The notes beneath the pieces are model-generated. The model was not told where the DNA came from, did not search any database, and worked only from the letters and a program-made list of their open reading frames with translations. The translations under genes and the position numbers were made by a program. This document shows, piece by piece, positions 1 through 64,000 of a stretch of 64,000 nucleotides of DNA. Origin of the DNA: an uncultured Bacteroidota bacterium (GTDB lineage Bacteria > Bacteroidota > Bacteroidia > B-17B0 > Aurantibacillaceae); the NCBI GenBank assembly GCA_937873155.1, contig CALMVZ010000009.1:1-64000 (forward strand). The letters are read 5' to 3'. Position 1 is the first letter of the stretch, and each line of letters starts with the position of its first letter.

Positions 1-72
1 TAACTGTTTTTTAAATTTAATAATTCTTAATAAACTACTTTTTTCAAAACAGTTTACACAGTTAACTGGATA

Positions 73-201
73 TTACCATGCTTTACTCTTGAGAATATAT
101 GCTTTGAGTTTGGGAAGATCTTCTTTTCTCTCAGGAAAATCTGCTTTGATCATCAGATCATAGCCGGGTTTTGGAATCAAACAAAAGAAATGTACCTTCA
201 T
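73..201 (-). CDS. possible 42-aa small protein (doubtful)
   Basis: A complete ATG-to-TAA frame of 42 codons on the minus strand, starting MKVHFFCLIPKPGYDLM and ending LKSKAW. Its start lies 2 nt from the start of the divergent acetyltransferase gene, which leaves no room for separate promoters, so both are unlikely to be intact genes as drawn. It could be a remnant. No family is recognised. The rest of positions 1-202 is AT-rich and shows nothing else. Confidence 0.2.
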   Translation of the reverse strand: MKVHFFCLIPKPGYDLMIKADFPERKEDLPKLKAYILKSKAW

Positions 202-202
202 A

Positions 203-778
203 ATGATGAAGTCTCCGGAATTAAATACTCAAAAACTTTCCCTACGTAAGATCCGAACCGGCGACATTCCTTCTCTCGTAAAATACTGCAACAATCCAAA
301 GATCTCGGATCAGATCATTAATATTCCTTATCCTTATGGGGAAGAGGAAGCAAAGAAAAGGATCAGTTTTGTTTTGGAGGGTTTAGAGAAAGGCGAGCGG
401 TATGTGTTTGCTATTACTTTAAAAGGAAAAGATGAATTGATAGGCGAGATCGGCCTGCACCTGGATAAAACCAACAACAGCGCGCAATTCGGATATTGGA
501 TAGGCGAACCGTTCTGGGGCAAAGGCCTTGCAACTGAAGCGCTCTCAGCAATTTTAAAATTTGGTTTTGAAGAATTAAACTTAAATAAAATTTGTGCCAC
601 TCATTACCCGGAGAATAAAGCCTCGGCCAAAGTGATGCTGAACAATAAAATGATAAAAGAAGCCGAGATGAAAGCACATTATAAGATCGGGGAGGAGTAC
701 AGGGACGTGGTGCAGTACCGTTTAACTAAAGAGGAGTATGAAAATTTAAAGTTGTCCGACCCCTCTGTCACTTCGTGA
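203..778 (+). CDS. GNAT family N-acetyltransferase (RimJ/RimL type)
   Basis: Probable acetyl-CoA-dependent N-acetyltransferase of the RimJ/RimL branch, 191 aa, the usual length. The N-terminal LSLRKIRTGDIPSLVKYCNN segment is the first strand and helix of the fold. The central GYWIGEPFWGKGLATEAL (about residues 97-114) carries the acetyl-CoA binding loop of the Q/RxxGxG/A type, followed by the typical N-x-A-S segment (NKASAKVMLNN). Two ATG codons open the frame (203 and 206); either could be used. The last residues (about SDPSVTS) are encoded by an intergenic repeat arm, so the natural C-terminus may have been altered by repeat insertion. The substrate (ribosomal protein, small amine or other) cannot be told. 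Confidence 0.85.
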   Translation: MMKSPELNTQKLSLRKIRTGDIPSLVKYCNNPKISDQIINIPYPYGEEEAKKRISFVLEGLEKGERYVFAITLKGKDELIGEIGLHLDKTNNSAQFGYWIGEPFWGKGLATEALSAILKFGFEELNLNKICATHYPENKASAKVMLNNKMIKEAEMKAHYKIGEEYRDVVQYRLTKEEYENLKLSDPSVTS

Positions 779-935
779 CATCTCCTCTTGGTAAGGGGAG
801 AAAATATTTCGCGAGTTCTATTATGTATTTCTTTTTATAAAGGGCAGCCCATCTTAGTAGAAATCTCGATAGAGTGGACGGAAATTTCTCCCCCTTGACA
901 AGGAGGAGTGGCAGCGAAGCTGACGAGGGGGTCGA
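757..935. repeat. inverted pair of intergenic repeat arms (CGACCCC... / ...GGGGTCG)
   Basis: Two arms of about 50 bp, 757-806 and 882-935, are imperfect inverted copies. Both carry the order GACCCC, a small hairpin around CTTCG, CTCCTCTTGG/CTCCTCCTTG, AGGGGAGAAA. Each arm is itself partly palindromic. The left arm overlaps the 3' end of the acetyltransferase gene. The layout resembles REP/MITE-like elements. The 75 bp between the arms shows no gene. Confidence 0.75.
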
Positions 936-1067
936 ACCAAGGATAAACAAAAGAAGATATCTCAATGCAACCATTCCTGCTTTTATCGTACTTTTAATAT
1001 AAGACCCGCCTTAAACATATTCTTTCTTCTGATCATCTTTGCAGATCTTTTAGCTCAGGATAGAGAA

Positions 1068-1574
1068 ATGGATTTCCCTTCTGAAGGAGAATTAAGAATG
1101 ACCTTCCCGAGTATTTATTTCAAGCACAACTCAACGGAATATGCTGATATGCCTTACCCGGTGGATTCGTGTTTTATCTTTATTCAAAAGAATATAAAAG
1201 ACATAAAAAGTTATGTGGTGTGGAGGGATAGTGGTGAGACAGAACAATTGTCCGGTCAGCGCATGAAAAAGATCCGCGCCGGTTTAAGTAAATACACCAA
1301 AGCACAGATCAAAGTCCTTTCGATGGGAAAAGAGCAAAAGATCTCGCGGTATACGATCAATCATAATACTAAACACTCACGGCTTTATCTCTTATCACTC
1401 AACAGCGTATTCGATGTGTATACTACCAAGACCAGGAAGGAAATGAAGATGTCAACCCATATTCAACGTCCGCGGATCTGGTGTTGGGGTTGTATCAGCA
1501 GCGGGTTTCATTTCAAGGCAAGGAAGTCGATGAAGAAAATGAAAAAGATGAGGGAGGCTAAGAGTAAGCAGTAA
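1068..1574 (+). CDS. hypothetical protein, probably secreted, with a damaged or unusual start
   Basis: Not recognised. From the first ATG the product is 168 aa with a very basic tail (about residues 145-168, rich in Lys and Met). The reading frame stays open upstream, and positions 999-1067 encode IRPALNIFFLLIIFADLLAQ followed by DRE, a textbook signal peptide with a hydrophobic core and an A-Q cleavage site. No ATG, GTG or TTG opens that segment: the best-placed codon is ATA at 999. Either the gene starts at a non-canonical codon, or an ATG has mutated to ATA, or this is a base-call error. If export needs the upstream segment, the 1068 start is wrong. Confidence 0.5.
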   Translation: MDFPSEGELRMTFPSIYFKHNSTEYADMPYPVDSCFIFIQKNIKDIKSYVVWRDSGETEQLSGQRMKKIRAGLSKYTKAQIKVLSMGKEQKISRYTINHNTKHSRLYLLSLNSVFDVYTTKTRKEMKMSTHIQRPRIWCWGCISSGFHFKARKSMKKMKKMREAKSKQ

Positions 1575-1640
1575 TAAGTAGGCAGAAGGCAGTGAGACGT
1601 GGTGGTGAGAGTTTAGTGGTTAAAGTAAAAAGTAAAACTG

Positions 1641-1648
1641 TATCTTTA
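1641..1648 (+). promoter_or_regulatory. -7 promoter box, one mismatch (TATCTTTA)
   Basis: TATCTTTA matches the Bacteroidota -7 consensus TAnnTTTG at seven of eight positions. It ends 4 nt before the ATG of the lipoprotein gene at 1653, implying a leaderless transcript. No clear -33 TTG is seen. Confidence 0.4.
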
Positions 1649-1652
1649 GTAC

Positions 1653-2261
1653 ATGATAAGAAATTTCATAATAGTATTTAACTTTTTTGTTTTGTGGAGT
1701 TGCACTAATGGCATTAAAGAACAAACCGTTGCTGTGACTTCAACTTTTGATACGGTTGCTATTGAAAGTGTGTTAACGGATACTGTTACTAAAAAAGATA
1801 CGATAGTGGATGGAGGCGATGATCAATCGGGAAATGAAATGCAATTGTACCATATTGTATGTGTGGAGGAGAGTGATGATTACGCGGCCTTGCATGCAAC
1901 CGGTTTGAAGGTTTCTAAGTTCCTGGGTTTTAAATTTGATACGTTGGAGCGATATTACAATACAAGTAAAAAGAGAGTTGTACTTCCGAATGATCACCCG
2001 GATGATATTTATGCAGGCGAATATTTTTTCAGGCGTTACGGTGACGATTTTGTAAGTATTGAAATGCGGAATGCTTACCCGGATCCTTCTTTAAAAGAGG
2101 ATGGAAGCACTTTCTTTTTCTCTGATACTACAAAAATGTTCGTGTTTGCTGCCATGTATGGTGAGAAGAAACAAGCGGATAGCCTCGCCAACATTCTGAA
2201 GAAGCAATTCAGATCCACAAAAGTGATCGCCTCTGAAATTTATATGGGATGTATGCATTAA
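1653..2261 (+). CDS. hypothetical lipoprotein
   Basis: A 202-aa protein with a short hydrophobic N-terminus ending in the lipobox LWSC (Cys17), so a likely lipid-anchored envelope protein. Residues 20-65 are a low-complexity Thr/Asp-rich linker typical of Bacteroidota lipoproteins. The C-terminal part ends in a segment (KKQADSLANILKKQFRSTKV) that resembles the helix-strand of peptidoglycan- or cargo-binding repeat folds, but I cannot assign a family. The gene is single and is followed by an intergenic hairpin repeat. Confidence 0.7.
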   Translation: MIRNFIIVFNFFVLWSCTNGIKEQTVAVTSTFDTVAIESVLTDTVTKKDTIVDGGDDQSGNEMQLYHIVCVEESDDYAALHATGLKVSKFLGFKFDTLERYYNTSKKRVVLPNDHPDDIYAGEYFFRRYGDDFVSIEMRNAYPDPSLKEDGSTFFFSDTTKMFVFAAMYGEKKQADSLANILKKQFRSTKVIASEIYMGCMH

Positions 2262-2282
2262 TTATTCAGTTCGACTCTAAAT

Positions 2283-2376
2283 CAGGGCTAAAGCCCATTC
2301 ACTTCTATCCATTAAAAACCCCGGGCTTAAGCCCGGGGTTTTACGAAAACGAAACTCAAGGGCTTTAGCCCTGAAA
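2283..2376. repeat. three-hairpin intergenic repeat, copy 1
   Basis: Outer arms AGGGCTAAAGCCC (2284) and GGGCTTTAGCCCT (2360) flank a central perfect hairpin around CCCCGGGCTTAAGCCCGGGG (2319-2338). The same architecture recurs at 36485, 36892 and 56218. All copies lie between genes. Confidence 0.85.
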
Positions 2377-2436
2377 GATTTTTGTTTGAGATAATTATAT
2401 AAAAGCATTATCTTTAAAGTAAGTTTAATAAACCCT

Positions 2437-2844
2437 ATGAAAAGAAACCTGTTCATTCTGTTTGTGTTCGCTGTGTCAGCACAATTATTTTCCCAACACG
2501 CCAGTTTAACTATTAAAAATGAATCTGACAGGATCTTAAAGATAAGAGTGATGAAAGGTCCTGAAAAGAAAGCAACCCTTTTTGCAACGGATAGCATTGT
2601 TCCCAAAGGTGCACAAGTTGTTGCAATTACTGAAACCGGAATGTATTTCACAAAGACAATGGCAATTCTGATCAATAAAAAAGATGCTGCGAAGAACGAT
2701 ACAGTGTATTCTAAAGACAGGCCATTCCTTGTAAAAGCAGATGCAAAACGGGGTTATGATAATATAATCTATACATATTCGATAGAAGAAACCAGGAAAA
2801 CGCAGAGCTCTGCATCAATTACCCAGAAAGAATACAAGCAGTAA
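2437..2844 (+). CDS. hypothetical secreted protein
   Basis: A 135-aa protein with a clear Sec signal peptide (MKRNLFILFVFAVSAQLFSQ, cleavage after the Ser-Gln). The mature part begins ASLTIKNESDRILKIRVM and looks like a small all-beta domain, similar in appearance to proteins that format a short surface string, but I do not recognise a family. The tail (after about residue 115) is polar and rich in Ser, Gln and Lys. A TATCTTTA box lies about 20 bp upstream of the start. No operon partner is evident, because the next gene has its own promoter. Confidence 0.65.
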   Translation: MKRNLFILFVFAVSAQLFSQHASLTIKNESDRILKIRVMKGPEKKATLFATDSIVPKGAQVVAITETGMYFTKTMAILINKKDAAKNDTVYSKDRPFLVKADAKRGYDNIIYTYSIEETRKTQSSASITQKEYKQ

Positions 2845-2859
2845 GAATCTTTTCCACAT

Positions 2860-2904
2860 GCTACAAATTGTAGCAACACTAATTGTAATGAGGGCGTAAC
2901 TTTG
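2860..2904 (+). promoter_or_regulatory. palindromic operator plus -7 box (GCTACAAATTGTAGCAA-N20-TAACTTTG)
   Basis: A near-perfect palindrome, GCTACAAATTGTAGC, extended to GCTACAAATTGTAGCAA at 2860-2876, is followed after exactly 20 bp by a perfect -7 box TAACTTTG at 2897-2904. The identical 17-mer, spacer length and box occur at 15587-15631 on the other strand. The palindrome covers the -33 region, where a regulator would act. Confidence 0.75.
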
Positions 2905-2925
2905 AAGTTCTCTAGCTGTGCTGCC

Positions 2926-3306
2926 ATGAAACTTGTGCTAAAATTACCGAAAGATAAACTGCCTTTTATTGGTGTGCAGTTCAATAGTAATTACCAGGCG
3001 GGCAGGACCAACAGCGATCTTCTTCATCACCATGAGCATCTTTTTAAGATCCAACTTGAACCTGATAAGAAAGGAACCATTAAACTCAAATTGTATTGTG
3101 AGGACCTGGCTATCAGCAGGATTTATGAGGGCATTGAATATGATCAGTATCAACTCAAAAACTGGATGTATATGGTCTCGCGTTCGAAACAATTCAATTT
3201 CGGACATGTAACCATGGAAGAGAATAAACATATTATTTCAAAAGACTCCGCTTTCAGGATCTTTGTTATTAAATTGGATAAAGTCGAGTTGGTGGAGGAG
3301 ATGTAG
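2926..3306 (+). CDS. hypothetical protein with operator-type promoter
   Basis: Not recognised. The start is placed at ATG 2926 (MKLVLKLPKDKLPFIGVQFN), because the upstream in-frame TTG at 2902 is the last three bases of the -7 box and cannot be translated from that promoter. The product is 126 aa, soluble, with no signal peptide or membrane segment, rich in Lys, His and aromatic residues (DLLHHHEHLFKIQLEP). The leader would be about 17 nt. It shares a palindrome-plus-promoter module with the orphan integrase-domain gene at 15210-15563, so the two may be co-regulated. Confidence 0.65.
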   Translation: MKLVLKLPKDKLPFIGVQFNSNYQAGRTNSDLLHHHEHLFKIQLEPDKKGTIKLKLYCEDLAISRIYEGIEYDQYQLKNWMYMVSRSKQFNFGHVTMEENKHIISKDSAFRIFVIKLDKVELVEEM

Positions 3307-3360
3307 TGGAGTTTTTTTGAACTCTTTCCTTTTTTAAACTGATGCGAAATTAACGTAAAG

Positions 3361-3924
3361 CTACCTGCAAACAATATATTTTATTTCAATACCATTCTCG
3401 CTTTCGATGAGTTTACCAATGGTCTTATTTTTTCCGCAATATTCTTCGTCTGTTAAGTTTATTATCTTAAGATCATCTTTTTTGAATGCGCCTAACTGAT
3501 ATTTTATAACCGGCATGTTCAACTCTAATTCACCATCACCCTTTCCTTCGTATTGAACAACATAATTTTCTTTTTTATCAGTCCGGAAAATATAAAGTGA
3601 TGACAAACCTGATGCGACTAATTTTTTATAGATTCGAACCGCTTCTTTTTCTTCAAGGTCAGAAGTAATGGCGTAAGCAAAATCTTTTTCTTTGGTGGCG
3701 ATCTTCAGGCTATCGTAAATTTGTTTTTTTCTTACAGAGTTAGTCGTGGAATGCAGTAATTGGTCGCCTTTTAAAATTTGTTCTGCCAAAGATGTATTTG
3801 TTCCTACAGTGTTTGTGTGTTTTTTTGTGCTTGTCTGATTTTTTTCCGTGAAATTCGTTTTATTTCTGCAGGCGGCTAAAAGGGCGAGACTGATATAGAG
3901 TAAAGTGATAGTTCTTAAATGCAT
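3361..3924 (-). CDS. hypothetical lipoprotein
   Basis: A 187-aa protein with an N-terminal hydrophobic stretch ending in lipobox LLAAC (Cys19). A Thr/Asn-rich linker (residues 20-45) leads into an alpha/beta-looking domain with a conserved feel (EKEAVRIYKKLVASGLSSLYIF) and two late cysteines (in EEYCGKNK and IKYIVCR) that could pair in the periplasm. No family is recognised. It stands alone, facing away from the upstream gene cluster, and converges on the gene at 2926-3306. Confidence 0.65.
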   Translation of the reverse strand: MHLRTITLLYISLALLAACRNKTNFTEKNQTSTKKHTNTVGTNTSLAEQILKGDQLLHSTTNSVRKKQIYDSLKIATKEKDFAYAITSDLEEKEAVRIYKKLVASGLSSLYIFRTDKKENYVVQYEGKGDGELELNMPVIKYQLGAFKKDDLKIINLTDEEYCGKNKTIGKLIESENGIEIKYIVCR

Positions 3925-4055
3925 TTATCTTTATGATTTCTAAATCACAAAGTAAAACAATCGGCAACAATGCCACAATAGGTATTTATACTCAATTTTC
4001 AGTAGAAACTTACACAATCCCCACTTTCCGGAATAAGGAAATTTATTAAAATGTA

Positions 4056-5279
4056 TTAGTCTTTTGTGATCACCGCTTTTTGTGTGATAGTATTTTTAGC
4101 GCCATCGTATATTTTTACGAAATAAGTACCGCTCCTTACACTGTCAAGAATAAGATGACCGGTAATTTGTCCAGGAGTAATTGTAATTGTGCGCCACATT
4201 TTCCCTGTCACATCAACCAGGTCAACCTGAACTTTTTCTGCTGATGCTTTTTCTAAGATAATGGTAAGGTCATCGCTTCCGGGATTCGGATAAACTTTTA
4301 TCTGCGAATTGTTCGGTGATATTTCAGTGATACTTGTCGCCAATGGATTGCAAGAACACAGATTTGTGCTCCTGAAGTTTGTAATACTATTCGCGCCGGT
4401 ATTTGTTTCAGGTGCACTGGTCACAATAGTTCCGGTTGCAAGATCAAGCCCGATTATATTTTGGTTCCCGTCCTGGAAATAAAAGATATTATTCAAAGCA
4501 TCAATCGTTGCACCGCCCGCAGTTTGTCCATTCGGATTTATATTGGTAGGAGAAATTAAAGTGACCAAACCTGTAGTTGGATTTACTTTCGATAAATACA
4601 TTTGTGCAGGTGAATTTCTTCTTGCTAAACCATAGATCGTGGAATCTTTACAATTGTAAACAAAGCAATCAAACAAATTCGCATTTGAACTTGAATAACT
4701 TAGGGGAGGATTTGTTGCAACATTTCCGGTAACCATATCTACACCTGTAAATAAAAAAGAACCGTCTTCAAAATAAAAACGTTTGTTCACCGGATCGATC
4801 GTTGAAGGTGTTAAAATAGATCCGCTGCCAATAGTTGAAGCCGAAATATTCGTAACAACCCCGGTGTTCGGATTGATCTTAGCAAGATATAAACGTGTAG
4901 GTAATGTGGCACGAGCCAAACCGTAAATGGTAGAGTCAGCACAATTATAAGCAACCAGGTCAAAGAATGAAGCGAGCGGGTTGGTCATAGTTGGATTAGA
5001 AACTACATTCCCGGTAATAAGATCAACGCCTACAAATTGATTAGTTCCTGTTTCGTAATAATAAATATTTGTTTTAGGATTGATAGTGGCAAGGGAGCCA
5101 ACATAATTAGGACCCAGAGAAGAGCCTGATATATTAGTAACAGAACCTGTTGCGGGAGCCAGCTTTCCTAAATAAGTGGCAGGTCCTGGAGCAACAGCCA
5201 TTCCATAAATAGAATTAGCAGTTTGCGCCTGAATTAATATGGATGTAAATATGCTGAGAGTAAAAATCAATTTCTTCAT
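4056..5279 (-). CDS. T9SS type A sorting domain protein with three internal repeats
   Basis: A 407-aa secreted protein. Residues 1-20 are a signal peptide ending in QAQ. Three homologous units of about 90-97 residues follow (about 23-114, 115-211, 212-311), each with the order (S)IYGLAR, LxKxNPxTGxVTxIS, a TIDPxNxxFYF-like strand and GVDxxTGNVxxxP, as in beta-propeller blades. Residues 330-407 are a type A C-terminal domain (VYPNPGSDDLTI, DVTGK, GTYFVKIYDG), which directs outer-membrane translocation through T9SS. Cysteines end each unit (NCAD, NCKD, CSCN). The ligand is unknown. The gene is monocistronic or follows the sigma-factor operon after a terminator. Confidence 0.85.
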   Translation of the reverse strand: MKKLIFTLSIFTSILIQAQTANSIYGMAVAPGPATYLGKLAPATGSVTNISGSSLGPNYVGSLATINPKTNIYYYETGTNQFVGVDLITGNVVSNPTMTNPLASFFDLVAYNCADSTIYGLARATLPTRLYLAKINPNTGVVTNISASTIGSGSILTPSTIDPVNKRFYFEDGSFLFTGVDMVTGNVATNPPLSYSSSNANLFDCFVYNCKDSTIYGLARRNSPAQMYLSKVNPTTGLVTLISPTNINPNGQTAGGATIDALNNIFYFQDGNQNIIGLDLATGTIVTSAPETNTGANSITNFRSTNLCSCNPLATSITEISPNNSQIKVYPNPGSDDLTIILEKASAEKVQVDLVDVTGKMWRTITITPGQITGHLILDSVRSGTYFVKIYDGAKNTITQKAVITKD

Positions 5280-5310
5280 AACGTTGGCTTTTTGTATAGT
5301 AAATATAATA

Positions 5311-5345
5311 AAAAAAGCCCTGAAGTATAAAGACTGCAGGGCTTG
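5311..5345 (-). terminator. intrinsic terminator of the sigma-factor operon
   Basis: On the minus strand, CAAGCCCTGCAG pairs with CTTCAGGGCTT and is followed by a run of seven T. It sits immediately after the stop of the Spy-like gene. Confidence 0.8.
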
Positions 5346-5348
5346 TGC

Positions 5349-5822
5349 TTAATGCGGTGGAGGTGGCGGCGGGCCATGACTGAAGATATTCGCCAATTCA
5401 TCCACTAATTTCTCAAAATCTTTTTGTTGTTCAGGTTTGCAAAGGTTCTTTATATCCTCGAAATGCTGGTAATGTATGCTTTCTATTTGTGCCTGTACTT
5501 TAGCGATCCCGTCGATAGAATAATAAACAGTCGCTTTGTCAGCCTTGTTCTTTAAATTCGAATACAGATCTTTTTTCAATGTTAAAAGTGTTTCTTCATA
5601 TTCTCTCAGGTATGAACGGTGTTTTTGAATTAAGGTATCATATTTAGTTATTTGTACAGCATCCAAATGTAAACGTTCAATGATAAGATCGCGCGGGCCA
5701 CCTTTGTGATGCGGCGGGCCGTGATGTCCGGGACCTCTGCCTTTCAGCATGAATACAATAAGCAGGATATTCGAGATCAATAATCCAGCGATCAGGAATA
5801 TCAACAATCTGTTCTTATTCAT
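5349..5822 (-). CDS. periplasmic Spy/CnrX-like metal- or stress-sensor protein
   Basis: The start is placed at ATG 5822 (MNKNRLLIFLIAGLLISN), which overlaps the preceding anti-sigma gene by 8 nt; 157 aa. One N-terminal membrane anchor (residues 5-25) is followed by a His/Gly/Pro-rich segment (GPGHHGPPHHKGG), then a helical domain of LTxxQ type (LDAVQITKYDTLIQKHRSYL and later KLCKPEQQKDFEKLV-like helix) as in the Spy/CpxP/CnrX superfamily, ending GPPPPPPH. His clusters at both ends suggest metal contact (inference). As the third gene after a sigma and an anti-sigma factor, it matches the role of CnrX: a periplasmic sensor that controls the anti-sigma factor. Confidence 0.7.
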   Translation of the reverse strand: MNKNRLLIFLIAGLLISNILLIVFMLKGRGPGHHGPPHHKGGPRDLIIERLHLDAVQITKYDTLIQKHRSYLREYEETLLTLKKDLYSNLKNKADKATVYYSIDGIAKVQAQIESIHYQHFEDIKNLCKPEQQKDFEKLVDELANIFSHGPPPPPPH

Positions 5823-6078
5823 TGTAAAGTGAGTTAGAGGTTTGTAATGAGAACGCTTCAGATAGTTCAAATGAATTAGTTTGAGTGGTATTTGTTTTAC
5901 TGATAACACTGATATTAATAATGATCAGAGCAATCATACAAGCTGCAGCAACAACAGCCCATTTAACAGGAACTGTTTCCTGTACTTTGTTTTGTATGCG
6001 GTTTAATATGCGCGTATATAAGAATGGCGGTGCATCCACTTTTTTGATCTTTTCAAGAATATCTGCGGGGTGTGTCAT
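5815..6078 (-). CDS. small membrane anti-sigma factor (CnrY/RseA-like by context)
   Basis: An 87-aa protein with a cytoplasmic N-terminal helix region (residues 1-36, PADILEKIKKVDAPPFLYTRIL), one membrane segment (about 38-59, WAVVAAACMIALIIINISVI) and a short periplasmic tail. Size and topology fit small single-span anti-sigma factors. The motif PPFLYTRILNRI resembles the start of many Bacteroidota anti-sigma proteins. It lies 28 bp after the ECF sigma gene and overlaps the sensor gene by 8 nt, so the three are surely co-transcribed. The assignment rests mainly on context, because the sequence itself is too short for a firm family call. Confidence 0.7.
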   Translation of the reverse strand: MTHPADILEKIKKVDAPPFLYTRILNRIQNKVQETVPVKWAVVAAACMIALIIINISVISKTNTTQTNSFELSEAFSLQTSNSLYNE

Positions 6079-6106
6079 GTTCTTATAGGTTTAGACGATT
6101 TATGTT

Positions 6107-6634
6107 TTACTTTCCTTCGTTGTTGTGGTTTAACTTTTTTGCCAGTTTCGATTTAGCCCTTTGTACCAGTGATTCCACTGCTTTTGGGGACATATTCATG
6201 ATCTCAGCTGCTTCTGCCTGTGTTTTTTCTTCTATTTTCATTAGGATAAGGGCTGTCTTTTGATTATCCGGTAAGCCATTGATTAATATAAAAAGATTCT
6301 TTAGCTGTTCCTTCTCTTCCATCATTACACCCGGATGATTGAAGTCAGAGACCTGGTGTTTGGGTTCGTTATTCTCTTCGTGGAATAAGGAGGTGAAAAA
6401 CGAAAAACGTTTTTGCCGTTTCTTCGCTTTTATAAAATCAAGGGATTTATTAATGGTGATCCTGTAAAGCCAGGTGCTGTGTTTTGATTCTTGCCTGAAA
6501 GACTCGAGTTTCTCGTATGCACTTACAAAAACATCTTGTGTAATTTCCTCGGCATCTTCAATATTCTGCACATACTGAAGCGCTAAGTTGTAAACTAATT
6601 CCTTGTGTTCGTTGTATAGGTCTTCAAATTGCAC
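6107..6634 (-). CDS. ECF-family RNA polymerase sigma factor
   Basis: A 175-aa sigma-70 family ECF protein. Region 2 spans about residues 5-75, with DAEEITQDVFVSAYEKL and the STWLYRITINKSLDFIK helix that binds the -10 element. Region 4 spans about 110-165 (LPDNQKTALILMKIEEKTQAEAAEIM and the helix-turn-helix KAVESLVQRAKSKL). The start is GTG at 6634; a TATCTTTC box 3 nt upstream would give a leaderless mRNA. It heads a three-gene operon with an anti-sigma factor and a periplasmic sensor, so it probably drives an envelope or metal stress response and perhaps its own operon. Confidence 0.9.
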   Translation of the reverse strand: MQFEDLYNEHKELVYNLALQYVQNIEDAEEITQDVFVSAYEKLESFRQESKHSTWLYRITINKSLDFIKAKKRQKRFSFFTSLFHEENNEPKHQVSDFNHPGVMMEEKEQLKNLFILINGLPDNQKTALILMKIEEKTQAEAAEIMNMSPKAVESLVQRAKSKLAKKLNHNNEGK

Positions 6635-6882
6635 GCGGAAAGATACAATTTATAAAGTAAGAGAAAATCTGTCTTTTACATAAAAAATAGGGTTATTATG
6701 TTTTTATCTCATCTTATAAACATTCCTGTTACAAAAATCCTATAAAGGCTTATATAATAATGTAAAATGTTAACCAACTGTTAAAACAACCTGATTACCT
6801 GTTAAAATGCCTGTTTCACAGAGTAATTGTAAAGCGAAATAAACGATTATTTAATTTTATAGCAGTAACAACTAAAAATGCG

Positions 6883-7329
6883 ATGAAAAGTAACATAACA
6901 GCAAGAGTGAGCGAGACCATCAACGCATCAACCTATAGAGTATGGGAAGCACTTACCAGCCCGGAACTTATAAGGAAATATTTTTTCGGCACCAATGTGC
7001 ATACAGATTGGAAGGTTGGGAGCACTATAGAATTTGATGGCGAATATGAAGGTAAAGCATACCATGACAAAGGAACTATCCTGAGCTTTAAAGATAAAGA
7101 ATTATTGAAATTCAATTATTGGAGTTCCGTGTCCGGCATAGAAGATAAACCGGAAAATTATGCGATCATCAATTATAAATTAAAAGGCGATTACAATAGT
7201 ACCACAATTACCATTATCCAGGAAAATATTCCTGATGAAAAAACCAAGCAACACTCTGTTCAAAGCTGGAAAAAGGTGTTAAGCAGTTTAAAAGAAGTGG
7301 TAGAGAAAAGAGAAACCGTACTGCATTAG
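6883..7329 (+). CDS. SRPBCC (AHSA1-like) domain protein
   Basis: A 148-aa single-domain protein of the START/Bet v1-like (SRPBCC) superfamily, AHSA1 branch. The opening ARVSETINASTYRVWEALTSPELIRKYFFG is the typical first strand plus helix, followed by DWKVGSTIEFDGEYEGKAYHDKGTIL and the C-terminal long helix (SVQSWKKVLSSLKEVVEKR) that closes the hydrophobic pocket. Such proteins bind small lipophilic ligands; the actual ligand is unknown. A terminator follows at 7352. The 248 bp between this gene and the divergent sigma gene hold both 5' regions; no strong -7 box is seen on this side. Confidence 0.85.
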   Translation: MKSNITARVSETINASTYRVWEALTSPELIRKYFFGTNVHTDWKVGSTIEFDGEYEGKAYHDKGTILSFKDKELLKFNYWSSVSGIEDKPENYAIINYKLKGDYNSTTITIIQENIPDEKTKQHSVQSWKKVLSSLKEVVEKRETVLH

Positions 7330-7351
7330 GCAGACGTGAACGAATCTTTTG

Positions 7352-7375
7352 AAGAGCCTTTCGGGCTCTTTTTTA
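7352..7375 (+). terminator. intrinsic terminator
   Basis: AAGAGCC-TTTC-GGGCTCTT followed by T residues, 22 bp after the SRPBCC stop. The short GC stem with a TTTC tetraloop is a classical rho-independent signal. Confidence 0.85.
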
Positions 7376-7395
7376 TTCCTCCTCGTCCGATTTAA

Positions 7396-7623
7396 TTACT
7401 TCAGAGTGCATTCATACTCTAATTGAGTTGCGGAATCGTATTCATAACTGTCACAGGTTTTTTGAGCATTCTCTTTTTTAGCGTTTTTTATTAAATATTT
7501 GAGCTCACTTTGATTTGCCGATCTAGGAACGCATGTGCAATTATAGGTTTTAGTACAGCTAAAAAAGATAAAACAAACAGCTAAGAGTGTAATTAAACCG
7601 CCTGTTAGCAAAAGTGGCTTCAT
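7396..7623 (-). CDS. small cysteine-containing lipoprotein (paralogue of 36590-36814)
   Basis: The start is placed at ATG 7623 (MKPLLLTGGLITLLAVC), giving 75 aa; the longer in-frame start would overlap the sugar-transferase gene. The lipobox is IFFSC, followed by TKTYNCTC. Two further cysteines lie near the C-terminus (KTCDSYEYD, EYECTLK). The same C-x-K-x-YNC-x-C pattern after the lipid cysteine and the late KDKC/TYC pattern occur in the protein at 36590-36814, so both belong to one small family of disulfide-bearing surface lipoproteins. Function unknown. Confidence 0.65.
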   Translation of the reverse strand: MKPLLLTGGLITLLAVCFIFFSCTKTYNCTCVPRSANQSELKYLIKNAKKENAQKTCDSYEYDSATQLEYECTLK

Positions 7624-7627
7624 TTTA

Positions 7628-9049
7628 TTATTTCCCTCTTCCTTGTACAACGATCAGGACAGTGTGAACAAGAATTTTAAAATCGAGAAGTAAACTCATA
7701 TTCTCTATATACAGAATATCAAATTTCAAACGGTCGATCATCTGGTCAACATTTTCAGCGTAACCGTATTTTACCTGTCCCCATGAAGTAATACCCGGAC
7801 GCACCTTTTGTAAATGTTTATAATGCGGCGCGCGCTGAACGATCTGATCAATGAAGAATTGTCTTTCAGGCCGAGGGCCAACTAAGCTCATATCACCCAT
7901 TAATACGTTTAAGAACTGAGGCATTTCATCCAGACGTACTTTCCGTAAGAAGCGCCCGAAGCCTGTAACACGCGGATCACTTTCACTTGAAAGGGCAGGA
8001 CCGGTTTTTTCCGCATCACAATACATCGTCCGAAATTTATAAATATTGAAAGGATGTCCGTGAATACCGATCCTTTCTTGTTTGAAGAATGCAGGGCCAC
8101 GTGAAGTTGCTTTTACCAGGATAATAAGCAGAAGATAGAACCAGCTCAGCCCGACTAATACAAGAACAGATAAACTCACATCAATAAAACGTTTCACTGC
8201 AACCTGCCAGTCAGGAATGATCGTATTCTTGATCTCTATAAGCGGAGTACCGAAGATCGAATTCATTTTCACTTGTCCCGATAAGATATCGTACATATCC
8301 GGAATGATCTTTATTACTAATCCAAGATCGCTGAGTTCGTTTACGATCTGTTTCAGGTATTCATGCTCTTCTGTTTCCAAAGCGATGATCACTTCTTCAA
8401 CATTATTTTCCTGGATAATCTTTTTAATGTCGTGATATTCTCCAAGATGAGGCAATATCTTTTTTAATTCTTCCGAATAACCATTCTTTCCTTCGATATG
8501 AACGAAGCCGATAAATGTATTGCCAATTCCTTTCTTCAGCGAATTGATCTCGTTAAGCGTACTTAAAGCGCGTTCGTTACTTCCGATGATCACCGTACGG
8601 AAACCAAAATCACGTTTACCAATTCTGTAATTAGTGATGCTTGATAAAATAAAACGTAGAACTGCCGTAAACAAAAAATGAAGTCCGAAAAGGGTAAAGA
8701 ATAATTTGTAATAGAACCTGTAATTGGTCACATAATCATCCAGCAGCAGCACGAAGAACACAATGGTAACACCTAACAACGAAACCATGAAGGTTTGTAC
8801 AAATTCGTTGATACGTGAACGGCGTAATACGTTATTGTAAGTACCAACTAAATAATAGAACAATAACCAGGCTAAAGGGATGATGATAATACTTTTGAAG
8901 AATTGGGCATCAAAAAACACATCAGGAACCGAACCGATCTTTGCAGGATCAATTTTACTTTTACGGTAAACATAAAACGCAGTCCACGCTGCCGCTGCAG
9001 CGATCAGGTCGAAGAAAACATATTTTATGGTATGTAAGGTCTTATTCAA
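7628..9049 (-). CDS. exopolysaccharide polyprenyl glycosylphosphotransferase (undecaprenyl-phosphate sugar transferase)
   Basis: A 473-aa WcaJ/WbaP-type polyisoprenyl-phosphate hexose-1-phosphate transferase that starts lipid-linked polysaccharide assembly at the inner membrane. The N-terminal half has about four membrane segments (residues 10-130) followed by a CoA-binding-like Rossmann domain (about 145-260, FRTVIIGSNERALSTL). The C-terminal catalytic domain starts with KRFIDVSLSVLVLVGLSWFY (re-entrant helix) and shows the hallmark KFRTM, SDPRVTGFGRFLRKVRLDEMPQ and MGDMSLVGPRPE motifs. The full length matches the family. It follows a lipoprotein gene by 1 nt and lies in one strand block with a Gfo/Idh oxidoreductase. 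Confidence 0.93.
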   Translation of the reverse strand: MNKTLHTIKYVFFDLIAAAAAWTAFYVYRKSKIDPAKIGSVPDVFFDAQFFKSIIIIPLAWLLFYYLVGTYNNVLRRSRINEFVQTFMVSLLGVTIVFFVLLLDDYVTNYRFYYKLFFTLFGLHFLFTAVLRFILSSITNYRIGKRDFGFRTVIIGSNERALSTLNEINSLKKGIGNTFIGFVHIEGKNGYSEELKKILPHLGEYHDIKKIIQENNVEEVIIALETEEHEYLKQIVNELSDLGLVIKIIPDMYDILSGQVKMNSIFGTPLIEIKNTIIPDWQVAVKRFIDVSLSVLVLVGLSWFYLLLIILVKATSRGPAFFKQERIGIHGHPFNIYKFRTMYCDAEKTGPALSSESDPRVTGFGRFLRKVRLDEMPQFLNVLMGDMSLVGPRPERQFFIDQIVQRAPHYKHLQKVRPGITSWGQVKYGYAENVDQMIDRLKFDILYIENMSLLLDFKILVHTVLIVVQGRGK

Positions 9050-9050
9050 A

Positions 9051-9917
9051 CTAGTAACTTAAAATTTTAAGGTTATCGATCCAGTATTCACTTTTCCCGC
9101 CTTCTGAACTTTTTAAGGCACGCACATACCAACCGCAATTGCTGCCTGTTAACGTACTGACACCAAAACTTAGCTGGATATAGATCTTATTCCATTCAGG
9201 ACTTGCATTAACTCCTGCAACGAATAAATAATTCGAAGTTGCATCATAAACACCAACCTCAAATGCCTCGGTACATTTGTAATTCATTTCCAGGTAAACC
9301 GGGGCGCCATTCTTTGGAAGCGGAAATAGTGCTACGGATTCAAATTGTCCTACACGCCTGTTATCATCAAGCGCGAAATACATACACTTAGCGCCCTCAT
9401 AAATATCAGGAGCAGGTGTCATTGAATTAGTGAGGATAGTGAAAGTTGTATCTGTATTACTTGATTTTTGAATGCTGATTCCTGAAGTTGTGCCAAAGCC
9501 TTCAAAATTCTCTAACCAGCGGAACTTTGTACCTGATTTGTAACTGAAAGTAAAATTACGGTTAACAACAACACCGGGATTAACGGCTGTATCCAGGGTT
9601 AAAGGTGCATAAAATTCGTAAGGCTGACGGGTTGATGATATCCCGTTATTTTTTATTCCCGGAAAGAAAATTAATTCTGTCGGCCCTGTTGATGGAACAG
9701 GAAAAGTACTGCCTAAGGGGAATGCTCCTTTGAACTGTCCGTTCACATAATACCACATGTCGGTAATTTTGTGGCTCGCAGTTCCCTGCACTGTTGCATC
9801 TGTAATTGCAAGAGAGATACTTCCCGGTTTAATTAAAAAAGCAAGTGGCGCTTTTTGTTTTTCTTTGTTACAACCGATAAAAAGTAATAAGAGTAAAATT
9901 ATTCCAAATAGCCTCAT
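9051..9917 (-). CDS. hypothetical lipoprotein with beta-sandwich-like C-terminus
   Basis: The start is placed at ATG 9917 (MRLFGIILLLLLFIGC), because the upstream extension overlaps the previous gene and lacks signal-peptide character; 288 aa. Lipobox LFIGC, Cys16. The middle part has a proline-rich beta region (GAFPLGSTFPVPSTGP), and the C-terminal 130 residues (YEGAKCMYFALDDNRRVGQF to SEYWIDNLKILSY) read like a carbohydrate-binding-type jelly roll. The stop is 1 nt before the sugar transferase start, so the two are co-transcribed. Function unknown; a surface polysaccharide link is only inferred from context. Confidence 0.65.
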   Translation of the reverse strand: MRLFGIILLLLLFIGCNKEKQKAPLAFLIKPGSISLAITDATVQGTASHKITDMWYYVNGQFKGAFPLGSTFPVPSTGPTELIFFPGIKNNGISSTRQPYEFYAPLTLDTAVNPGVVVNRNFTFSYKSGTKFRWLENFEGFGTTSGISIQKSSNTDTTFTILTNSMTPAPDIYEGAKCMYFALDDNRRVGQFESVALFPLPKNGAPVYLEMNYKCTEAFEVGVYDATSNYLFVAGVNASPEWNKIYIQLSFGVSTLTGSNCGWYVRALKSSEGGKSEYWIDNLKILSY

Positions 9918-9987
9918 CAAAATTTTTATACCGAAGGTATCCCTTCGGGAAGGCGCAAAAGTACAGTTGTTTTTAAAATTTCGGAAG

Positions 9988-10962
9988 CTATTTTGTGGTC
10001 CGGTGCTGTATTTTTTCGTCAATACAGTAAGCTAAACTTAACACCCCAATTGCGTCCTCAATTGTAACAACCGGCTTCGAGCCCGTTATTATACTATTAT
10101 GGAACGCCAACAGCTCTTCTTTTATTGCGTTTGTTGGTAAAATAATAGGATGTTGAAAAACCAGCTCTTTATCTGGGGATTTTGTACCTGAAACAACAAC
10201 TAAATTTTTAGAATTTTTAGATGCATTTCTGATCTCAATAACTTCAGTTACTTTATTCAAAAGATCTATGTTTATTATGCCATTGGCCTGATACACTTTT
10301 ATATTTCGCATATTACTGAGCGACATGCGGTTAGAGGTAAGATTCGCAATAGTTCCATTATCAAATTCGATCCGTGCATTTACAAGGTCGACAGTTTCGC
10401 TTATAGTTTTAGACCCAAAAGCCTGAATCGATTTGATATTGCTCCTAACAATGGTCAATAAAAGATCAAGATCATGGATCATCAGGTCCAACGTAACTGA
10501 AACATCCGTCCCTCTTGGATTGTATATAGCAAGTCTTTGTATTTCAATAAATTGCGGCTTATTAATAAAAGGAACAGCTGAAATGAAAGCAGGGTTGAAA
10601 CGTTCAACATGTCCAACCTGTATTTTAACACCGGCTTCTTTTTCCAGGCCCATTAAAAGTTTAGCTTCTTCAACTGTTGGAGTGACAGGTTTTTCTAAAA
10701 AAACATGTTTCCCCTTTTTTATGGCGGTTGAGGCTATTTCAAAATGTGTATTACTTGGGGTAACAATTATCAGTGCCTCGCAATCATCCATTAATTCTGG
10801 TCCGGAAGAATATGCTTTTACGTTATATTGTTTTGAGATATCAGAAGATGTTTGCTTATCAATATCGTAAAAACCAATTAATTGAAATGCACTTGTTTCC
10901 AATAAGATCCGTAAATGAATTTTGCCCAGATACCCAACTCCGATTAAACCAACTTTTATCAT
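9988..10962 (-). CDS. Gfo/Idh/MocA family NAD(P)-dependent oxidoreductase
   Basis: A 324-aa sugar-type dehydrogenase. The N-terminal Rossmann domain shows VGLIGVGYLGKIHLRIL (residues 4-20), then a SNTHFEIASTAIKKGKHVFLEKPVTPTVEEA segment with the family's conserved EKP motif (Lys about residue 93). The C-terminal domain begins VGHVERFNPAF and holds the active-site region with LDLMIHDLDLLL (His-Asp). Members reduce or oxidise nucleotide sugars or inositols. The neighbourhood with a glycosyl-phosphotransferase suggests a sugar precursor for surface polysaccharide (inference). The downstream lipoprotein gene begins after 70 bp. Confidence 0.9.
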   Translation of the reverse strand: MIKVGLIGVGYLGKIHLRILLETSAFQLIGFYDIDKQTSSDISKQYNVKAYSSGPELMDDCEALIIVTPSNTHFEIASTAIKKGKHVFLEKPVTPTVEEAKLLMGLEKEAGVKIQVGHVERFNPAFISAVPFINKPQFIEIQRLAIYNPRGTDVSVTLDLMIHDLDLLLTIVRSNIKSIQAFGSKTISETVDLVNARIEFDNGTIANLTSNRMSLSNMRNIKVYQANGIINIDLLNKVTEVIEIRNASKNSKNLVVVSGTKSPDKELVFQHPIILPTNAIKEELLAFHNSIITGSKPVVTIEDAIGVLSLAYCIDEKIQHRTTK

Positions 10963-11049
10963 GAGGAATATTAAACCACAAAACTATTATTTAAAACATA
11001 ATTGTTAGCAAGAAATATTCTTTTTACAGAAGAATGCAATTTATCGCTC

Positions 11050-11057
11050 TAATTTTG
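11050..11057 (+). promoter_or_regulatory. -7 promoter box (TAATTTTG)
   Basis: A perfect TAnnTTTG match, 5 nt before the first possible start codon (TTG 11063) and 20 nt before GTG 11078 of the methyltransferase gene. Confidence 0.55.
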
Positions 11058-11062
11058 GTGTT

Positions 11063-11755
11063 TTGGGGGAACGGACCGTGTTTTATAAAGTAAGTAAAGA
11101 GGACGAATATCTTTTTCAGGGCAAGCGCAAACGCCTGGTGGATCAGCTGCGAACTAAAGGCATAACAAATGCCGATGTATTAAAGGCAATTGAAACAATT
11201 CCACGCCATTTATTTTTCGATCAGTCAACAGCCAGGCCGGCGATGTTAGAACATGCTTATTCTGATAAAGCTTTACCTATCGGGGCAGGACAAACTATTT
11301 CGCATCCTTTTACAGTTGCATTTCAGACTGAAAAATTAGAATTGAAAGCAGGCGATAAAGTTCTTGAGATAGGTACAGGTTGTGGTTACCAAACTGCAAT
11401 GCTTGCCGAAATGGGTGCAAAAGTATTCAGTATTGAGCGTCAAAAAAGTTTATACGATAAAACAAAATTATTTCTTCCGTATCTCGGTTACAGATCTGTC
11501 CGTTTTTTTTACGGCGATGGTTATAAAGGTCTTCCGCAGCATGCACCGTTCGATAAAATTGTAGTAACGGCGGGCGCTCCATACATTCCAAATGATCTTT
11601 TGGTCCAACTTAAAGTAGGCGGTATTCTTGTTATTCCAGTTGGTGAAGGCGAGCAACAGGAAATGAATGTGTTGAAAAAAACTTCTGAGCAATCGTTTGA
11701 AAAACAAGTAATTGGAAAATTCAAGTTCGTACCCTTTTTGCAGAACAAAGCGTAA
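11063..11755 (+). CDS. pcm: protein-L-isoaspartate(D-aspartate) O-methyltransferase
   Basis: A 230-aa SAM-dependent repair enzyme that methylates isoaspartyl residues in damaged proteins. Seen: LRTKGITNADVLKAIETIPRHLFF (N-terminal helix of the family), AYSDKALPIGAGQTISHPFTVA (substrate motif around GQTIS), VLEIGTGCGYQTAMLAEMG (SAM loop) and APFDKIVVTAGAPYIPNDLLVQLKVGGILVIPVG. Length is normal. The annotated TTG start lies 5 nt after a -7 box; GTG at 11078 (VFYKVSKEDE) is an equally good start with a more normal leader. No ATG precedes the conserved region. Confidence 0.92.
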   Translation: MGERTVFYKVSKEDEYLFQGKRKRLVDQLRTKGITNADVLKAIETIPRHLFFDQSTARPAMLEHAYSDKALPIGAGQTISHPFTVAFQTEKLELKAGDKVLEIGTGCGYQTAMLAEMGAKVFSIERQKSLYDKTKLFLPYLGYRSVRFFYGDGYKGLPQHAPFDKIVVTAGAPYIPNDLLVQLKVGGILVIPVGEGEQQEMNVLKKTSEQSFEKQVIGKFKFVPFLQNKA

Positions 11756-11814
11756 CCTGCTCAAATTAAGTAATTTAACAAAAAGTTGTTTATAACCTGC
11801 TATTCACAATATTA

Positions 11815-11841
11815 TTGTAATGCTAAAACCCAGTAAATTTG
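11815..11841 (+). promoter_or_regulatory. promoter of the outer-membrane protein gene (TTG-N16-TAAATTTG)
   Basis: A perfect -7 box TAAATTTG (11834-11841) with TTG 16 bp upstream, close to the 17-23 bp spacing known for Flavobacterium-type promoters. The ATG follows 28 nt later. Confidence 0.6.
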
Positions 11842-11869
11842 CAGTACATAAAAACTAAACAAAACAATT

Positions 11870-12850
11870 ATGAAAAAATCAATCGCTCTATTAGCCTTAG
11901 CATTCGGTGTGACCGGTGCTTTTGCTCAAGACTTAACCTCTAAAAAAGGTGAGCCGATTCTACCTGAGGCCGAAGATTGGTCAATAGGAGTTGACGCTGT
12001 CCCTTTTTTAAACTATGCCGGTAACTTTATTGGCGGTAATGGTTCTAACTCTGCTCCGGGTTGGAATAACTATGGTGCAAACCAAACCATTGTTGCTAAA
12101 AAATTTACTGATGCGCAAAATGCTTACCGCGTAATTTTCCGTTTAGGAATGCGCAATCAATCATGGAAGAATGAGATCGCAGCTCCACAAGCTTCTTCTG
12201 CTGCTGCAGTTAACTTCCCTACTAAAACTAACGTTGTTGAAGACAAAGCTACTGCTTCAAGTTCTTTCGTTGGTATCGGTGTAGGTATGGAGAAACGCAA
12301 AGGTAAGACTCGTTTACAAGGGTTTTATGGTGCTGATATCTTTATTTGGTATTCTTCAAGCAAACACAAATTTAAATATGGTAACTCTCTAAGCCAGGGT
12401 GTAACAGCTGACCCTAACGTTGATGTGGATAACTCAACTGATTGGTCGACTATGGCTCCGGGTACTTTCACAACTTCTAACTGGGATAACACTGCTCCAA
12501 CAATTACAGGTGTTAACAACGTTACCGGTTGGAGAAAGATCTCTGAAAAACCAGGTGGACAATTTGGTTTAGGTGTTCGTGCATTTATCGGTGCAGAATA
12601 TTTCGTATTACCTAAGATCTCTATCGGTGGTGAATTCGGTTTTGGTGTTGGTTTAGCAATGAACTTAAAATCAAAAACTGTTTACGAAGCTGAAGGTATT
12701 GACGGTGGTGGTTTTGAAACAAAATCTGATATTACTGTTACTGCAAAGCGTGGTATGGAAGTAAAGTTAGATACAGACAGAAATGCTGCTAACTCGTCTA
12801 CTTACAACTTAGCTCCATCAGGAACTTTACGTTTAAATTTCCATTTCTAG
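11870..12850 (+). CDS. outer-membrane beta-barrel protein
   Basis: A 326-aa protein with a clean signal peptide (MKKSIALLALAFGVTGAFAQ, cleavage after AFAQ). The mature part alternates hydrophobic and polar residues with many Gly and aromatic residues, and ends in an aromatic C-terminal strand (SGTLRLNFHF), typical of barrels inserted by BamA. Strands such as GFYGADIFIWYSS and GEFGFGVGLAMNLKS are visible. A good promoter, a short leader and a downstream terminator make it a single-gene unit, and codon use is uniform (GGT, GCT, AAC), suggesting high expression. Substrate or role unknown. Confidence 0.8.
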   Translation: MKKSIALLALAFGVTGAFAQDLTSKKGEPILPEAEDWSIGVDAVPFLNYAGNFIGGNGSNSAPGWNNYGANQTIVAKKFTDAQNAYRVIFRLGMRNQSWKNEIAAPQASSAAAVNFPTKTNVVEDKATASSSFVGIGVGMEKRKGKTRLQGFYGADIFIWYSSSKHKFKYGNSLSQGVTADPNVDVDNSTDWSTMAPGTFTTSNWDNTAPTITGVNNVTGWRKISEKPGGQFGLGVRAFIGAEYFVLPKISIGGEFGFGVGLAMNLKSKTVYEAEGIDGGGFETKSDITVTAKRGMEVKLDTDRNAANSSTYNLAPSGTLRLNFHF

Positions 12851-12873
12851 TCTAAAGACTATGTTCTATATTA

Positions 12874-12902
12874 AGCCCTCGCAGAAATGCGGGGGCTTTT
12901 TT
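12874..12902 (+). terminator. intrinsic terminator
   Basis: AGCCCTCGCA-GAAA-TGCGGGGGCT followed by six T, directly after the barrel gene. Confidence 0.88.
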
Positions 12903-12979
12903 ATATCCTGAAGCCTACGTACTCCTGTAACCGCTCATGTAAAAAATCACAAAAACGACTTTTTGTAATTACTATTCGG

Positions 12980-12987
12980 TAATTTTG
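12980..12987 (+). promoter_or_regulatory. -7 promoter box (TAATTTTG), leaderless layout
   Basis: A perfect TAnnTTTG match that ends 5 nt before the ATG at 12993. A TTG lies only 14 bp upstream, shorter than the usual spacer. Confidence 0.55.
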
Positions 12988-12992
12988 TATCC

Positions 12993-14237
12993 ATGATCTG
13001 GCGATACCTGTTTTTTTTTACGCTTATAGTTCTTATTGAGCTCTATTTTTTACAGGGCGTGAAAACATTTGCCCGCGACTTTTCACAGAGGAACAGGAAT
13101 ATCATTCTTTACACCGCTTACTTTCTGTTCGGGGTAAATCTTTTGCTGGGACTTGTAGGTTTTTTTTATCCGCCACCAAATTGGAACGGCTTTTTCAGGT
13201 TCCTGTCTTCTGTGTTTCTTGTAATGGTAGTTTGCAAATTATTAGGATGTAGCTTTCTTATTATTGATGATATTATCAGGCTGTTCCGTTGGTTAGCTAA
13301 AGCATTATTCAAAGTCGGGACAACTACTGATTTGTCCGGTAATGGTATTTCAAGGATAAAATTCATTAGTCAGTTAGCAATTACTTTTACTGTTATACCT
13401 GCAGTTTCATTTTTATACGGGATGATCCGCGGAGCCTATAAATACCGTGTTCACAATGTAAAAGTAGATTCGCCTAATTTGCCGGAAGCATTTAACGGGT
13501 TTAAGATAGTACAGATCTCTGATATGCATACCGGTTCTTTCATGAGCACAACGCCGATACAAACTGCTTTTGAGATCATCATGAAACAGAACGCAGATCT
13601 TATTTTGTTCACCGGCGATCTTGTAAATAATGTGGCGAGCGAAACAAACGGGTTCATTGAAGAATATCAGAAACTAAAAGCACCACATGGTGTTTATTCT
13701 GTTCTCGGAAATCACGATTATGGTGATTACGTACAATGGGAAAGCCAGACAGCTAAATTTGAGAACCTGGAGGCCATTAAAAAAGTACATGCTGATTCCG
13801 GTTGGAAATTATTAATGAACGAGCATGTGGCTTTAGAAAAAAACGGAGAAAAGATAGCTCTTTTAGGAATTGAGAACTGGGGCGGAGGGAATTATTTCCA
13901 TAAGTACGGAAAAATGGACCTTGCCTACAAAGGAACTGAAGATTATAAATTCAAAATATTAATGAGCCACGACCCATCACATTGGGATAAACAAGTGCGT
14001 ACCGAGTATCCTGATGTTGACCTAACGCTCAGCGGACATACCCACGGCATGCAATTTGGAATTGAGATCCCGGGGTTTAAATGGAGTCCTGTTCAATATC
14101 TCTACAAACAATGGGCAGGATTGTATAAACAGGATAATCAATACTTGTATGTGAACCGTGGATTGGGATTTTTAGGTTATCCCGGCCGTTTGGGTATTTG
14201 GCCTGAGATCACAGTGATCGAACTTAATAAAGTATAA
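12993..14237 (+). CDS. membrane-anchored metallophosphoesterase
   Basis: A 414-aa calcineurin-like phosphoesterase. The N-terminal 150 residues carry four to five membrane segments (starting WRYLFFFTLIVLIELYFL). The catalytic domain (about residues 165-405) shows all metal-binding motifs in order: QISDMHTGS (D-x-H), FTGDLVNN (GD), VLGNHDYGDY (GNHD), ILMSHDPSHWD and LTLSGHTHGMQFG (GHTH). Family members cleave phosphoester bonds, often in UDP-diacylglucosamine, nucleotides or phospholipids; the substrate here is unknown. The layout with N-terminal helices resembles YkuE/YaeI-type proteins. The -7 box 5 nt upstream suggests a leaderless mRNA. Confidence 0.9.
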   Translation: MIWRYLFFFTLIVLIELYFLQGVKTFARDFSQRNRNIILYTAYFLFGVNLLLGLVGFFYPPPNWNGFFRFLSSVFLVMVVCKLLGCSFLIIDDIIRLFRWLAKALFKVGTTTDLSGNGISRIKFISQLAITFTVIPAVSFLYGMIRGAYKYRVHNVKVDSPNLPEAFNGFKIVQISDMHTGSFMSTTPIQTAFEIIMKQNADLILFTGDLVNNVASETNGFIEEYQKLKAPHGVYSVLGNHDYGDYVQWESQTAKFENLEAIKKVHADSGWKLLMNEHVALEKNGEKIALLGIENWGGGNYFHKYGKMDLAYKGTEDYKFKILMSHDPSHWDKQVRTEYPDVDLTLSGHTHGMQFGIEIPGFKWSPVQYLYKQWAGLYKQDNQYLYVNRGLGFLGYPGRLGIWPEITVIELNKV

Positions 14238-14258
14238 ATTATCTTTTAAATTATTCCC

Positions 14259-14354
14259 GTGGGAAATAACGCGCCGGGTGTTCCTCAGCAGTTTGAAGTA
14301 ATTCAGAACGTTGGTGATGAAGTCGGGATTTTATCTTTATTTAAAAAGAGATAG
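14259..14354 (+). other. possible gene remnant (31-codon open segment)
   Basis: A GTG-initiated frame reads VGNNAPGVPQQFEVIQNV and continues to LFKKR before TAG. Its composition looks coding, but it is too short to be a domain. It lies in the 128-bp gap after the metallophosphoesterase and may be the tail of a lost gene. Confidence 0.25.
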
Positions 14355-14365
14355 TTGCTAAATGA

Positions 14366-14701
14366 TCATTTCTTTTTTACCGGCTTAGTTTTTATCGCGA
14401 CTTTATTATAAGCTTGCTCAAGCGCATCTTTCAATACATCTTTCCTTACTTTTTTCAGTTCAATGTAAGTCGCACCTTTTTGTCCCCATTTATTTGGAAC
14501 AGGATAAATAATTGTTTTATCATAAGCAGAAAAAACTGACTGCTGAACAAGATCGAACATCAAACAAGCCCGGTTCTCTTTCTCATCCAGTGTCGCAAAT
14601 ATTTTTTTGTTGATGCGGAAAGAAGTTTTCTCGAAATGTGGTTCTTCGGTTGTGTGTGGAAGAGATAAAGCTAATTTCCTAAAAGTGTCGATACTTACCA
14701 T
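14366..14701 (-). CDS. MmcQ/YjbR family protein
   Basis: A 111-aa single-domain protein of the MmcQ/YjbR (CyaY-like fold) family, annotated as possible DNA-binding proteins but without a proven function. Diagnostic segments are RKLALSLPHTTEEPHFEKTSFRI (residues 7-29), KIFATLDEKENRACLMFDL and WGQKGATYIELKKVRKDVLKDALEQAYNKVA near the C-terminus. The Lys-rich tail (KTKPVKKK) is common in Bacteroidota members. It stands alone next to the inverted-repeat-bounded GxxExxY gene. Confidence 0.85.
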   Translation of the reverse strand: MVSIDTFRKLALSLPHTTEEPHFEKTSFRINKKIFATLDEKENRACLMFDLVQQSVFSAYDKTIIYPVPNKWGQKGATYIELKKVRKDVLKDALEQAYNKVAIKTKPVKKK

Positions 14702-14748
14702 CAGTATAAAAATAGGAAGAAATTTTGGTTATGAGAGAGTTTTTTGTT

Positions 14749-15188
14749 TCTCGCAAAGACGCTAAGTCGCAAAGATCAGAGGTTGTTTACAATTCGTGTT
14801 ATTCCGTTTTTTATTAATGGTTCATTGAAATTGATCAGCAATCCGAGTTTCAGTCCTGTTAATTTCAAATAAGTCAGCAGTTGTTTTGGATGAACCGGGG
14901 CAATAACGTCAACCGACTTTAATTCTATGATTACTTTCCTTTCAACTATTAGATCTGCTCTAAAACCAATCTGCATTTTTAATTCATTCCAAACCACAGG
15001 AATTCCTTGCTGTCTTTCAACGGTCAGACCTTGGTTGGTCAGTTCATAAAACATTATTTCTTCATAAACGGATTCAAGTAATCCAGGGCCGAGGGTACAA
15101 TGAACTTGAAAAGCAGTATTTACAATAGTTTTTGATATTTCATTTTCCACACTAAATTTATTCTTTGCGTCTTCGCGTCTTTGCGAGA
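14749..15188. mobile_element. candidate small cassette: GxxExxY gene between 27-bp inverted repeats
   Basis: The left repeat (14749-14775, starting TCTCGCAAAGACGC) and the right repeat (15162-15188, the same sequence on the other strand) match at 25 of 27 positions. They enclose exactly one gene: the left repeat runs into its stop codon, and the right repeat begins 12 bp before its GTG start. No target-site duplication is obvious next to the repeats. The unit is 440 bp long. Confidence 0.6.
14776..15150 (-). CDS. GxxExxY family protein (PD-(D/E)XK nuclease fold)
   Basis: A 124-aa protein of the GxxExxY family, named for the motif seen here as GLLESVY (residues 23-29). The nuclease-like core shows GFRADLIVE (Asp66) and IIELKS (Glu76, Lys78), the PD-(D/E)XK arrangement, so metal-dependent DNA cleavage is plausible but unproven for the family. 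Length is typical. The start is GTG at 15150. The gene fills the whole space between two 27-bp inverted repeats, which suggests that gene and repeats move or spread together. No promoter with a -7 match is visible; the right repeat lies where one would be. Confidence 0.85.
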   Translation of the reverse strand: MENEISKTIVNTAFQVHCTLGPGLLESVYEEIMFYELTNQGLTVERQQGIPVVWNELKMQIGFRADLIVERKVIIELKSVDVIAPVHPKQLLTYLKLTGLKLGLLINFNEPLIKNGITRIVNNL

Positions 15189-15209
15189 CATTTTAACCCG
15201 TGCTGAAGA

Positions 15210-15563
15210 TCAAATAAACAATGCGTATTGTTTCGCCCGCGCTGCTTGTTGTTTGGTTAGGCGACCCGGTTCTGTTACGGGAGATTCGTAAGAGATCTTT
15301 GTAAGAACAGGGGCGGCGCTTAATAAAGGTTCGTTTTTTATTGCTTTATAATCTAAATAGGCTTTGCCTTTAAAGCAGTTCATTACTTCATTCAACAAAC
15401 CTGCACGCTTCTCTACATACCAGGTGCGGTACAATTTACTCCAGCGGGCGCCCGGCAGAGTTTTGATCGAATTAACTAATTCCTCACTGTAAGAAAAGTC
15501 TAACCTAACCACCTCGTGGTTCTCGTAAACCATTTTGTTTAAATGCACAACTGAATAATTCAT
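15210..15563 (-). CDS. orphan integrase N-terminal domain protein (tyrosine recombinase arm-binding type)
   Basis: 117 aa. Residues 18-75 (VRLDFSYSEELVNSIKTLPG, ARWSKLYRTWYVEKR, CFKGKAYLDYKAIK) match the N-terminal domain seen at the start of many Bacteroidota phage-type tyrosine recombinases, where a core-binding and catalytic domain should follow. Here the protein stops after a short divergent tail; no R-H-R-Y catalytic domain is encoded in any nearby frame. It could be a truncated integrase or a stand-alone DNA-binding protein. Against decay stand an intact frame and a promoter with a palindromic operator (15587-15631) identical in layout to that of the gene at 2926. Confidence 0.6.
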   Translation of the reverse strand: MNYSVVHLNKMVYENHEVVRLDFSYSEELVNSIKTLPGARWSKLYRTWYVEKRAGLLNEVMNCFKGKAYLDYKAIKNEPLLSAAPVLTKISYESPVTEPGRLTKQQAARAKQYALFI

Positions 15564-15586
15564 AGCTTTCTGTTTTAATTACACAA

Positions 15587-15631
15587 CAAAGTTACTATGT
15601 ATTAAAGCAATGTCTTGCTACAATTTGTAGC
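15587..15631 (-). promoter_or_regulatory. palindromic operator plus -7 box (GCTACAAATTGTAGCAA-N20-TAACTTTG)
   Basis: On the minus strand the 17-mer spans 15631-15615, the spacer is exactly 20 bp, and the -7 box TAACTTTG spans 15594-15587, 23 nt before the ATG at 15563. Palindrome, spacer length and box are identical to 2860-2904. Confidence 0.75.
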
Positions 15632-15739
15632 ATTATTTATTTTTTAAATACCTGATAAACAAATTATTACATTGTAAATTGGTATACTGCAAAAATACAG
15701 CCCTACCTTTTTGCTACAAACTCACTCATAAAATAGCCT

Positions 15740-15747
15740 TATATTTG
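15740..15747 (+). promoter_or_regulatory. -7 promoter box (TATATTTG) overlapping the nominal start
   Basis: A perfect TAnnTTTG match whose last base is the first base of the nominal GTG start at 15747; transcription would therefore begin downstream of it. A half-site of the palindrome (TTGCTACAAA, 15711-15720) lies upstream. Confidence 0.6.
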
Positions 15748-15764
15748 TGGCCTCGGTCATTCAC

Positions 15765-18299
15765 TTGTCTAAAACACTGCTCTTCATATTCCTCTTTTCT
15801 ATCAGCGTCTTATTAAATGCACAGCGCGGTAATCGTGAAGGAGGGGGAACTCCTGCAATGGGTCCCGGCAAAATAACGGGCAGGATCACCGATTCGATAA
15901 CCAGGCAGCCACTCGAATACGCTTCAGTAAGTTTAGTAAGAAAACAAAATGATAAAGTGATCGATGGCACCACAACGGATGAGAACGGTTTTTTTAAGAT
16001 CGTGAATCTCCAGGAAGGCTCTTATAAATTGCTGGTCTATTTTATCGGTTATAAAACTGCAACCAAAACGGATATTATTATTACTGAAATTGATCACGAC
16101 GTAAATGTTGGTGAAATTAAATTGACCAGCCTGCAGGTTAAATTAAAAGAAATAGAAGTTTCAACAGAGAAAGCGCTTATCGAAAACAAGATCGATAAAT
16201 TAGTTTATAATGCCGAGAATGATATCACTTCGCAAGGCGGTGTAGCTACCGACATTCTTAAAAAAGTTCCAATGGTAGGTGTGGATGCTGATGGCAATGT
16301 AGAATTGCAAGGTAATCCAAATGTCCGTTTTTTAATTAATGGAAAACCTTCCAGTGTTTTCGGTAATAATATCGCAGATGTTCTTCAAACTATCCTGGCC
16401 GGCCAGATACAAAGTATAGAGGTGATCACAAGTCCGGGAGCGAAATACGATGCCGAAGGAACAGGAGGGATCATCAATATCATTCTTAAAAAAACAGAGA
16501 TCAAAGGGATCAATGGCAATGTTTCGTTAACAGGAGGAACCCGTTTACAGAATGGTTCTTTTAATTTAGCTGCACGTAAGGGAAAGATCGGGATCAATAT
16601 GTTTATCAGCGGCAATGCACAATTATCTGCTTCTACTTTAAATTCAATGAAGCGGACCACTTTCGATACAGCAACAGGAAACTCATCCATTCTGTACCAA
16701 AACGGCAGCAGTGATTTTACCAGGACCGGTTACCAGGGAGGAATGAGTTTTGACTGGAGTCCGACGGAAAGCAATAATTTTATAGGAGGGTTCACTTATA
16801 ATAATCGGACAAACACCAATAAGGGAACCACCAATCGTCAATCTGTTTTGCAGGATGGGAGCGGGACTATACTTTCAGATGTGATCAACGAAGTGATCGC
16901 TGATAATATTTCAAATAACAATTCGTATGACTGGAACCTGAATTACAAACGGAAATTTAAAAAGGAAGGGCAGGAACTGGATCTGCAATACAATTCTTCG
17001 GTGTCAGAGAATTATTCTTTTTACCTGCAAAAACAAAAGTATATAACACCTGATTCAGTGTTCAGCGGTTCTCAGGGAAAAAATCCGGGTTCTGATATGC
17101 AAACGAATATTTCCCTGAACTACACGCATCCGGTTTCAGAAAAATTAGTATTTGAAGGCGGATTAAAAATTGTTCTGTTGAATATTAACAGTGATTCAAA
17201 GATCTTTTTGTTGGATCCTGCAACTGGGGATTATTCGTTGAGTGATGCGCAATCTAATTCGGTGGATTATTCGCGGAACGTTTATGCCGGCTATTTGTCA
17301 TCCACATTCAAACTTAAATTCATTGATGTGAAACTTGGAGTTCGTAATGAATATACAGAAACTAATGTTTCTTTCTCGAATGGCGGAAAAGCAAATATCG
17401 AACCTTATAATACGGTTGTTCCCGCTTGTATCGTATCGAGATCTTTTAAGAAGAATCAAACCTTCAAACTTAGTTACTCATACAGAATTCAGCGTCCTGA
17501 TTATCGCGATCTTAATCCCTTTGTGAATGCAAGTGATCCGAAAAATGTTTCTACCGGAAATTCTAATTTAAAACCTGAGACGACGGACATCGTTGAGTTA
17601 GGTTATAGCAGATTCTTCGAAAAGGGGATAAATCTTAATGTCAACGTGTTCTACAGAGGCAGACGTGATGATATCCAAGGCTACACCCGTTTTTATCCTT
17701 CTTACCAGATCGGTGATTCAACTTACTATAATGTAGCAGTAAGTACGCGTGAAAATATTGGAGCTGAAGATAATTTTGGCATGAATATATTTCTATCAGC
17801 AAGTATTAAACGAAAATTCACTTTGCGCAGTAATATTTCTTTATTCCAGCGATATATTTATAATAATATTGATCCCGGTTCAAATATCAGTGGATTCAAT
17901 TACAGGGCCAATCTCAATCTATCATACCAGGTCACAAGTACTTTTATTATTGAAGTGTTCGGTAATTTTAATTCACCACGTTTAAATGTACAAGGTATGC
18001 AGCCTGCTTTCTCAACCTATAATTTTGCCTTAAGGAAACAATTCTTCAATAAAAAAATGAGTATCGCCTTCATGGCAACAAACCCATTCGATAAATATGT
18101 GAATCAAAAATCGGAGACCAAGGGTGTAAATTTTGAAACTACAACTTTACGGCAATTACCTTACCGTTCATTCGGATTGAACCTCACCTGGAAATTCGGA
18201 AAACTGGAATTCAGCAGAAGAAAGCGTGACAATGAAGATGTGAATCTGACAGAGCCGCCGATGCAGGAAAAAGACAAAGAGGGCGGCCGTGGAAATTAA
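15765..18299 (+). CDS. TonB-dependent receptor-like outer-membrane protein (carboxypeptidase-regulatory type)
   Basis: The start is placed at TTG 15765 (SKTLLFIFLFSISVLLNAQ, a good signal peptide), because GTG 15747 overlaps the -7 box; 844 aa. Order: a CarboxypepD regulatory-like domain (about residues 35-125, GKITGRITDSITRQPLEYAS), a plug-like domain (about 140-245, KIDKLVYNAENDITSQGG, VLQTILAGQIQSIEVITSPG) and a C-terminal outer-membrane barrel (OMP_b-brl_3 type) ending RSFGLNLTWKFGKLEF. No SusD partner follows, so it is the barrel family that acts without SusD. Ligand unknown. Its stop codon overlaps that of the convergent aminotransferase gene. Confidence 0.88.
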   Translation: MSKTLLFIFLFSISVLLNAQRGNREGGGTPAMGPGKITGRITDSITRQPLEYASVSLVRKQNDKVIDGTTTDENGFFKIVNLQEGSYKLLVYFIGYKTATKTDIIITEIDHDVNVGEIKLTSLQVKLKEIEVSTEKALIENKIDKLVYNAENDITSQGGVATDILKKVPMVGVDADGNVELQGNPNVRFLINGKPSSVFGNNIADVLQTILAGQIQSIEVITSPGAKYDAEGTGGIINIILKKTEIKGINGNVSLTGGTRLQNGSFNLAARKGKIGINMFISGNAQLSASTLNSMKRTTFDTATGNSSILYQNGSSDFTRTGYQGGMSFDWSPTESNNFIGGFTYNNRTNTNKGTTNRQSVLQDGSGTILSDVINEVIADNISNNNSYDWNLNYKRKFKKEGQELDLQYNSSVSENYSFYLQKQKYITPDSVFSGSQGKNPGSDMQTNISLNYTHPVSEKLVFEGGLKIVLLNINSDSKIFLLDPATGDYSLSDAQSNSVDYSRNVYAGYLSSTFKLKFIDVKLGVRNEYTETNVSFSNGGKANIEPYNTVVPACIVSRSFKKNQTFKLSYSYRIQRPDYRDLNPFVNASDPKNVSTGNSNLKPETTDIVELGYSRFFEKGINLNVNVFYRGRRDDIQGYTRFYPSYQIGDSTYYNVAVSTRENIGAEDNFGMNIFLSASIKRKFTLRSNISLFQRYIYNNIDPGSNISGFNYRANLNLSYQVTSTFIIEVFGNFNSPRLNVQGMQPAFSTYNFALRKQFFNKKMSIAFMATNPFDKYVNQKSETKGVNFETTTLRQLPYRSFGLNLTWKFGKLEFSRRKRDNEDVNLTEPPMQEKDKEGGRGN

Positions 18300-19483
18300 G
18301 CGGTTTCGATAACTTTCAGAATGATCTCTAAAGCTGCCCTTAATTCCTTATTCGTAATGATTAACGGAGGAGCGATCCGCGTGGCAGTAGAACAATGTAG
18401 GAACCAATCTACAATTATACCTTCTTTTATACAAGAATTAATGATATCCATGTTCAAAGCCGTATCGCCGAATTCAACTGCGCATAAAGCACCGGCAACA
18501 CGAACTTCCTTTATTTTAGGATGAACCATCATTTCGATAATGATCTTTTCAATTTCATCGGCTCTTAAATATACTTTCTCTTCAACTAATACTTCCAATG
18601 TTGCTTTAGCTGCTGCTACACAAACAGCGTTCCCTCCAAATGTAGTAACATGCCCAAGTATAGGATTATTTGTTAAGCAACTCATTAATTTCTCATTCGC
18701 CACAAAAGCACCGATCGGTAAACCGCCGCCCATGCCTTTTGCAATTAAAAGAACATCAGGCGTTACATTGTAATGCTCAAACGCAAATAACAGTCCTGTT
18801 CTCCCGAATCCGCTTTGGATCTCATCAAAAATTAAAAGCGTGCAGGTCTCATCACATTTCTTTCTTAACTCTTGTAAGAATTTCGTATTTGCTTTATGGA
18901 TTCCTGCTTCTCCCTGTATAGGTTCAATAATTACACAGGCGGTCTTATTGGTGATCTGATCAAGATCTGAAAAATGATTGAATTCAATTTGTTTTACATC
19001 GGGTAGCAGCGGACGGAAACTTTGTTTGTAGTCTTCATTTCCCATTACGCTTAAAGCGCCATGAGTGCTTCCGTGATATGAATTTTTGAAACAAATGATC
19101 TCACTTCTTCCTGTAACACGTTTCGCTAATTTTAAAGCGCCTTCTGTAGCTTCAGTTCCTGAATTTGTGAAGTAAATGCAGTTCAATGAAGAGGGTAATA
19201 ATGAAGTGAGTAATTTTGCATACTGCGTTTGCGGATGCTGGATGTACTCCCCGTAAACCATCAAGTGCATATAAGTTTTAGCCTGCTCATTAATGGCTGC
19301 AACAACTTTTGGATGACAATGGCCTAAATTACTTACAGATATTCCACTGATCAGATCAGTATATTTTTTTCCAGTAACGTCGGTCATGTAAATACCTTCT
19401 GCACTTACGATCTCTAATCCAAGTGGAGTAGGTGACGTTTGTGCGACGTTATGCAAAAAAATATTTCGGTGGTTAATATTCAT
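18296..19483 (-). CDS. class III PLP-dependent aminotransferase (acetylornithine/ornithine type)
   Basis: A 395-aa fold-type I aminotransferase of class III. Seen: NSGTEATEGALKLAKRVTG (cofactor phosphate loop), YHGSTHGALSVMG, VIIEPIQGEAGI, LLIFDEIQSGFGRTG with Asp220 and Gln223, and LIAKGMGGGLPIGA with the Schiff-base Lys249. The group includes acetylornithine, ornithine and 4-aminobutyrate aminotransferases; the exact substrate cannot be decided and no arginine-pathway genes are adjacent. The ATG directly follows the TAA of the methyltransferase gene upstream (zero spacing), pointing to translational coupling. Its stop overlaps the stop of the convergent receptor gene. Confidence 0.9.
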   Translation of the reverse strand: MNINHRNIFLHNVAQTSPTPLGLEIVSAEGIYMTDVTGKKYTDLISGISVSNLGHCHPKVVAAINEQAKTYMHLMVYGEYIQHPQTQYAKLLTSLLPSSLNCIYFTNSGTEATEGALKLAKRVTGRSEIICFKNSYHGSTHGALSVMGNEDYKQSFRPLLPDVKQIEFNHFSDLDQITNKTACVIIEPIQGEAGIHKANTKFLQELRKKCDETCTLLIFDEIQSGFGRTGLLFAFEHYNVTPDVLLIAKGMGGGLPIGAFVANEKLMSCLTNNPILGHVTTFGGNAVCVAAAKATLEVLVEEKVYLRADEIEKIIIEMMVHPKIKEVRVAGALCAVEFGDTALNMDIINSCIKEGIIVDWFLHCSTATRIAPPLIITNKELRAALEIILKVIETA

Positions 19484-20065
19484 TTATTTTTTAGTAAGGT
19501 TGATAAATAATTCCCTTCCTTCTCTGGGTTTTATTGAATTATAACACTTATCAAATGTATTAAATTCGAAATAAGGAGAAAAGTATTTAACGTATTCTTC
19601 CTTATTTCCCCCGAAAGGTGGTTTATCAATATTCAAAACATCATCGAATAAAACACCAACCAGTTTCCCTTTTGGTTTTAGTAAAGAAAATGTGTGTTTT
19701 ATGTAAGCCGACCTTAGTTTAGGATCAATGGCGCAGAAAAAAGTTTGTTCAATGATCAGGTCGTATTGCCCTTTGTGTTGGAAGAAATCTTCCTGTATCA
19801 ATTGCGATGCAGGAAAATCTTTGCAGCGTTGTTTGATATTCTTTAAAGGTGCTTCAGCAAAATCCAAAACAAAAACGTTTTTGAATCCGTTATTGAATAA
19901 ATATTCTGCTTCATAAGAATTACCGGCACCCGGAATTAAAATTTTCAGTGATTTATCTTTTAACTGATCGAAATAGGTTTTAAGCGGAGTTGTGATATCG
20001 CCTGCATCCCAGCCAAAATCGTTTTCCACGTAACGGCTGTTCCAATATGCACTGCTCAAAAACAT
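19484..20065 (-). CDS. SAM-dependent methyltransferase (TPMT-like)
   Basis: A 193-aa class I methyltransferase of the thiopurine S-methyltransferase-like family. The entry segment YWNSRYVENDFGWDAGDITTPL and the SAM loop LKILIPGAGNSYEAEYLF are characteristic, followed by VFVLDFAEAPL (acidic strand-2 end) and YDLIIEQTFFCAIDP, where the family has DxxFFCAL-like residues. Members methylate thiols, selenium or other small nucleophiles; a detoxification role is possible but not shown. It sits between a CNNM transporter gene and an aminotransferase gene with no intergenic bases on either side (TAA then ATG). Confidence 0.87.
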   Translation of the reverse strand: MFLSSAYWNSRYVENDFGWDAGDITTPLKTYFDQLKDKSLKILIPGAGNSYEAEYLFNNGFKNVFVLDFAEAPLKNIKQRCKDFPASQLIQEDFFQHKGQYDLIIEQTFFCAIDPKLRSAYIKHTFSLLKPKGKLVGVLFDDVLNIDKPPFGGNKEEYVKYFSPYFEFNTFDKCYNSIKPREGRELFINLTKK

Positions 20066-21361
20066 TTACTGCGGCGGATTAACTAATTTCAGGCGAATAC
20101 TCTCTACACTTTGTTGGCTTCGTTTAAGAATAGTGATCTCATACCCGTCGGCAATACGTTTATCGTTTACAGGAGGAATTCTTCCGAACACATAATTCAC
20201 ATAACCTGAAACTGTTTCGTAATGCGGGCTTTCAGGAAGTGCAGCCGGCAAAGCATTATTCACATCCACCATGCTGGATTGTGCATTCACAACAAACTCT
20301 GTATCGCTTTTCTTTTCCACGTCCGGTTTTTCCTCATCGTGTTCGTCCTGGATCTCACCAACTAATTCTTCAATGATATCTTCCATTGTGATGATCCCTG
20401 CTGTAGCGCCACGTTCATTGGTAACAACGGCCATCTGTATATGATGCTTTTGGAAATCACGTAAGAGTTCATTGATCTTCATACTTTCCGGCACGAAATG
20501 AACCGAACGCATAATATCTTTAATGCTTTTGAATCTGTTTTCCACAACCGCTTTTAAAAGATCTTTGCTGTGAACGATCCCGATCACATTATCAATATCA
20601 CCCAAATAAACCGGCATACGCGAAAAACCTTCTTCGATAATTTGTTTGATCATTTCGTCGCGGCCTACCTCGACATCTAAAGCAACTACACGGTTAGTAG
20701 GAACTAAAATTTGTTTTACAATCCGGTCATCAAAATCAAAAACGTTCTGGATCAATTCATTTTCACTTGGTTTAATGGCGCCGCCTTCTTCACTCTCGGT
20801 CAATATTAAACGTAATTCCTCTTCAGTATGTACATCTTCTTCAATTGTTTTAATGCCAACCAGTTTTAAAATTAAGTTAGATGATTTATTAAGTAACCAT
20901 ATGAAAGGGCTAAAAATGAAATAAAAAATTCTTAATGGCCAGGAAATAAGAAGGGAAGTTTGCAGGGAATAACGGATCCCGATCATTTTTGGTATTTGTT
21001 CGCCGAGAGTAATATGTAAAAATGTAATTAAAGCAAATGCTACCGGTATGGATATGCTATGAACTGCTGTTTCGTTTAAAGAAGTATTAAACCGGTGAAA
21101 AATATTTATTACCAAAGCCGCAACAACCCGTTCACCGATCCAGCCTAAACCTAAACTGGCTAATGTAATTCCTAATTGCGCAGCTGAAAGATAAGCGTCT
21201 AATTTTTCCAACAATGAACGGGCCATTTTTGCACGTTTACTGCCTTTCTGAACTTTAAGGTCTAGTTGGGAGGCCCGTACTTTTACGAGCGAGAACTCCG
21301 CGGCCACAAAGAAACCGTTAAGAAATACGAGTAGAAAGGTAATTAAAAGGTCTAATGCCAT
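20066..21361 (-). CDS. hemolysin C/CorC family protein (CNNM + CBS pair)
   Basis: A 431-aa membrane protein. An N-terminal CNNM/DUF21 domain with about four membrane segments (residues 1-180, starting LLITFLLVFLNGFFVAAEFSLVKVR) is followed by a CBS pair (about 205-330, VKQILVPTNRVVALDVEVG, MPVYLGDIDNVIGIVHSKDL, MAVVTNERGATAGIITMEDI) and a CorC_HlyC transporter-associated domain. The family is linked to Mg/Co efflux and, in gliding Bacteroidota, to GldE-like proteins; I cannot choose between these. A -7 box 8 nt before the ATG makes it the promoter-proximal gene of a three-gene run with zero-length junctions. Confidence 0.9.
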   Translation of the reverse strand: MALDLLITFLLVFLNGFFVAAEFSLVKVRASQLDLKVQKGSKRAKMARSLLEKLDAYLSAAQLGITLASLGLGWIGERVVAALVINIFHRFNTSLNETAVHSISIPVAFALITFLHITLGEQIPKMIGIRYSLQTSLLISWPLRIFYFIFSPFIWLLNKSSNLILKLVGIKTIEEDVHTEEELRLILTESEEGGAIKPSENELIQNVFDFDDRIVKQILVPTNRVVALDVEVGRDEMIKQIIEEGFSRMPVYLGDIDNVIGIVHSKDLLKAVVENRFKSIKDIMRSVHFVPESMKINELLRDFQKHHIQMAVVTNERGATAGIITMEDIIEELVGEIQDEHDEEKPDVEKKSDTEFVVNAQSSMVDVNNALPAALPESPHYETVSGYVNYVFGRIPPVNDKRIADGYEITILKRSQQSVESIRLKLVNPPQ

Positions 21362-21369
21362 GCTTTATA

Positions 21370-21377
21370 CAAATATA
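21370..21377 (-). promoter_or_regulatory. -7 promoter box (TATATTTG)
   Basis: A perfect TAnnTTTG match on the minus strand, 8 nt before the ATG at 21361, at the head of the CNNM-methyltransferase-aminotransferase run. Confidence 0.55.
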
Positions 21378-21406
21378 TCAAAATTGACGGATTAATAAAA
21401 TGGATC

Positions 21407-22129
21407 TCATTTGCCGCAGGTGATCTTTACAAATGCAGTGTGAACGTTTTGATTAGTATCAAGATACATTTTCTCTGCTAAAAGTACATCATCGTTCATC
21501 CAGGTAATATGGTCAGCGCCCCATTTGCTAAGTTCACGGCTCCAATTTGGTTTTATTGAATCCTGTATTACGTCGTACATTTGAATACCATTGAAAACAA
21601 AACCTGCCTGCAGATCAAAACAGGAAGCGGCAACGTATTTTTTATTTGGCGAGACAGAAGGTGTGCCGCACATGTAAGTTTCTTTTCCATTCTCCGCATT
21701 CACCATTAAGTAAGCAAACGCTTCGTAAAATCCAACATAGAACAAATGATAATTCAATGGTTTTACTTTCCCTAAATATTTGTATTCGGTAAGATCATCT
21801 GCACCTTCTACATAAGGTTTGTTGATCAGTTTTTTTATGCTGTTATCTTTTAAGGTTAAAAAAATGGTATCACCGTTCCTTTTTACTTCAGGATTTTTTG
21901 CGAAGTTATTTTTTTCTGAAGTATCCGGTTTTTGTGTAAAGAAATTCTTGAATACCGTTTCGGTTGTATCTATAACATAAAGTAAATTCCTGCCTCCGAA
22001 AAAAGTATCGGTCTCGGAAATTAAAGTTTTTGCTTCAGGAATTGTAACAACCGGTGCTTCTTTCGTTCCTGTGCTACAGGAAATAAGTAAGATAGTGATG
22101 AGCGCAAGAAGACTGACTCGAGGATTCAT
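21407..22129 (-). CDS. hypothetical lipoprotein
   Basis: A 240-aa protein with lipobox LLISC (Cys18 after MNPRVSLLALITILL), hence a lipid-anchored envelope protein. The mature part mixes beta strands and aromatic residues (GGRNLLYVIDTTE, YHLFYVGFYEAFAYLMVN) and looks like an eight-strand beta protein; the GKETYMCGTPSVSPNKKYVAAS segment resembles a beta-propeller blade. No family is recognised. Its ATG directly abuts the TAA of the upstream HTH gene, so the two are one transcription and probably one translation unit. Confidence 0.7.
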   Translation of the reverse strand: MNPRVSLLALITILLISCSTGTKEAPVVTIPEAKTLISETDTFFGGRNLLYVIDTTETVFKNFFTQKPDTSEKNNFAKNPEVKRNGDTIFLTLKDNSIKKLINKPYVEGADDLTEYKYLGKVKPLNYHLFYVGFYEAFAYLMVNAENGKETYMCGTPSVSPNKKYVAASCFDLQAGFVFNGIQMYDVIQDSIKPNWSRELSKWGADHITWMNDDVLLAEKMYLDTNQNVHTAFVKITCGK

Positions 22130-22474
22130 TTATTTACGTTTATTAAGTTGTTCTTGTTTTTCTGCGATCATTTTTTTGAGAAGCGCGATCTCGTCAGATA
22201 AGTCGTTTTGATCTTTTTGTTCATCATCTTCCCAAAGCTTATTGATGTAATATGGCTTTTCATTCGTATTGTAATAAGGCTGATTGGAACGGAAAAAACT
22301 ATATAATGGAATTTTTAATCCTTTCGAGATCAATTCAAGTGTGCGTAATTCCAAACGTTTTGTTTCTAATGCAGTAGAAAGAGCATCTTCGCTCATGCCA
22401 ACGTATTCGGCGAGATCTTTGAAAGAGTACTTTTCTTTTTGTAATATTTCGAGAACCTTTTCTTTTAAGTCCAT
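22130..22474 (-). CDS. XRE-like helix-turn-helix protein with coiled-coil tail
   Basis: A 114-aa protein. Residues 5-58 form a lambda-repressor-like HTH (EKYSFKDLAEYVGMSEDALS as helices 2-3, then LELRTLELISKGLKIPLYSFF). The C-terminus (about 90-114, LSDEIALLKKMIAEKQEQLNKRK) is a short coiled coil that should dimerise it. A linker rich in Tyr and Asn joins them. Such proteins are common in Bacteroidota as small regulators. A TAATTTTA box lies just upstream. The lipoprotein gene follows with zero spacing, so the regulator may control its own operon (inference). Confidence 0.8.
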   Translation of the reverse strand: MDLKEKVLEILQKEKYSFKDLAEYVGMSEDALSTALETKRLELRTLELISKGLKIPLYSFFRSNQPYYNTNEKPYYINKLWEDDEQKDQNDLSDEIALLKKMIAEKQEQLNKRK

Positions 22475-22501
22475 AGCGAGTATAAAATTAATAAAAATCC
22501 T

Positions 22502-24004
22502 TTATTTAACGCCGCCCATTAGTTTTTTCATAACAGGAGAAATTGCAATTACCGCTACTCCGATCACCAATGAATAGAGTCCCAATTGCTTATAGCCTTC
22601 AGTATACACCATCATTTTTTCGTAATTGGTTGAATTTTCTGAAGCTTCAGCAATATTTGCACCTAATAGTCCTGCGAAGTATTGTCCATACGCGCTGGCT
22701 AAGAACCACATGCCCATAGCAACAGCTTGTAATTTCGTTGGCGATAATTTTGTCATCACCGACATGCCGATAGGCGATAAGCACAATTCACCAAAAGTAA
22801 TAATGAACCAGCCGAAAGTAAATACGCCTAATGATGTTACACCATTCTCGTTACTGAAAAAGCGTGTGTAATAGAAAATATAAAAGCCAATTGCGAGAAA
22901 AATAAAGCCTAACCCGAATTTTACGATCGTGTTGGGTTCAATTTTCTTTTTATTCATCCAGATCCACAAGATCCCTAATGGTGCAGCAAACAGAATTACG
23001 AATAATGAATTCGCGGAATTATTTACACTGTTTGAATCCAGTTCCATTCCTAAAACAGAACTATGAAGATTATCGGCCGCAAAATAACTTAAAGATCCGC
23101 CACTCTGTTCGAAGAATGCCCAGAAAAAAATAGAAAAGAACATGAACAGAAGAGCAGCAATTAATTTTTTATTCTCATTCCAACTGTAATTCCGCATTTC
23201 AAAAACGAGATAGATCACCGATACAGGGCCGATGATATACATGAACCAATCCGTATACTCAGTTTTAGATACCATGGTGATCACAACCGGGATCAAAGCT
23301 AATGAGCCCGCATATGTAAGCACTTCATAAAGTATTTTCTTTTTTGGTTCCAGGTGTGTGATCGGGGAGTTACCAATGCTCCCTAAACTTTTTTGCGTGT
23401 AAATAAATGTGATCAAACTAACGAACATAACGATCGAAGCAAGACCAAAAGCAACATTCCATTCTAAACCTTCAGGAACTGAACTTGCAAAAAGAGCGCG
23501 TTTACCAATAGCAATGCAAAGATAACCGCCAATTAAAGCACCAAGATTTACCCCTGCATAGAATAAAGAAAAACCTGCATCAGTCCTTGGGTCGCCATCT
23601 TTATACAAGCGTCCCACCATTGATGAAATGTTAGGTTTAAAAAAACCTGTACCGATAATATTAAATCCGATACCGATGAAGAAGAATTGTTTAGGATCGA
23701 TCGCAAGAACAACGCTGCCGATGATCATCAGTAACCCGCCCCAGAATAAAGATCGTCTGTAACCTAATATCTGATCGGCAAAGAAACCGCCAATGAAAGT
23801 AAACGCGTAAACAAATGCCTGCGATGCGCCGTATTGAAGGTTTGCTTTTACTTCATCAAAACCTAACTGATGAACCATGAAGAACGCGAGCATCCCGCGC
23901 ATACCGTAGAAACTGAAACGTTCCCACATTTCACTGAAGAATAAATACCAAAGTTGTTTCGGGTATTTTCCTTTAAAATTTTGTATTTCTTCCAGGGTTT
24001 GCAT
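22502..24004 (-). CDS. proton-dependent oligopeptide transporter (POT/PTR2 family MFS)
   Basis: A 500-aa inner-membrane symporter importing di- and tripeptides with protons. The signature ExxERFxxYGMRG is seen as EMWERFSFYGMRGMLAFF (residues 25-42, first helix), and the second PTR2 motif as GFFKPNISSMVGRLY and FSLFYAGVNLGALIGGYL. About 12-14 membrane segments. The closing motif FAELCLSPIG of the family appears as FGELCLSPIGMSVMTKL. It lies in tandem with a longer paralogue at 24090-25781, separated by an 80-bp hairpin repeat. Confidence 0.93.
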   Translation of the reverse strand: MQTLEEIQNFKGKYPKQLWYLFFSEMWERFSFYGMRGMLAFFMVHQLGFDEVKANLQYGASQAFVYAFTFIGGFFADQILGYRRSLFWGGLLMIIGSVVLAIDPKQFFFIGIGFNIIGTGFFKPNISSMVGRLYKDGDPRTDAGFSLFYAGVNLGALIGGYLCIAIGKRALFASSVPEGLEWNVAFGLASIVMFVSLITFIYTQKSLGSIGNSPITHLEPKKKILYEVLTYAGSLALIPVVITMVSKTEYTDWFMYIIGPVSVIYLVFEMRNYSWNENKKLIAALLFMFFSIFFWAFFEQSGGSLSYFAADNLHSSVLGMELDSNSVNNSANSLFVILFAAPLGILWIWMNKKKIEPNTIVKFGLGFIFLAIGFYIFYYTRFFSNENGVTSLGVFTFGWFIITFGELCLSPIGMSVMTKLSPTKLQAVAMGMWFLASAYGQYFAGLLGANIAEASENSTNYEKMMVYTEGYKQLGLYSLVIGVAVIAISPVMKKLMGGVK

Positions 24005-24010
24005 CTGCAG

Positions 24011-24082
24011 TTATAAGGTTATTAAGTTATTAGTAATAGAGCTGTAAAAAAGGTTAACTAATAACCTTGGAGCTTTATAACG
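24011..24082. repeat. intergenic inverted repeat made of degenerate short units
   Basis: The left arm TTATAAGGTTATTAAGTTAT and the right arm around AATAACCTTGGAGCTTTATAA pair imperfectly. It separates the two peptide transporter genes and is similar in style to repeats at 25857, 26693, 46312 and 47232. Confidence 0.6.
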
Positions 24083-24089
24083 TTTAACC

Positions 24090-25781
24090 TTACTTCACGC
24101 CGTGCATCATTCTCCTTAACACCGGAGTGATAGAGAATAAAATGATAGCCGCTAAACCTGTCAAAACAACGAATACCATAAAGAATTCGTATAGGTTATG
24201 AATTTCTATTCCAACGAATACCGGGTTTGCAGAACTGATCTGGTTCTCATCTAATAATTTTATTTGTTCTGCTGTTGGAGTAACAGTTTTATCAAGGATC
24301 GCTTTTAAGTCGATACCTAATTCCTGTGCTTTTTTAAATTTATCTCCTGTTGCCGGAATTAAAGCACCTAAAGATCCCGCTAAAGCATAGCCCGCTGCGT
24401 TCGATAAAAAGAATACACCGAATAATAATGAAGCAAAACGTTTTGGTGATAATTTGCCTACTAAAGATAATCCGATAGGAGATAAACAAAGTTCCGCGAA
24501 GGTTTGAATTAAATATAAGAGGATAAGCCACTGAATGCCTAATAAACCGCTGTTACCAAGATCTTTTACGTTGTGCGCAATGATAAAGTAACTAACGGCG
24601 ATCAAACCTAAACCGATAGCTTGCTTCACGGTAGATAATGGTTCTTTTCCTCTTGCTCTTAATCGATCCCAAAGAATACTAAACGGGAATGCGAATGCGA
24701 AAACGAAAATACCATTGAAGATCTGTACCATACTCGGAGGCATGTCCCAGCCTAAAATATGCCTGTCAGTTTGATTATCGGCAATAAATGTTAATGATGA
24801 ACCCGCCTGTTCAAATGCTGCCCAGAAGAATACGATAAAGAATCCAACAATGTAGATAACAAGGATCCTTTGTAATTCTACTTTAGTTAAGGATTTATCT
24901 GAGATGATGAGTCCTGCTAAAGTTAAACCAAGGGCATAAATGATCGGATAGATAATGGTTTTTACAGGATTTGTACCTGCCAATAAATACCTGAACACAA
25001 AAAACAAAACAATAAAAGAAAAAGCGGCGATTATTAAAGACTTTGTTGAAAAAACAGCTTTTTGTGATTCTCCTTCTTCAAAATCTGATGCATCATTATG
25101 CTTTGGTAATCCGCCTAATGGTTTTCCTTCAGGCGTAACAACATACTTGTTTTTCAAAAAATAAAAAACTGCTGTACCAATTATCATTGCTAAAGAAGCT
25201 GCTAAGAATCCCCATTTGAAAGCGTGGATATCACGAATTCCACCGGCGTCTTTCACATCGCCAACTAAAGGACAAATTAACTGGCCTAAGAAAGCACCTA
25301 AGTTGATGCCCATGTAAAAAATAGTGAAGGCAGTATCGAGTTTACTTTTCTCTTGTTTAGGATATAAACTGCCTACCATTGAGGAAATATTTGGTTTAAA
25401 GAATCCGTTACCGAAAATAATGATGGTTAAAGCCACCCATAATAATGTTTTAGCAAGATCAAGGTTTGATGAGAAAACAGTTGCACTTGCAAATAAGATC
25501 AATTGGCCAACCGCCATCATTAAACCACCAAGCATGATGCAATTACGGTTACCAAAGAAACGGTCAGAAATAAATCCGCCTAACATCGGGGTCAGGTAGC
25601 ATAATCCTAAAAATCCGCCGTAGATCAATGAAGAGTCCGCTTCTTTCATCATTAATGAATTCACCATAAATAGGGTGAGGATTGCACGCATCCCATAAAA
25701 ATTGAAGCGTTCCCACATTTCAGTTCCGAATAATACCCAAAGTCCTTTCGGGTGACCTTTTTGACTAGTAGTTTGGTTCAT
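24090..25781 (-). CDS. proton-dependent oligopeptide transporter (POT/PTR2 family MFS)
   Basis: A 563-aa paralogue of the downstream transporter. The motif EMWERFNFYGMRAILTLF (residues about 21-38) and GNGFFKPNISSMVGSLY, FTIFYMGINLGAFLGQL and FAELCLSPIGLSLVGKLSP identify the family. It differs by a longer loop (about 225-245, charged, GGLPKHNDASDFEEGESQK) and an insertion near residue 475-515 (KFKKAQELGIDLKAILDKTV) that the shorter copy lacks. A local duplication followed by divergence is likely. Peptide import fits an organism living on protein-rich material. Confidence 0.93.
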   Translation of the reverse strand: MNQTTSQKGHPKGLWVLFGTEMWERFNFYGMRAILTLFMVNSLMMKEADSSLIYGGFLGLCYLTPMLGGFISDRFFGNRNCIMLGGLMMAVGQLILFASATVFSSNLDLAKTLLWVALTIIIFGNGFFKPNISSMVGSLYPKQEKSKLDTAFTIFYMGINLGAFLGQLICPLVGDVKDAGGIRDIHAFKWGFLAASLAMIIGTAVFYFLKNKYVVTPEGKPLGGLPKHNDASDFEEGESQKAVFSTKSLIIAAFSFIVLFFVFRYLLAGTNPVKTIIYPIIYALGLTLAGLIISDKSLTKVELQRILVIYIVGFFIVFFWAAFEQAGSSLTFIADNQTDRHILGWDMPPSMVQIFNGIFVFAFAFPFSILWDRLRARGKEPLSTVKQAIGLGLIAVSYFIIAHNVKDLGNSGLLGIQWLILLYLIQTFAELCLSPIGLSLVGKLSPKRFASLLFGVFFLSNAAGYALAGSLGALIPATGDKFKKAQELGIDLKAILDKTVTPTAEQIKLLDENQISSANPVFVGIEIHNLYEFFMVFVVLTGLAAIILFSITPVLRRMMHGVK

Positions 25782-25856
25782 AGGTTGTTTTTATAGTTGG
25801 CTAAAAATAGGTTTTTTATTTATTGTAGACAAGCGTATAATGGGGGAGATTTGTAT

Positions 25857-25935
25857 TGGAGGATATAGGATTTAGGATGAAGGATATAGGGAAATTGTTT
25901 TGATCCACTATATCCTGACTACTTAATCCTGATTC
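25857..25935. repeat. intergenic inverted repeat (AGGATATAGGATTTAGGA type)
   Basis: The left arm carries GGATATAGGATTTAGGATG and AGGATATAGGG; the right arm carries TATATCCTGACTACTTAATCC and runs into the phaB stop. Imperfect hairpin of self-similar 7-9 nt units, on the 3' side of phaB. Confidence 0.55.
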
Positions 25936-26682
25936 CTAATAAACGTGTTGTCCTCCGTTGATCGAATAATTTGCACCGGTGATGAAACTGGTTTCTTCGC
26001 TTGCTAAAAAACTTACGAGGTGAGCAACTTCGTGAGTCCCGCCCAAACGCCCCATTGGAACCTGGGCCACAATTTGATTCAATACTTTTTCAGGAACTGC
26101 CATAACCATATCTGTTCCAATGTAACCGGGAGAAATTGTATTTACCGTTACACCATATTTAGCAACTTCCATTGCTAATGATTTTGTGAAACCATGCATA
26201 CCGGATTTCGCAGCGCTGTAATTCGTTTGTCCGAATTGCCCGCGTTGACCATTTACAGATGAAATATTAATTATGCGACCGAATTTACGTTCGATCATTC
26301 CGTCTAAAACATTTTTTGTGCAATTGAAAACGCTGTTAAGATTAGTATTGATCACAGCATACCAATCTTCTTTTTTCATATTCACCAAACGGCTGTCGCG
26401 GGTTATGCCGGCGTTATTTACCAATGTGTCTATTGTCCCGACTTCAGCTTCAATTTTTTTGATCATCTCGGCAGAGCTGTCGAAATCCGCCACATCACCA
26501 TAAAATAATTTAATATTGAAGCCTTCGCTTTTCATTTGCTCCATCCATTTGTCGGCTTTTTCTTTGGTGTGATAATTTCCTACAACATTAAAACCATCGT
26601 TGTATAATTTCTTACACATCGCGGTTCCAAGTCCGCCCGTTGCGCCTGTTACAAGTACTGTACGTTTTTTTGAGTTGCTCAT
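25936..26682 (-). CDS. phaB: acetoacetyl-CoA reductase (PhaB-like SDR)
   Basis: A 248-aa short-chain dehydrogenase that reduces acetoacetyl-CoA to (R)-3-hydroxybutyryl-CoA for polymer synthesis. The cofactor loop is VTGATGGLGTAMC (11-23), then NNAGITRD (89-96). The catalytic Ser142, Tyr155 and Lys159 lie at a constant +2 offset from the Ralstonia PhaB residues, and the substrate-binding residues Gln149, Phe150 and Gln152 (GQRGQFGQTNYSAAK) are also kept, which separates it from generic FabG. The C-terminus GANYSINGGQHVY is typical. It follows phaJ on the same strand within the PHA locus, after a hairpin repeat. Confidence 0.92.
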   Translation of the reverse strand: MSNSKKRTVLVTGATGGLGTAMCKKLYNDGFNVVGNYHTKEKADKWMEQMKSEGFNIKLFYGDVADFDSSAEMIKKIEAEVGTIDTLVNNAGITRDSRLVNMKKEDWYAVINTNLNSVFNCTKNVLDGMIERKFGRIINISSVNGQRGQFGQTNYSAAKSGMHGFTKSLAMEVAKYGVTVNTISPGYIGTDMVMAVPEKVLNQIVAQVPMGRLGGTHEVAHLVSFLASEETSFITGANYSINGGQHVY

Positions 26683-26692
26683 TGCTTATAAG

Positions 26693-26820
26693 TTGGTAGT
26701 TCGCAGTTGGTAGTTCGTAGATGTAATCTCCAGACTTCCGACTTCGAACAGGTTAATATTTTTAATATTGTAATAGCTGATCTTAGAGTCCGACGAACTC
26801 CGAACTACCAACTACGAACT
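26693..26820. repeat. intergenic inverted repeat (AGTTGGTAGTTCG type), phaJ-phaB junction
   Basis: The left side repeats AGTTGGTAGTTCG twice; the right side reads GAACTACCAACTACGAACT, its inverse. The right arm runs over the phaJ stop codon. Related elements lie at 46312 and 47232 in the par region. Confidence 0.7.
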
Positions 26821-27225
26821 CTTTATTTTATCTACGTTCAGAACAGTTGCTTCGCCACTAGTACAAACGAGCCCTGTATTCTTGTCTTTAATAAGTGTTT
26901 CAACTGTTGCGCGGTTCTTATCGCCAATTACTTCTTTAACGGTAAAAACAGCTTCGTAGTCTACATCAACGTACATTGGTTTCAAAAAACTTAACGATTG
27001 TTTTAAATAGATCGTTCCTTCGCCAGGGAAAAGAGTTCCAAATACTTTACTGAATAAAGATGCGCTTAACATACCATGCATGATCGGGCGTTTAAACATG
27101 GTTTTAGCGGCATAAGCTGCATCTGTATGAACAGGATTTTTGTCACCGGTCACTTCAGCAAAACGGTTTACTTCATCCTGCGAAAACTTAAAATCGTGTG
27201 TGTAAATTTCTCCTACTTTAATCAT
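26812..27225 (-). CDS. phaJ: (R)-specific enoyl-CoA hydratase, MaoC family (PhaJ-like)
   Basis: A 137-aa single hot-dog-fold hydratase. The hydratase-2 motif is RFAEVTGDKNPVHTDAAYA, with the catalytic pair Asp28 and His33, the same five-residue spacing as Asp31/His36 of Aeromonas PhaJ. It is followed by PIMHGMLSASLFSKVFGTLFPG, the usual lid and dimer segment. The enzyme would turn trans-2-enoyl-CoA from beta-oxidation into (R)-3-hydroxyacyl-CoA, a second feed for the polymer synthase. It is divergent from phaE and has a strong promoter at 27257-27286. It could act in other pathways, but the location argues for PHA supply. Confidence 0.87.
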   Translation of the reverse strand: MIKVGEIYTHDFKFSQDEVNRFAEVTGDKNPVHTDAAYAAKTMFKRPIMHGMLSASLFSKVFGTLFPGEGTIYLKQSLSFLKPMYVDVDYEAVFTVKEVIGDKNRATVETLIKDKNTGLVCTSGEATVLNVDKIKSS

Positions 27226-27256
27226 AAGGGCTTAAATGTTTGTAAGTTAAGGGGTT

Positions 27257-27286
27257 CAAAGATAAAACAAATATATTTAACGACAA
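27257..27286 (-). promoter_or_regulatory. promoter of phaJ-phaB (TTG-N19-TATCTTTG)
   Basis: On the minus strand a TTG (27286-27284) precedes a perfect -7 box TATCTTTG (27264-27257) by 19 bp, the optimum spacing for this phylum. The leader to the phaJ ATG is about 25 nt. Confidence 0.75.
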
Positions 27287-27333
27287 AAAGGTTACATTAA
27301 TCGACGATTTAACAATTATTTCATATAAAAAAC

Positions 27334-27365
27334 TTGACATGTATACCTAAAATGTACGATATTTG
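27334..27365 (+). promoter_or_regulatory. promoter of phaE (TTG-N21-GATATTTG)
   Basis: TTG at 27334-27336 and a -7 box with one mismatch, GATATTTG (27358-27365), 21 bp apart. The leader to the ATG at 27456 is about 85 nt, long for this genome. It faces away from the phaJ promoter 50 bp away. Confidence 0.6.
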
Positions 27366-27455
27366 CGTAAAATTTGGAATGAAGGCTGTAAGTGCCTGAA
27401 AATCAAATAGAAACAAGTAAATACCTGATTAACAATATATTAATAAATAATTAAC

Positions 27456-28808
27456 ATGAAAACAAACAATCCATTCATCGACAGTATCATCGAAACGCAA
27501 ACAAACGTGATGAATAACTGGGTGGACACAACTAAGAAATTCCAAACCGCAATTACCAATGGTAATATTGCTGATGAAGGACAAAACATTTACAAAGAGT
27601 GGTTTGAAAAACAATCAAGTCTTTTGGGTGGTATGCAAGCAGGCACAACAAATCCTTTTGCGTTCAATCAAAACAAACCTGAAGAGTTCTTCAAGAACTG
27701 GTATAACCAACAATTGAATTCAGTTAAACAAATGACTGATTTCAACCAAAGCATTTATAACAGCTTTGCTAATTACGGCAAACCTGCAAATGATTATATG
27801 AGCAATTTTGCTAATATGAATAATTCATGGACCAACATCTACAACAGTTGGATCGGTACATTGAATACAACTTACGATACATTTTCTAAGAACCTGAATT
27901 CTCCTTTCAATAAGGATATGTTCAAGAATATGTTCGAGAGCAACCAGGTTTATATCAAAGCACAGGAAGCTTTCCAGCCAATGTTAAAAGCTATCCAAAA
28001 CAATGATTTTTCTGTTGAGACCTGGAAAAACATTTACAATGTTGAGAGTTACAAAAAAGTGACTGAACAATTGTTCGCTAACTTCTTCCAAACAGGTAAC
28101 ATGAAAGAGGTTTATGATAACCTTAACAAACAGGTACATGAATTCTTCGTTAACCAAAATGGTTTAAGCAAAGAATATTTTGCCCAGATCAAAGGTATGC
28201 AGAATGAATTCCCGAACATGTTCAGCGGAAATTTTGAAAAAGTAAAAGAACTTTACTCTCAGGTGAACAATGTATTTGGTAAAACTTTCGAGCCGATCTT
28301 AAAATTAGCTAATCCAAGCAAAGAAAAAGAGAACGTTGAAGCTGCAATCGCTTTAATGGATAAGATCGCTGAATACACAATCAAACAGAATGAATTACAA
28401 TACAGCTTATACTCAACTACTCAAAAATCATTAGAAGCAGTTGCGAAAGAATACGCTGAAAAATTCAAAGACGCAAAACCGGGTGAAGTTCCAAATGCAC
28501 AGGATGTGTATAACGATTTCATTAAAGTAAGCGAAAAATTCTTTGCTGACCTTTTAGCTACTGATGAATTCTCTAAAATGAAATCAGAGACCATCGGTTT
28601 AGGAATGGATGTAAAGAAGCAATTTGAAAAACAATTCGAGAACGTATTTGCAAGCTACCCTGTAGTTTTCCGTACTGAGATCGAAGAATTATACAAGACC
28701 ATTTACGACCTTAAGAAAACCGTAAAAGACCTTCAAACAAAATTAGCGATAAGCGGAATAGCTGTTGATGGTGAAGATGACAAATCTTCAAAAGTAAAGA
28801 AAAAGTAG
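27456..28808 (+). CDS. phaE: class III PHA synthase subunit PhaE (phasin-like)
   Basis: A 450-aa soluble helical protein rich in Asn, Gln, Phe and Lys, without signal peptide. The N-terminal region (NPFIDSIIETQTNVMNNWVD) and central amphipathic helices resemble granule-associated phasins. The decisive part is the C-terminus, about residues 400-440: SYPVVFRTEIEELYKTIYDL then KKTVKDLQTKL, which fits the conserved PhaE ending (R-x-E-[IV]-[DE]-x-L-[HY]-[RK]-x-[IV]-[YH]-x-L). PhaE partners the small catalytic PhaC and is needed for activity in class III enzymes. It is longer than usual (about 360 aa). Divergent from phaJ-phaB; phaC is two genes downstream. Confidence 0.85.
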   Translation: MKTNNPFIDSIIETQTNVMNNWVDTTKKFQTAITNGNIADEGQNIYKEWFEKQSSLLGGMQAGTTNPFAFNQNKPEEFFKNWYNQQLNSVKQMTDFNQSIYNSFANYGKPANDYMSNFANMNNSWTNIYNSWIGTLNTTYDTFSKNLNSPFNKDMFKNMFESNQVYIKAQEAFQPMLKAIQNNDFSVETWKNIYNVESYKKVTEQLFANFFQTGNMKEVYDNLNKQVHEFFVNQNGLSKEYFAQIKGMQNEFPNMFSGNFEKVKELYSQVNNVFGKTFEPILKLANPSKEKENVEAAIALMDKIAEYTIKQNELQYSLYSTTQKSLEAVAKEYAEKFKDAKPGEVPNAQDVYNDFIKVSEKFFADLLATDEFSKMKSETIGLGMDVKKQFEKQFENVFASYPVVFRTEIEELYKTIYDLKKTVKDLQTKLAISGIAVDGEDDKSSKVKKK

Positions 28809-28841
28809 TAGTTAGTAGTTCAACTACGTTTAGTTAGATAG

Positions 28842-28881
28842 AAGGCTGTCCCTTTAGTGTTTGTGGGGCAGCCTTTTTTAT
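28842..28881 (+). terminator. intrinsic terminator after phaE
   Basis: AGGCTGTCCC and GGGGCAGCCT form a stem closed by a loop of about 12 nt and followed by TTTTTT. It separates phaE from the GT-C-like gene and implies that phaC has its own promoter. Confidence 0.82.
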
Positions 28882-28976
28882 TTTATGGTTCGACAAAAGC
28901 TCACCACAAGTCTTGTGCCCGATAAAAAAATGAACCTTTAATTGGTTTGAACCGGTAATTCATATTACTTTGTGGC

Positions 28977-30785
28977 ATGTGCAGGAGCCCGAACTTATAC
29001 CGAAATATTTTCTTCACGTTTTTCCTGTCCATTATTTTCGTTTTCTTTTACTTCAGGCCCCTTAATTCAGAATGGTTTAGGATCATCACGGCTGATGGTT
29101 TAGGTTATTATTCGTATTTACCGGCCAAATTCATTTACCAGGACTACGAACTTGAATTTAAATGGTTCAATGACGTTTACAACCACTATTATAAGTACAA
29201 TTCATTTGAAACACCTGTTGAGAATTTTACTGCAGAGTTTAACGGGAAACAGATCAATAAATATTATCCCGGTATGTCGTTTCTTTGGATGCCTTTTTTC
29301 TTAGCGGTTCACGCCACATGTAAAGTTTTTGGTCTGAATGCCAATGGGTTTTCGCAGCCGTATCAAATGGCAATTGGATTGGCAACTGTCCTCTATACCT
29401 GTTTGGGATTATGGTACCTGAGAAAATTCTTATTTAAATTATTCAAGAACGAATTGATGGCGACTTTAATACCTATTCTTGTTTTTTACGGCACAAATCT
29501 ATTCAATTACACGATCTACATTGGAAGTTTTAGTCATGCGTATTCATTCACTTTCATAACAATGGCGCTTTATTTTGCGTATTGTTTTTTTAATGAAAAG
29601 GAAAAAAGATTTCAAAACGGGTTGCTGTTCTTGCTTTGCACCATGATAGTCATTTTCATCCGGCCAATAAATACTTTATTCCTACTGGGAGTTCCCGCTT
29701 TCGTGACTAAAATAAATATTAAAGAATTCTTCAAACAGATAAAATTCACCCCGACAGTTTTGCTTGTCATCTCTGTGATCGGGTTATTAACACTCTGGCA
29801 GTTTCATATTTTGTACGACCAGACCGAAACCTTTTTTCCAAATACATACAAGCAGGAAAAGTTCCATTTTGAAAGAGGTTCGCATCTGAAAGAGATCTTG
29901 TGGAGTTATCATGCCGGTTGGTTCTTGTACGTTCCGATCGCTCTTATAAGTTTTCTGGCTATATTTTTCATTAGTAAACGCAAACAAAACCTATTTCTTT
30001 TCTTGTTGCTAGCGGTCGTGATCTATCTCTATAGTAATTGGTGGTATTACACTATTTTCACAAGGACAATAGTTGATTACACAGGCGTTGTTGCGATTTT
30101 GTCCGGATACTTCCTGTTTAACATTTCACAAAAGCCAAAATTATTTAAGGCTGCTTTAACTGTGATGATCCTTTGTGTATTTTACTTTCAATTGAAATCA
30201 TACCAATTGCGGAATAATATTCTTGATAATAATTATACTTATTCAGATTACTACTGGCGCAATTTTTTCGAGATCAAACCTGTAAATATTTATCCTGTTC
30301 ATCCAAAAACCGTTTTAAATAAAGCGGAGTATACTTATGATTATAACGAGTTGAATGATTCTTCAATTGTGAGTGAAAATGTATTTGAAGGAAAAGGCGC
30401 CCTGAAGTTATTCTCCAATAATTATTTTTCTGATCAGCATAAATACAAAATGCCGTATTTTACCAATAGTGAAAATGGATTCAATAAAATTAAAACTTCA
30501 TTTTATGTATATTTTACGGATAGTATTAAATCTCTTCAGTTGATCTATCGCTTTACCTCAAATGGTAAAGAGCTGTTCTATTTCACCAATTATATAAAGG
30601 ATGAACATATTAATTATAACAAATGGGAATATAAAGAAATTGGCTGTGATGTCCCTAAAGAGATCACGGTTTTAGATAGTGTAAGCATTTTCTTCTGGGA
30701 CGAATGGGGTATTAATAAGGTCTATATCGATAAAGTAAAGCATGAGTTCTTTTTGACCGATGCCTCAATGGAAATGGTACCGTAG
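28977..30785 (+). CDS. large membrane protein, GT-C glycosyltransferase-like
   Basis: A 602-aa protein with about 11-12 membrane segments in residues 15-410 and a soluble C-terminal beta domain (about 430-602). Near the N-terminus, EWFRIITADGLGYYSYLPA puts an acidic residue in the first periplasmic loop, as in GT-C enzymes that use polyprenyl-linked sugars; SHAYSFTFITMALYFAY and FIRPINTLFLLG are typical of that fold. The C-terminal region may be a carbohydrate-binding sandwich. Substrate unknown. It lies between phaE and phaC but behind a terminator and before a hairpin, so it is probably not part of PHA synthesis. A TTACTTTG box ends 4 nt before the ATG. Confidence 0.7.
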   Translation: MCRSPNLYRNIFFTFFLSIIFVFFYFRPLNSEWFRIITADGLGYYSYLPAKFIYQDYELEFKWFNDVYNHYYKYNSFETPVENFTAEFNGKQINKYYPGMSFLWMPFFLAVHATCKVFGLNANGFSQPYQMAIGLATVLYTCLGLWYLRKFLFKLFKNELMATLIPILVFYGTNLFNYTIYIGSFSHAYSFTFITMALYFAYCFFNEKEKRFQNGLLFLLCTMIVIFIRPINTLFLLGVPAFVTKINIKEFFKQIKFTPTVLLVISVIGLLTLWQFHILYDQTETFFPNTYKQEKFHFERGSHLKEILWSYHAGWFLYVPIALISFLAIFFISKRKQNLFLFLLLAVVIYLYSNWWYYTIFTRTIVDYTGVVAILSGYFLFNISQKPKLFKAALTVMILCVFYFQLKSYQLRNNILDNNYTYSDYYWRNFFEIKPVNIYPVHPKTVLNKAEYTYDYNELNDSSIVSENVFEGKGALKLFSNNYFSDQHKYKMPYFTNSENGFNKIKTSFYVYFTDSIKSLQLIYRFTSNGKELFYFTNYIKDEHINYNKWEYKEIGCDVPKEITVLDSVSIFFWDEWGINKVYIDKVKHEFFLTDASMEMVP

Positions 30786-30797
30786 TGTTTATTATTT

Positions 30798-30861
30798 CGG
30801 GTTTGGTGTTTCGGGTTGTTTATGAACTTAAAATAACCCGAACCCCGAAACACCAAACCCG
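30798..30861. terminator. long hairpin, probable bidirectional terminator or repeat
   Basis: CGGGTTTGGTGTTTCGGG (30798-30815) and its exact reverse complement (30844-30861) form an 18-bp stem with a 28-nt loop. No long T-run follows, so it may be one of the intergenic inverted repeats rather than a classical terminator. Confidence 0.6.
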
Positions 30862-30890
30862 GAATATTGTGGTTTATTGTAGCAAAAAAA

Positions 30891-30908
30891 TCACTAATTT
30901 TATAGTGA
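30891..30908 (+). promoter_or_regulatory. perfect 6-6-6 inverted repeat upstream of phaC (operator candidate)
   Basis: TCACTA-ATTTTA-TAGTGA lies 18 nt before the phaC ATG, placed where a repressor would block transcription or translation. No perfect -7 box is seen between it and the start. Confidence 0.45.
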
Positions 30909-30926
30909 ATCCTTAGGAACCACAAC

Positions 30927-31976
30927 ATGGAAAATAATATGTTCAAAGAGTTGGCCGATATGAGCCAGAAGATGTTTAAAAGCTACGAAACTTTAAAACA
31001 AATTGATGAAGTGGATATCGCTTCGTCTCCGAAAACAGCTGTTTATTCAGAAGATAAATTAACCCTTTACCGTTACGACAGAGCTTCGGATGCGACTTAT
31101 AAAACACCCGTTCTTATTGTTTACGCTTTAGTGAACACGTATAAAATGCTTGATCTTCAATCAGACCGCAGCTATATTAAAAAATTATTAGAAGCAGGAT
31201 TAGATGTTTACTTAATTGATTGGGGAAATCCAACAAAGAGTGACCGTTATATCAGTATGGATGATTATGTGAACGGTTACATCAACAATTGTGTTGATCA
31301 CATCCGTAAATCGCACCGTATCGATAAAGTAAATATCTTAAGTATCTGCCAGGGCGGAACGCTTAGTGTTATTTACTCTGCATTGTATCCGAACAAAGTA
31401 AAAAATTTAGTGACGCATGTTACTCCGGTTGATTTCAGTACGAATGACGGATTATTGTTCCGTTGGAGTAAGGATATGGATTTTGATAAATTAGTGGAAG
31501 GTTACAATGGATTGATCCCCGGTGATTTTTTAAACCAGGGATTTGATATGCTGAAACCAATGATGAAAATTCAGAAGCAGCAAAGCCTGGCGAACAGTAT
31601 GGAGGATAAAGATAAACTCCTGAATTTTTTGCGAATGGAAAAATGGATCAGTGAAAGTCCTGCTCAAACTGGAGAATGTTTCCGTCAATTCATGAAAGAA
31701 TTATACCAGCAAAATAAATTAGTGAAAGGTGAATTGGAAGTAGGAGGGAAGAAGGTCAATCTTAAAAATTTAACATCGCCGCTATTGAATATTTACGCAA
31801 CAGAGGATCACCTGGTGCCTCCTGCAGCTACTATCCCTTTAAATGACCTTGTTGGCAGTAAAGACAAGGAATTATACAGTTTCAAAGGTGGTCATATTGG
31901 CGTTTTCGTAGGAGGAAAGTCCCAAAAAGAGCTGGCTCCTGCCGTTACAAAATGGCTTAAAGACCGCGATAAATAA
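30927..31976 (+). CDS. phaC: class III poly(R)-hydroxyalkanoate synthase subunit PhaC
   Basis: A 349-aa alpha/beta-hydrolase that polymerises (R)-3-hydroxyacyl-CoA. The lipase-like box is SICQGG with nucleophile Cys141; Asp294 (ATEDHLVPP) and His323 (FKGGHIGVF) complete the triad. All three are exactly 8 residues below Cys149, Asp302 and His331 of the Allochromatium class III enzyme, and the short length also says class III rather than class I/II (about 560-590 aa). VYLIDWGNPTKSD and VTPVDFSTNDGLL are conserved PhaC segments. Its partner PhaE is encoded upstream at 27456. A toxin-antitoxin remnant follows 7 bp downstream. Confidence 0.95.
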   Translation: MENNMFKELADMSQKMFKSYETLKQIDEVDIASSPKTAVYSEDKLTLYRYDRASDATYKTPVLIVYALVNTYKMLDLQSDRSYIKKLLEAGLDVYLIDWGNPTKSDRYISMDDYVNGYINNCVDHIRKSHRIDKVNILSICQGGTLSVIYSALYPNKVKNLVTHVTPVDFSTNDGLLFRWSKDMDFDKLVEGYNGLIPGDFLNQGFDMLKPMMKIQKQQSLANSMEDKDKLLNFLRMEKWISESPAQTGECFRQFMKELYQQNKLVKGELEVGGKKVNLKNLTSPLLNIYATEDHLVPPAATIPLNDLVGSKDKELYSFKGGHIGVFVGGKSQKELAPAVTKWLKDRDK

Positions 31977-31983
31977 AAATATT

Positions 31984-32223
31984 ATGACAACAAAAAGTTT
32001 AAAAAAAGAGTTACATAATGCAATAGATTCTATTGATGATTCCACGTTTCTTGAAGCCATTTATACGTTACTGATGGATAAATCAAAAGAAAATAGTTTT
32101 GAACTATCAGAGCCTCAAATAATGGAATTGGAAAGAAGAGTAAAGCGTCACAAAGAAGGAAAAAGTAAGTCGTATTCAATTGCTGAAGTAAAGAAATACG
32201 TTATTTCTAAAGCTAAGAAATGA
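31984..32223 (+). CDS. antitoxin component of a ParE/RelE-type module
   Basis: A 79-aa protein: an N-terminal helical segment (TTKSLKKELHNAIDSIDDST, FLEAIYTLLMDK) and a C-terminal region (LSEPQIMELERRVKRHKEGKSKSYSIAEVKKYV) typical of the addiction-module antitoxins paired with RelE/ParE toxins in Bacteroidota, where the tail wraps around the toxin. Its TGA overlaps the ATG of the following toxin frame (ATGA, 32220-32223), the usual order. The toxin gene has a frameshift, so this antitoxin may be free of its target. It begins only 7 bp after phaC and is probably on the same transcript. Confidence 0.8.
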   Translation: MTTKSLKKELHNAIDSIDDSTFLEAIYTLLMDKSKENSFELSEPQIMELERRVKRHKEGKSKSYSIAEVKKYVISKAKK

Positions 32224-32512
32224 AGCTTAATATTGAGATCAAGGAAGAGGCTAAAGAAGATATTGGCTCTACTTATTTGTTCTATGAGTTTGTTCAAAAA
32301 GGATTAGGAAAAAGATTTTTGGATTCATTTGAGAGGCCGTAGAGTCTGTTTCTTTAAATCCGTTAGGTTACACGAAGAAGTACAAAAATTTGAGATTCAA
32401 GCTCATTAAGCCTTTCCCTTATTTAATAATTTTTGAAGTTGAATTTGGGAAAATCATCATTTATCAGGTTATAAATGCAAAAAGGAACCCTAAGAAAAGG
32501 TTCAGAAAGTGA
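32220..32512 (+). pseudogene. frameshifted RelE/ParE-type toxin
   Basis: The first frame encodes about 40 residues (MKLNIEIKEEAKEDIGSTYL to LDSFERP) and hits TAG at 32340. The adjacent frame continues with AVESVSLNPLGYTKKYKNLR to KRNPKKRFRK and stops at TGA 32510. Restoring one base in the GG of GAGAGGCCG (about 32334-32337) joins them to a normal 97-aa RelE/ParE toxin, including the family's NP-x-GYxxKYKNLR and FPYLIIFEV segments and the RNPKKR tail. It is thus a one-base deletion in an otherwise undamaged gene, either a recent inactivation or a base-call error in a short G run. Confidence 0.85.
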
Positions 32513-32597
32513 AAAGAGGTCAAAAGGAGCAGCTTTTTAACAACAAAAAGTTAAATTCTATTCATTTCTCTCCCTTTTAACATAGAGGTAAATACCG

Positions 32598-32605
32598 TAA
32601 CTTTA
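32598..32605 (+). promoter_or_regulatory. -7 promoter box, one mismatch (TAACTTTA)
   Basis: Seven of eight matches to TAnnTTTG, ending 7 nt before the fabD ATG. It suggests that fabD is transcribed on its own with almost no leader. Confidence 0.4.
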
Positions 32606-32612
32606 CTACTCT

Positions 32613-33500
32613 ATGAAGAATGCTTATATCTTCCCGGGACAAGGCTCCCAATTCTCAGGTATGGGGAAGGACCTTTATGAGTCATCGCCTTTAGCAAAAG
32701 AACTATTCGAAAAAGCTAACTCAATCCTGGGATTCAGGATCACAGATATCATGTTCTCAGGTACAGATGAAGAATTGAAACAAACAAAAGTAACCCAACC
32801 CGCTATATTTTTGCATTCGGTGATCTTAGCCGCAACTAAAGGAGCTGATTTTAAACCGGATATGGTTGCAGGGCACTCTCTCGGAGAATTTTCAGCACTC
32901 GTTGCAAACAAAACATTAAGTTTTGAAGACGCGTTGAAATTAGTTTATGCCCGGGCTCTTGCTATGCAAAAAGCCTGTGAAAAAAATCCTTCTACAATGG
33001 CAGCTGTTTTAAATTTGGATGACAGCAAAGTTGAAGAGATCTGTAAAGAAATCTCTGCTTCGGGCCATGTTGTTGTTGCGGCAAATTATAATTGTCCCGG
33101 GCAACTTGTTATTTCAGGAAGTATAGATGGAATTAATATTGCTTGCGAGAAAATGAAAGCTGCAGGAGCAAAACGCGCTTTGGTGTTGCCTGTTGGCGGG
33201 GCATTTCACTCGCCATTGATGGAACCGGCAAGAGTAGAATTAGAAGCTGCTATCAATTCAACAAAATTCAATACGCCGATCTGCCCTGTTTACCAGAACG
33301 TGACCGCTTCAGCTGTTTCTGATCCTGAACAGATCAAGAAAAATTTAGTTGCGCAATTAACTGCCCCGGTAAAATGGACCCAGACCGTGAAACAAATGAT
33401 CGAAGATGGCGCAACTTCATTTACAGAAGTTGGTCCGGGTAAAGTATTACAAGGCCTCGTTAAAAAAGTGAACGCAGGTATGGAAACCGTTAGTGCATAA
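32613..33500 (+). CDS. fabD: [acyl-carrier-protein] S-malonyltransferase
   Basis: A 295-aa enzyme moving malonyl from CoA to ACP for fatty acid synthesis in the cytosol. Seen: FPGQGSQFSGMG (8-19), nucleophile Ser89 in AGHSLGEFSAL, Arg114 in YARALAMQ that binds the malonyl carboxylate, His199 in GGAFHSPLM and the C-terminal EVGPGKVLQGLVKK. All residues needed for catalysis are present and the length is normal. It is followed after 3 bp by an outer-membrane protein gene on the same strand, probably one transcript. No other fab gene is nearby. Confidence 0.95.
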   Translation: MKNAYIFPGQGSQFSGMGKDLYESSPLAKELFEKANSILGFRITDIMFSGTDEELKQTKVTQPAIFLHSVILAATKGADFKPDMVAGHSLGEFSALVANKTLSFEDALKLVYARALAMQKACEKNPSTMAAVLNLDDSKVEEICKEISASGHVVVAANYNCPGQLVISGSIDGINIACEKMKAAGAKRALVLPVGGAFHSPLMEPARVELEAAINSTKFNTPICPVYQNVTASAVSDPEQIKKNLVAQLTAPVKWTQTVKQMIEDGATSFTEVGPGKVLQGLVKKVNAGMETVSA

Positions 33501-33503
33501 ATC

Positions 33504-34229
33504 ATGAAGAAAATTCTCATAACACTATTTTTGTTTGCTTCCCTTGCTGAAGCGAACGCACAATTTTTCAGAGGCATCGGTATTTTTGTCGGTCCGAACA
33601 TGACACGTCACCGTTACAGGAATTTATTGGCTTCTACGAAGGATAACAATAATCCGCAGTTCAACGCTTTTTATCCGCAGAATCATCACTCGGCAGAATA
33701 TTTCAGTTACCAGGTGGGATTGTTCCTCGAATTTCTGCGTTCTGATCATCTTCGCTGGCAAACAGAACTTGAATACACGAACAAAGGTGCGGTAGAACGT
33801 TTTATTACGAATTGGGTAACAGGGGAGCAAGGCGGCGCTGCAGCCAACGTTTATCAATACGCTCAATGGAATAATTATTTAAAATACATTCAAAAAGTTC
33901 GCAAAAAAGGTGACACTTACCTGATGCTTGGTGCAAAACTTGAATACATGATAAGTTCTGCAGCACCGGTTTTCCCTGAAGTGGCAAATGCTTTTCCTAA
34001 ATTATGGGTAAGTGGTGATGTAGGTGTTGGTTACGAATGGTACATGACAAAGAAATGGCATCCATTCATTGAATTCCATTGGAATCCTGATATCGGATAT
34101 AAACCACCGGTCTTTAATACAGCAGTTCGCAGCAGGACATTTGAATTAAGGATCGGTATTATTTTCAGACCGCTTCCTAAGAGTATTGACGATTGTAATG
34201 CACCAAAATATCACGGTAACTATTATTAA
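33504..34229 (+). CDS. outer-membrane beta-barrel protein (porin-like family)
   Basis: A 241-aa protein with signal peptide (MKKILITLFLFASLAEANAQ). The mature sequence shows amphipathic strands with aromatic ends (FRGIGIFVGPNMTRHRY, LRWQTELEYTNKGAVERF, YLMLGAKLEYMIS, VGVGYEWYMTKKWHPFIEFHW, FELRIGIIFRP), the pattern of small outer-membrane barrels with eight to ten strands. No conserved binding motif is visible. It starts 3 nt after fabD, so it is co-transcribed, and is followed 18 nt later by the dehydrogenase gene. Confidence 0.78.
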   Translation: MKKILITLFLFASLAEANAQFFRGIGIFVGPNMTRHRYRNLLASTKDNNNPQFNAFYPQNHHSAEYFSYQVGLFLEFLRSDHLRWQTELEYTNKGAVERFITNWVTGEQGGAAANVYQYAQWNNYLKYIQKVRKKGDTYLMLGAKLEYMISSAAPVFPEVANAFPKLWVSGDVGVGYEWYMTKKWHPFIEFHWNPDIGYKPPVFNTAVRSRTFELRIGIIFRPLPKSIDDCNAPKYHGNYY

Positions 34230-34247
34230 AATTTAATCCCACGTTTT

Positions 34248-35465
34248 ATGGTAATGAATAAAGATGTTCTGTTTTCGCTCACCAAAGGAGCTCTTGCGCC
34301 GCAGGAGGAAATGCTTGAGGTAGCACGGAAGAAAGGAAAACTTTACATCGGTATTCCCAAAGAGATCGCGTTCCAGGAGAACCGCGTCCCTTTAGTTCCT
34401 GATGCTGTAGCGTTGTTGGTGAACAATGGTCACAGGATCATTATTGAATCAGGTGCAGGTAAAGCGGCCCACTTTGATGATAAAGATTATAGTGAAGCAG
34501 GAGCAGAGATCGCCCATTCGCCACAGGAAGTTTATAAAGCAGATATAATCTTAAAGATCGCGCCTCCGACTTTTGAAGAGATCGAGATGATGAAACCGAA
34601 ACAAATTTTGTTCTCGGCTTTACAATTGACTGTTCAACCGGAAGATTTCTTAAAAAAATTAATTACTAAAAAATTGAATTGCGTTGCCTTTGATCTGATC
34701 GCCGATGAAGCAGGGATTTTTCCGATCATCCGCGCAATGGGAGAAATTGCAGGCGGTACAAGTATATTAATTGCTGCAGAGTTATTAAGTAACGTGAACC
34801 AAGGGGTTGGTTCTATTTTAGGAGGTATCAGCGGCATCTCTCCTTCAGAAGTGGTGATCATTGGCGCCGGAACAGTCGGAGAATTTGCAGCACGTGCTGC
34901 TTTAGGATTAGGTGCGACAGTGAAAGTATTTGATAATTCAACTTCACGTTTACGCCGTTTACAAAATCAATTAGGTACACGTGTATTTACTTCAGTGATC
35001 GTTCCAAGAGTATTAGAAAAACATTTGCGTACGGCTGACGTAGCAATTGGTGCTCTACGTGCATCAAAAGGACGCACACCTTGCATCGTTACAGAAGAAA
35101 TGGTAGCGGAAATGAAGAACGGATCTGTTATTGTGGATGTAAGTATTGACCAGGGTGGTGTTTTTGAAACATCACATCCAACTACTCATAGTAAACCGAC
35201 ATTCAAAAAGAATGGTGTGATCCATTATTGTGTTCCGAATATTGCTTCACGTGTTGCACGTACTGCTTCATTTGCTTTCAGCAGTATCTTTTCACAGATC
35301 ATTATGAATATGGGTGATGAAGGCGGATTTGAAAGTTTGGTTCGCCGTGATTCAGGCGTCCGTAATGGTGTTTATATTTACAATGGCATTTTAACCAATC
35401 AATACATGGCGGAAGCCTTCAATCTGCCATATAAGGACATTAATCTTTTGATGGCCGCTATCTAG
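34248..35465 (+). CDS. ald: alanine dehydrogenase / PntA-type NAD-binding dehydrogenase
   Basis: A 405-aa protein of the alanine dehydrogenase / transhydrogenase family. IGIPKEIAFQENRVPLVPDA (about residues 32-51) is the N-terminal signature with the pyruvate-binding Arg and Lys region, and VVIIGAGTVGEFAARAALGL (about 203-222) is the NAD loop. The family's GGVFETSHPTTHSKPTF and YCVPNIASRVARTASFAFS segments follow. It would interconvert alanine and pyruvate plus ammonia with NAD. It is about 30 residues longer at the N-terminus than classical Ald; the Bacteroidota-type version has this extension. Lysine-related dehydrogenases are a less likely alternative. Confidence 0.82.
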   Translation: MVMNKDVLFSLTKGALAPQEEMLEVARKKGKLYIGIPKEIAFQENRVPLVPDAVALLVNNGHRIIIESGAGKAAHFDDKDYSEAGAEIAHSPQEVYKADIILKIAPPTFEEIEMMKPKQILFSALQLTVQPEDFLKKLITKKLNCVAFDLIADEAGIFPIIRAMGEIAGGTSILIAAELLSNVNQGVGSILGGISGISPSEVVIIGAGTVGEFAARAALGLGATVKVFDNSTSRLRRLQNQLGTRVFTSVIVPRVLEKHLRTADVAIGALRASKGRTPCIVTEEMVAEMKNGSVIVDVSIDQGGVFETSHPTTHSKPTFKKNGVIHYCVPNIASRVARTASFAFSSIFSQIIMNMGDEGGFESLVRRDSGVRNGVYIYNGILTNQYMAEAFNLPYKDINLLMAAI

Positions 35466-35518
35466 TTTTTGAACTGCCGAACAATAGAACAATAGAATGA
35501 CGAATTAAGAATAATAAA

Positions 35519-36040
35519 TTGGAACACCTGCAATACCCCATAGGTAAATTCGTAAAAGGTAAAACTTATTCGTTCGACGAAATAGAACAGAGTATCGAAA
35601 CTTTTGCGGATTTCCCAAATCAGTTAGAAGCTTTAGTAAAGAATTGGGATGATAAAATTTTATCTGTCACCTATCGTGAAGGAGGCTGGACAGCTAGACA
35701 AGTGATCAATCATCTAGGTGATAGTCACGCGCAATTGCTATTACGTTTCAAAAGTGCTTTAACGGACGCGAACCCGGAAATAAAACCTTACCAGGAAGAT
35801 AAATGGGCGATGCTGACGGATTGTTTAAATTCTCCGATAGAGCCTTCATTACAAATTGTAAGAGGCGTTCATAAACGTTTGACCATTTTATTCAGATCGT
35901 TAAACGAAAACGACTGGAAAAAAACCATCTGGCATCCTGAAAGCCGACATTCATTCTCATTAGCAGAATTATTGATGCTTTATACCTGGCATGGACAACA
36001 TCATCTCGCGCATTTAAAAATAATAGCTGACAAACACTAA
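35519..36040 (+). CDS. DinB/YfiT family metal-dependent protein (bacillithiol transferase-like)
   Basis: A 173-aa four-helix-bundle protein. The opening YPIGKF is the hallmark of YfiT/BstA relatives. His65 (VINHLGDSH) and His161 and His165 (WHGQHHLAHL, H-x3-H) match the three metal ligands of Bacillus YfiT. Relatives transfer low-molecular-weight thiols to electrophiles or act as hydrolases. Some Bacteroidota make bacillithiol, so this activity is plausible but not shown here. The start is TTG at 35519; no ATG precedes the conserved segment. Confidence 0.82.
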   Translation: MEHLQYPIGKFVKGKTYSFDEIEQSIETFADFPNQLEALVKNWDDKILSVTYREGGWTARQVINHLGDSHAQLLLRFKSALTDANPEIKPYQEDKWAMLTDCLNSPIEPSLQIVRGVHKRLTILFRSLNENDWKKTIWHPESRHSFSLAELLMLYTWHGQHHLAHLKIIADKH

Positions 36041-36069
36041 TCCCTGAACCCTAATTCCTATATCCTGAT

Positions 36070-36468
36070 ATGACTTTTCTACAGCGCTTAAAATTTTACG
36101 GAGTTGGTTTTGGTATTGGCTGCCTTGTTGTTTATGCAATGGTAGGAAACCGGAGTTGTGTAACCACCAACGAAATGAAAATGCAGGAACTCGTTTTTCA
36201 GCCTTTTGATATCAGTGAAAAAGCGCAATGTAAATTAAAATGTTTGATCTACAACGAAGCTCTTCTTAAAATAGAAATGCGCAATTTTGAAGTGAATTAC
36301 GACTTAACCGACGTACACGCTGATCCTTGCGGTACTTATTTCATCCAGCCTAAAAAAGAATTCGCTTCAAAATACAAATTTGATTTTGTGATCAACGATT
36401 GCGATTCAATGTCAAGAATACTTGATATCAATATTCAGGATCCGAATGTGAAGTGTGATTGTAAATGA
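36070..36468 (+). CDS. hypothetical membrane-anchored protein
   Basis: A 132-aa protein with an N-terminal membrane segment (about residues 9-27, FYGVGFGIGCLVVYAMVG) and a small outside domain containing five or more cysteines (SCVTTN, QCKLKC, DPCGTY, INDCDS, KCDCK), which suggests disulfides in the periplasm. The segment LTDVHADPCGTYFI is distinctive, but I recognise no family. Start codon ATG 30 bp after the YfiT-like gene, probably co-transcribed. Downstream lies a three-hairpin repeat. Confidence 0.65.
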   Translation: MTFLQRLKFYGVGFGIGCLVVYAMVGNRSCVTTNEMKMQELVFQPFDISEKAQCKLKCLIYNEALLKIEMRNFEVNYDLTDVHADPCGTYFIQPKKEFASKYKFDFVINDCDSMSRILDINIQDPNVKCDCK

Positions 36469-36484
36469 GAATTATTCCTGTGTC

Positions 36485-36581
36485 TAGTTAGGACTGAAGC
36501 CCATTAATTATAGTGCATTAACCCCGGACTTAAGTCCGGGGTTAGAAGAATGAAGATGAGAAAGGACTTTAGTCCTAACTA
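36485..36581. repeat. three-hairpin intergenic repeat, copy 2
   Basis: Outer arms TAGTTAGGACTGAAGCCC and GGACTTTAGTCCTAACTA flank a central hairpin CCCCGGACTTAAGTCCGGGG (36522-36541). Same layout as 2283-2376. Confidence 0.85.
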
Positions 36582-36589
36582 TGGTGCTG

Positions 36590-36814
36590 TTATATTAATA
36601 CACAATAAGTACTGCTTCCGTCGGGATACACTTTATCGTTCTCTTCACATTTATCTTTAGCATCGCTTTCTTTCCTTGCCTGCACACTGATCGCCGTAGT
36701 TGAAACTGTATTATTAGTTGAATTTGGAGCAGGACGTGAAGTGCATTCACAGTTATAACTTTTATTGCATGCGGTAACGGTCAGCGCTACAAAAATTATA
36801 AGTGTATTTCTCAT
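36590..36814 (-). CDS. small cysteine-containing lipoprotein (paralogue of 7396-7623)
   Basis: A 74-aa lipoprotein: signal peptide MRNTLIIFVALTVTAC with lipobox TVTAC (Cys16), directly followed by NKSYNCECTSRPAP. A low-complexity Thr/Asn stretch leads to KDKCEENDKVYPDGSSTYCVLI. Cysteine spacing after the lipid site (C-x4-C-x-C) and the two late cysteines match the lipoprotein at 7396-7623. Its gene is framed on both sides by three-hairpin repeats (36485 and 36892), which is unusual for so small a unit. Function unknown. Confidence 0.68.
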   Translation of the reverse strand: MRNTLIIFVALTVTACNKSYNCECTSRPAPNSTNNTVSTTAISVQARKESDAKDKCEENDKVYPDGSSTYCVLI

Positions 36815-36891
36815 AATTAAACTTTATTTACGAAAAACAAAAATATGTGCTCAAAATTATTAGTATAATAAAGATAACATTTATTCCGGTT

Positions 36892-36988
36892 CTAAGGGCT
36901 AAAGCCCTTTATTTCTTGGATGTTTATAAACCCTGAACTTAAGTTCGGGGTTGGGAGAATGAATATGAAAATGGACTTTAGTCCTGAT
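36892..36988. repeat. three-hairpin intergenic repeat, copy 3
   Basis: Left arm CTAAGGGCTAAAGCCC, centre CCCTGAACTTAAGTTCGGGG, right arm GGACTTTAGTCC. The right arm is degenerate relative to the left, which suggests decay or exchange between subtypes. Confidence 0.8.
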
Positions 36989-37000
36989 AGAATATATACC

Positions 37001-37348
37001 TTAAGCTTTGCGTACAAACTCTGATTTCAACCCCATTGCACCGAAACCATCTACCTTTGCGCTGATATTGTGATCGCCATCCACTAATTTGATGTTCTTT
37101 ACTTTGGTTCCTGCTTTTACGGCTTTAGAGGAACCTTTTACAGGAAGATCTTTAATTATGATTACGGTATCGCCTTCTTTTAATTCGTTGCCATTAGAAT
37201 CAAGAATTTTAGTGTTGGCAGCAGTTTCTTCAGTTTCTGCATTTTCTTCAAGCCTCCACTCAAAAAAACATTCGGGACAAACTATTGTCTCACCGCTTTG
37301 ATAAGTGTATTCACATTTACATTTCGGGCACGGAGGTAATTCAGACAT
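37001..37348 (-). CDS. yjdM: zinc-ribbon PhnA/YjdM family protein
   Basis: The start is placed at ATG 37348 (MSELPPCPKC), giving 115 aa, close to the 111 aa of the E. coli protein; the longer frame reads through a terminator. An N-terminal zinc ribbon has two CxxC knuckles (CPKC at 7-10 and CPEC in ETIVCPECFFEW). The C-terminal domain (about 50-115) shows the family's DSNGNELKEGDTVIIIKDLPVKGSS and NISAKVDGFGAMGLKSEFVRK. Once called alkylphosphonate uptake protein, but its real role is unknown. It has no phosphonate genes nearby. Confidence 0.9.
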   Translation of the reverse strand: MSELPPCPKCKCEYTYQSGETIVCPECFFEWRLEENAETEETAANTKILDSNGNELKEGDTVIIIKDLPVKGSSKAVKAGTKVKNIKLVDGDHNISAKVDGFGAMGLKSEFVRKA

Positions 37349-37405
37349 GGTAATTAAATTGGTTCGATCAAAGGTAGGATAATTTTCGGGCATTGATGAA
37401 AACAA

Positions 37406-37436
37406 AAAAGCCTCACTTTTCAGCAAGGCTTTTAGT
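37406..37436 (-). terminator. intrinsic terminator of the lipoprotein gene
   Basis: On the minus strand AAAGCCTTGC and AGGCTTTTTTG form a hairpin with a T tail, just after the stop at 37451. Confidence 0.75.
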
Positions 37437-37450
37437 TTCTTTGACAACAA

Positions 37451-38317
37451 TCAACCTGTGATCTTATTTCTCAGACCAACAATTTTATCGCTGATCGATT
37501 TGAATTTTGCGTCATCAATATCTTTCGCGTCTTTAATACCATCAATTTCTTTGTGGATAGTTTTGAATTCATCATTCAAAGCAACTGCTTCTTTTTTGTC
37601 TTTATAATCTTCTAAAAGATCAATTAAGTTCTTTAAATAGAATCGCTGATCCCAAACTGCTTTGTGAGCTTTTCCTTTTGCTTCAGCGTTAGTTGTGTTT
37701 TCGCCGATCTTGCAAGTCAAATACAAACCTTCGATCCATGTTCCTGCAAAAACTGAAGATGCAGTATAAACACGCTCGTTAGTTCTTAAGTAAGAATCAC
37801 TCTTAACAAAAATATCGCTTAAAATATTCAATAAAGAATCTTTGTTACCTAAATTCCCTTCAGCACGTTTTCCGATCATACGGTCAACAGCACCTTTCAA
37901 TCCTAAATTGTCAGATTGCAACATCGCAGTTTTCATATATTTCAATACGTCTTGTCCCTGGTTGTTCACCATAGCGTAAGCCATATCTATATTATAAATG
38001 CCGAGCGTAACAGCCTTTGTGAATTCATCCTTATAGTTGCTTGATTTTTTTGTGTCATTTAATAAAGCTCCGTTATAATCAACACCCCAACCTGATATGT
38101 CGTTGATCATATTAACCGGAGAAGGAATATTAGCGATAGCGAAATCAAATTTGAATTTGATCTCCTCGTTCACGGTCACAGGGGTTGTATCTTCAGGGAT
38201 ATCATAAGCGGTTGTATCTACGTGATCCTGTTCATCAGCTTCTTTATGGCCGCCACAGGAAAATAATAAAACACCTAATGCAAGGGGTAAAACAAGGCTT
38301 AATTTTTTCATTTTCAT
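37451..38317 (-). CDS. conserved hypothetical lipoprotein
   Basis: 288 aa from ATG 38317 (MKMKKLSLVLPLALGVLLFSC); ATG 38311 would do equally well. Lipobox LLFSC, then a Gly-Gly and an acidic linker (KEADEQDHVDTTAYDIPED). The rest is nearly all alpha-helical (FTKAVTLGIYNIDMAYAMVN, RTNERVYTASSVFAGTWIEG, DQRFYLKNLIDLLEDYKDK) and has no recognisable catalytic motif. It looks like a conserved Bacteroidota family of helical lipoproteins, function unknown. Monocistronic, with its own terminator. Confidence 0.68.
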   Translation of the reverse strand: MKMKKLSLVLPLALGVLLFSCGGHKEADEQDHVDTTAYDIPEDTTPVTVNEEIKFKFDFAIANIPSPVNMINDISGWGVDYNGALLNDTKKSSNYKDEFTKAVTLGIYNIDMAYAMVNNQGQDVLKYMKTAMLQSDNLGLKGAVDRMIGKRAEGNLGNKDSLLNILSDIFVKSDSYLRTNERVYTASSVFAGTWIEGLYLTCKIGENTTNAEAKGKAHKAVWDQRFYLKNLIDLLEDYKDKKEAVALNDEFKTIHKEIDGIKDAKDIDDAKFKSISDKIVGLRNKITG

Positions 38318-38394
38318 AGATTTTTGTAAAAACATCAACAAATATAATATTTAAGGGTGAATGACCAAACCAGGGTTTCTTTTAAGTTTTCAGG

Positions 38395-38402
38395 TATATT
38401 TG
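38395..38402 (+). promoter_or_regulatory. -7 promoter box (TATATTTG), leaderless layout
   Basis: A perfect TAnnTTTG match ending 7 nt before the tadA ATG at 38410. No TTG at the -33 position. Confidence 0.55.
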
Positions 38403-38409
38403 ATAAAAA

Positions 38410-38859
38410 ATGACTTTCGCCCCAGACGATAATTACTTCATGAACGAGGCCTTAAAAGAGGCGCAAAAAGCCTATGATGCGGATGAAGTACCAGTGGGCG
38501 CTGTGATAGTTGCCAATAATAAGATCATTGCCCGCGCCCATAATTTAACAGAGCGTTTGACTGATGTTACGGCTCATGCCGAGATGCAGGCCATTACTGC
38601 GGCGGCAAATGCCCTTGGGGGGAAATACCTTCATGAATGCACATTATACGTAACTCTTGAGCCTTGTCCAATGTGTGCAGGGGCTTTGAATTGGTCGCAA
38701 ATTACCAAGATCGTCTATGGTGCTTCTGATGGAAAACGGGGTTATACTCTCATAAACCAAGCAATGCTTCATCCTAAAACCAGTGTTGTAAATGGTATCG
38801 AAGGCGCAAAATGCGGGGAAATTGTAACGAAATTCTTTAAAGAAAAAAGAGGTAAATAA
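38410..38859 (+). CDS. tadA: tRNA(adenine34) deaminase
   Basis: A 149-aa cytidine/adenosine-deaminase-fold enzyme that converts A34 of tRNA-Arg(ACG) to inosine. The zinc site is His56-Ala-Glu58 (TAHAEMQAI) plus Cys86 and Cys89 (EPCPMCAGA); Glu58 is the proton shuttle. The N-terminal FMNEALKEAQKAYDADEVPVGAVIV and C-terminal region with a basic KFFKEKRGK tail are typical of TadA rather than of guanine or cytosine deaminases. The gene stands alone with a promoter almost touching the ATG. Confidence 0.93.
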   Translation: MTFAPDDNYFMNEALKEAQKAYDADEVPVGAVIVANNKIIARAHNLTERLTDVTAHAEMQAITAAANALGGKYLHECTLYVTLEPCPMCAGALNWSQITKIVYGASDGKRGYTLINQAMLHPKTSVVNGIEGAKCGEIVTKFFKEKRGK

Positions 38860-38874
38860 TTGATTATAATATAG

Positions 38875-40056
38875 TTATATTTTTATTATTTTCCCGGTTG
38901 ATAGTAGCTCTCCTTTTTTCCTTAATTCAAGATAATAAATACCACTTTCGTTTTCTTCAAGGTCTATTTCATGCTGTTTGTTATGGAGACGTAATGAACG
39001 TATTTCTGCACCAAGTATATTTTTTATTTTTATTTCAAGGTCTTCAGGAATTACTCCGTCCGCTAATTCAAGTGTAAATATTCCATTTCCAGGATTTGGA
39101 CTGATAATAAAATGATTTTTTTTTGAAAGTGTATTGACATCGGAAACGACATTAACATTTACTCTTAATGTATCACTTCTTGGAACCCCGCAAATAGTGT
39201 ACTGAACAACATAATCGCAGGTTGTTGTCGGTTTTACATAAATGCCTGCACCGCTTTGAATAAAAACTCCCGGCAAGGTATACCAATTGCTGGTGAATGT
39301 TCCGCCTATTGCATTTCCAATGAACACGCTGTCTCCTGAATTTACTATGGTATCATTATAAGCCCAAGGTAAAGATCCAAATGGATTAATAGTAAAAACA
39401 GAAACGGCATCCACATGATAGTATGCAGCAGGAAAAGTAGCTGATGTAAAATAAATATTAGACCCTGTATCATTCACGAAATTTCCAATAGTTATATAAT
39501 TTTCTCCTCCGGAGGCAGTATAAATTCCTGAAACCTTTACCCAATTAAGCGTATCGTTAATAATCGGATTTCCATAATTCATTATGTGTGATGGCATGTT
39601 CAAAGGACCAAAACCTGTCCCCGTTGTTGTATTAGGCACTTTAGAAAAACTTGCGGCAATATTATTACATGCATATTGGACCTTATCGTGAAGATTCACA
39701 TAAAATTCACCATAATAACACCCTCCGTTTATCATAGGACTGATTAAATTCGCTTCAAGATATTCCCTATAATCGGTACCGATATTCATTATCATATAAA
39801 TTGCTGCGAAAGCGTTTCCGTTTTTAGGATATTGAAAAGATGCTCCGGCATAAGGGACAGAATAATTGCCCGACCCACATAAATGAAAATAATCGGCGCT
39901 ATTACTTGTTGGTGCTGTCCAGGGTATTGCATTCGGTAATTGAGCCCAGGAATTTGGACAACTTGTATTTGTTTCGAAACTCCAATTAGGAACAATGTTT
40001 TGAGCTTCCGATAAAAACACCAGACAGAGTAGTATAAGAAGTAAACGAGACTTCAT
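38875..40056 (-). CDS. T9SS type A sorting domain protein
   Basis: A 393-aa secreted protein: signal peptide MKSRLLLILLCLVFLSEAQ, then NIVPNWSFETNTSCPNSWAQ, the start of a large beta-sandwich domain (about 20-225) shared by many gliding-bacterium surface proteins that often also carry OmpA or Ig-like domains. Residues 235-300 look Ig-like (VFIGNAIGGTFTSNWYTLPG). The C-terminus from about 315 (FIISPNPGNGIFTLELADG, IKNILGAEI, ESGIYYLELRKKGELLSTGKIIKI) is a type A T9SS signal. Ligand unknown. A TAACTTTA box lies just upstream of the ATG. Confidence 0.82.
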   Translation of the reverse strand: MKSRLLLILLCLVFLSEAQNIVPNWSFETNTSCPNSWAQLPNAIPWTAPTSNSADYFHLCGSGNYSVPYAGASFQYPKNGNAFAAIYMIMNIGTDYREYLEANLISPMINGGCYYGEFYVNLHDKVQYACNNIAASFSKVPNTTTGTGFGPLNMPSHIMNYGNPIINDTLNWVKVSGIYTASGGENYITIGNFVNDTGSNIYFTSATFPAAYYHVDAVSVFTINPFGSLPWAYNDTIVNSGDSVFIGNAIGGTFTSNWYTLPGVFIQSGAGIYVKPTTTCDYVVQYTICGVPRSDTLRVNVNVVSDVNTLSKKNHFIISPNPGNGIFTLELADGVIPEDLEIKIKNILGAEIRSLRLHNKQHEIDLEENESGIYYLELRKKGELLSTGKIIKI

Positions 40057-40076
40057 TACTTGTAAAGTTAGAAATA

Positions 40077-41225
40077 TTATCGCAATAATAAGGGTTCGAC
40101 CGAATTCAAAAAATGCTCACTCCATTTTCCCCAATTCAATCTTGAATCATATTCTTCACGGGTGGTTTTACAAAGTAATTCATAACGACCTTTTTCGGAG
40201 AGGATCTCAACTATTTTCTGAGCGTATGCTTTTCCTTTATCGTTATAATCGATCAAAAAACCATTCTTTCCTTCCGTGATATGTCCTGCCACACCGCCTG
40301 TGTTTGAAGAAAGGATAGGAAGGGCATAAGCGCTTGCTTCGCAATATACAATTGGAGTGCAATCGAAACGTGTTGGTAAAATAAAGAAAGTGTGAGATAA
40401 GAAAAGTTCTTCCAGTTTTTTACGGCCTTCTTCTGTATTCTTATTTACAAACGGAATTAAAGTGACGCGGTCATTCTTGAATCCTTCAGGAGGCGTGCAT
40501 CCGCAAATAGTTAGTTGTGCATCAATTCCCATTTTCACCAATTCATTTAATGCGTTGACTGCAATGTCCGCGCCTTTGTTTTCCCAATACACTCCAAGTA
40601 ATAATAAATTACAACCTGAGTGTTGTTTATGGTTGAAAACATATTCTGAACTCGGCAATACATCCATATTCGCACCAAACGGAAGAACTATGGTTTTGTT
40701 CACGGGTAATTTATATTCTTTAATTGCAATATCAGCTGCCCACTGAGAAGAGAAAACTGTAAGATCACAATTATGCATTGCTACCTTATCGGTATTGATA
40801 CTTTGTTGTTCTGAGAACTTCCATAGTTTTTTAAAGATGTTGTGATAATTGATAGTTCCTGCAATTGTTCTGTCAACCACTAAAACTTTCGGTGTTTTTG
40901 TTTTTAAATAACCGATGTAAGAAACGCCTGCCGGAGAAATTATAAGATCGTAATTCTTTCCTTCCAGTTTTTTCTCAAATAAACGAGCACAAGCTTTTGC
41001 ATACATAGTGGAATGACGATAATCAAAACGTTTTCCTACCATTAAAGAAAAAGCATGAATGACTTTGCAAATAAAAACAGTGAGTTTTGGTTCGGCCGGA
41101 CCTAATACATCTATCTGTTCGAATTTAGTTTGAAGGATCTTCCAGATATAGTGATTAGTACCGCTCCAGGCGTGTTTATCGTTAGGATCTGAAGTTGTAA
41201 TGTAAGCGACCTTCTTTCTGATCAT
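40077..41225 (-). CDS. GT4-type glycosyltransferase
   Basis: A 382-aa GT-B fold enzyme. The N-terminal domain starts KVAYITTSDPNDKHAWSGTNHYI, where family 4 has its acceptor loop. The C-terminal domain shows NLLLLGVYWENKGADIAVNAL, FILPTRFDCTPIVYCEASAYALPILSSNTGG (the E-x7-E region that binds the donor nucleotide) and ENGFLIDY. It would transfer a sugar from a nucleotide donor, probably in cell-surface glycan assembly. The ATG overlaps the end of the gap gene by a single base of spacing, so it is co-transcribed with gap and the WG-repeat gene, an unusual combination. Confidence 0.88.
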   Translation of the reverse strand: MIRKKVAYITTSDPNDKHAWSGTNHYIWKILQTKFEQIDVLGPAEPKLTVFICKVIHAFSLMVGKRFDYRHSTMYAKACARLFEKKLEGKNYDLIISPAGVSYIGYLKTKTPKVLVVDRTIAGTINYHNIFKKLWKFSEQQSINTDKVAMHNCDLTVFSSQWAADIAIKEYKLPVNKTIVLPFGANMDVLPSSEYVFNHKQHSGCNLLLLGVYWENKGADIAVNALNELVKMGIDAQLTICGCTPPEGFKNDRVTLIPFVNKNTEEGRKKLEELFLSHTFFILPTRFDCTPIVYCEASAYALPILSSNTGGVAGHITEGKNGFLIDYNDKGKAYAQKIVEILSEKGRYELLCKTTREEYDSRLNWGKWSEHFLNSVEPLLLR

Positions 41226-41226
41226 G

Positions 41227-43132
<1,906 letters not shown>

Positions 43133-43240
43133 AGTTTGTAATTGGTTGTATAAAGATACGAAAAATAAAACTCTCTCAAACAGAGGAGTTTGGGAATTCT
43201 CCAAAAGGATTATTATAGTAAAGCATGGAATTACGTGCGT

Positions 43241-43685
43241 AAAACCCCGAAGGGGTAAAATTTCATCCCTCCGGGATTTGGAATTTTTCTCTGAACATTT
43301 CTATAATAATTTCAGTCCTTAGGACTTTTTTGCTGTTAGTCAATCATTGCAAATTATTTAATCCCGAAAGTGATGTTATAATTATAAAAAGCCAGCCATA
43401 GTACAAAATAAAACCCCGAAGGAGTGAAACTTCATCTCTCCTGCTGTTAGCCAATCATTATAATAAATATTAATCCCGAAGGGATGATATAATTATAGAA
43501 AACCAACCATTGTAAGAAATAAAACCCCGAAGGGGGTGAAACTTCATCTCTCCTGCTGTTAGCCAACCATTATAGTAAATATTAATCCTGAAGGGATGAT
43601 ATAATTATAGAAAACCAACCATGGTAAGAAATAAAACCCCGAAGGGGTGAAATTCTAAATATTAAATTTCACCCCTTCGGGTTAA
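43241..43685. repeat. tandem array of CCCCGAAGGGG palindromes (about 112-bp period)
   Basis: Units start at about 43241, 43410, 43521 and 43633 with AAAACCCCGAAGG. Units 2 and 3 are 111-112 bp and nearly identical; each holds two palindromes (CCCCGAAGGGG and ATCCCGAAGGGAT) and the shared text CTCTCCTGCTGTTAGCCAA. Unit 1 is about 169 bp with an insertion, and the last is partial and closes with an inverse palindrome (CCCCTTCGGG at about 43672). The array fills the 535-bp gap between the WG-repeat and pruA genes, and no gene is seen in it. Confidence 0.88.
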
Positions 43686-43739
43686 GTATTGCTTATACCG
43701 TAAGTATTAAAATAATACCACCCTTTTCAAGGTTAAATA

Positions 43740-45371
43740 TTAATCTGCTTGTAAGAACGGATATTTATAATCCGTTGCAGGCACAAATGTTTCTTTTATT
43801 GTACGTGGACTCACCCAACGTAATAAATTCACTTTAGCACCGGCTTTGTCATTCGTTCCGCTACCACGTGCTCCACCAAATGGCTGCTGACCAACAACTG
43901 CACCAGTACATTTATCGTTGATGTAGAAGTTACCAGCACTGTGTTGTAATGCTTTTGTTGCTAATTCGATCGCGTAACGGTCTTGTGCTAAAACTGCGCC
44001 TGTTAAAGCGTAGTTTGAAGTAGTATTAACTAATTCTAAAGTTTCTTTAAATCTGCTGTCCTTATAAACATAAATAGTTAACACAGGTCCGAATAATTCT
44101 TCGCACATGGTCACATATTTGGGATTGGTAGTTTTTAAAATAGTTGGCTGAATGAAATAACCTTTTGATTTATCACATTTTCCGCCGGCAACGATCTCAA
44201 CTGATTTATCTTTTTTTGCTGCTGAAATGTATTTCGATAATTTGTCGAAACTCTTCTCATCAATAACAGCGTTAATGAAGTTAGTGAAATCTTCTGTCGG
44301 ACCCATTTTCATGGATTTAAGATCAGCAATAAGGTATTTTTTTACTTCTTCCCATAAATTACTTGGAATGTAAGCGCGTGAACAAGCGGAACATTTTTGT
44401 CCCTGGTATTCAAACGCACCGCGACTGATTGCAGTAGCTAAAGCTTTTGCATCAGCAGATTTATGTCCGATTATAAAATCTTTTCCGCCTGTTTCACCAA
44501 CAATTTTCGGATACGATTTATATTTATGAATATTGTTCCCGATAGTTTGCCAGATGTTCTGGAAAACTTCAGTACTTCCTGTAAAGTGAATACCGGCAAA
44601 ATCACGGTGATTGAAAATTACATCAGCAGCATCCGGTCCGCTCGGGTAAATTAAATTAATCACTCCATCCGGAACGCCTGCTTCTTTAAAGATCTCCATT
44701 AACACATTTGCGCTGTATACTTGGGTGTTACTTGGTTTCCAAACAACAACATTGCCCATCATCGCGCAGCTTGAAGGTAAATTTCCTGCGATAGCGGTAA
44801 AGTTGAAAGGGGTTAATGCATAAATGAATCCTTCAAGCGGACGCCATTCTAAACGGTTCCAAACGCCGGGAGAAGAAATAGGTTGATCATTATAGATCTC
44901 TTGCATATAACTCACGTTGAAACGTAAAAAGTCAATGATCTCACAAGCGCTGTCAATCTCCGCCTGGAAAGCATTCTTACTTTGCCCCAGCATTGTTGCT
45001 GCATTTAATTTCATTCTGTACGGACCGGCGATAAGTTCAGCGGCTTTTAAGAAGATGGCAGCGCGGTGTTCCCATGCTAAGTTAGCCCACGCTTCTTTTG
45101 CAGCCAATGCAGCATTGATGGCTTGTTCAATATGTTTTTTATCACTCTTGTGAAAATAACCTAAAGTGTGTTTGTGATCATGAGGAGGAGCAAGGCGCAC
45201 TTTATTGTTGCTTCTTACTTCTTTGTTTCCGACGTACATTGGAATATCAAGCTGTTTGCTGCGTAATGTTTTTAGCATTGCTTGTAATTCTTTGCGTTCA
45301 GGGCTGCCTGACGCATACTGTTTCACCGGTTCGTTAACCGGAACAGGTACTTTGTAAATTCCTTTAGGCAT
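43740..45371 (-). CDS. pruA: L-glutamate gamma-semialdehyde dehydrogenase (P5C dehydrogenase)
   Basis: A 543-aa NAD-dependent aldehyde dehydrogenase that finishes proline degradation to glutamate. The length and the motif FEYQGQKCSACSRAYIP, with the catalytic Cys, fit the mitochondrial/bacterial P5CDH type (TIGR01236). Also seen: VVWKPSNTQVYSANVLMEIF, IHFTGSTEVFQ (cofactor), VGETGGKDF (catalytic Glu), CEELFGPVLTIYVYKD and QPFGGARGSGTNDKAG. Proline dehydrogenase (PutA/ProDH) is not in the window. Monocistronic, as no close neighbour shares the strand without an IR or gap. Confidence 0.95.
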   Translation of the reverse strand: MPKGIYKVPVPVNEPVKQYASGSPERKELQAMLKTLRSKQLDIPMYVGNKEVRSNNKVRLAPPHDHKHTLGYFHKSDKKHIEQAINAALAAKEAWANLAWEHRAAIFLKAAELIAGPYRMKLNAATMLGQSKNAFQAEIDSACEIIDFLRFNVSYMQEIYNDQPISSPGVWNRLEWRPLEGFIYALTPFNFTAIAGNLPSSCAMMGNVVVWKPSNTQVYSANVLMEIFKEAGVPDGVINLIYPSGPDAADVIFNHRDFAGIHFTGSTEVFQNIWQTIGNNIHKYKSYPKIVGETGGKDFIIGHKSADAKALATAISRGAFEYQGQKCSACSRAYIPSNLWEEVKKYLIADLKSMKMGPTEDFTNFINAVIDEKSFDKLSKYISAAKKDKSVEIVAGGKCDKSKGYFIQPTILKTTNPKYVTMCEELFGPVLTIYVYKDSRFKETLELVNTTSNYALTGAVLAQDRYAIELATKALQHSAGNFYINDKCTGAVVGQQPFGGARGSGTNDKAGAKVNLLRWVSPRTIKETFVPATDYKYPFLQAD

Positions 45372-45412
45372 AGTTTAAATTATGAATTAAGAATGTAGAA
45401 TTAAGAATTGAA

Positions 45413-46306
45413 TTATTCTATTCCGAAATAAGCTAAGATGTTCAGTAATTCTTTATCGTTTTTGAATGTAAGGGTTATACTTCCGGCTTTTCCGTTGCGC
45501 TTGTAAGTGAAAGATTTTTCAAAGATCTTCTGTAATTTTTTCTGGATTTCTTTGTCTTCCATGCTGAGCGGTTTCTCAACACGTGTCACTTTTGGAGTGA
45601 ATTTTATTTTTTCACCGCGTGCCAGATCTTCAATTTGACGAACAGAAAGATCCTGTTCTAAAGCCAAAGCAAAAATGGCTAACTGACGGTCTTCGTTATC
45701 GATATTGATCAAAGCTTTCGCATGACCCATTGTAATTTCACGGTCGCGGATAGATTTTTGGATCGCTGCAGGTAATTTTAATAAACGTAAGAAATTTGTT
45801 ACAGTACTTCGTTGTTTTCCTACTTTCTCGCTTAATGCTTCCTGAGTTAAATTACATTCGTCGATCAAACGTTTGTACGAAAGAGAAACCTCTATCGGAT
45901 CCAGGTCTTCACGCTGGATATTTTCAACCAATGCCATTTCTAACATAGCCTGATCATCTGCAACACGGATATAAGCGGGAACTTCTAACAATCCTGCCAT
46001 TTGTGAAGCACGGAAACGCCGTTCACCCGAGATCAATTGATATTTATCGTAACCTAATTTACGGAGCGTTAAAGGCTGAATAATGCCGTGTTGCTTAATG
46101 GAATCAGATAATTCCTGTAAAGCAATTTCTTCGAAATTGGTACGAGGCTGGAACGGGTTTGTTTCAATGTTCTTTATTTTGATCATCGATACAGAGCCAA
46201 CGATTGGTGCACCTTCGCCAACTTGTTTTGTTGTGATATCGGTTTTGGCATTTTCAAGTAATGCGCTCAATCCTCTTCCTAATGCCGGTTTTTTTGTAGT
46301 GCTCAT
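45413..46306 (-). CDS. parB: chromosome partitioning protein ParB
   Basis: A 297-aa CTP-dependent parS-binding protein. The start KKPALGRGLSALLENAK is the usual ParA-contact segment. The ParB domain shows NPFQPRTNFEEIALQELSDS, ISGERRFRASQMAGL (CTP-binding GERR) and ALVENIQREDLDPIEVS; the HTH (LTQEALSEKVGKQRSTVTNF) reads parS; the C-terminal part (about 235-297) dimerises. I found no parS-like GTTTCACGTGAAAC in the window, so the sites are elsewhere. parA lies upstream, separated by a hairpin repeat. Confidence 0.95.
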   Translation of the reverse strand: MSTTKKPALGRGLSALLENAKTDITTKQVGEGAPIVGSVSMIKIKNIETNPFQPRTNFEEIALQELSDSIKQHGIIQPLTLRKLGYDKYQLISGERRFRASQMAGLLEVPAYIRVADDQAMLEMALVENIQREDLDPIEVSLSYKRLIDECNLTQEALSEKVGKQRSTVTNFLRLLKLPAAIQKSIRDREITMGHAKALINIDNEDRQLAIFALALEQDLSVRQIEDLARGEKIKFTPKVTRVEKPLSMEDKEIQKKLQKIFEKSFTYKRNGKAGSITLTFKNDKELLNILAYFGIE

Positions 46307-46311
46307 AATTT

Positions 46312-46382
46312 TTTAGTTTGGAGTTCGTAGTTCGTAGTTCGCAGATAAAGGATTTTACTCCGAACGTTCAACTACCAACTAT
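46312..46382. repeat. intergenic inverted repeat (GTAGTTCG type), parA-parB junction
   Basis: TTTTAGTTTGGAGTTCG, then GTAGTTCG in tandem, a core GGATTTTACTCCGAAC, and the inverse arm AACTACCAACTAT. The same parts occur at 47232-47310, and a relative at 26693-26820. Confidence 0.7.
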
Positions 46383-47228
46383 TTAAATATCTTCGCTTAA
46401 TTCTTCTTCTGATACATTCTCTGCGCCTAAACCGATAGTTCTTTCTTCGTCGCTGATCTTTGTTAATCCGTTGCGTTGTAAAATTTCACGCGCTAAATTC
46501 AAATAGCTTACAGAGCCTTTTCCGATAGCATCGTGCATGATAATAGTTTTTCCGAAACTAGGTGCTTCAGCTAATTTTGTGTTACGCCCGATCAATGTAT
46601 TGAACACCATATTCTGGAAATGTGTTTTCACTTCTTCCACAACTTGGTTAGCTAAACGTAAACGGCCATCGTACATGGTTAACAATACACCTTCGATATC
46701 TAAGTTCGTATTCAAATGGGTTTGAATGATCTTGATCGTTTGCAATAATTTACCCATTCCTTCCAAAGCAAAATATTCGCACTGTACAGGAATGATCACG
46801 CTGTCTGCTGCGGAAAGAGAATTGATAACCGTCAATCCTAATGAAGGGCAACAGTCAACAATAATAAAATCGTATTTATCTTTAATTTTCTCTAAAGCTT
46901 TCTTCATCATGTATTCACGATTAGAAAGATTTACTAATTCTAATTCCACACCAACTAAGTCAGCATTGGTTGGCAGCACGAACAGGTTAGGAGTGTCTGT
47001 TTTCAGGATCACATCTTTCGGATGCATACTATCGATGATACACTCGTATAATCCAGCTTTTACATTCTTAGGATCTACACCAACACCGGAAGTGGCATTT
47101 GATTGCGGATCTGCATCCACTAATAAAGTTTTGTATTCTAACACAGCTAAGCTGGCTGCAAGGTTGATGGCAGTTGTGGTTTTTCCTACTCCGCCTTTTT
47201 GATTAGCTATTGCGATGATTTTTCCCAT
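46383..47228 (-). CDS. parA: chromosome partitioning ATPase ParA (Soj)
   Basis: A 281-aa deviant Walker ATPase that moves origins by forming DNA-bound gradients with ParB. The P-loop is KGGVGKTTTAINLAA (residues 11-25, signature Lys11 and Lys16), switch I DADPQSNAT, and Walker B IIVDCCPSLGLTVI. The C-terminal tail (DEERTIGLGAENVSEEELSE) is acidic. It sits between the UPF0173 hydrolase gene and parB, each boundary being a hairpin repeat of the same family. Confidence 0.95.
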   Translation of the reverse strand: MGKIIAIANQKGGVGKTTTAINLAASLAVLEYKTLLVDADPQSNATSGVGVDPKNVKAGLYECIIDSMHPKDVILKTDTPNLFVLPTNADLVGVELELVNLSNREYMMKKALEKIKDKYDFIIVDCCPSLGLTVINSLSAADSVIIPVQCEYFALEGMGKLLQTIKIIQTHLNTNLDIEGVLLTMYDGRLRLANQVVEEVKTHFQNMVFNTLIGRNTKLAEAPSFGKTIIMHDAIGKGSVSYLNLAREILQRNGLTKISDEERTIGLGAENVSEEELSEDI

Positions 47229-47231
47229 AGT

Positions 47232-47310
47232 TTTTAGTTTGGAGTTCGCAGTTCATAGTCCGTAGATGTTGGATTTTACTCCGAACTACGAACTCTGAAT
47301 TACCAACTAT
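47232..47310. repeat. intergenic inverted repeat (GTAGTTCG type), hydrolase-parA junction
   Basis: Same order as 46312-46382: TTTTAGTTTGGAGTTCG, GGATTTTACTCCGAAC and an inverse arm with GAATTACCAACTAT. Two consecutive gene junctions thus carry copies of one element. Confidence 0.7.
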
Positions 47311-47987
47311 TTTTTTATTGTTTCTCCTATTTTCATTAAGGTTAGGTTTTTGCCTGCCCTGTTAAATTTATTTTGTGCTTCTGTTTGATCGATCTTTATG
47401 AATCCAAATGTATCGTAATGCATCCCGATGATATCATCACAATTAATGAAATCACAGGCAATGATCGCGTTCTCAGCTCCCATTGTGAAATTGTCGCCAA
47501 TTGGTAAGAACGCAAAATCTACTTTCCTGTATTCACCTATTAGTTTCATATCGTAGGTGAGCGCCGTGTCACCTGCGTAATAAAAATTTCCTTCTGAACT
47601 TTCAACAACAAACCCCATCGCGTGTCCGCCATAGCTTCCGTCAGGTAAACTGCTGCTGTGAACCGCATTCACACATTTCACATTCCCGAAATCCAGTTTC
47701 ACTTTTCCACCAATATTCATCGGGTGAACATTTTCAACACCTTGTTTAGTTAACCAAACAAAGATCTCGTAAGTACAAATTACTTTTGCGCCTGTACGTT
47801 TAGCTAGTGGTACCGCATCAGCAATGTGATCTTCGTGACCGTGACTTATCAAAATGTAATCAGCTTTTATGGTATTAACGTTGATGCTTTTGGCTAATTC
47901 GTTAGGACTGATAAAAGGGTCGAATACAATATGTTTTCCGTTAATTTCTACGCCAAAACAAGAATGTCCGTAATAAGTAATGTTCAT
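47307..47987 (-). CDS. UPF0173 metal-dependent hydrolase
   Basis: A 226-aa metallo-beta-lactamase-fold hydrolase of the YtkL/UPF0173 type. Metal ligands: SHGHEDHIADA with His49, His51, Asp53 and His54, then HSSSLPDGSYGGHAMGFVV and the YYAGDTALTYDMKLIGE segment (Asp ligand), and the late GMHYDTFGF. The start MNITYYGHSCFGVE is the family's signature. The physiological substrate is unknown. A TAACTTTA box lies upstream. It precedes parA in one strand block; a shared transcript is possible but the hairpin repeat lies between them. Confidence 0.9.
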   Translation of the reverse strand: MNITYYGHSCFGVEINGKHIVFDPFISPNELAKSINVNTIKADYILISHGHEDHIADAVPLAKRTGAKVICTYEIFVWLTKQGVENVHPMNIGGKVKLDFGNVKCVNAVHSSSLPDGSYGGHAMGFVVESSEGNFYYAGDTALTYDMKLIGEYRKVDFAFLPIGDNFTMGAENAIIACDFINCDDIIGMHYDTFGFIKIDQTEAQNKFNRAGKNLTLMKIGETIKK

Positions 47988-48141
47988 AGGTCAGTAACTA
48001 GAAAACAGATTTCCGTAAAGTTAAACTAATAAGGGTTTTTGGACAGGCTAACTTTTTAACAATAGAGGCTAGTTATGAGTTAAAGTGTTAATAAAAAAAC
48101 AGCCTGAAAGTCAGCTCTAAATTTGGAGAAATGGAATAAAA

Positions 48142-48178
48142 AAACCGCCGTCTTACGACAGCGGTTCTGATATTTTTT
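48142..48178 (-). terminator. intrinsic terminator
   Basis: On the minus strand AACCGCTGTC-GTAA-GACGGCGGTT followed by TTTTTATT, right after the gene at 48193. The remaining 150 bp up to 47987 show no gene. Confidence 0.85.
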
Positions 48179-48192
48179 AATGATCTGTTGAA

Positions 48193-48795
48193 TTAGTTTG
48201 TATACAGGGCGTTAAACTCCTGGACAGCCTTACGAACCTCGTCAATTTTAAAGAACCATTTATCAACTTGTTCAAGAAGAATCGGTTGGTCTTTAAAGAA
48301 AGGCTTCAGGATCTTCTTGTGGCTTCTTTCATTAAGCTGGGTAAGCACATTTGTTCCGGTCTTATCTGCTTCGGTCGCTCGTGTATCAATAATAAAATAA
48401 ACAGACATTGTTTTACCTGCATCATCTCCTGTTCCGGGGTATTTCCATTCCATCAGGTTCAAGCGGCCTTGTTCAAGATACTTGATATAGACATCGCTCT
48501 GATCCATTTTTAAAAGGGTGTAATGATTGTTATCAAAACCGTAACCTTTGGTTTTTTTCGGAGTCATTTCAGCTCCTTTTGCTCCTCCTTTTGCCCTGAA
48601 CATAAAAAAAGTATGGTAATCCCATTCATTGTCCATATTATTTTGAATTTCGCCTCTTACAGTATCATTTTTCTGGTTCAGGTAGTAACCTTTAGAATAT
48701 TCGGGCGTCATTTTCATATCCTTTCCTTTTTTTGCGGGTTGGGCAAAAAGACCTACCGATAGAAGTGCTAAAACAGCGACAAATAAGTTTTTCAT
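48193..48795 (-). CDS. hypothetical secreted protein
   Basis: A 200-aa protein with signal peptide MKNLFVAVLALLSVGLFAQP (cleavage about residue 19). The mature part has a recurring pattern of a conserved Bacteroidota family I know only by sight: TPEYSKGYYLNQKNDTVRGE (residues about 31-50), then MTPKKTKGYGFDNNHYTLL and a closing helix KWFFKIDEVRKAVQEFNALY. No enzyme motif is present. Monocistronic, with its own terminator; a TTAACTTTAACC stretch upstream may hold the promoter. Confidence 0.68.
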   Translation of the reverse strand: MKNLFVAVLALLSVGLFAQPAKKGKDMKMTPEYSKGYYLNQKNDTVRGEIQNNMDNEWDYHTFFMFRAKGGAKGAEMTPKKTKGYGFDNNHYTLLKMDQSDVYIKYLEQGRLNLMEWKYPGTGDDAGKTMSVYFIIDTRATEADKTGTNVLTQLNERSHKKILKPFFKDQPILLEQVDKWFFKIDEVRKAVQEFNALYTN

Positions 48796-48878
48796 AGAGA
48801 GTTTAATAATTGGTTAAAGTTAACTTTTTAAACGCAATAAACATACCACAATTTCCTAAAATTAGCCAAAAAAGGGGC

Positions 48879-50156
48879 CTAATTATCCATAAAAAGATGA
48901 CCTTCTTTCCATCCCCGAACTGCTTCATACCAAGAGAACCGATAGGGCTCGCTGCGTTCCATAACAAAATCATTTTCACTGAACGGATTCGTTATTTTTT
49001 TAAAATTGAACCTTAAGGAATTTGCCTGCGATTCCATACCATAGATCCACAATTCGTGAGTGGCGTATTTATACATTTTTACCGGCGCACCATAAACAAT
49101 ATATACCATGCCGCGGTCAGTTTGCCAGCCGGATTGAAAGGAAGTAAAAAACTTATTGGCGTGTTGTACTCTTGAATAATATTTTTTTAATAATTCCTTG
49201 GCGCGCTCATTACTTCCGCCTTTCTCTTTCCAGAATTCATCTATTGCTAATTTTTTATTGGGAGAATTCAAAAGGGCCTTATACTCATCATTTGTAGTGA
49301 TATAACGGATGCATTTTATCATTTCAGTTTCATCTTTTATCCCCGGGAAAGAAGCGTCAACTGAAAAAAGCGTTAAGCCATTCTTAGTTTCTTTCTCGGT
49401 AACAACATGGTAAAAACCTTTTTCAGGAATTATTAGTTTGAAGATGCCTGAATTTCTGCTGATCACAAAAAAACTATCGGGTTTATAATCGAACGCCGTA
49501 CGTTCGATGGTAGAATAGGGTGGCGGTGAAATCGGAAAATCCTGTTTAAAATGATCTACAATGAAATTATTCTCTGTATTGATAAAACTTTTTATTACAA
49601 CGGTATCGCCTGCTTTTAAATGGTAATCATAAAGGATACTGCCGTCATTTTTCTGGATCAAAAAACTTTGACGCGTGCCGGGTGTGCTTTTATCTATGGT
49701 TAGCACATAAGGTGTCCTGGTTTTTTTGTTCAGGTCGTAAACTGCTATTTCGCATAAGTAACTTTGCCCCGCTTTACATTTCGAGAATAAATTCCCCTTC
49801 AGGGTCTTTGGATAGAATTTATCACCTTGCCGGTCTAAGAGTGTAACCCCGCCTGTATCTAACACTTGTTTTATTTTTCCGTTCGTATAGGTCGCAAACC
49901 TGATCTTAACTGCAGCGTAGAACATGTTGGATGTATCCGGACGTTTGTACAATAAATTATCGTTATCAAGACTAAAATATATTTGAGTTATTGAATCACT
50001 GATGTGGTAAGCCAGCAATTTAGTATCCGGATCCTGGTTCGTTTTTTTATAAAGGTTCTCTTTCGAATGATAGGCTTCTTTCGGAGTGGTACAGGCAAAT
50101 AAAAGCGCGCCTGATAGCAGGCAAAGTAAAGTGGAATATTTAGCAGCTTTTAACAA
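48879..50156 (-). CDS. GWxTD domain lipoprotein
   Basis: A 425-aa protein of the GWxTD family, seen as FQSGWQTDRGMVYIVYGAP (about residues 345-363). N-terminal signal peptide with lipobox LLFAC (Cys22). The N-terminal half is a beta-rich domain of two sandwich units; the GWxTD part is C-terminal. The family is widespread in Bacteroidota and Acidobacteria, function unknown. The start is TTG at 50156; a TAACTTTA box (minus strand, 50173-50180) lies 16 nt upstream, back to back with the promoter of the AI-2E family gene. Confidence 0.87.
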   Translation of the reverse strand: MLKAAKYSTLLCLLSGALLFACTTPKEAYHSKENLYKKTNQDPDTKLLAYHISDSITQIYFSLDNDNLLYKRPDTSNMFYAAVKIRFATYTNGKIKQVLDTGGVTLLDRQGDKFYPKTLKGNLFSKCKAGQSYLCEIAVYDLNKKTRTPYVLTIDKSTPGTRQSFLIQKNDGSILYDYHLKAGDTVVIKSFINTENNFIVDHFKQDFPISPPPYSTIERTAFDYKPDSFFVISRNSGIFKLIIPEKGFYHVVTEKETKNGLTLFSVDASFPGIKDETEMIKCIRYITTNDEYKALLNSPNKKLAIDEFWKEKGGSNERAKELLKKYYSRVQHANKFFTSFQSGWQTDRGMVYIVYGAPVKMYKYATHELWIYGMESQANSLRFNFKKITNPFSENDFVMERSEPYRFSWYEAVRGWKEGHLFMDN

Positions 50157-50172
50157 TGATCTTATTTAACGA

Positions 50173-50197
50173 TAAAGTTAAACTTTTAGTACATTTG
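50173..50197. promoter_or_regulatory. divergent -7 boxes in 25 bp
   Basis: Minus strand TAACTTTA (50180-50173) serves the GWxTD gene; plus strand TACATTTG (50190-50197) serves the AI-2E family gene. The two promoters overlap in footprint, so simultaneous use is unlikely. Confidence 0.5.
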
Positions 50198-50256
50198 TTT
50201 TTCATCTGAAACCTAAAAATTATATAATTCCCATACTTATTGCGCTGGCAGTAATT

Positions 50257-51294
50257 TTGTGTGCTTGGTTCTTTTCAACCATTCTTATTTATTTGGTTAT
50301 TTCTTTGGTTCTTTTTCTTGTTGGTTATCCGTTAACCAGTTCTATTGAGAAAGTAAAGATCGGGGGAAAGAAAATAAACGACGGTATCGCAGCCTTTGTA
50401 ACGCTGGTTGTCTTGTTCGGCATATTTACGATGTTCTTCTATTTGATCTTACCGCCGTTGATCCAGCAGGTATCATTCATGTCTGATCTTAATTTTTATG
50501 ATGTATTGCATGGGATTTTAGATCAGTATCCTTCATTAAATTATTTATTTTCTCAATTGGGCAGTGAAGAAACATTAAAAGCATCTATGAACGAACAATT
50601 CGAATCTGTTTTTAACTTCGATAATGTATCCTTGATATTAAACAACCTGGTTGCATACTTAAGCAGTTTCCTGGGAGGTTTATTCTGTGTCCTGTTCATT
50701 ACTTTCTTCTTTCTGAAAGACGAACATACTGTGAGCCGGACCATTTTATTGTTAACCCCTCAAAGAAGAGAACGAGAAGTAAAAGAAATATTAGTGACCT
50801 CTAAAAAAATGCTGAGTAAGTATTTCATTGGTTTGATAATTGATATTGTTAGTGTTGGAGTACTGGCCGGTTTTAGCTTATGGATGTTAGGAATCAAGAA
50901 CGCGCTCATTATTGGTTTTGTGGCAGGTTTATTCAATGTTGTTCCGTACATCGGCCCTATGATCACATTATGTTTTGCTTTGTTTTTAGGTGTGAGTGGT
51001 TGCATAGAAGTGGGACAATACGATCAGATCTCGGGTGTAATAACAAAGATCTTTATTGCTTTAATGAGTATAAATATCCTGGATGCGATCTTTCTTCAGC
51101 CATTTATCTTCTCAAATACAGTGAAAGCGCATCCGCTCGAAATATTCTTGGTGATCCTTGCCGCAGGTACTTTGGCCGGAATAGGAGGAATGGTGGTTGC
51201 AATTCCGGTTTACACATTGATACGCATAGTAGCGGGACAATTTCTTTCACAATTCAAATTCTTTAAAAAGATAACAGAAAATATAACCGATTAA
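50257..51294 (+). CDS. AI-2E family transporter (start probably upstream)
   Basis: At least 345 aa, with about seven to eight membrane segments. Family features are FFLKDEHTVSRTILLLTPQR (after the second helix pair), LKALLIG-like GIKNALIIGFVAGLFNVVPYIGPMI and LEIFLVILAAGTLAGIGGMVVAIPVY. Members export AI-2 or, more often, have unknown cargo or Na/H antiport. The TTG at 50257 falls inside the first membrane helix; in frame upstream, 50206-50256 encode LKPKNYIIPILIALAVI, which completes the helix, and a -7 box ends at 50197. The true start is therefore upstream (CTG 50206 is the only near-cognate codon). The next gene begins 2 nt after the stop. Confidence 0.85.
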   Translation: MCAWFFSTILIYLVISLVLFLVGYPLTSSIEKVKIGGKKINDGIAAFVTLVVLFGIFTMFFYLILPPLIQQVSFMSDLNFYDVLHGILDQYPSLNYLFSQLGSEETLKASMNEQFESVFNFDNVSLILNNLVAYLSSFLGGLFCVLFITFFFLKDEHTVSRTILLLTPQRREREVKEILVTSKKMLSKYFIGLIIDIVSVGVLAGFSLWMLGIKNALIIGFVAGLFNVVPYIGPMITLCFALFLGVSGCIEVGQYDQISGVITKIFIALMSINILDAIFLQPFIFSNTVKAHPLEIFLVILAAGTLAGIGGMVVAIPVYTLIRIVAGQFLSQFKFFKKITENITD

Positions 51295-51295
51295 A

Positions 51296-51961
51296 ATGGC
51301 CTACGAAAAATCATTAAGCTTCTTAAAAGCAATTAAGAACAACAATAACAAAGATTGGTTCGATAAGAACAAACCAAAATACCTTGAAGCAAAAGCCGAG
51401 TTCGAAGTTTTTGTTCAGAAAATGATAAACGCACTTAGTAAATTCGATAAGAAGATAGATGGCAACATGCTTGCTAAGAATTGTGTGTTCAGGATTTACA
51501 AGGATGTTAGATTCAGTAAAGACAAAACGCCATACAAAACGCATTTTGGCGCTTATTTTAGTCCGGGCGGTAAAAAATCAAATGCTGCGGGTTATTATTT
51601 CCACTTTGAACCCGGCAATATGTTCTTAGCAGGTGGTAATTGGCAGCCTGAGCCTCCGCAATTACAGGCGATCAGGCAGGAAATTGATTACAATGGAGAT
51701 AAATTAACGAAGCTGATCAAAGCAAAGTCGTTCCAAAAGTATTTCGATGATCTGTCAGATGAAGATAAATTAAAAACAGCGCCTAAAGGTTTTGATAAGG
51801 AGAGTAAATATTTAGAGTACCTGAAACTTAAGAGTTTCGTTGTTTATCATAAACTCAGCGATAAGGATTTTAAATCGAAGAATTTCGAGAAATTCACAGT
51901 TGAAGGCTATAAGGCAATGTATCCTGTGATCCGGTTTTTAAGAGAGGCAACTGATCATTGA
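51296..51961 (+). CDS. DUF2461 (TIGR02453) family protein
   Basis: A 221-aa protein of DUF2461. The pattern LSFLKAIKNNNNKDWFDKNKPKYLEAK (residues about 6-33) is the family opening; FRIYKDVRFSKDKTPYKTHFGAYFSPGGKKS and AGYYFHFEPGNMFLAGGNWQPEPPQL (about 60-120) are its core, and a charged helix closes the protein. No known function. It begins 2 nt after the transporter gene, so it is likely co-translated. A bidirectional terminator separates it from the convergent tRNA-His. Confidence 0.9.
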   Translation: MAYEKSLSFLKAIKNNNNKDWFDKNKPKYLEAKAEFEVFVQKMINALSKFDKKIDGNMLAKNCVFRIYKDVRFSKDKTPYKTHFGAYFSPGGKKSNAAGYYFHFEPGNMFLAGGNWQPEPPQLQAIRQEIDYNGDKLTKLIKAKSFQKYFDDLSDEDKLKTAPKGFDKESKYLEYLKLKSFVVYHKLSDKDFKSKNFEKFTVEGYKAMYPVIRFLREATDH

Positions 51962-51970
51962 TCCGAAATA

Positions 51971-51999
51971 AAAAAGCCCCGCGGCTGCGAGGCTTTTTA
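51971..51999. terminator. bidirectional terminator
   Basis: AAAAAGCC...GGCTTTTT with an inner CG-rich hairpin between the DUF2461 gene and tRNA-His. A-run and T-run make it work from both sides. Confidence 0.82.
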
Positions 52000-52007
52000 T
52001 TTATTCA

Positions 52008-52083
52008 GGGTAAGTAATGGGACTCGAACCCACGACCCCTAGAACCACAATCTAGTGCTCTAACCAACTGAGCTATACCTACC
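52008..52083 (-). tRNA. tRNA-His (anticodon GTG)
   Basis: A full cloverleaf on the minus strand: acceptor GGTAGGT/ACTTACC with one G-T pair, D arm with AGCTCAGTTGGTTAGAGC, anticodon stem-loop CTAGA-TTGTGGT-TCTAG with GTG anticodon, and T arm GTGGGTTCGAGTCCCAT-like. The discriminator is C, as expected for tRNA-His. CCA is not encoded, and the base before the acceptor is T, so the extra 5' G needed for charging would have to be added afterwards or the RNA processed in another way. Confidence 0.95.
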
Positions 52084-52181
52084 ATTTTGGGAACGCAAAT
52101 GTAATAATTTTTTTGCTTTTAGTAATATATTCCTTAAAAATCCGTTTTAAAATGTATTTTTAGCACTCTCAAAAAGCAGGA

Positions 52182-53417
52182 ATGATCAAAAACATCATAC
52201 AAACACTTTTTACCAAGGGTTTTGTTGCAATAATCAACTTTTTAATTCTTATCGTTTCTGCTAAATACCTGGGCGTAAATACCCGTGGTGAGATCAGTTT
52301 ATTTGTCCTAAACATAGCTATTATCCAGATCATAAACGAAATATATACCGGTTATTCATTGGTTTACTTTGTTCCAAAATTCAATTTGAAAAAACTGGTT
52401 GTGAACGGTGTGGTCTGGACCATAATCGCCACTTCCGTTTCTAACCTCATTTTCTTTTTAATGAATAAAGAGATCAGCGGTTACGAGTGGGATATGTTCT
52501 TTTTATCATTGATGGTGATACTGAATACTTTTAATTTGGTAGTTATACTTGCAAAGGAAAATGTAAAGCTTTATAATTTCATTTACCTGTTGCAGCCGTT
52601 CTTATTATTATGTGGTATCGCATTCTTTACTTTAAACCGGGGTGATTTTACCTTCAGGGCTTATGTGATCCCGCTTTATATTTCTTTCTCAGTTTCTTTT
52701 ATTATCTCTACTATAACCGTTATAAAATATGTGCTTGCTGATAGCGGCAAATTCGAATTTTCTTTGAAGGCGGTTTTTGAGAATGGTTTTTTCTGTCAGC
52801 TCGCCGGTGTTTTCCATGTATTGGTGAACCGTTGCAGCTTTTACGTTTTAGGATCAAGCGCCTTAGTTGGATTGTATTCGACAGCTTCCTCATTAATAGA
52901 ATCTGTCTGGATCATTTCTTCCGGTATAACACCCATAGTTTTGTCAAAGATCTCGAATACCGGGGATACACCGTTTAACCGTGCTATGACCCTCACATTT
53001 GCGAAAGCTGCATTCATATTAAGTTTCCTTTCTGTTTTAGTATTATGGTTCATTCCTGTAGAATTGTTCATCTACTTATTAGGAAAGGATTTTTCGAACA
53101 CAAAAAACATTATGCTTTGTTTGGCACCGGGTATTTTATGCATTAGTTTTTCAACTGTGATCAGCCATTATTTTAGCGGACTCGGAAAATTACGTTTTAT
53201 TGCCGGCTGTAATTTTATGGGATTTGCCTGTGCTGTTACATTAGCATTCTTTTTGATCGACAGGTACAGTTTAACCGGGGCTGCCGTAGCGGCAAACGTA
53301 GGTTATTTTATTTCATCACTGGGATTATTTTTTGGTTACGCTGTAAAGAATAAACTGACACTTTACGAATTCTTCAACCTGAAGGCTGATATTCAAAATA
53401 TCAAACAAGCCTTTTAA
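52182..53417 (+). CDS. polysaccharide flippase-like MOP superfamily protein
   Basis: A 411-aa protein with about 12 membrane segments and no soluble domain, of the Wzx/MATE type. The start MIKNIIQTLFTKGFVAIINFLILIVSAKYLGVNTRGEIS is the family's typical first helix pair; SASSLIESVWIIS-like TASSLIESVWIISSGITPIVLSKI and CISFSTVISHYFSGLGKLRF occupy positions where Wzx proteins carry conserved polar residues. It would flip lipid-linked oligosaccharides across the inner membrane. It stands apart from the sugar-transferase genes at 7.6-11 kb. Confidence 0.83.
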   Translation: MIKNIIQTLFTKGFVAIINFLILIVSAKYLGVNTRGEISLFVLNIAIIQIINEIYTGYSLVYFVPKFNLKKLVVNGVVWTIIATSVSNLIFFLMNKEISGYEWDMFFLSLMVILNTFNLVVILAKENVKLYNFIYLLQPFLLLCGIAFFTLNRGDFTFRAYVIPLYISFSVSFIISTITVIKYVLADSGKFEFSLKAVFENGFFCQLAGVFHVLVNRCSFYVLGSSALVGLYSTASSLIESVWIISSGITPIVLSKISNTGDTPFNRAMTLTFAKAAFILSFLSVLVLWFIPVELFIYLLGKDFSNTKNIMLCLAPGILCISFSTVISHYFSGLGKLRFIAGCNFMGFACAVTLAFFLIDRYSLTGAAVAANVGYFISSLGLFFGYAVKNKLTLYEFFNLKADIQNIKQAF

Positions 53418-53719
53418 AACTGTCCTGAAATGGTCAGGTATTGTTTCACCGAACAATTGATCACCGCAACAGCAGTGGTAACTATAAACAGCCACATAAC
53501 TGTTATACCGCCTTTAGGATGTTTGATCTTTAATTGAATAAAGAGGGCAACGATAGTGATCATGAATGGAATGAGGGCAGGATTATAGGCAAGGGAAGAA
53601 GCAAGGTCGCCCCTCATTAAAGCAAAAAAGGCTCTCGTCATGCCGCAACCCGGACAATCGATACCGAACACGCTTTGGAACATGCAAGGCGGGCTATTAT
53701 CCCTGATCCATTCTAACAT
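53414..53719 (-). CDS. DUF2752 membrane protein
   Basis: A 101-aa protein of DUF2752, diagnosed by SVFGIDCPGCGMTRAFFALMRGDLASSLAYNP (about residues 17-48) with the CPGCGMTRA motif. Two membrane helices follow (AYNPALIPFMITIVALFIQL and VMWLFIVTTAVAVINC). Function unknown. The stop codon overlaps the end of the convergent flippase gene by 4 nt. Confidence 0.88.
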   Translation of the reverse strand: MLEWIRDNSPPCMFQSVFGIDCPGCGMTRAFFALMRGDLASSLAYNPALIPFMITIVALFIQLKIKHPKGGITVMWLFIVTTAVAVINCSVKQYLTISGQF

Positions 53720-53840
53720 TTTTATTTACTCCTAAACCTAAATTTTACCTTGTTGGACCTTACGACTAAGCTGATGTTTACATAAAACTTAATCTTTTAC
53801 TCCGATGATGGACATTGGAAAGTCCTACGGGTTAAAAATA

Positions 53841-53881
53841 AAAAACCCCGTCCCAACACTACTGTTGGGACAGGGTTTTTT
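53841..53881. terminator. strong bidirectional terminator
   Basis: AAAAACCCCGTCCCAACA-CTAC-TGTTGGGACAGGGTTTTTT, a 17-bp stem with one bulge, between the DUF2752 gene and the small repetitive lipoprotein gene. It serves the latter. Confidence 0.9.
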
Positions 53882-53900
53882 AATGCTTAGGGGTTAAAAA

Positions 53901-54167
53901 TTATTTCTTTTTTCCACCTTTTTCAGCAGCTTTAGCTAATGAATCAGCCATTGCAGTTGAGTCAGCTTTTGCTTTTTCAGCAATAGCAGCAGCTTCAGCA
54001 GCAGCAGCTTCAGCAGCAGCGATAGAATCAGTTTTTTGTTTTTCTACAGCAGCGATAGAATCAGCTTTAGCTTTTTCTTTTGCTTCGATTTCTTCTTTAG
54101 ATGGACCGCAAGCCACGAAAGCAGCAGATAAAGCGGCAACAGCTACGATTGATAATACTTTTTTCAT
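53901..54167 (-). CDS. small Ala/Lys/Glu-rich repetitive lipoprotein
   Basis: An 88-aa protein: signal peptide with lipobox FVAC (Cys20, MKKVLSIVAVAALSAAFVAC) and an almost pure alpha-helical, charged coiled-coil-like tail built of repeats related to KADSIAAVEKQ (KAKADSIAAVEKQ, KTDSIAAAEAA, KAKADSTAMADS). It ends in GGKKK. This kind of small, abundant lipoprotein could link the outer membrane to the cell wall in the way of Lpp (inference). Strong promoter and terminator on both sides suggest high expression. Confidence 0.8.
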   Translation of the reverse strand: MKKVLSIVAVAALSAAFVACGPSKEEIEAKEKAKADSIAAVEKQKTDSIAAAEAAAAEAAAIAEKAKADSTAMADSLAKAAEKGGKKK

Positions 54168-54201
54168 TTGTTGAGTTTTTTGTTTAAGTTTAATTTGGGG
54201 G

Positions 54202-54233
54202 CAAAGATATATATATTTTGAAATAAATTACAA
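54202..54233 (-). promoter_or_regulatory. promoter of the repetitive lipoprotein gene (TTG-N21-TATCTTTG)
   Basis: A perfect -7 box TATCTTTG (54209-54202, minus strand) with TTG 21 bp upstream, within the 17-23 bp range. About 30-nt leader before the ATG at 54167. One of the two best promoters in the window. Confidence 0.75.
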
Positions 54234-54316
54234 AAATCCTTAAAAAACCCTTTTTTTTTTCAACATTTCAACAATGAAGGTGGCTATTTTAGGCTTTAAA
54301 GCTAATTTTACCCCGT

Positions 54317-55360
54317 ATGTATAAAATCATCAAAAGCTTTCTCTTTTTAATGGACCCCGAGAAAGCACATCATTTTACCTTCTCCTTAATACGATTTTTA
54401 CATAAAATACCCGGAATCGCCTCCCTTTTGAAAGCAATTTATGGCTATGATCACCCAAAATTGGAAAAAACCTTGTTTGGACTCCGTTTTAAGAATCCTG
54501 TTGGCCTGGCCGCGGGGATGGATAAGGACGCCAAACTTTTTAATGAATTCGGGAACCTGGGTTTCGGGTATGTTGAGATCGGTACTGTGACCCCAAAAGC
54601 CCAGCCTGGGAATGATAAGCCAAGATCCTTCCGCCTCCCGAAAAACGATGCCCTTATAAACAGAATGGGCTTCAATAACGAGGGGGTAAAAGCAGCAGCA
54701 GAACGTTTAAAATACAGAAAAAACAGGTCGGTTATAATTGGCGGGAATATCGGTAAGAATAAAGTGACCCCGAATGAGGACGCGATAAAAGATTACGAGA
54801 TCAATTTCAACGAACTTTTTGATGTAGTGGATTATTTTGTTGTGAATGTAAGTTCTCCTAATACACCGGGATTAAGAGATCTCCAGGAAAAAGAACCGTT
54901 GACCAGATTATTGAATCGTTTGCAGGAATTGAATCATGCAAAACCAAACTCAAAACCAATACTTTTAAAGATCGCGCCGGATCTGACCGATAGTCAGTTG
55001 GATGATATCATTGATATTGTAAGAATAACGAAGATAGAAGGTGTTATTGCTACTAATACAACCATCAGTCGGGAAGGATTGGATTACTCAAAAGAGGAAA
55101 TTGAAAAGATAGGCATGGGTGGATTAAGCGGGAAGCCATTAACTAAACGCAGTACAGAAGTTATTCGTTATCTGAAACAAAGATCGAATAACGCGTTTCC
55201 TGTAATCGGAGTTGGAGGGATTCACAGTGCTGAAGATGCGGTCGAAAAACTAAAAGCAGGAGCAGATCTTTTACAATTGTATACAGGGTTTATTTATGAG
55301 GGGCCGGGATTGATCAAAGAAATTAATAAAACTATCATAGCACAAAATATTTTCAAATGA
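54317..55360 (+). CDS. pyrD: dihydroorotate dehydrogenase (quinone), class 2
   Basis: A 347-aa FMN enzyme of pyrimidine synthesis. The N-terminal helical extension (residues 1-45, with [15 protein letters not shown]) is the quinone tunnel that marks class 2 and the membrane attachment. Also seen are [52 protein letters not shown] and [20 protein letters not shown] with the catalytic Ser, and [34 protein letters not shown]. Its stop overlaps the start of the next gene (ATGA), so the two are coupled although they belong to different pathways. Confidence 0.95.
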
Positions 55361-56211
55361 GAATAACTGAATGTCCGCGCGATGCGATGCAAGGCATCAA
55401 ACAATTTATTCCCACCGAATTAAAAGTGGAATATCTGAACCAATTATTAAAAGTTGGTTTTGATGTTATTGATTTCGGGAGTTTTGTTTCGCCGAAAGCA
55501 ATCCCCCAATTACAGGATACAGCTGAAGTGCTGAAGAAATTGGATCTTTCAAAAACCAATTCGAAATTATTAGCCATTATTGCCAATACAAGAGGCGCTG
55601 AAGACGCCTGCAAATTTGAAGAGATAAATTATTTAGGCTTCCCGTTTTCAATTTCAGAGACCTTCCAGCAGCGGAATACGAATTCATCTATTGCAGAATC
55701 ATTAGTCAGAGTAGAGGAGATCCAAAACCTTTGTATAAAACATAAAAAGGAAATGGTAGTTTACATTTCTATGGCATTTGGGAATCCGTATGGCGATGTC
55801 TGGAATTCGGATATTGTAATTAACTGGACCAAAAAATTATCGGAGATGGGAATTAAGATAATTGCTTTGGCTGATACGATAGGCTGTTCAACTCCAGATA
55901 ACATCAATTATCTGTTTTCAAATCTGATCCCGGAATTTAAGAATGTGCAAATAGGTTCGCATTTGCACAGCACCAAAGAAAAAGCATTAGAAAAAATTGT
56001 AGCCGCTTACCAAAGCGGTTGCCGCAGTTTTGATGTCGCTGTTCATGGTTTCGGTGGGTGCCCGATGGCAAAAGATGATCTCACCGGTAATATGGCAACA
56101 GAAGACCTGATCGGATATGCTGAAACTAATTCAATAGCATTAAATTTAAATATGGCTGAATTAACAAAGGCTTATGAATTAAGCTGGAAGGTATTTAACA
56201 ATTATCATTAG
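55357..56211 (+). CDS. hydroxymethylglutaryl-CoA lyase-like protein
   Basis: A 284-aa TIM-barrel lyase of the HMGL-like family, which cleaves HMG-CoA to acetoacetate and acetyl-CoA in leucine breakdown. The start [20 protein letters not shown] corresponds to the V-x-E-V-G-P-R-D-G-x-Q motif with a changed beginning (Cys for Gly). Metal-binding residues sit in [13 protein letters not shown] (HxH type), and [15 protein letters not shown] has the catalytic Cys loop (G-x-G-G-C-P). ATG overlaps the pyrD stop by 4 nt. Related DRE-TIM lyases are a less likely alternative. Confidence 0.88.
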
Positions 56212-56217
56212 GTTTCA

Positions 56218-56387
56218 GTCAGGGCTAAAGCCCTGTATCTTTTTTTCTTTTCAAACCCCAGACTAAAGTCTGGGTTTTTTTGTTCAAAGAGAATAATCTT
56301 GAGATCCCAAAAGCATCATTTTATTAACCCCGGACTTTAGTCCGGGGTTTTTTACAGTATGACCTAGTATGGGCTTTAGCCCTGAGA
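56218..56387. repeat. intergenic hairpin repeat, copy 4, with two central hairpins
   Basis: The outer arms AGGGCTAAAGCCCTG and GGGCTTTAGCCCTGA enclose two inner hairpins, ACCCCAGACTAAAGTCTGGG (56254-56276) and CCCCGGACTTTAGTCCGGGG (56328-56347). The other three copies have only one centre, so this is a compound form. The first inner hairpin, followed by seven T, could act as the terminator of the lyase gene. Confidence 0.85.
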
Positions 56388-56453
56388 GTTTGCATAACAA
56401 TTGTATTAAAAAATGAAAAAGGTATTTGATTATTAGATAATTTTCTTGATGTT

Positions 56454-56461
56454 TACTTTTG
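56454..56461 (+). promoter_or_regulatory. -7 promoter box (TACTTTTG) overlapping the nominal start
   Basis: A perfect TAnnTTTG match whose TTG is the nominal start codon at 56459; the true start must be farther downstream (TTG 56474). Confidence 0.6.
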
Positions 56462-56473
56462 GAACAATTGATC

Positions 56474-57352
56474 TTGAAAAAAAGTTTACTCAGTATATTT
56501 ATTTTCTCCTGTCTTTTTACATTTTCCCAAAAGGAATTTGAAAAATACGGACCCATGGGCAGTCGCGTGTATGTGGATCTGAAAGAAGCTTTGAGTGTTG
56601 GTGCCGGTGTTTATAAAATGGATCTGAGTTATAAAAAATTAGATCCTAAAGACTATAACAAACTAAGCAAACTAAAAGATCTCCAGGTTTTAAAATTAAG
56701 TGGAAATGAGATTACCGAGTTTCCGAAAAACATCGGCGACATGAATAATTTGTTGTACTTCGCCAGTTATAATAATGCATTCACTTCTTTTCCTGATGAC
56801 TTCAAAAAACTGTACGGTCTCAATCATTTGGAATTAAGTCATACTAAGATCGACAGTATTCCTGCATCGATAGCTTATCTTTCAAAACTCAAGACCATAA
56901 AATTCACGGATACGGATGATACTTTAAAATTACCTACAACTTTACGTTACATAAAAAATTTGCAGGACATACAGATCGAGAATTGCATCATGGATAGTTT
57001 TCCGAGACAATTGTTCTGGGTATCTTCATTAAAATTCTTATACCTTTCAAAAACAAACACACATTTTTTATCTACGCATTTCGAGAGATTACCGAATCTT
57101 GAAGTTTTAATTTTGGAAAGTAATCCTATCACTTCACTTCCGAATACTATTTACCTGGCTAAGAATTTACGTTTGATCTCTATCCGCAACACTAAGATCA
57201 CAAAGTTACCTGTTACTATTTCCCAAATGGAGAATTTAGCTCTTCTTGATGTGCGCGGTTGCGGGATGTCGAAAGAATATGTTGATGAACTGAAAGCACT
57301 TTTGCCCTCATGTGAGATCCGGTGGGATGTTCCGGTTGCTGAAAAAAAATAG
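56474..57352 (+). CDS. secreted leucine-rich repeat protein
   Basis: The start is placed at TTG 56474 (KKSLLSIFIFSCLFTFSQ, a proper signal peptide), since TTG 56459 is part of the promoter; 292 aa. The mature protein has six to eight LRR units of 22-24 residues of the L-x-x-L-x-L-x-x-N/T-x-I-x-x-L/F-P type (LKDLQVLKLSGNEITEFPKNIG, LPNLEVLILESNPITSLPNTI, AKNLRLISIRNTKITKLPVTI), which bend into a solenoid for protein binding. It probably works outside or in the periplasm. No partner gene in close range. Confidence 0.82.
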   Translation: MKKSLLSIFIFSCLFTFSQKEFEKYGPMGSRVYVDLKEALSVGAGVYKMDLSYKKLDPKDYNKLSKLKDLQVLKLSGNEITEFPKNIGDMNNLLYFASYNNAFTSFPDDFKKLYGLNHLELSHTKIDSIPASIAYLSKLKTIKFTDTDDTLKLPTTLRYIKNLQDIQIENCIMDSFPRQLFWVSSLKFLYLSKTNTHFLSTHFERLPNLEVLILESNPITSLPNTIYLAKNLRLISIRNTKITKLPVTISQMENLALLDVRGCGMSKEYVDELKALLPSCEIRWDVPVAEKK

Positions 57353-57398
57353 GCCCGGTACATTTCTGCACCGAGCCATTCACCTTTAAAAAATCTGT

Positions 57399-58331
57399 TT
57401 AGAAATTGAACGAGTAAGTAATGTTATTGATCATAACAGTTGCTGATCTGTCACAAGTCCCATTTCCGAAATCAATGTAACGTGTAGCTTTTGTACCCGG
57501 AGTAAAATTTAATTTGCCCTGGATGAAAGGATATTTCAGTAAAGCACCACACGTACCAAAGTCTCTTGTTAAACCGATCATATAAGCAGAGTAGGTCTCG
57601 TTTGAAGCTGTCATACCTGTAGCAGTTCCATCCAATTGAACTCTTGCTTTGCTCCAGTTAATAGGAACTCCTTGTCCGCCATAACACATAGGATCGCTTG
57701 TGTTAGCCAAAGTTTTATTACGGTTGCAATTCCATGTAACAGTTCCGCCACCTGCTGAAGCCGGTTTATTGATGGTTACGTTTGCAGTGATATTCCAGGT
57801 TAGGTTAGTTCCGGGATTTGTTCCTGAAGGAATACTCATCGGTGTAGTATTAGTAATTGTTTTCGACATTGCAGCTACGGTGTAATCATCAACAGTGTAA
57901 TTTGCCGAAGTAATTGACATTTTAAATCCCGGTGTGCGGTAATAGATCGGCATAATTGTATTTGTTGAAATGGAATAATCGAACATTAATTTTCCTGAAC
58001 GTTTTCTGCCATCCATACAAGTTACTCCCGGAGACGGACCGAAATCAATAGTAAATGTTTTTACTCCGAAAGAGATTGTTCCTGATGTAATACCAAAAAC
58101 ATCATTGTTCTTGTCGATCCTGTAAGTTGATAAAGTTCCTGTTTCAGCACCTTGAGATCCTATACCACCAACATCACTCATCATATTTTCTGCTAATTGG
58201 TTTTCTTGCGCGGCGGTTTGATCTGAATCCGGATCTTCTGCTTCTTTAGTTTTTTTTCTGCAGCCAGTTAGCATCAACGAACCCGCTAATACTAAAGTGC
58301 TAAGGGTTAAAATCACTTGTTTGGTTTTCAT
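57399..58331 (-). CDS. conserved hypothetical lipoprotein
   Basis: A 310-aa lipoprotein: MKTKQVILTLSTLVLAGSLMLTGC with lipobox MLTGC (Cys24), a charged Glu/Asp/Gln linker (KEAEDPDSDQTAAQENQLAEN) and a large beta-rich domain. Three cysteines that probably pair lie in PGVTCMDGRKRSGKLMFDYS (residues about 108-127), WNCNRN and PMCYGGQG. The pattern of TCMDGRxRxGKLxFDYS is one I have seen in other Bacteroidota lipoproteins of unknown role. The gene is alone and convergent with the LRR gene. Confidence 0.72.
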   Translation of the reverse strand: MKTKQVILTLSTLVLAGSLMLTGCRKKTKEAEDPDSDQTAAQENQLAENMMSDVGGIGSQGAETGTLSTYRIDKNNDVFGITSGTISFGVKTFTIDFGPSPGVTCMDGRKRSGKLMFDYSISTNTIMPIYYRTPGFKMSITSANYTVDDYTVAAMSKTITNTTPMSIPSGTNPGTNLTWNITANVTINKPASAGGGTVTWNCNRNKTLANTSDPMCYGGQGVPINWSKARVQLDGTATGMTASNETYSAYMIGLTRDFGTCGALLKYPFIQGKLNFTPGTKATRYIDFGNGTCDRSATVMINNITYSFNF

Positions 58332-58460
58332 CTTTTTTTTATTTAAGGTTATTAATTTTTGTTATTTGAACGTTTGACCTTAATACTTGTTAAAGGTTTA
58401 ATCTAATTTAAGATTTTTCTTAAAAAAGGACTAAATTTGATATGTATATTATAGGTTTAT

Positions 58461-59135
58461 TTGAGATTTAAGATTATGATAATCATTCTATTAGCCTCAT
58501 TTTCAATTAGTAAGGCTCAGCGTGAAAGTAAATTTACTTTAAAACCTGCTTTGGGTATTACAGCTTGCCAGGTACATGGCGATAAATATGATGGTTATAA
58601 TAAACTCGGATTTACCGGCGGTCTGTACCTTAATGCATTATTAAAAAAGAAACATTCACTGGAATTCGGGATAATCTTTATTCAAAAAGGAGCCCGCAAA
58701 AACCAGAATGTAGAAAAATTCGATTATTCGTTTTATATATTACGGTTAAATTATATTGAAATTCCATTATACTACCGATGGCAACATAACAAGTTCTTTT
58801 ATACAGCAGGACTTTCTTACGGTTATCTTATAAGTTATTATGAGGGGAGCAGTGAACTTGGAAATTACACCGGGCTATATCCTTTCCTGAGATCAGAATA
58901 CAGTTTTAATATTGGTCTTGGTATGATGATAAAGCCACAAATTGGTGTTGAGGTAAGAACAAATAATTCATTTCTTACAGTGCGGCCGTGGCAGAGTGGT
59001 TTTGTGCAGCCCTATTATAATACAATACTTGGCCGTACATTTAATAAAGGCAGTTATAATAATATACTGGAAGTTGTTTTAACATATAAACTAACACCTA
59101 AAAAAGAACGCCGTGAGCCAACAGAAGAAATATAA
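58461..59135 (+). CDS. porin family outer-membrane beta-barrel protein
   Basis: 224 aa with a signal peptide of MRFKIMIIILLASFSISKAQ type. I keep the TTG start at 58461 because it supplies the positive residues; ATG 58476 is the alternative. The mature part looks like a small barrel of the PorT/OMP_b-brl_2 style: FTLKPALGITACQVHGDKYD, GGLYLNALLKKKHSLEFGII, LNYIEIPLYYRWQHNKFFYT (the LEIPLLLKY-like hallmark), and FNIGLGMMIKPQIGVEVRTN. It overlaps ubiX by 23 nt, so the genes are coupled. Confidence 0.82.
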   Translation: MRFKIMIIILLASFSISKAQRESKFTLKPALGITACQVHGDKYDGYNKLGFTGGLYLNALLKKKHSLEFGIIFIQKGARKNQNVEKFDYSFYILRLNYIEIPLYYRWQHNKFFYTAGLSYGYLISYYEGSSELGNYTGLYPFLRSEYSFNIGLGMMIKPQIGVEVRTNNSFLTVRPWQSGFVQPYYNTILGRTFNKGSYNNILEVVLTYKLTPKKERREPTEEI

Positions 59136-59706
59136 GATAGTGGTAGCCGTTACAGGTGCCAGCGGAAGCATTTATGCTAAAGTATTGTTAGATAAACTAA
59201 AACTGGCGGCGGATCAGATAGAAACTGTTGCAGTTGTGATGAGCGATAACGCTAAAGATGTCTGGAAACACGAATTAAAATCAGATAGTTTTTCTTCTTA
59301 CGGCTATAATTTTTATGGGAAGACAGATTTCAACGCGCCTTTTGCATCAGGTTCTTCAAAATTCGATTGCATGATCGTTTGCCCGTGCAGCATGGGAACA
59401 CTCGGACGGATTGCAGGTGGTATAAGTAATGATCTTATTACGCGTGCAGCGGATGTGATGTTAAAGGAACGCCGTAAGTTAATTTTAGTAACGCGTGATA
59501 CGCCTTTGAGTTTGATCCATATCAATAATATGAAAACGGTGACAGAAGCCGGTGGTATCATAGCGCCCGCATCTCCTTCTTTTTATTCAGTCCCAACTGA
59601 TTTTGAGGCTTTGGTTTCTACGGTTGTTGATAGGGTCATCGATATTGCAGGACTAGAGATCCCGACCTACAGATGGGGTGCTGAAGGAAGCCGTTTAAAT
59701 AAATAA
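59113..59706 (+). CDS. ubiX: flavin prenyltransferase UbiX
   Basis: A 197-aa enzyme that makes prenylated FMN, cofactor of UbiD-type decarboxylases. Seen: IVVAVTGASGSIYAKVLLDKL (residues 8-28, FMN loop with G-A-S-G-S), VCPCSMGTLGRIAGGISNDLITRAADVMLKERRKLILVTRDTPLS (substrate and dimer contacts, P-C-S-M-x-T-L motif) and PASPSFYSVPTDFEALV. Complete length. The start is GTG 59113, inside the end of the outer-membrane protein gene. No ubiD homologue is in the window. Confidence 0.94.
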   Translation: MSQQKKYKIVVAVTGASGSIYAKVLLDKLKLAADQIETVAVVMSDNAKDVWKHELKSDSFSSYGYNFYGKTDFNAPFASGSSKFDCMIVCPCSMGTLGRIAGGISNDLITRAADVMLKERRKLILVTRDTPLSLIHINNMKTVTEAGGIIAPASPSFYSVPTDFEALVSTVVDRVIDIAGLEIPTYRWGAEGSRLNK

Positions 59707-59781
59707 CCCCAAACAATAAGTATTTAGGGCAAGGTTGTGACTTTTTAATTTCCCTGAATTATGCTCTTAAAATTGTAAAAC

Positions 59782-60465
59782 ATGAAATATTTTTTGCTGT
59801 TTATTGCTTGTCTTCTTTTTGGAAGTTCAGTTATTTCTCAAAACTTAAAACCAACTGATAAACTTGCTTTATTAAAAGGTACGGTAACTAATTTCAAAGG
59901 AAAACCTTTAGGAAAAGAGATCATTATGTTCTACAATGAAAAAACAAAAGCCCTTGTTAAAGTAAATACCGATGCTAACGGAAAATTTGAAGCGCTGATC
60001 CCTGTTGGAGGTGTTTATGCTTTAAAATACAAAACATTTACTGCAGATGTGGATTATACAAAAATGGAAATTCCGAATGATAAAGAAGCAACTTACGAAG
60101 TCGGCATTAAAATTGAACCACCGAAAGATTTTGTTTTAGAGAATGTGTATTTCGATACCGGAAAATCTTCATTGAAACCAAATTCATTCAAAGCTTTGAA
60201 TGATCTTGTCGAGATCCTGAAAATAAAGAACACAATGGTTGTGGAAATTCAGGGTCATACTGATAATGTCGGGAAAGACGAAGACAACATGAAATTATCG
60301 CAGGACAGGGCAGATGAAGTGAGAAAATACCTGGTATCGAAAGGAATTGAAACTGCCCGTGTAACGTCAAAAGGTTACGGACCCACCATGCCTGTTGCTG
60401 ATAATACAGACGACAAAGGCAAGGCAAAGAACAGAAGGACGAGTTTGAAAGTGATAAAGGAATAG
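59782..60465 (+). CDS. OmpA family protein
   Basis: A 227-aa secreted or outer-membrane-attached protein. Signal peptide MKYFLLFIACLLFGSSVISQ; then a CarboxypepD/transthyretin-like beta domain (about residues 30-110, LLKGTVTNFKGKPLGKEIIMFYNE) and a C-terminal OmpA peptidoglycan-binding domain (about 118-227: VYFDTGKSSLKPNSFKALND, VEIQGHTDNVGKDEDNMKLS, QDRADEVRKYLVSKGIETARV, KGYGPTMPVADN and KNRRTSLKV). The TDN and NRR residues that bind diaminopimelate are kept. It has no barrel, so it probably anchors another envelope part to the wall. Confidence 0.92.
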   Translation: MKYFLLFIACLLFGSSVISQNLKPTDKLALLKGTVTNFKGKPLGKEIIMFYNEKTKALVKVNTDANGKFEALIPVGGVYALKYKTFTADVDYTKMEIPNDKEATYEVGIKIEPPKDFVLENVYFDTGKSSLKPNSFKALNDLVEILKIKNTMVVEIQGHTDNVGKDEDNMKLSQDRADEVRKYLVSKGIETARVTSKGYGPTMPVADNTDDKGKAKNRRTSLKVIKE

Positions 60466-60467
60466 GG

Positions 60468-61166
60468 TTATTCTATTGCGATTTTTCCTTCGCTGACTTG
60501 ATTTTTATTTTCTAAGATCAGGTAATGATATAAGCCTTTAGCTAAGTTATTAGTGATGATTTGATTTTCTCCCTGCGTTATTTTTTGTCCGTAAACTTTT
60601 TGTCCGAGTGAATTTACTAAAATAAGCTCACCATTTTTTATATCTGAATCGACCTGTAATTTGAAGGAACCATTATTTGGGTTTGGGTAGAGCTTTATAG
60701 TAATTTTATTTCTGTTGATCTCGTTTATACCCGTAAAACAATTAATAAACGGAAACGTTATTGAGCTACAAGTTAAAGGTGTATAACCCGGCCCATTTAA
60801 ATTGGCAGGGTCATTAATTGTAGCACCGGGTTCCACAACGATGATTCTTCCGCTTTGCCAGCCGGTTGGAATGACATTCAAAGTTCCGCCATTTTTGATA
60901 TAAATGAGCGCAGAGCGTCGTTCGCCCCCCTTCCAAAAATAGGTAGCTCCAGGGCTAATAAAAATTTGAAGATCACCACCCAGGATAGTATCGTAGACAG
61001 TTGCACTGTCACATAAATAATATTGTGCATAAGGAGTATACGAAGGGGTGCTTGAGATACCCGGATAGAATACAACATCCGGTATTAAAGCGGACATATT
61101 ACAAGAAGGGCCTTGTCCTAAAAGCAAATTTGTAAGTATACTAAAGATAAAAACGAGCTTTTTCAT
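60468..61166 (-). CDS. T9SS type A sorting domain protein
   Basis: A 232-aa secreted protein: signal peptide of MKKLVFIFSILTNLLLGQG type, a short beta-helix-like central domain (SPGATYFWKGGERRSALIYI, NGGTLNVIPTGWQSGRIIVV) and a C-terminal T9SS signal (ITIKLYPNPNNGSFKLQVDS, LILVNSLGQKV, LAKGLYHYLILENKNQVSEG). It is small for a T9SS client, only about 140 residues of cargo. Convergent with the ompA-like gene at 2 bp. Role unknown; a surface adhesin is possible. Confidence 0.83.
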   Translation of the reverse strand: MKKLVFIFSILTNLLLGQGPSCNMSALIPDVVFYPGISSTPSYTPYAQYYLCDSATVYDTILGGDLQIFISPGATYFWKGGERRSALIYIKNGGTLNVIPTGWQSGRIIVVEPGATINDPANLNGPGYTPLTCSSITFPFINCFTGINEINRNKITIKLYPNPNNGSFKLQVDSDIKNGELILVNSLGQKVYGQKITQGENQIITNNLAKGLYHYLILENKNQVSEGKIAIE

Positions 61167-61240
61167 TTTAGATAAAGGTAATAAATATTGGTTATAAAGG
61201 TAAAGCCCTTGCTTAAGCCTATTAAAGAATAAGAAATTAG

Positions 61241-61248
61241 TATATTTG
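61241..61248 (+). promoter_or_regulatory. -7 promoter box of tRNA-Ser (TATATTTG)
   Basis: A perfect TAnnTTTG match, 11 nt before the first base of tRNA-Ser. Confidence 0.6.
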
Positions 61249-61259
61249 CCCCTCGTTTT

Positions 61260-61345
61260 GGAGACTTGTCAGAGTGGTCGAACGAGCACGCCTGGAAAGT
61301 GTGTATACCCAAAAGGTATCGAGGGTTCGAATCCCTCAGTCTCCG
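61260..61345 (+). tRNA. tRNA-Ser (anticodon GGA)
   Basis: An 86-nt class II tRNA: acceptor GGAGACT/AGTCTCC, D arm around GTCAGAGTGGTCGAACGAGC, anticodon arm CACGC-CTGGAAA-GTGTG with GGA, a long variable arm (TATACCCAAAAGGTATC region) as needed for seryl-tRNA synthetase, and T arm GAGGGTTCGAATCCCTC. Discriminator G. CCA is not encoded. A -7 box and terminator make it a single transcription unit. Confidence 0.97.
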
Positions 61346-61354
61346 CTGGTAGTA

Positions 61355-61382
61355 CAAAAAGGCGCCATTGGCGCCTTTTTTC
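61355..61382 (+). terminator. intrinsic terminator of tRNA-Ser
   Basis: AAAAAGGCGCC-ATT-GGCGCCTTTTTT, a perfect stem with A and T tails, 10 nt after the tRNA. Confidence 0.92.
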
Positions 61383-61806
61383 GTTTTATGCAATGTTGAA
61401 AATCCTGATTTTCAAAAGCGGAGGAAAATGAAAAATGCGTTCGAAGAACCACTTTTTGTATTTTGACTCAGGGTGTAAAGGAATCCTGAAAATAATCCCT
61501 CCTTCACCCCAAAGGTTATCAAACGATATTTACATAATTCAAAGTGAAAAGAATGAATCTTTTTATAGGGGATTCAGTGAAAACTGAAAGCGAGAGAAAA
61601 ATCTTAGAAGGCAACTATAGAAAGGCATTTAAGGTCATGGTTCCTCGTAAATATTTGTGATAAATAGTTACGGATAACTTTAAAGCAAAACAAAGGCAAG
61701 ACCGAATTTTACTTTTTTAAGGATGTAGGAAACAGGTGTTTGTTTATCTAATAACAGAGAATGTGCGTTTTGTAAACAAACCGTTGACAATACTGTCAAC
61801 GGTTTG
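61383..61806. other. gene-poor gap with a 13-bp stem at its end
   Basis: 424 bp after tRNA-Ser without a supported gene. A 35-codon frame at 61553-61660 (MNLFIGDSVKTESERKILEG, then NYRKAFKVMV) has a coding look but no recognisable relative. At 61777-61806 lies the perfect hairpin CAAACCGTTGACA-ATAC-TGTCAACGGTTTG, next to the stop of the DUF4199 gene, probably its terminator. The position behind a tRNA gene is where islands often insert, but I see no integrase or attachment repeat. Confidence 0.5.
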
Positions 61807-62313
61807 CTAGGGCTCGTCTTTTTTAAAGTACTGCATTAAGCAAAAAGTAATTATGAAAGCTCCGGCCAATCCTTCAAATATCGTTGCGCCGGCTACTGTG
61901 ATCGGATTTGAACCAACTCCGAAATAGTGCCCGATTCCGGTTAATACCGAAGGGTATAAAGAAGTATAGATCAGCAAGAACAGAGCATGAATACCAACTG
62001 ATACTAATGAAGTGTACATGCCTACTTTAAATCCTTCAAAATAATCAACACTGCCTCCTTTGCCATTCGGACTTATGTTTTGAATTGCGAAGTAAGAGCC
62101 AAACGCGAGCAAGAACATGTTGATAACGCTTAATTCATGAATTTCTAAACGATTAGTTATTCCGCACAAAGCCAGAAAACTGGTTATTAATAGTATTGAA
62201 GTAAGAATGCCATTCTTTAAACAAATTTTATGAATGGTATCACCTGAATTTTGCCTGTGAAACTGCTTGTTCTCCGATAAGCTTTTGTTTCTGAATAAAT
62301 CAAATGTTGCCAT
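61807..62313 (-). CDS. DUF4199-like membrane protein
   Basis: A 168-aa integral membrane protein with four helices (about residues 35-55, 60-80, 95-120 and 140-160). The overall pattern, a first pair of helices, then GSVDYFEGFKVGMYTSLVSVGIHALFLLIY and a last helix with IFEGLAGAFIITF, is that of DUF4199 proteins of Bacteroidota, which have no known role. The N-terminal 30 residues are polar. The stop codon follows directly on a 13-bp hairpin. Confidence 0.68.
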   Translation of the reverse strand: MATFDLFRNKSLSENKQFHRQNSGDTIHKICLKNGILTSILLITSFLALCGITNRLEIHELSVINMFLLAFGSYFAIQNISPNGKGGSVDYFEGFKVGMYTSLVSVGIHALFLLIYTSLYPSVLTGIGHYFGVGSNPITVAGATIFEGLAGAFIITFCLMQYFKKDEP

Positions 62314-62341
62314 GATAATATTTAGTTTAAGTTTTCAATTT

Positions 62342-62377
62342 AAAAAGGGGGCGGCATTTTCCGCCCCCAATTTTTTT
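62342..62377 (-). terminator. intrinsic terminator of hsp20
   Basis: GGGGGCGG-CATTTT-CCGCCCCC with T runs on both sides, 6 nt after the hsp20 stop. Very GC-rich for this genome. Confidence 0.9.
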
Positions 62378-62382
62378 GTTTG

Positions 62383-62850
62383 TTAGGTGATTGAAATTTG
62401 TTTTAATAATTTTGGTTTTGCAGGTTCTTTTTTAGGAACCATGATGTGTAAGATCCCATCTTTGTAATTGGCGCTTATTTCATCGGCTTTTACCAAATCT
62501 TCAGGTAAATTAAACGAGCGGCTGAACGATTGGTAGCTGAATTCTTTTCGAGAATATTTACCGTCCTCGCTATTTTTTTCGGTTTTGTTTTCTTTTTGAA
62601 CTGATATCACAAGCGTGTCCTGTTCTAATTCAACCTTAAAATCTTTCTTTTCCATGCCGGGTGCAGCCATCTCGAGCTCAAAAGCCGTATCAGTTTCTTT
62701 TACATTTACGGCAGGAACAGAGTTAACGTTACTAACCGCGCGGAATGGCAGTTGGAAAAGATCTCTTGTTAAAAAATCATCGAATAACGATGGGAATTCA
62801 GGAAACAAATGGTTATTACCATTACCGTTCCATTTCATTACTGATTTCAT
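62383..62850 (-). CDS. Hsp20/alpha-crystallin family small heat-shock protein
   Basis: A 155-aa ATP-independent chaperone that holds unfolding proteins in oligomers. The N-terminal arm (FPEFPSLFDDFLTRDLFQLP) leads into the alpha-crystallin domain (about 48-140): VNVKETDTAFELEMAAPGME, KKDFKVELEQDTLVISVQKE and the closing YKDGILHIMVPKKE with the G-x-L motif; the tail has the I-x-I-like LLKQISIT. Regulation: the gene has an AGGAGG ribosome-binding site, which is rare in this phylum, and a palindrome in its leader, so translation or transcription may be controlled by stress. Confidence 0.94.
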   Translation of the reverse strand: MKSVMKWNGNGNNHLFPEFPSLFDDFLTRDLFQLPFRAVSNVNSVPAVNVKETDTAFELEMAAPGMEKKDFKVELEQDTLVISVQKENKTEKNSEDGKYSRKEFSYQSFSRSFNLPEDLVKADEISANYKDGILHIMVPKKEPAKPKLLKQISIT

Positions 62851-62855
62851 TTTGT

Positions 62856-62888
62856 CCTCCTTTTCTTTATGTCACGCTGTGACGTGAC
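62856..62888 (-). promoter_or_regulatory. strong AGGAGG ribosome-binding site and GTCAC palindrome before hsp20
   Basis: On the minus strand AGGAGG (62861-62856) lies 5 nt before the ATG, the only full Shine-Dalgarno that I noticed in the window. Upstream, GTCAC-AGC-GTGAC (62883-62871) is a perfect 5-3-5 palindrome with an extra GTCAC at 62888-62884, a possible operator. Confidence 0.65.
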
Positions 62889-62905
62889 CGGTTAATTAAT
62901 TGTTT

Positions 62906-63412
62906 TTATATTGTTTTCTTTTTTTGATATCCGTTAGGGTAATTTCGTTTCATAAAACTGCGTTTGATCGAATCCATCTGCTGATACATGTCTTCAAACA
63001 TTTTGTTATTCAGTTCAAACCTCTTTTGAAAATAGTCATCGTTAAAAAAGTCATATTTGAATAATGAATCGTTAAAGAAAATATTATTAGTTCTGCGATC
63101 CATTAGATTCGGATAACTTTTTTCAAAGAAGGAACGAAAACTGCTGAATATACTATCGTTTCCTAATTGCATTGATCCTTTCGGGCTTGAATAGAAGTAA
63201 GAGTAAGTAGAATCGAACTTCACTATGTTACCTTTATCATCGTACTGCTTGTTAACTTTTACATCTACTCTTGGCTTACCCAAAGAATCTCCTTTTAGCG
63301 GCGCTACTTTTTTTGTTTCAGCAAGCTCGGATCTTTCTTTTTGGGTTTGGCCATTACAACCGGAAAAAACCACAAAAAGAAAGCTGACCAGCATTATTTT
63401 CATTGTTTTCAT
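62906..63412 (-). CDS. hypothetical lipoprotein
   Basis: A 168-aa lipoprotein: lipobox VFSGC (Cys19 after MKTMKIMLVSFLFVVFSG), followed by a Lys/Glu-rich linker and the segment VNKQYDDKGNIVKFDSTYSY, which looks like the KYDxxGNI-type strand used by RHS/MORN-like envelope proteins, then a helical, Phe- and Asp-rich C-terminal half (SSFRSFFEKSYPNLMDRRTN, FNDDYFQKRFELNNKMFEDM). Not recognised. It is 56 bp upstream of hsp20 on the same strand, so it may be in the same stress operon. Confidence 0.68.
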   Translation of the reverse strand: MKTMKIMLVSFLFVVFSGCNGQTQKERSELAETKKVAPLKGDSLGKPRVDVKVNKQYDDKGNIVKFDSTYSYFYSSPKGSMQLGNDSIFSSFRSFFEKSYPNLMDRRTNNIFFNDSLFKYDFFNDDYFQKRFELNNKMFEDMYQQMDSIKRSFMKRNYPNGYQKKKTI

Positions 63413-63472
63413 TTTTTCCTGTTTTTAAATAATCTAAATCAATGTATCTGTCAACTCAAATTTGCGTTTAGT

Positions 63473-63844
63473 TTAAGGCGGCACTTTAATGTCATTGTTG
63501 AAGTGGTTAAACAAAAAAGGTTTATATCTGTTAGTCCTTCTTCGACTGAGCGAAAGAGGCCTTGAAACTAATTTAATATTAAGTGCCTGCGGAAGTAAGA
63601 TTACCGGCGTCTTAACAGAGGTAATCGGCAAATTTTGATGTTTACCGTTTAAAGGACTAAAGATGTATTGATCTTTATTAAACCAATCGGGAGTAGATAG
63701 TTTAATATCTGAAATACCCTTAGGTGCGACACATAAGGCATCACAATGTGTAACGCTTGTGAGATATGTATACCCGGGAGAAAGGTTACCGGGAGACTGA
63801 AGGCCCCAAAGGGACAAAATTAATATGAATACCGCTCTTTTCAT
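63473..63844 (-). CDS. hypothetical secreted protein
   Basis: A 123-aa protein with a good signal peptide (MKRAVFILILSLWGLQSPG). The mature part contains two cysteines (HCDALC) and a basic tail (SRRRTNRYKPFLFNHF). No family is recognised, and the tail is encoded in a stretch that may be a repeat-like intergenic sequence (GACTGAGCG region), so the true end may differ. Start ATG 63844 follows an AGAAGAAAA purine run. The first gene of the hsp20 strand block. Confidence 0.45.
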   Translation of the reverse strand: MKRAVFILILSLWGLQSPGNLSPGYTYLTSVTHCDALCVAPKGISDIKLSTPDWFNKDQYIFSPLNGKHQNLPITSVKTPVILLPQALNIKLVSRPLSLSRRRTNRYKPFLFNHFNNDIKVPP

Positions 63845-63962
63845 TTTTCTTCTGTTAAAGTGTTCAACAAAATCTGAATTCCAAGATTTGATATTTTATT
63901 CTCTCTGTTTCTTTTTATTTTTATTTAAGTTTTTCTGATTATGTATTATCAATTGCTGTACC

Positions 63963-63996
63963 GAGTCAAAAAAGTGAACTTTTGACTCAATTTTTT
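63963..63996 (+). terminator. hairpin with T tail at the window end
   Basis: GAGTCAAAA and TTTTGACTC (63963-63971 and 63980-63988) form a 9-bp stem followed by TTTTTT on the plus strand. No plus-strand gene lies just upstream, so it may end a short transcript or belong to a feature beyond the window. Positions 63845-63962 hold nothing else. Confidence 0.5.
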
Positions 63997-64000
63997 GTTA

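Follow-up and report, generated by a model that had tools for sequence, protein, structure and literature searches.

The SOS response of Bacteroidetes is run by S24 repressors that act through CTAA-N5-TTAG or GGA-N5-TCC motifs, as set out in the main text of Sanchez-Osuna et al. 2021 (PMC8565304). The same text gives the divergent but functional site of the Elizabethkingia anophelis SOS regulator (TTAC-AAATT-GTAA) and reports degenerate dyad variants as functional. Biochemically tested repressors of this non-canonical LexA system include WP_025606010.1 and WP_078407279.1. Integron integrases are also described as being under SOS control (PMC3108266). Here we report a repeated palindrome in an uncultured Bacteroidota genome that very probably serves to switch a bacterial DNA-damage (SOS) response, placed before repair genes, scattered mobile-type genes and the genes for two small proteins.

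The system resembles the CTAA-N5-TTAG group, as that group is presented in PMC8565304, in its HTH_3–S24 repressor with an Ala-Gly site and a Ser-Lys dyad, in its dyad-N5-dyad palindrome and predicted autoregulation, and in predicted targets that include recA, dinB, ruvB, radC and a GIY-YIG exonuclease gene (COG0847). Unlike the published CTAA/TTAG, the dyad letters here are CTAY/RTAG. The Elizabethkingia anophelis site has the same AAATT centre and dyad-N5 form as the boxes described below, but differs in the outer dyad base and belongs to a family with repressor paralogues (PMC8565304). Because the repressor domains and catalytic residues are shared, as are the dyad-N5 form, the core targets and the autoregulatory boxes, we provisionally class the system as a variant of the one in PMC8565304. 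An initial annotation of this DNA had proposed an undescribed regulon; the regulon stands, but in kind it fits the Bacteroidetes S24 LexA-like SOS response already on record.

The predicted targets extend beyond those given for the published group in the main text to ORF6N, Y1_Tnp, DUF559, HigB-type and tyrosine recombinase genes, as well as to genes for a 126-aa and a 117-aa protein. Transposases, KilA and ORF6N are not mentioned in the main text of PMC8565304, in which integrase occurs only in the title of a reference. Searches of the open-access literature (PMC) found no connection between ORF6N and SOS (the co-mentions are unrelated) and none between REP-associated tyrosine transposases and LexA (Escherichia coli rayT is tabulated with Sigma70 only). 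A list of predicted targets made up of ORF6N and Y1_Tnp genes, together with part of the GIY-YIG, DUF559 and tyrosine recombinase genes, looks new.

Operator copies in the window

The window, the whole 64-kb stretch of DNA that was analysed, holds two exact copies of the 17-mer TGCTACAAATTGTAGCA, one at 2859..2875 on the forward strand (box 1) and one at 15616..15632 on the reverse strand (box 2). The 17-mer was not found in the open-access literature (PMC). Each copy is followed, after an identical spacing of 21 bp, by TAACTTTG (2897..2904, forward; 15587..15594, reverse), which we take to be a -7 element and which recurs in the genus-wide consensus. Bacteroidota promoters are numbered by their -33 and -7 elements. 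The initial annotation had described this shared architecture correctly, except that the 21 and 23 nt to the ATG run from TAACTTTG, and the start codons lie about 50 nt past the boxes. Allowing up to three mismatches, the window contains four strand-wise matches, which correspond to the two places, against 0.30 expected from shuffled sequence, in line with the earlier view that a chance origin is very unlikely. No further CTAY-N5-RTAG dyads occur in the window.

A degenerate second operator, TGCTTTAATACATAGTA, lies 23 bp downstream of box 2 (15593..15609, reverse) and overlaps the -7 element at its first two bases. A putative half-site before the TonB-type receptor gene was also considered. 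The 10-mer TTGCTACAAA is indeed present at 15711, its sole copy in the window, but the second half of the dyad was looked for and is absent. The site is thus not a dyad operator, and we rejected the receptor gene as a regulon target.

A regulon of repair and mobile-type genes

The genome from which the window derives (4.85 Mb in 39 contigs) has 51 strand-wise matches to the box when up to three mismatches are allowed, against 15 for a reversed-pattern control. At the best of these sites it precedes, together with TAnnTTT, recA, radA, radC, dinB, ruvB and a DnaQ–GIY-YIG gene, with gene names assigned by sequence reading and families by domain scan. A comM/YifB-like gene, also named by sequence reading, is boxed without an exact -7 element. 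Further boxed genes encode GIY-YIG, ORF6N and KilA-N proteins and Y1_Tnp transposases. Four matches (L011, L013, L038 and L042) fall inside long open frames and were therefore taken as chance matches.

The full architecture, searched for as CTAY-N5-RTAGY-N21..23-TAnnTTT, is present in all eight genomes of the genus, with 125 places in total compared with 31 for the reversed control. Judged by this control, around a quarter of the 125 places may be chance. The downstream analysis took in 117 distinct sites; those left out are the 117-aa promoter and two places at the 126-aa homologue in G052, the 117-aa promoter and one recombinase promoter in G053, and one recombinase promoter and two more places in G056. 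Spacing is nearly fixed, with one length at 93 of the 117 sites, one extra base at 23 and one base fewer at a single site, and the consensus is TGCTACAATTTGTAGCAA-N20-TAANTTTG, with a dyad-spacer form of CTAY-N5-RTAG. The own-genome and genus scans fit a single regulon whose promoter architecture is fixed.

Downstream of the 117 sites, 105 proteins were scanned, excluding five sites without an open reading frame, five sites of the two window families, a cut-off copy of the 117-aa gene (L229) and a long open frame (L285). Among the best 25 of 45 families listed are ORF6N (17), Y1_Tnp (12), GIY-YIG (12), DUF559 (9), RecA (8), RuvB (5), DinB-type IMS (5), RadC (4), RNase_T exonuclease (4) and Radical_SAM (4). 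RadA/Sms matches are likewise present, and HigB-type, KilA-N, PDDEXK_3 and 23S_rRNA_IVP proteins occur as single examples. The RecA gene lies behind the architecture in all eight genomes. Requiring a box with up to three degenerate mismatches within 450 nt, followed at 21 or 22 bp by a -7 element, we found both at 21 of the 28 ORF6N matches in these genomes (a few of which are fragments) and at 13 of the 25 Y1_Tnp matches; the box also stands before some genes of the GIY-YIG, DUF559 and tyrosine recombinase types. The link to DNA damage and mobility that had been suspected for the palindrome is borne out by a box that precedes recA, dinB, ruvB, radA and radC as well as ORF6N and Y1_Tnp genes. 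These findings assign the palindrome to a defined SOS regulon in a group of uncultured Bacteroidota and supply a box consensus that predicts targets. They also suggest that, in this lineage, mobile-type genes respond to DNA damage as systematically as repair genes do. One boxed gene (L267) encodes, by sequence reading, a RecQ-like helicase.

A candidate repressor that tracks the boxes

A co-conserved HTH regulator had been envisaged for the palindrome, and a candidate is found among the boxed genes: a 259-aa protein, encoded on contig C13 of the same genome (C13:24889-25665), that matches HTH_3 (52.6 bits; cut-off, 23) and Peptidase_S24 (33.7 bits; cut-off, 23.3). Two boxes, set 23 bp apart, stand before its gene, and the downstream one stops 2 nt short of the ATG. 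Ala107-Gly108, Ser144 and Lys183 are conserved in all 54 aligned proteins. Among the best 30 repressor matches, this one included, a box with up to three degenerate mismatches lies upstream in every case, mostly ending at or a few nucleotides before the start codon, a count made over up to 320 nt and without a shuffle control. By repressor identity, the nearest named records are metagenome-assembled genomes labelled Sphingobacteriaceae bacterium or Bacteroidia bacterium; 52 of the 53 listed are such assemblies.

Repressor matches occur in 80 of the 87 family genomes, and the excess of boxes over the control tracks repressor identity. There are 9 boxes versus 27 for the control in the 7 genomes with no match, 39 versus 39 in the 12 genomes in which the best match is at most 61% identical, 653 versus 230 in the 60 genomes at 64–80%, and 125 versus 31 in the 8 genomes at 86% or more. 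Boxes outnumber the control in 64 of the 68 genomes with a repressor at least 64% identical; the four without an excess are all at 64–80% (G059, 0 versus 4; G050, 6 versus 7; G083, 6 versus 7; G041, 6 versus 6). As a counter-example, G076 has an excess of boxes (10 versus 4), yet the best repressor match in its assembly is 34% identical, and smaller excesses occur in G038, G047, G048, G063 and G066, which belong to the no-match and at-most-61% groups.

We are confident, on the sequence evidence, in predicting that the palindrome is the SOS operator of an uncultured Bacteroidota lineage, bound by the S24 repressor and derepressed by RecA-triggered cleavage, and that the window genes are SOS-induced. 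From the motif and its spacing, the gene sets, the autoregulatory boxes, the catalytic residues and the co-variation with the repressor, all of which the genomes establish, we infer binding, repression, cleavage and induction as follows. A dimer of the 259-aa repressor, which is of the non-canonical LexA type, would occupy TGCTAY-N5-RTAGCA and, as the box lies upstream of and abuts the TAnnTTTG promoter, would exclude RNA polymerase. Once DNA is damaged, RecA filaments would prompt the repressor to cleave itself at the Ala107-Gly108 bond through Ser144 and Lys183, which would derepress the regulon and induce both window genes.

Two other accounts of the box bear on this assignment. The palindrome and a common promoter element might simply have met by chance, given that TAnnTTTG is frequent in Bacteroidota; the near-fixed spacer and box counts far above both shuffles and reversed-pattern controls lead us to reject this account, to which we assign a negligible probability. 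Alternatively, the box could be owned by another dimeric HTH regulator, of the BlaI/MecI/CopY type or another XRE repressor, and merely overlap with SOS genes. TACA-N3-TGTA resembles BlaI/CopY half-sites, and the genome encodes four further, weak matches to the HTH part of the repressor. However, the boxed genes include recA, dinB, ruvB and radC as well as that of the S24 repressor, and the box excess follows the identity of this repressor across the 87 genomes, which makes ownership by a different regulator very unlikely.

Two small protein families as predicted SOS targets

Two small protein families can now be named as probably SOS-induced. The gene behind box 1 (2926..3306, forward) encodes a predicted SOS target of 126 aa, whose family is restricted to the lineage. 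Homologues were found in 20 of the 87 family genomes in a first search and in 25 with a profile, which found none in 391 other genomes across the phylum, with up to ten first-look candidates scored per genome; in this survey, the genomes of the own order are the same 87 as those of the family. Of the 23 aligned members, 19 have a correctly spaced box within about 200 nt, compared with 0.03 in shuffled sequence and 2 on the opposite strand. Members L045 and L050 are unboxed over the 320 nt examined, and an exact -7 element is missing from L051 and L057.

The description of this protein as unrecognized has held up. The window copy matches no curated family above the cut-off, Pfam and PHROGs scans of the family gave only weak matches (each in one of the 23 members), and a sequence search of the PDB gave none. 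Its AlphaFold2 model is confident (mean pLDDT, 95.5) and predicts a mixed alpha/beta fold, for which no convincing structural relative was found (Foldseek best E values, 0.12 for the PDB and 0.023 for viral structures; VIA Z of at most 3.1), although the failure to match a predicted model does not show that the fold is new. PADLOC gave no match to the 126-aa protein, and no record of the phage collection matched it or the 117-aa protein at an E value of 0.01. We guess at a role in tolerating DNA damage, in arresting growth or in element control.

The gene behind box 2 (15210..15563, reverse) encodes a stand-alone 117-aa protein that aligns with the N-terminal domain of Bacteroidota tyrosine recombinases in the family, most of which are about 380 aa, in agreement with its earlier reading as an orphan integrase N-terminal domain protein. 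The genus contains five copies of 117–128 aa, the others 60–91% identical to that of the window. At every one of the five loci the box is correctly spaced (0.02 in shuffled sequence; none on the opposite strand), and a 17-mer similar to the degenerate second operator, 23 bp downstream and overlapping the -7 element, is present at all five. Relatives of both window genes carry the box. Among the fetched recombinase loci, 16 of 25 have a correctly spaced box (shuffles, 0.07; other strand, 1).

The predicted fold of the 117-aa protein is tentatively closest to the XPB damage-recognition and SMARCAL1 HARP domains. In the model (pLDDT, 74.8), the best Foldseek match is HARP (probability, 0.96; E, 0.038), and VIA gave XPB (Z, 6.5; rmsd, 1.9; 58 residues) and HARP (Z, 4.1; 49 residues). 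An eIF1-type row (4mo0; Z, 5.7) lies within 1 Z of XPB, and the assignment is tentative because of such rows. The likeness to SMARCAL1 HARP and XPB is one of the model only; unlike them, the protein is bacterial and has no helicase attached, and its sequence has no significant match, scoring 11.9 bits against Pfam HARP (PF07443; cut-off, 25). PADLOC gave one weak match (E, 0.012).

Most likely, the 117-aa protein is a domain on its own that would bind branched DNA, either descended from the recombinase N-terminal domain or its donor. Its gene could instead be the decaying remnant of an integrase that has retained a genuine operator, as the match is confined to the N-terminal part of the recombinases, 16 of 25 of which are boxed alike. 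Decay of this kind is hard to reconcile with five full-length copies that share a conserved C-terminal tail, with a dN/dS of 0.04 over the first 87 codons of the G000–G057 pair (most other pairs are saturated in dS) or with a syntenic place in G000 (the window genome), G057, G052 and G053, and we consider a remnant unlikely.

Recombinases and gene exchange

The boxed tyrosine recombinases resemble the SOS-controlled integron integrases described in PMC3108266 in their LexA-type control, which is here predicted. For the one boxed recombinase that was scanned (L073), the best matches are XerA and integron-integrase models, but its score against the integron integrase model TIGR02249 (191.5) is below the cut-off of 265 and, unlike integron integrases, it has an extra N-terminal, tentatively HARP-like domain. 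Of six recombinase stretches fetched (L209–L214), the three examined (L209–L211) showed two-copy direct repeats only and no attC- or cassette-like arrays. Given the lack of such arrays in these three loci and the score of the one protein L073, we rejected an integron reading.

A broader reading, which we regard as speculative and somewhat doubtful, is that the SOS promoter is a shared module of mobile or variable single genes. Repressor-controlled promoters would travel with, or receive, ORF6N, Y1_Tnp, GIY-YIG, DUF559, HigB-type and GxxExxY genes, so that DNA damage would activate a large distributed mobilome at once. The stand-alone 117-aa domain, like the tyrosine recombinases with a HARP-like domain, would be a damage-recognizing partner of this gene traffic, one exchange site of which could lie right behind the 117-aa gene.

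The 117-aa locus lies between an aminotransferase gene (assigned by Pfam in G057) and a metallophosphoesterase-like gene (by reading) in G057, G052 and G053; the window genome has the same two flanks with the TonB-type receptor gene added. The place directly behind it is taken by other small genes in the relatives: the gene there encodes a GxxExxY protein (PDDEXK_3; 14776..15150, reverse) in the window, possibly co-transcribed with the 117-aa gene, a GIY-YIG protein in G057 and a DUF1801 protein in G052 and G053. In G058, a GIY-YIG gene again follows the 117-aa gene, in another context.

Possible gene exchange behind the 117-aa gene

The gene directly behind the 117-aa gene, a predicted SOS target that resembles the N-terminal domain of tyrosine recombinases, varies among relatives (window positions 14776-15210 and loci L067-L070 in other genomes). 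The variants include GxxExxY, GIY-YIG and DUF1801 genes, as well as a GIY-YIG gene followed by an HTH gene. This variable place looks like an exchange site. A repeat-like stretch, TTTGCGTCTTCGCGTCTTTGCGAGA, lies between the 117-aa and GxxExxY genes at 15164-15188. In the window's own genome, a TonB-type receptor gene (15747-18299) sits between the 117-aa gene and an aminotransferase gene; this receptor gene is absent from the same interval in three same-genus genomes (G057, G052 and G053).

Probable SOS boxes at recombinase and transposase genes

The 25 tyrosine recombinases identified at loci L071-L095 are mostly about 380 aa in length with a putative HARP-like N-terminal domain, and at 16 of these loci an SOS box stands at the correct spacing. 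The box is missing from three of the 25 loci, L083, L084 and L090, whose recombinases are about 540-560 aa long. In family genomes such as G003, G011, G015 and G016, a second dyad-like stretch comes after several of the boxes, and its end overlaps the -7 element (GTAGTAATTTT); this arrangement suggests that tandem operators may be common.

The SOS box is also present at several Y1_Tnp transposase genes of the window's own genome. REP-associated transposases accompany REP-type repeats elsewhere, and the window contains GC-rich REP-like palindromes or inverted repeats at 2315-2342, about 30816-30860 and about 36520-36543. A direct repeat with a 112-bp period occupies about 43427-43610.
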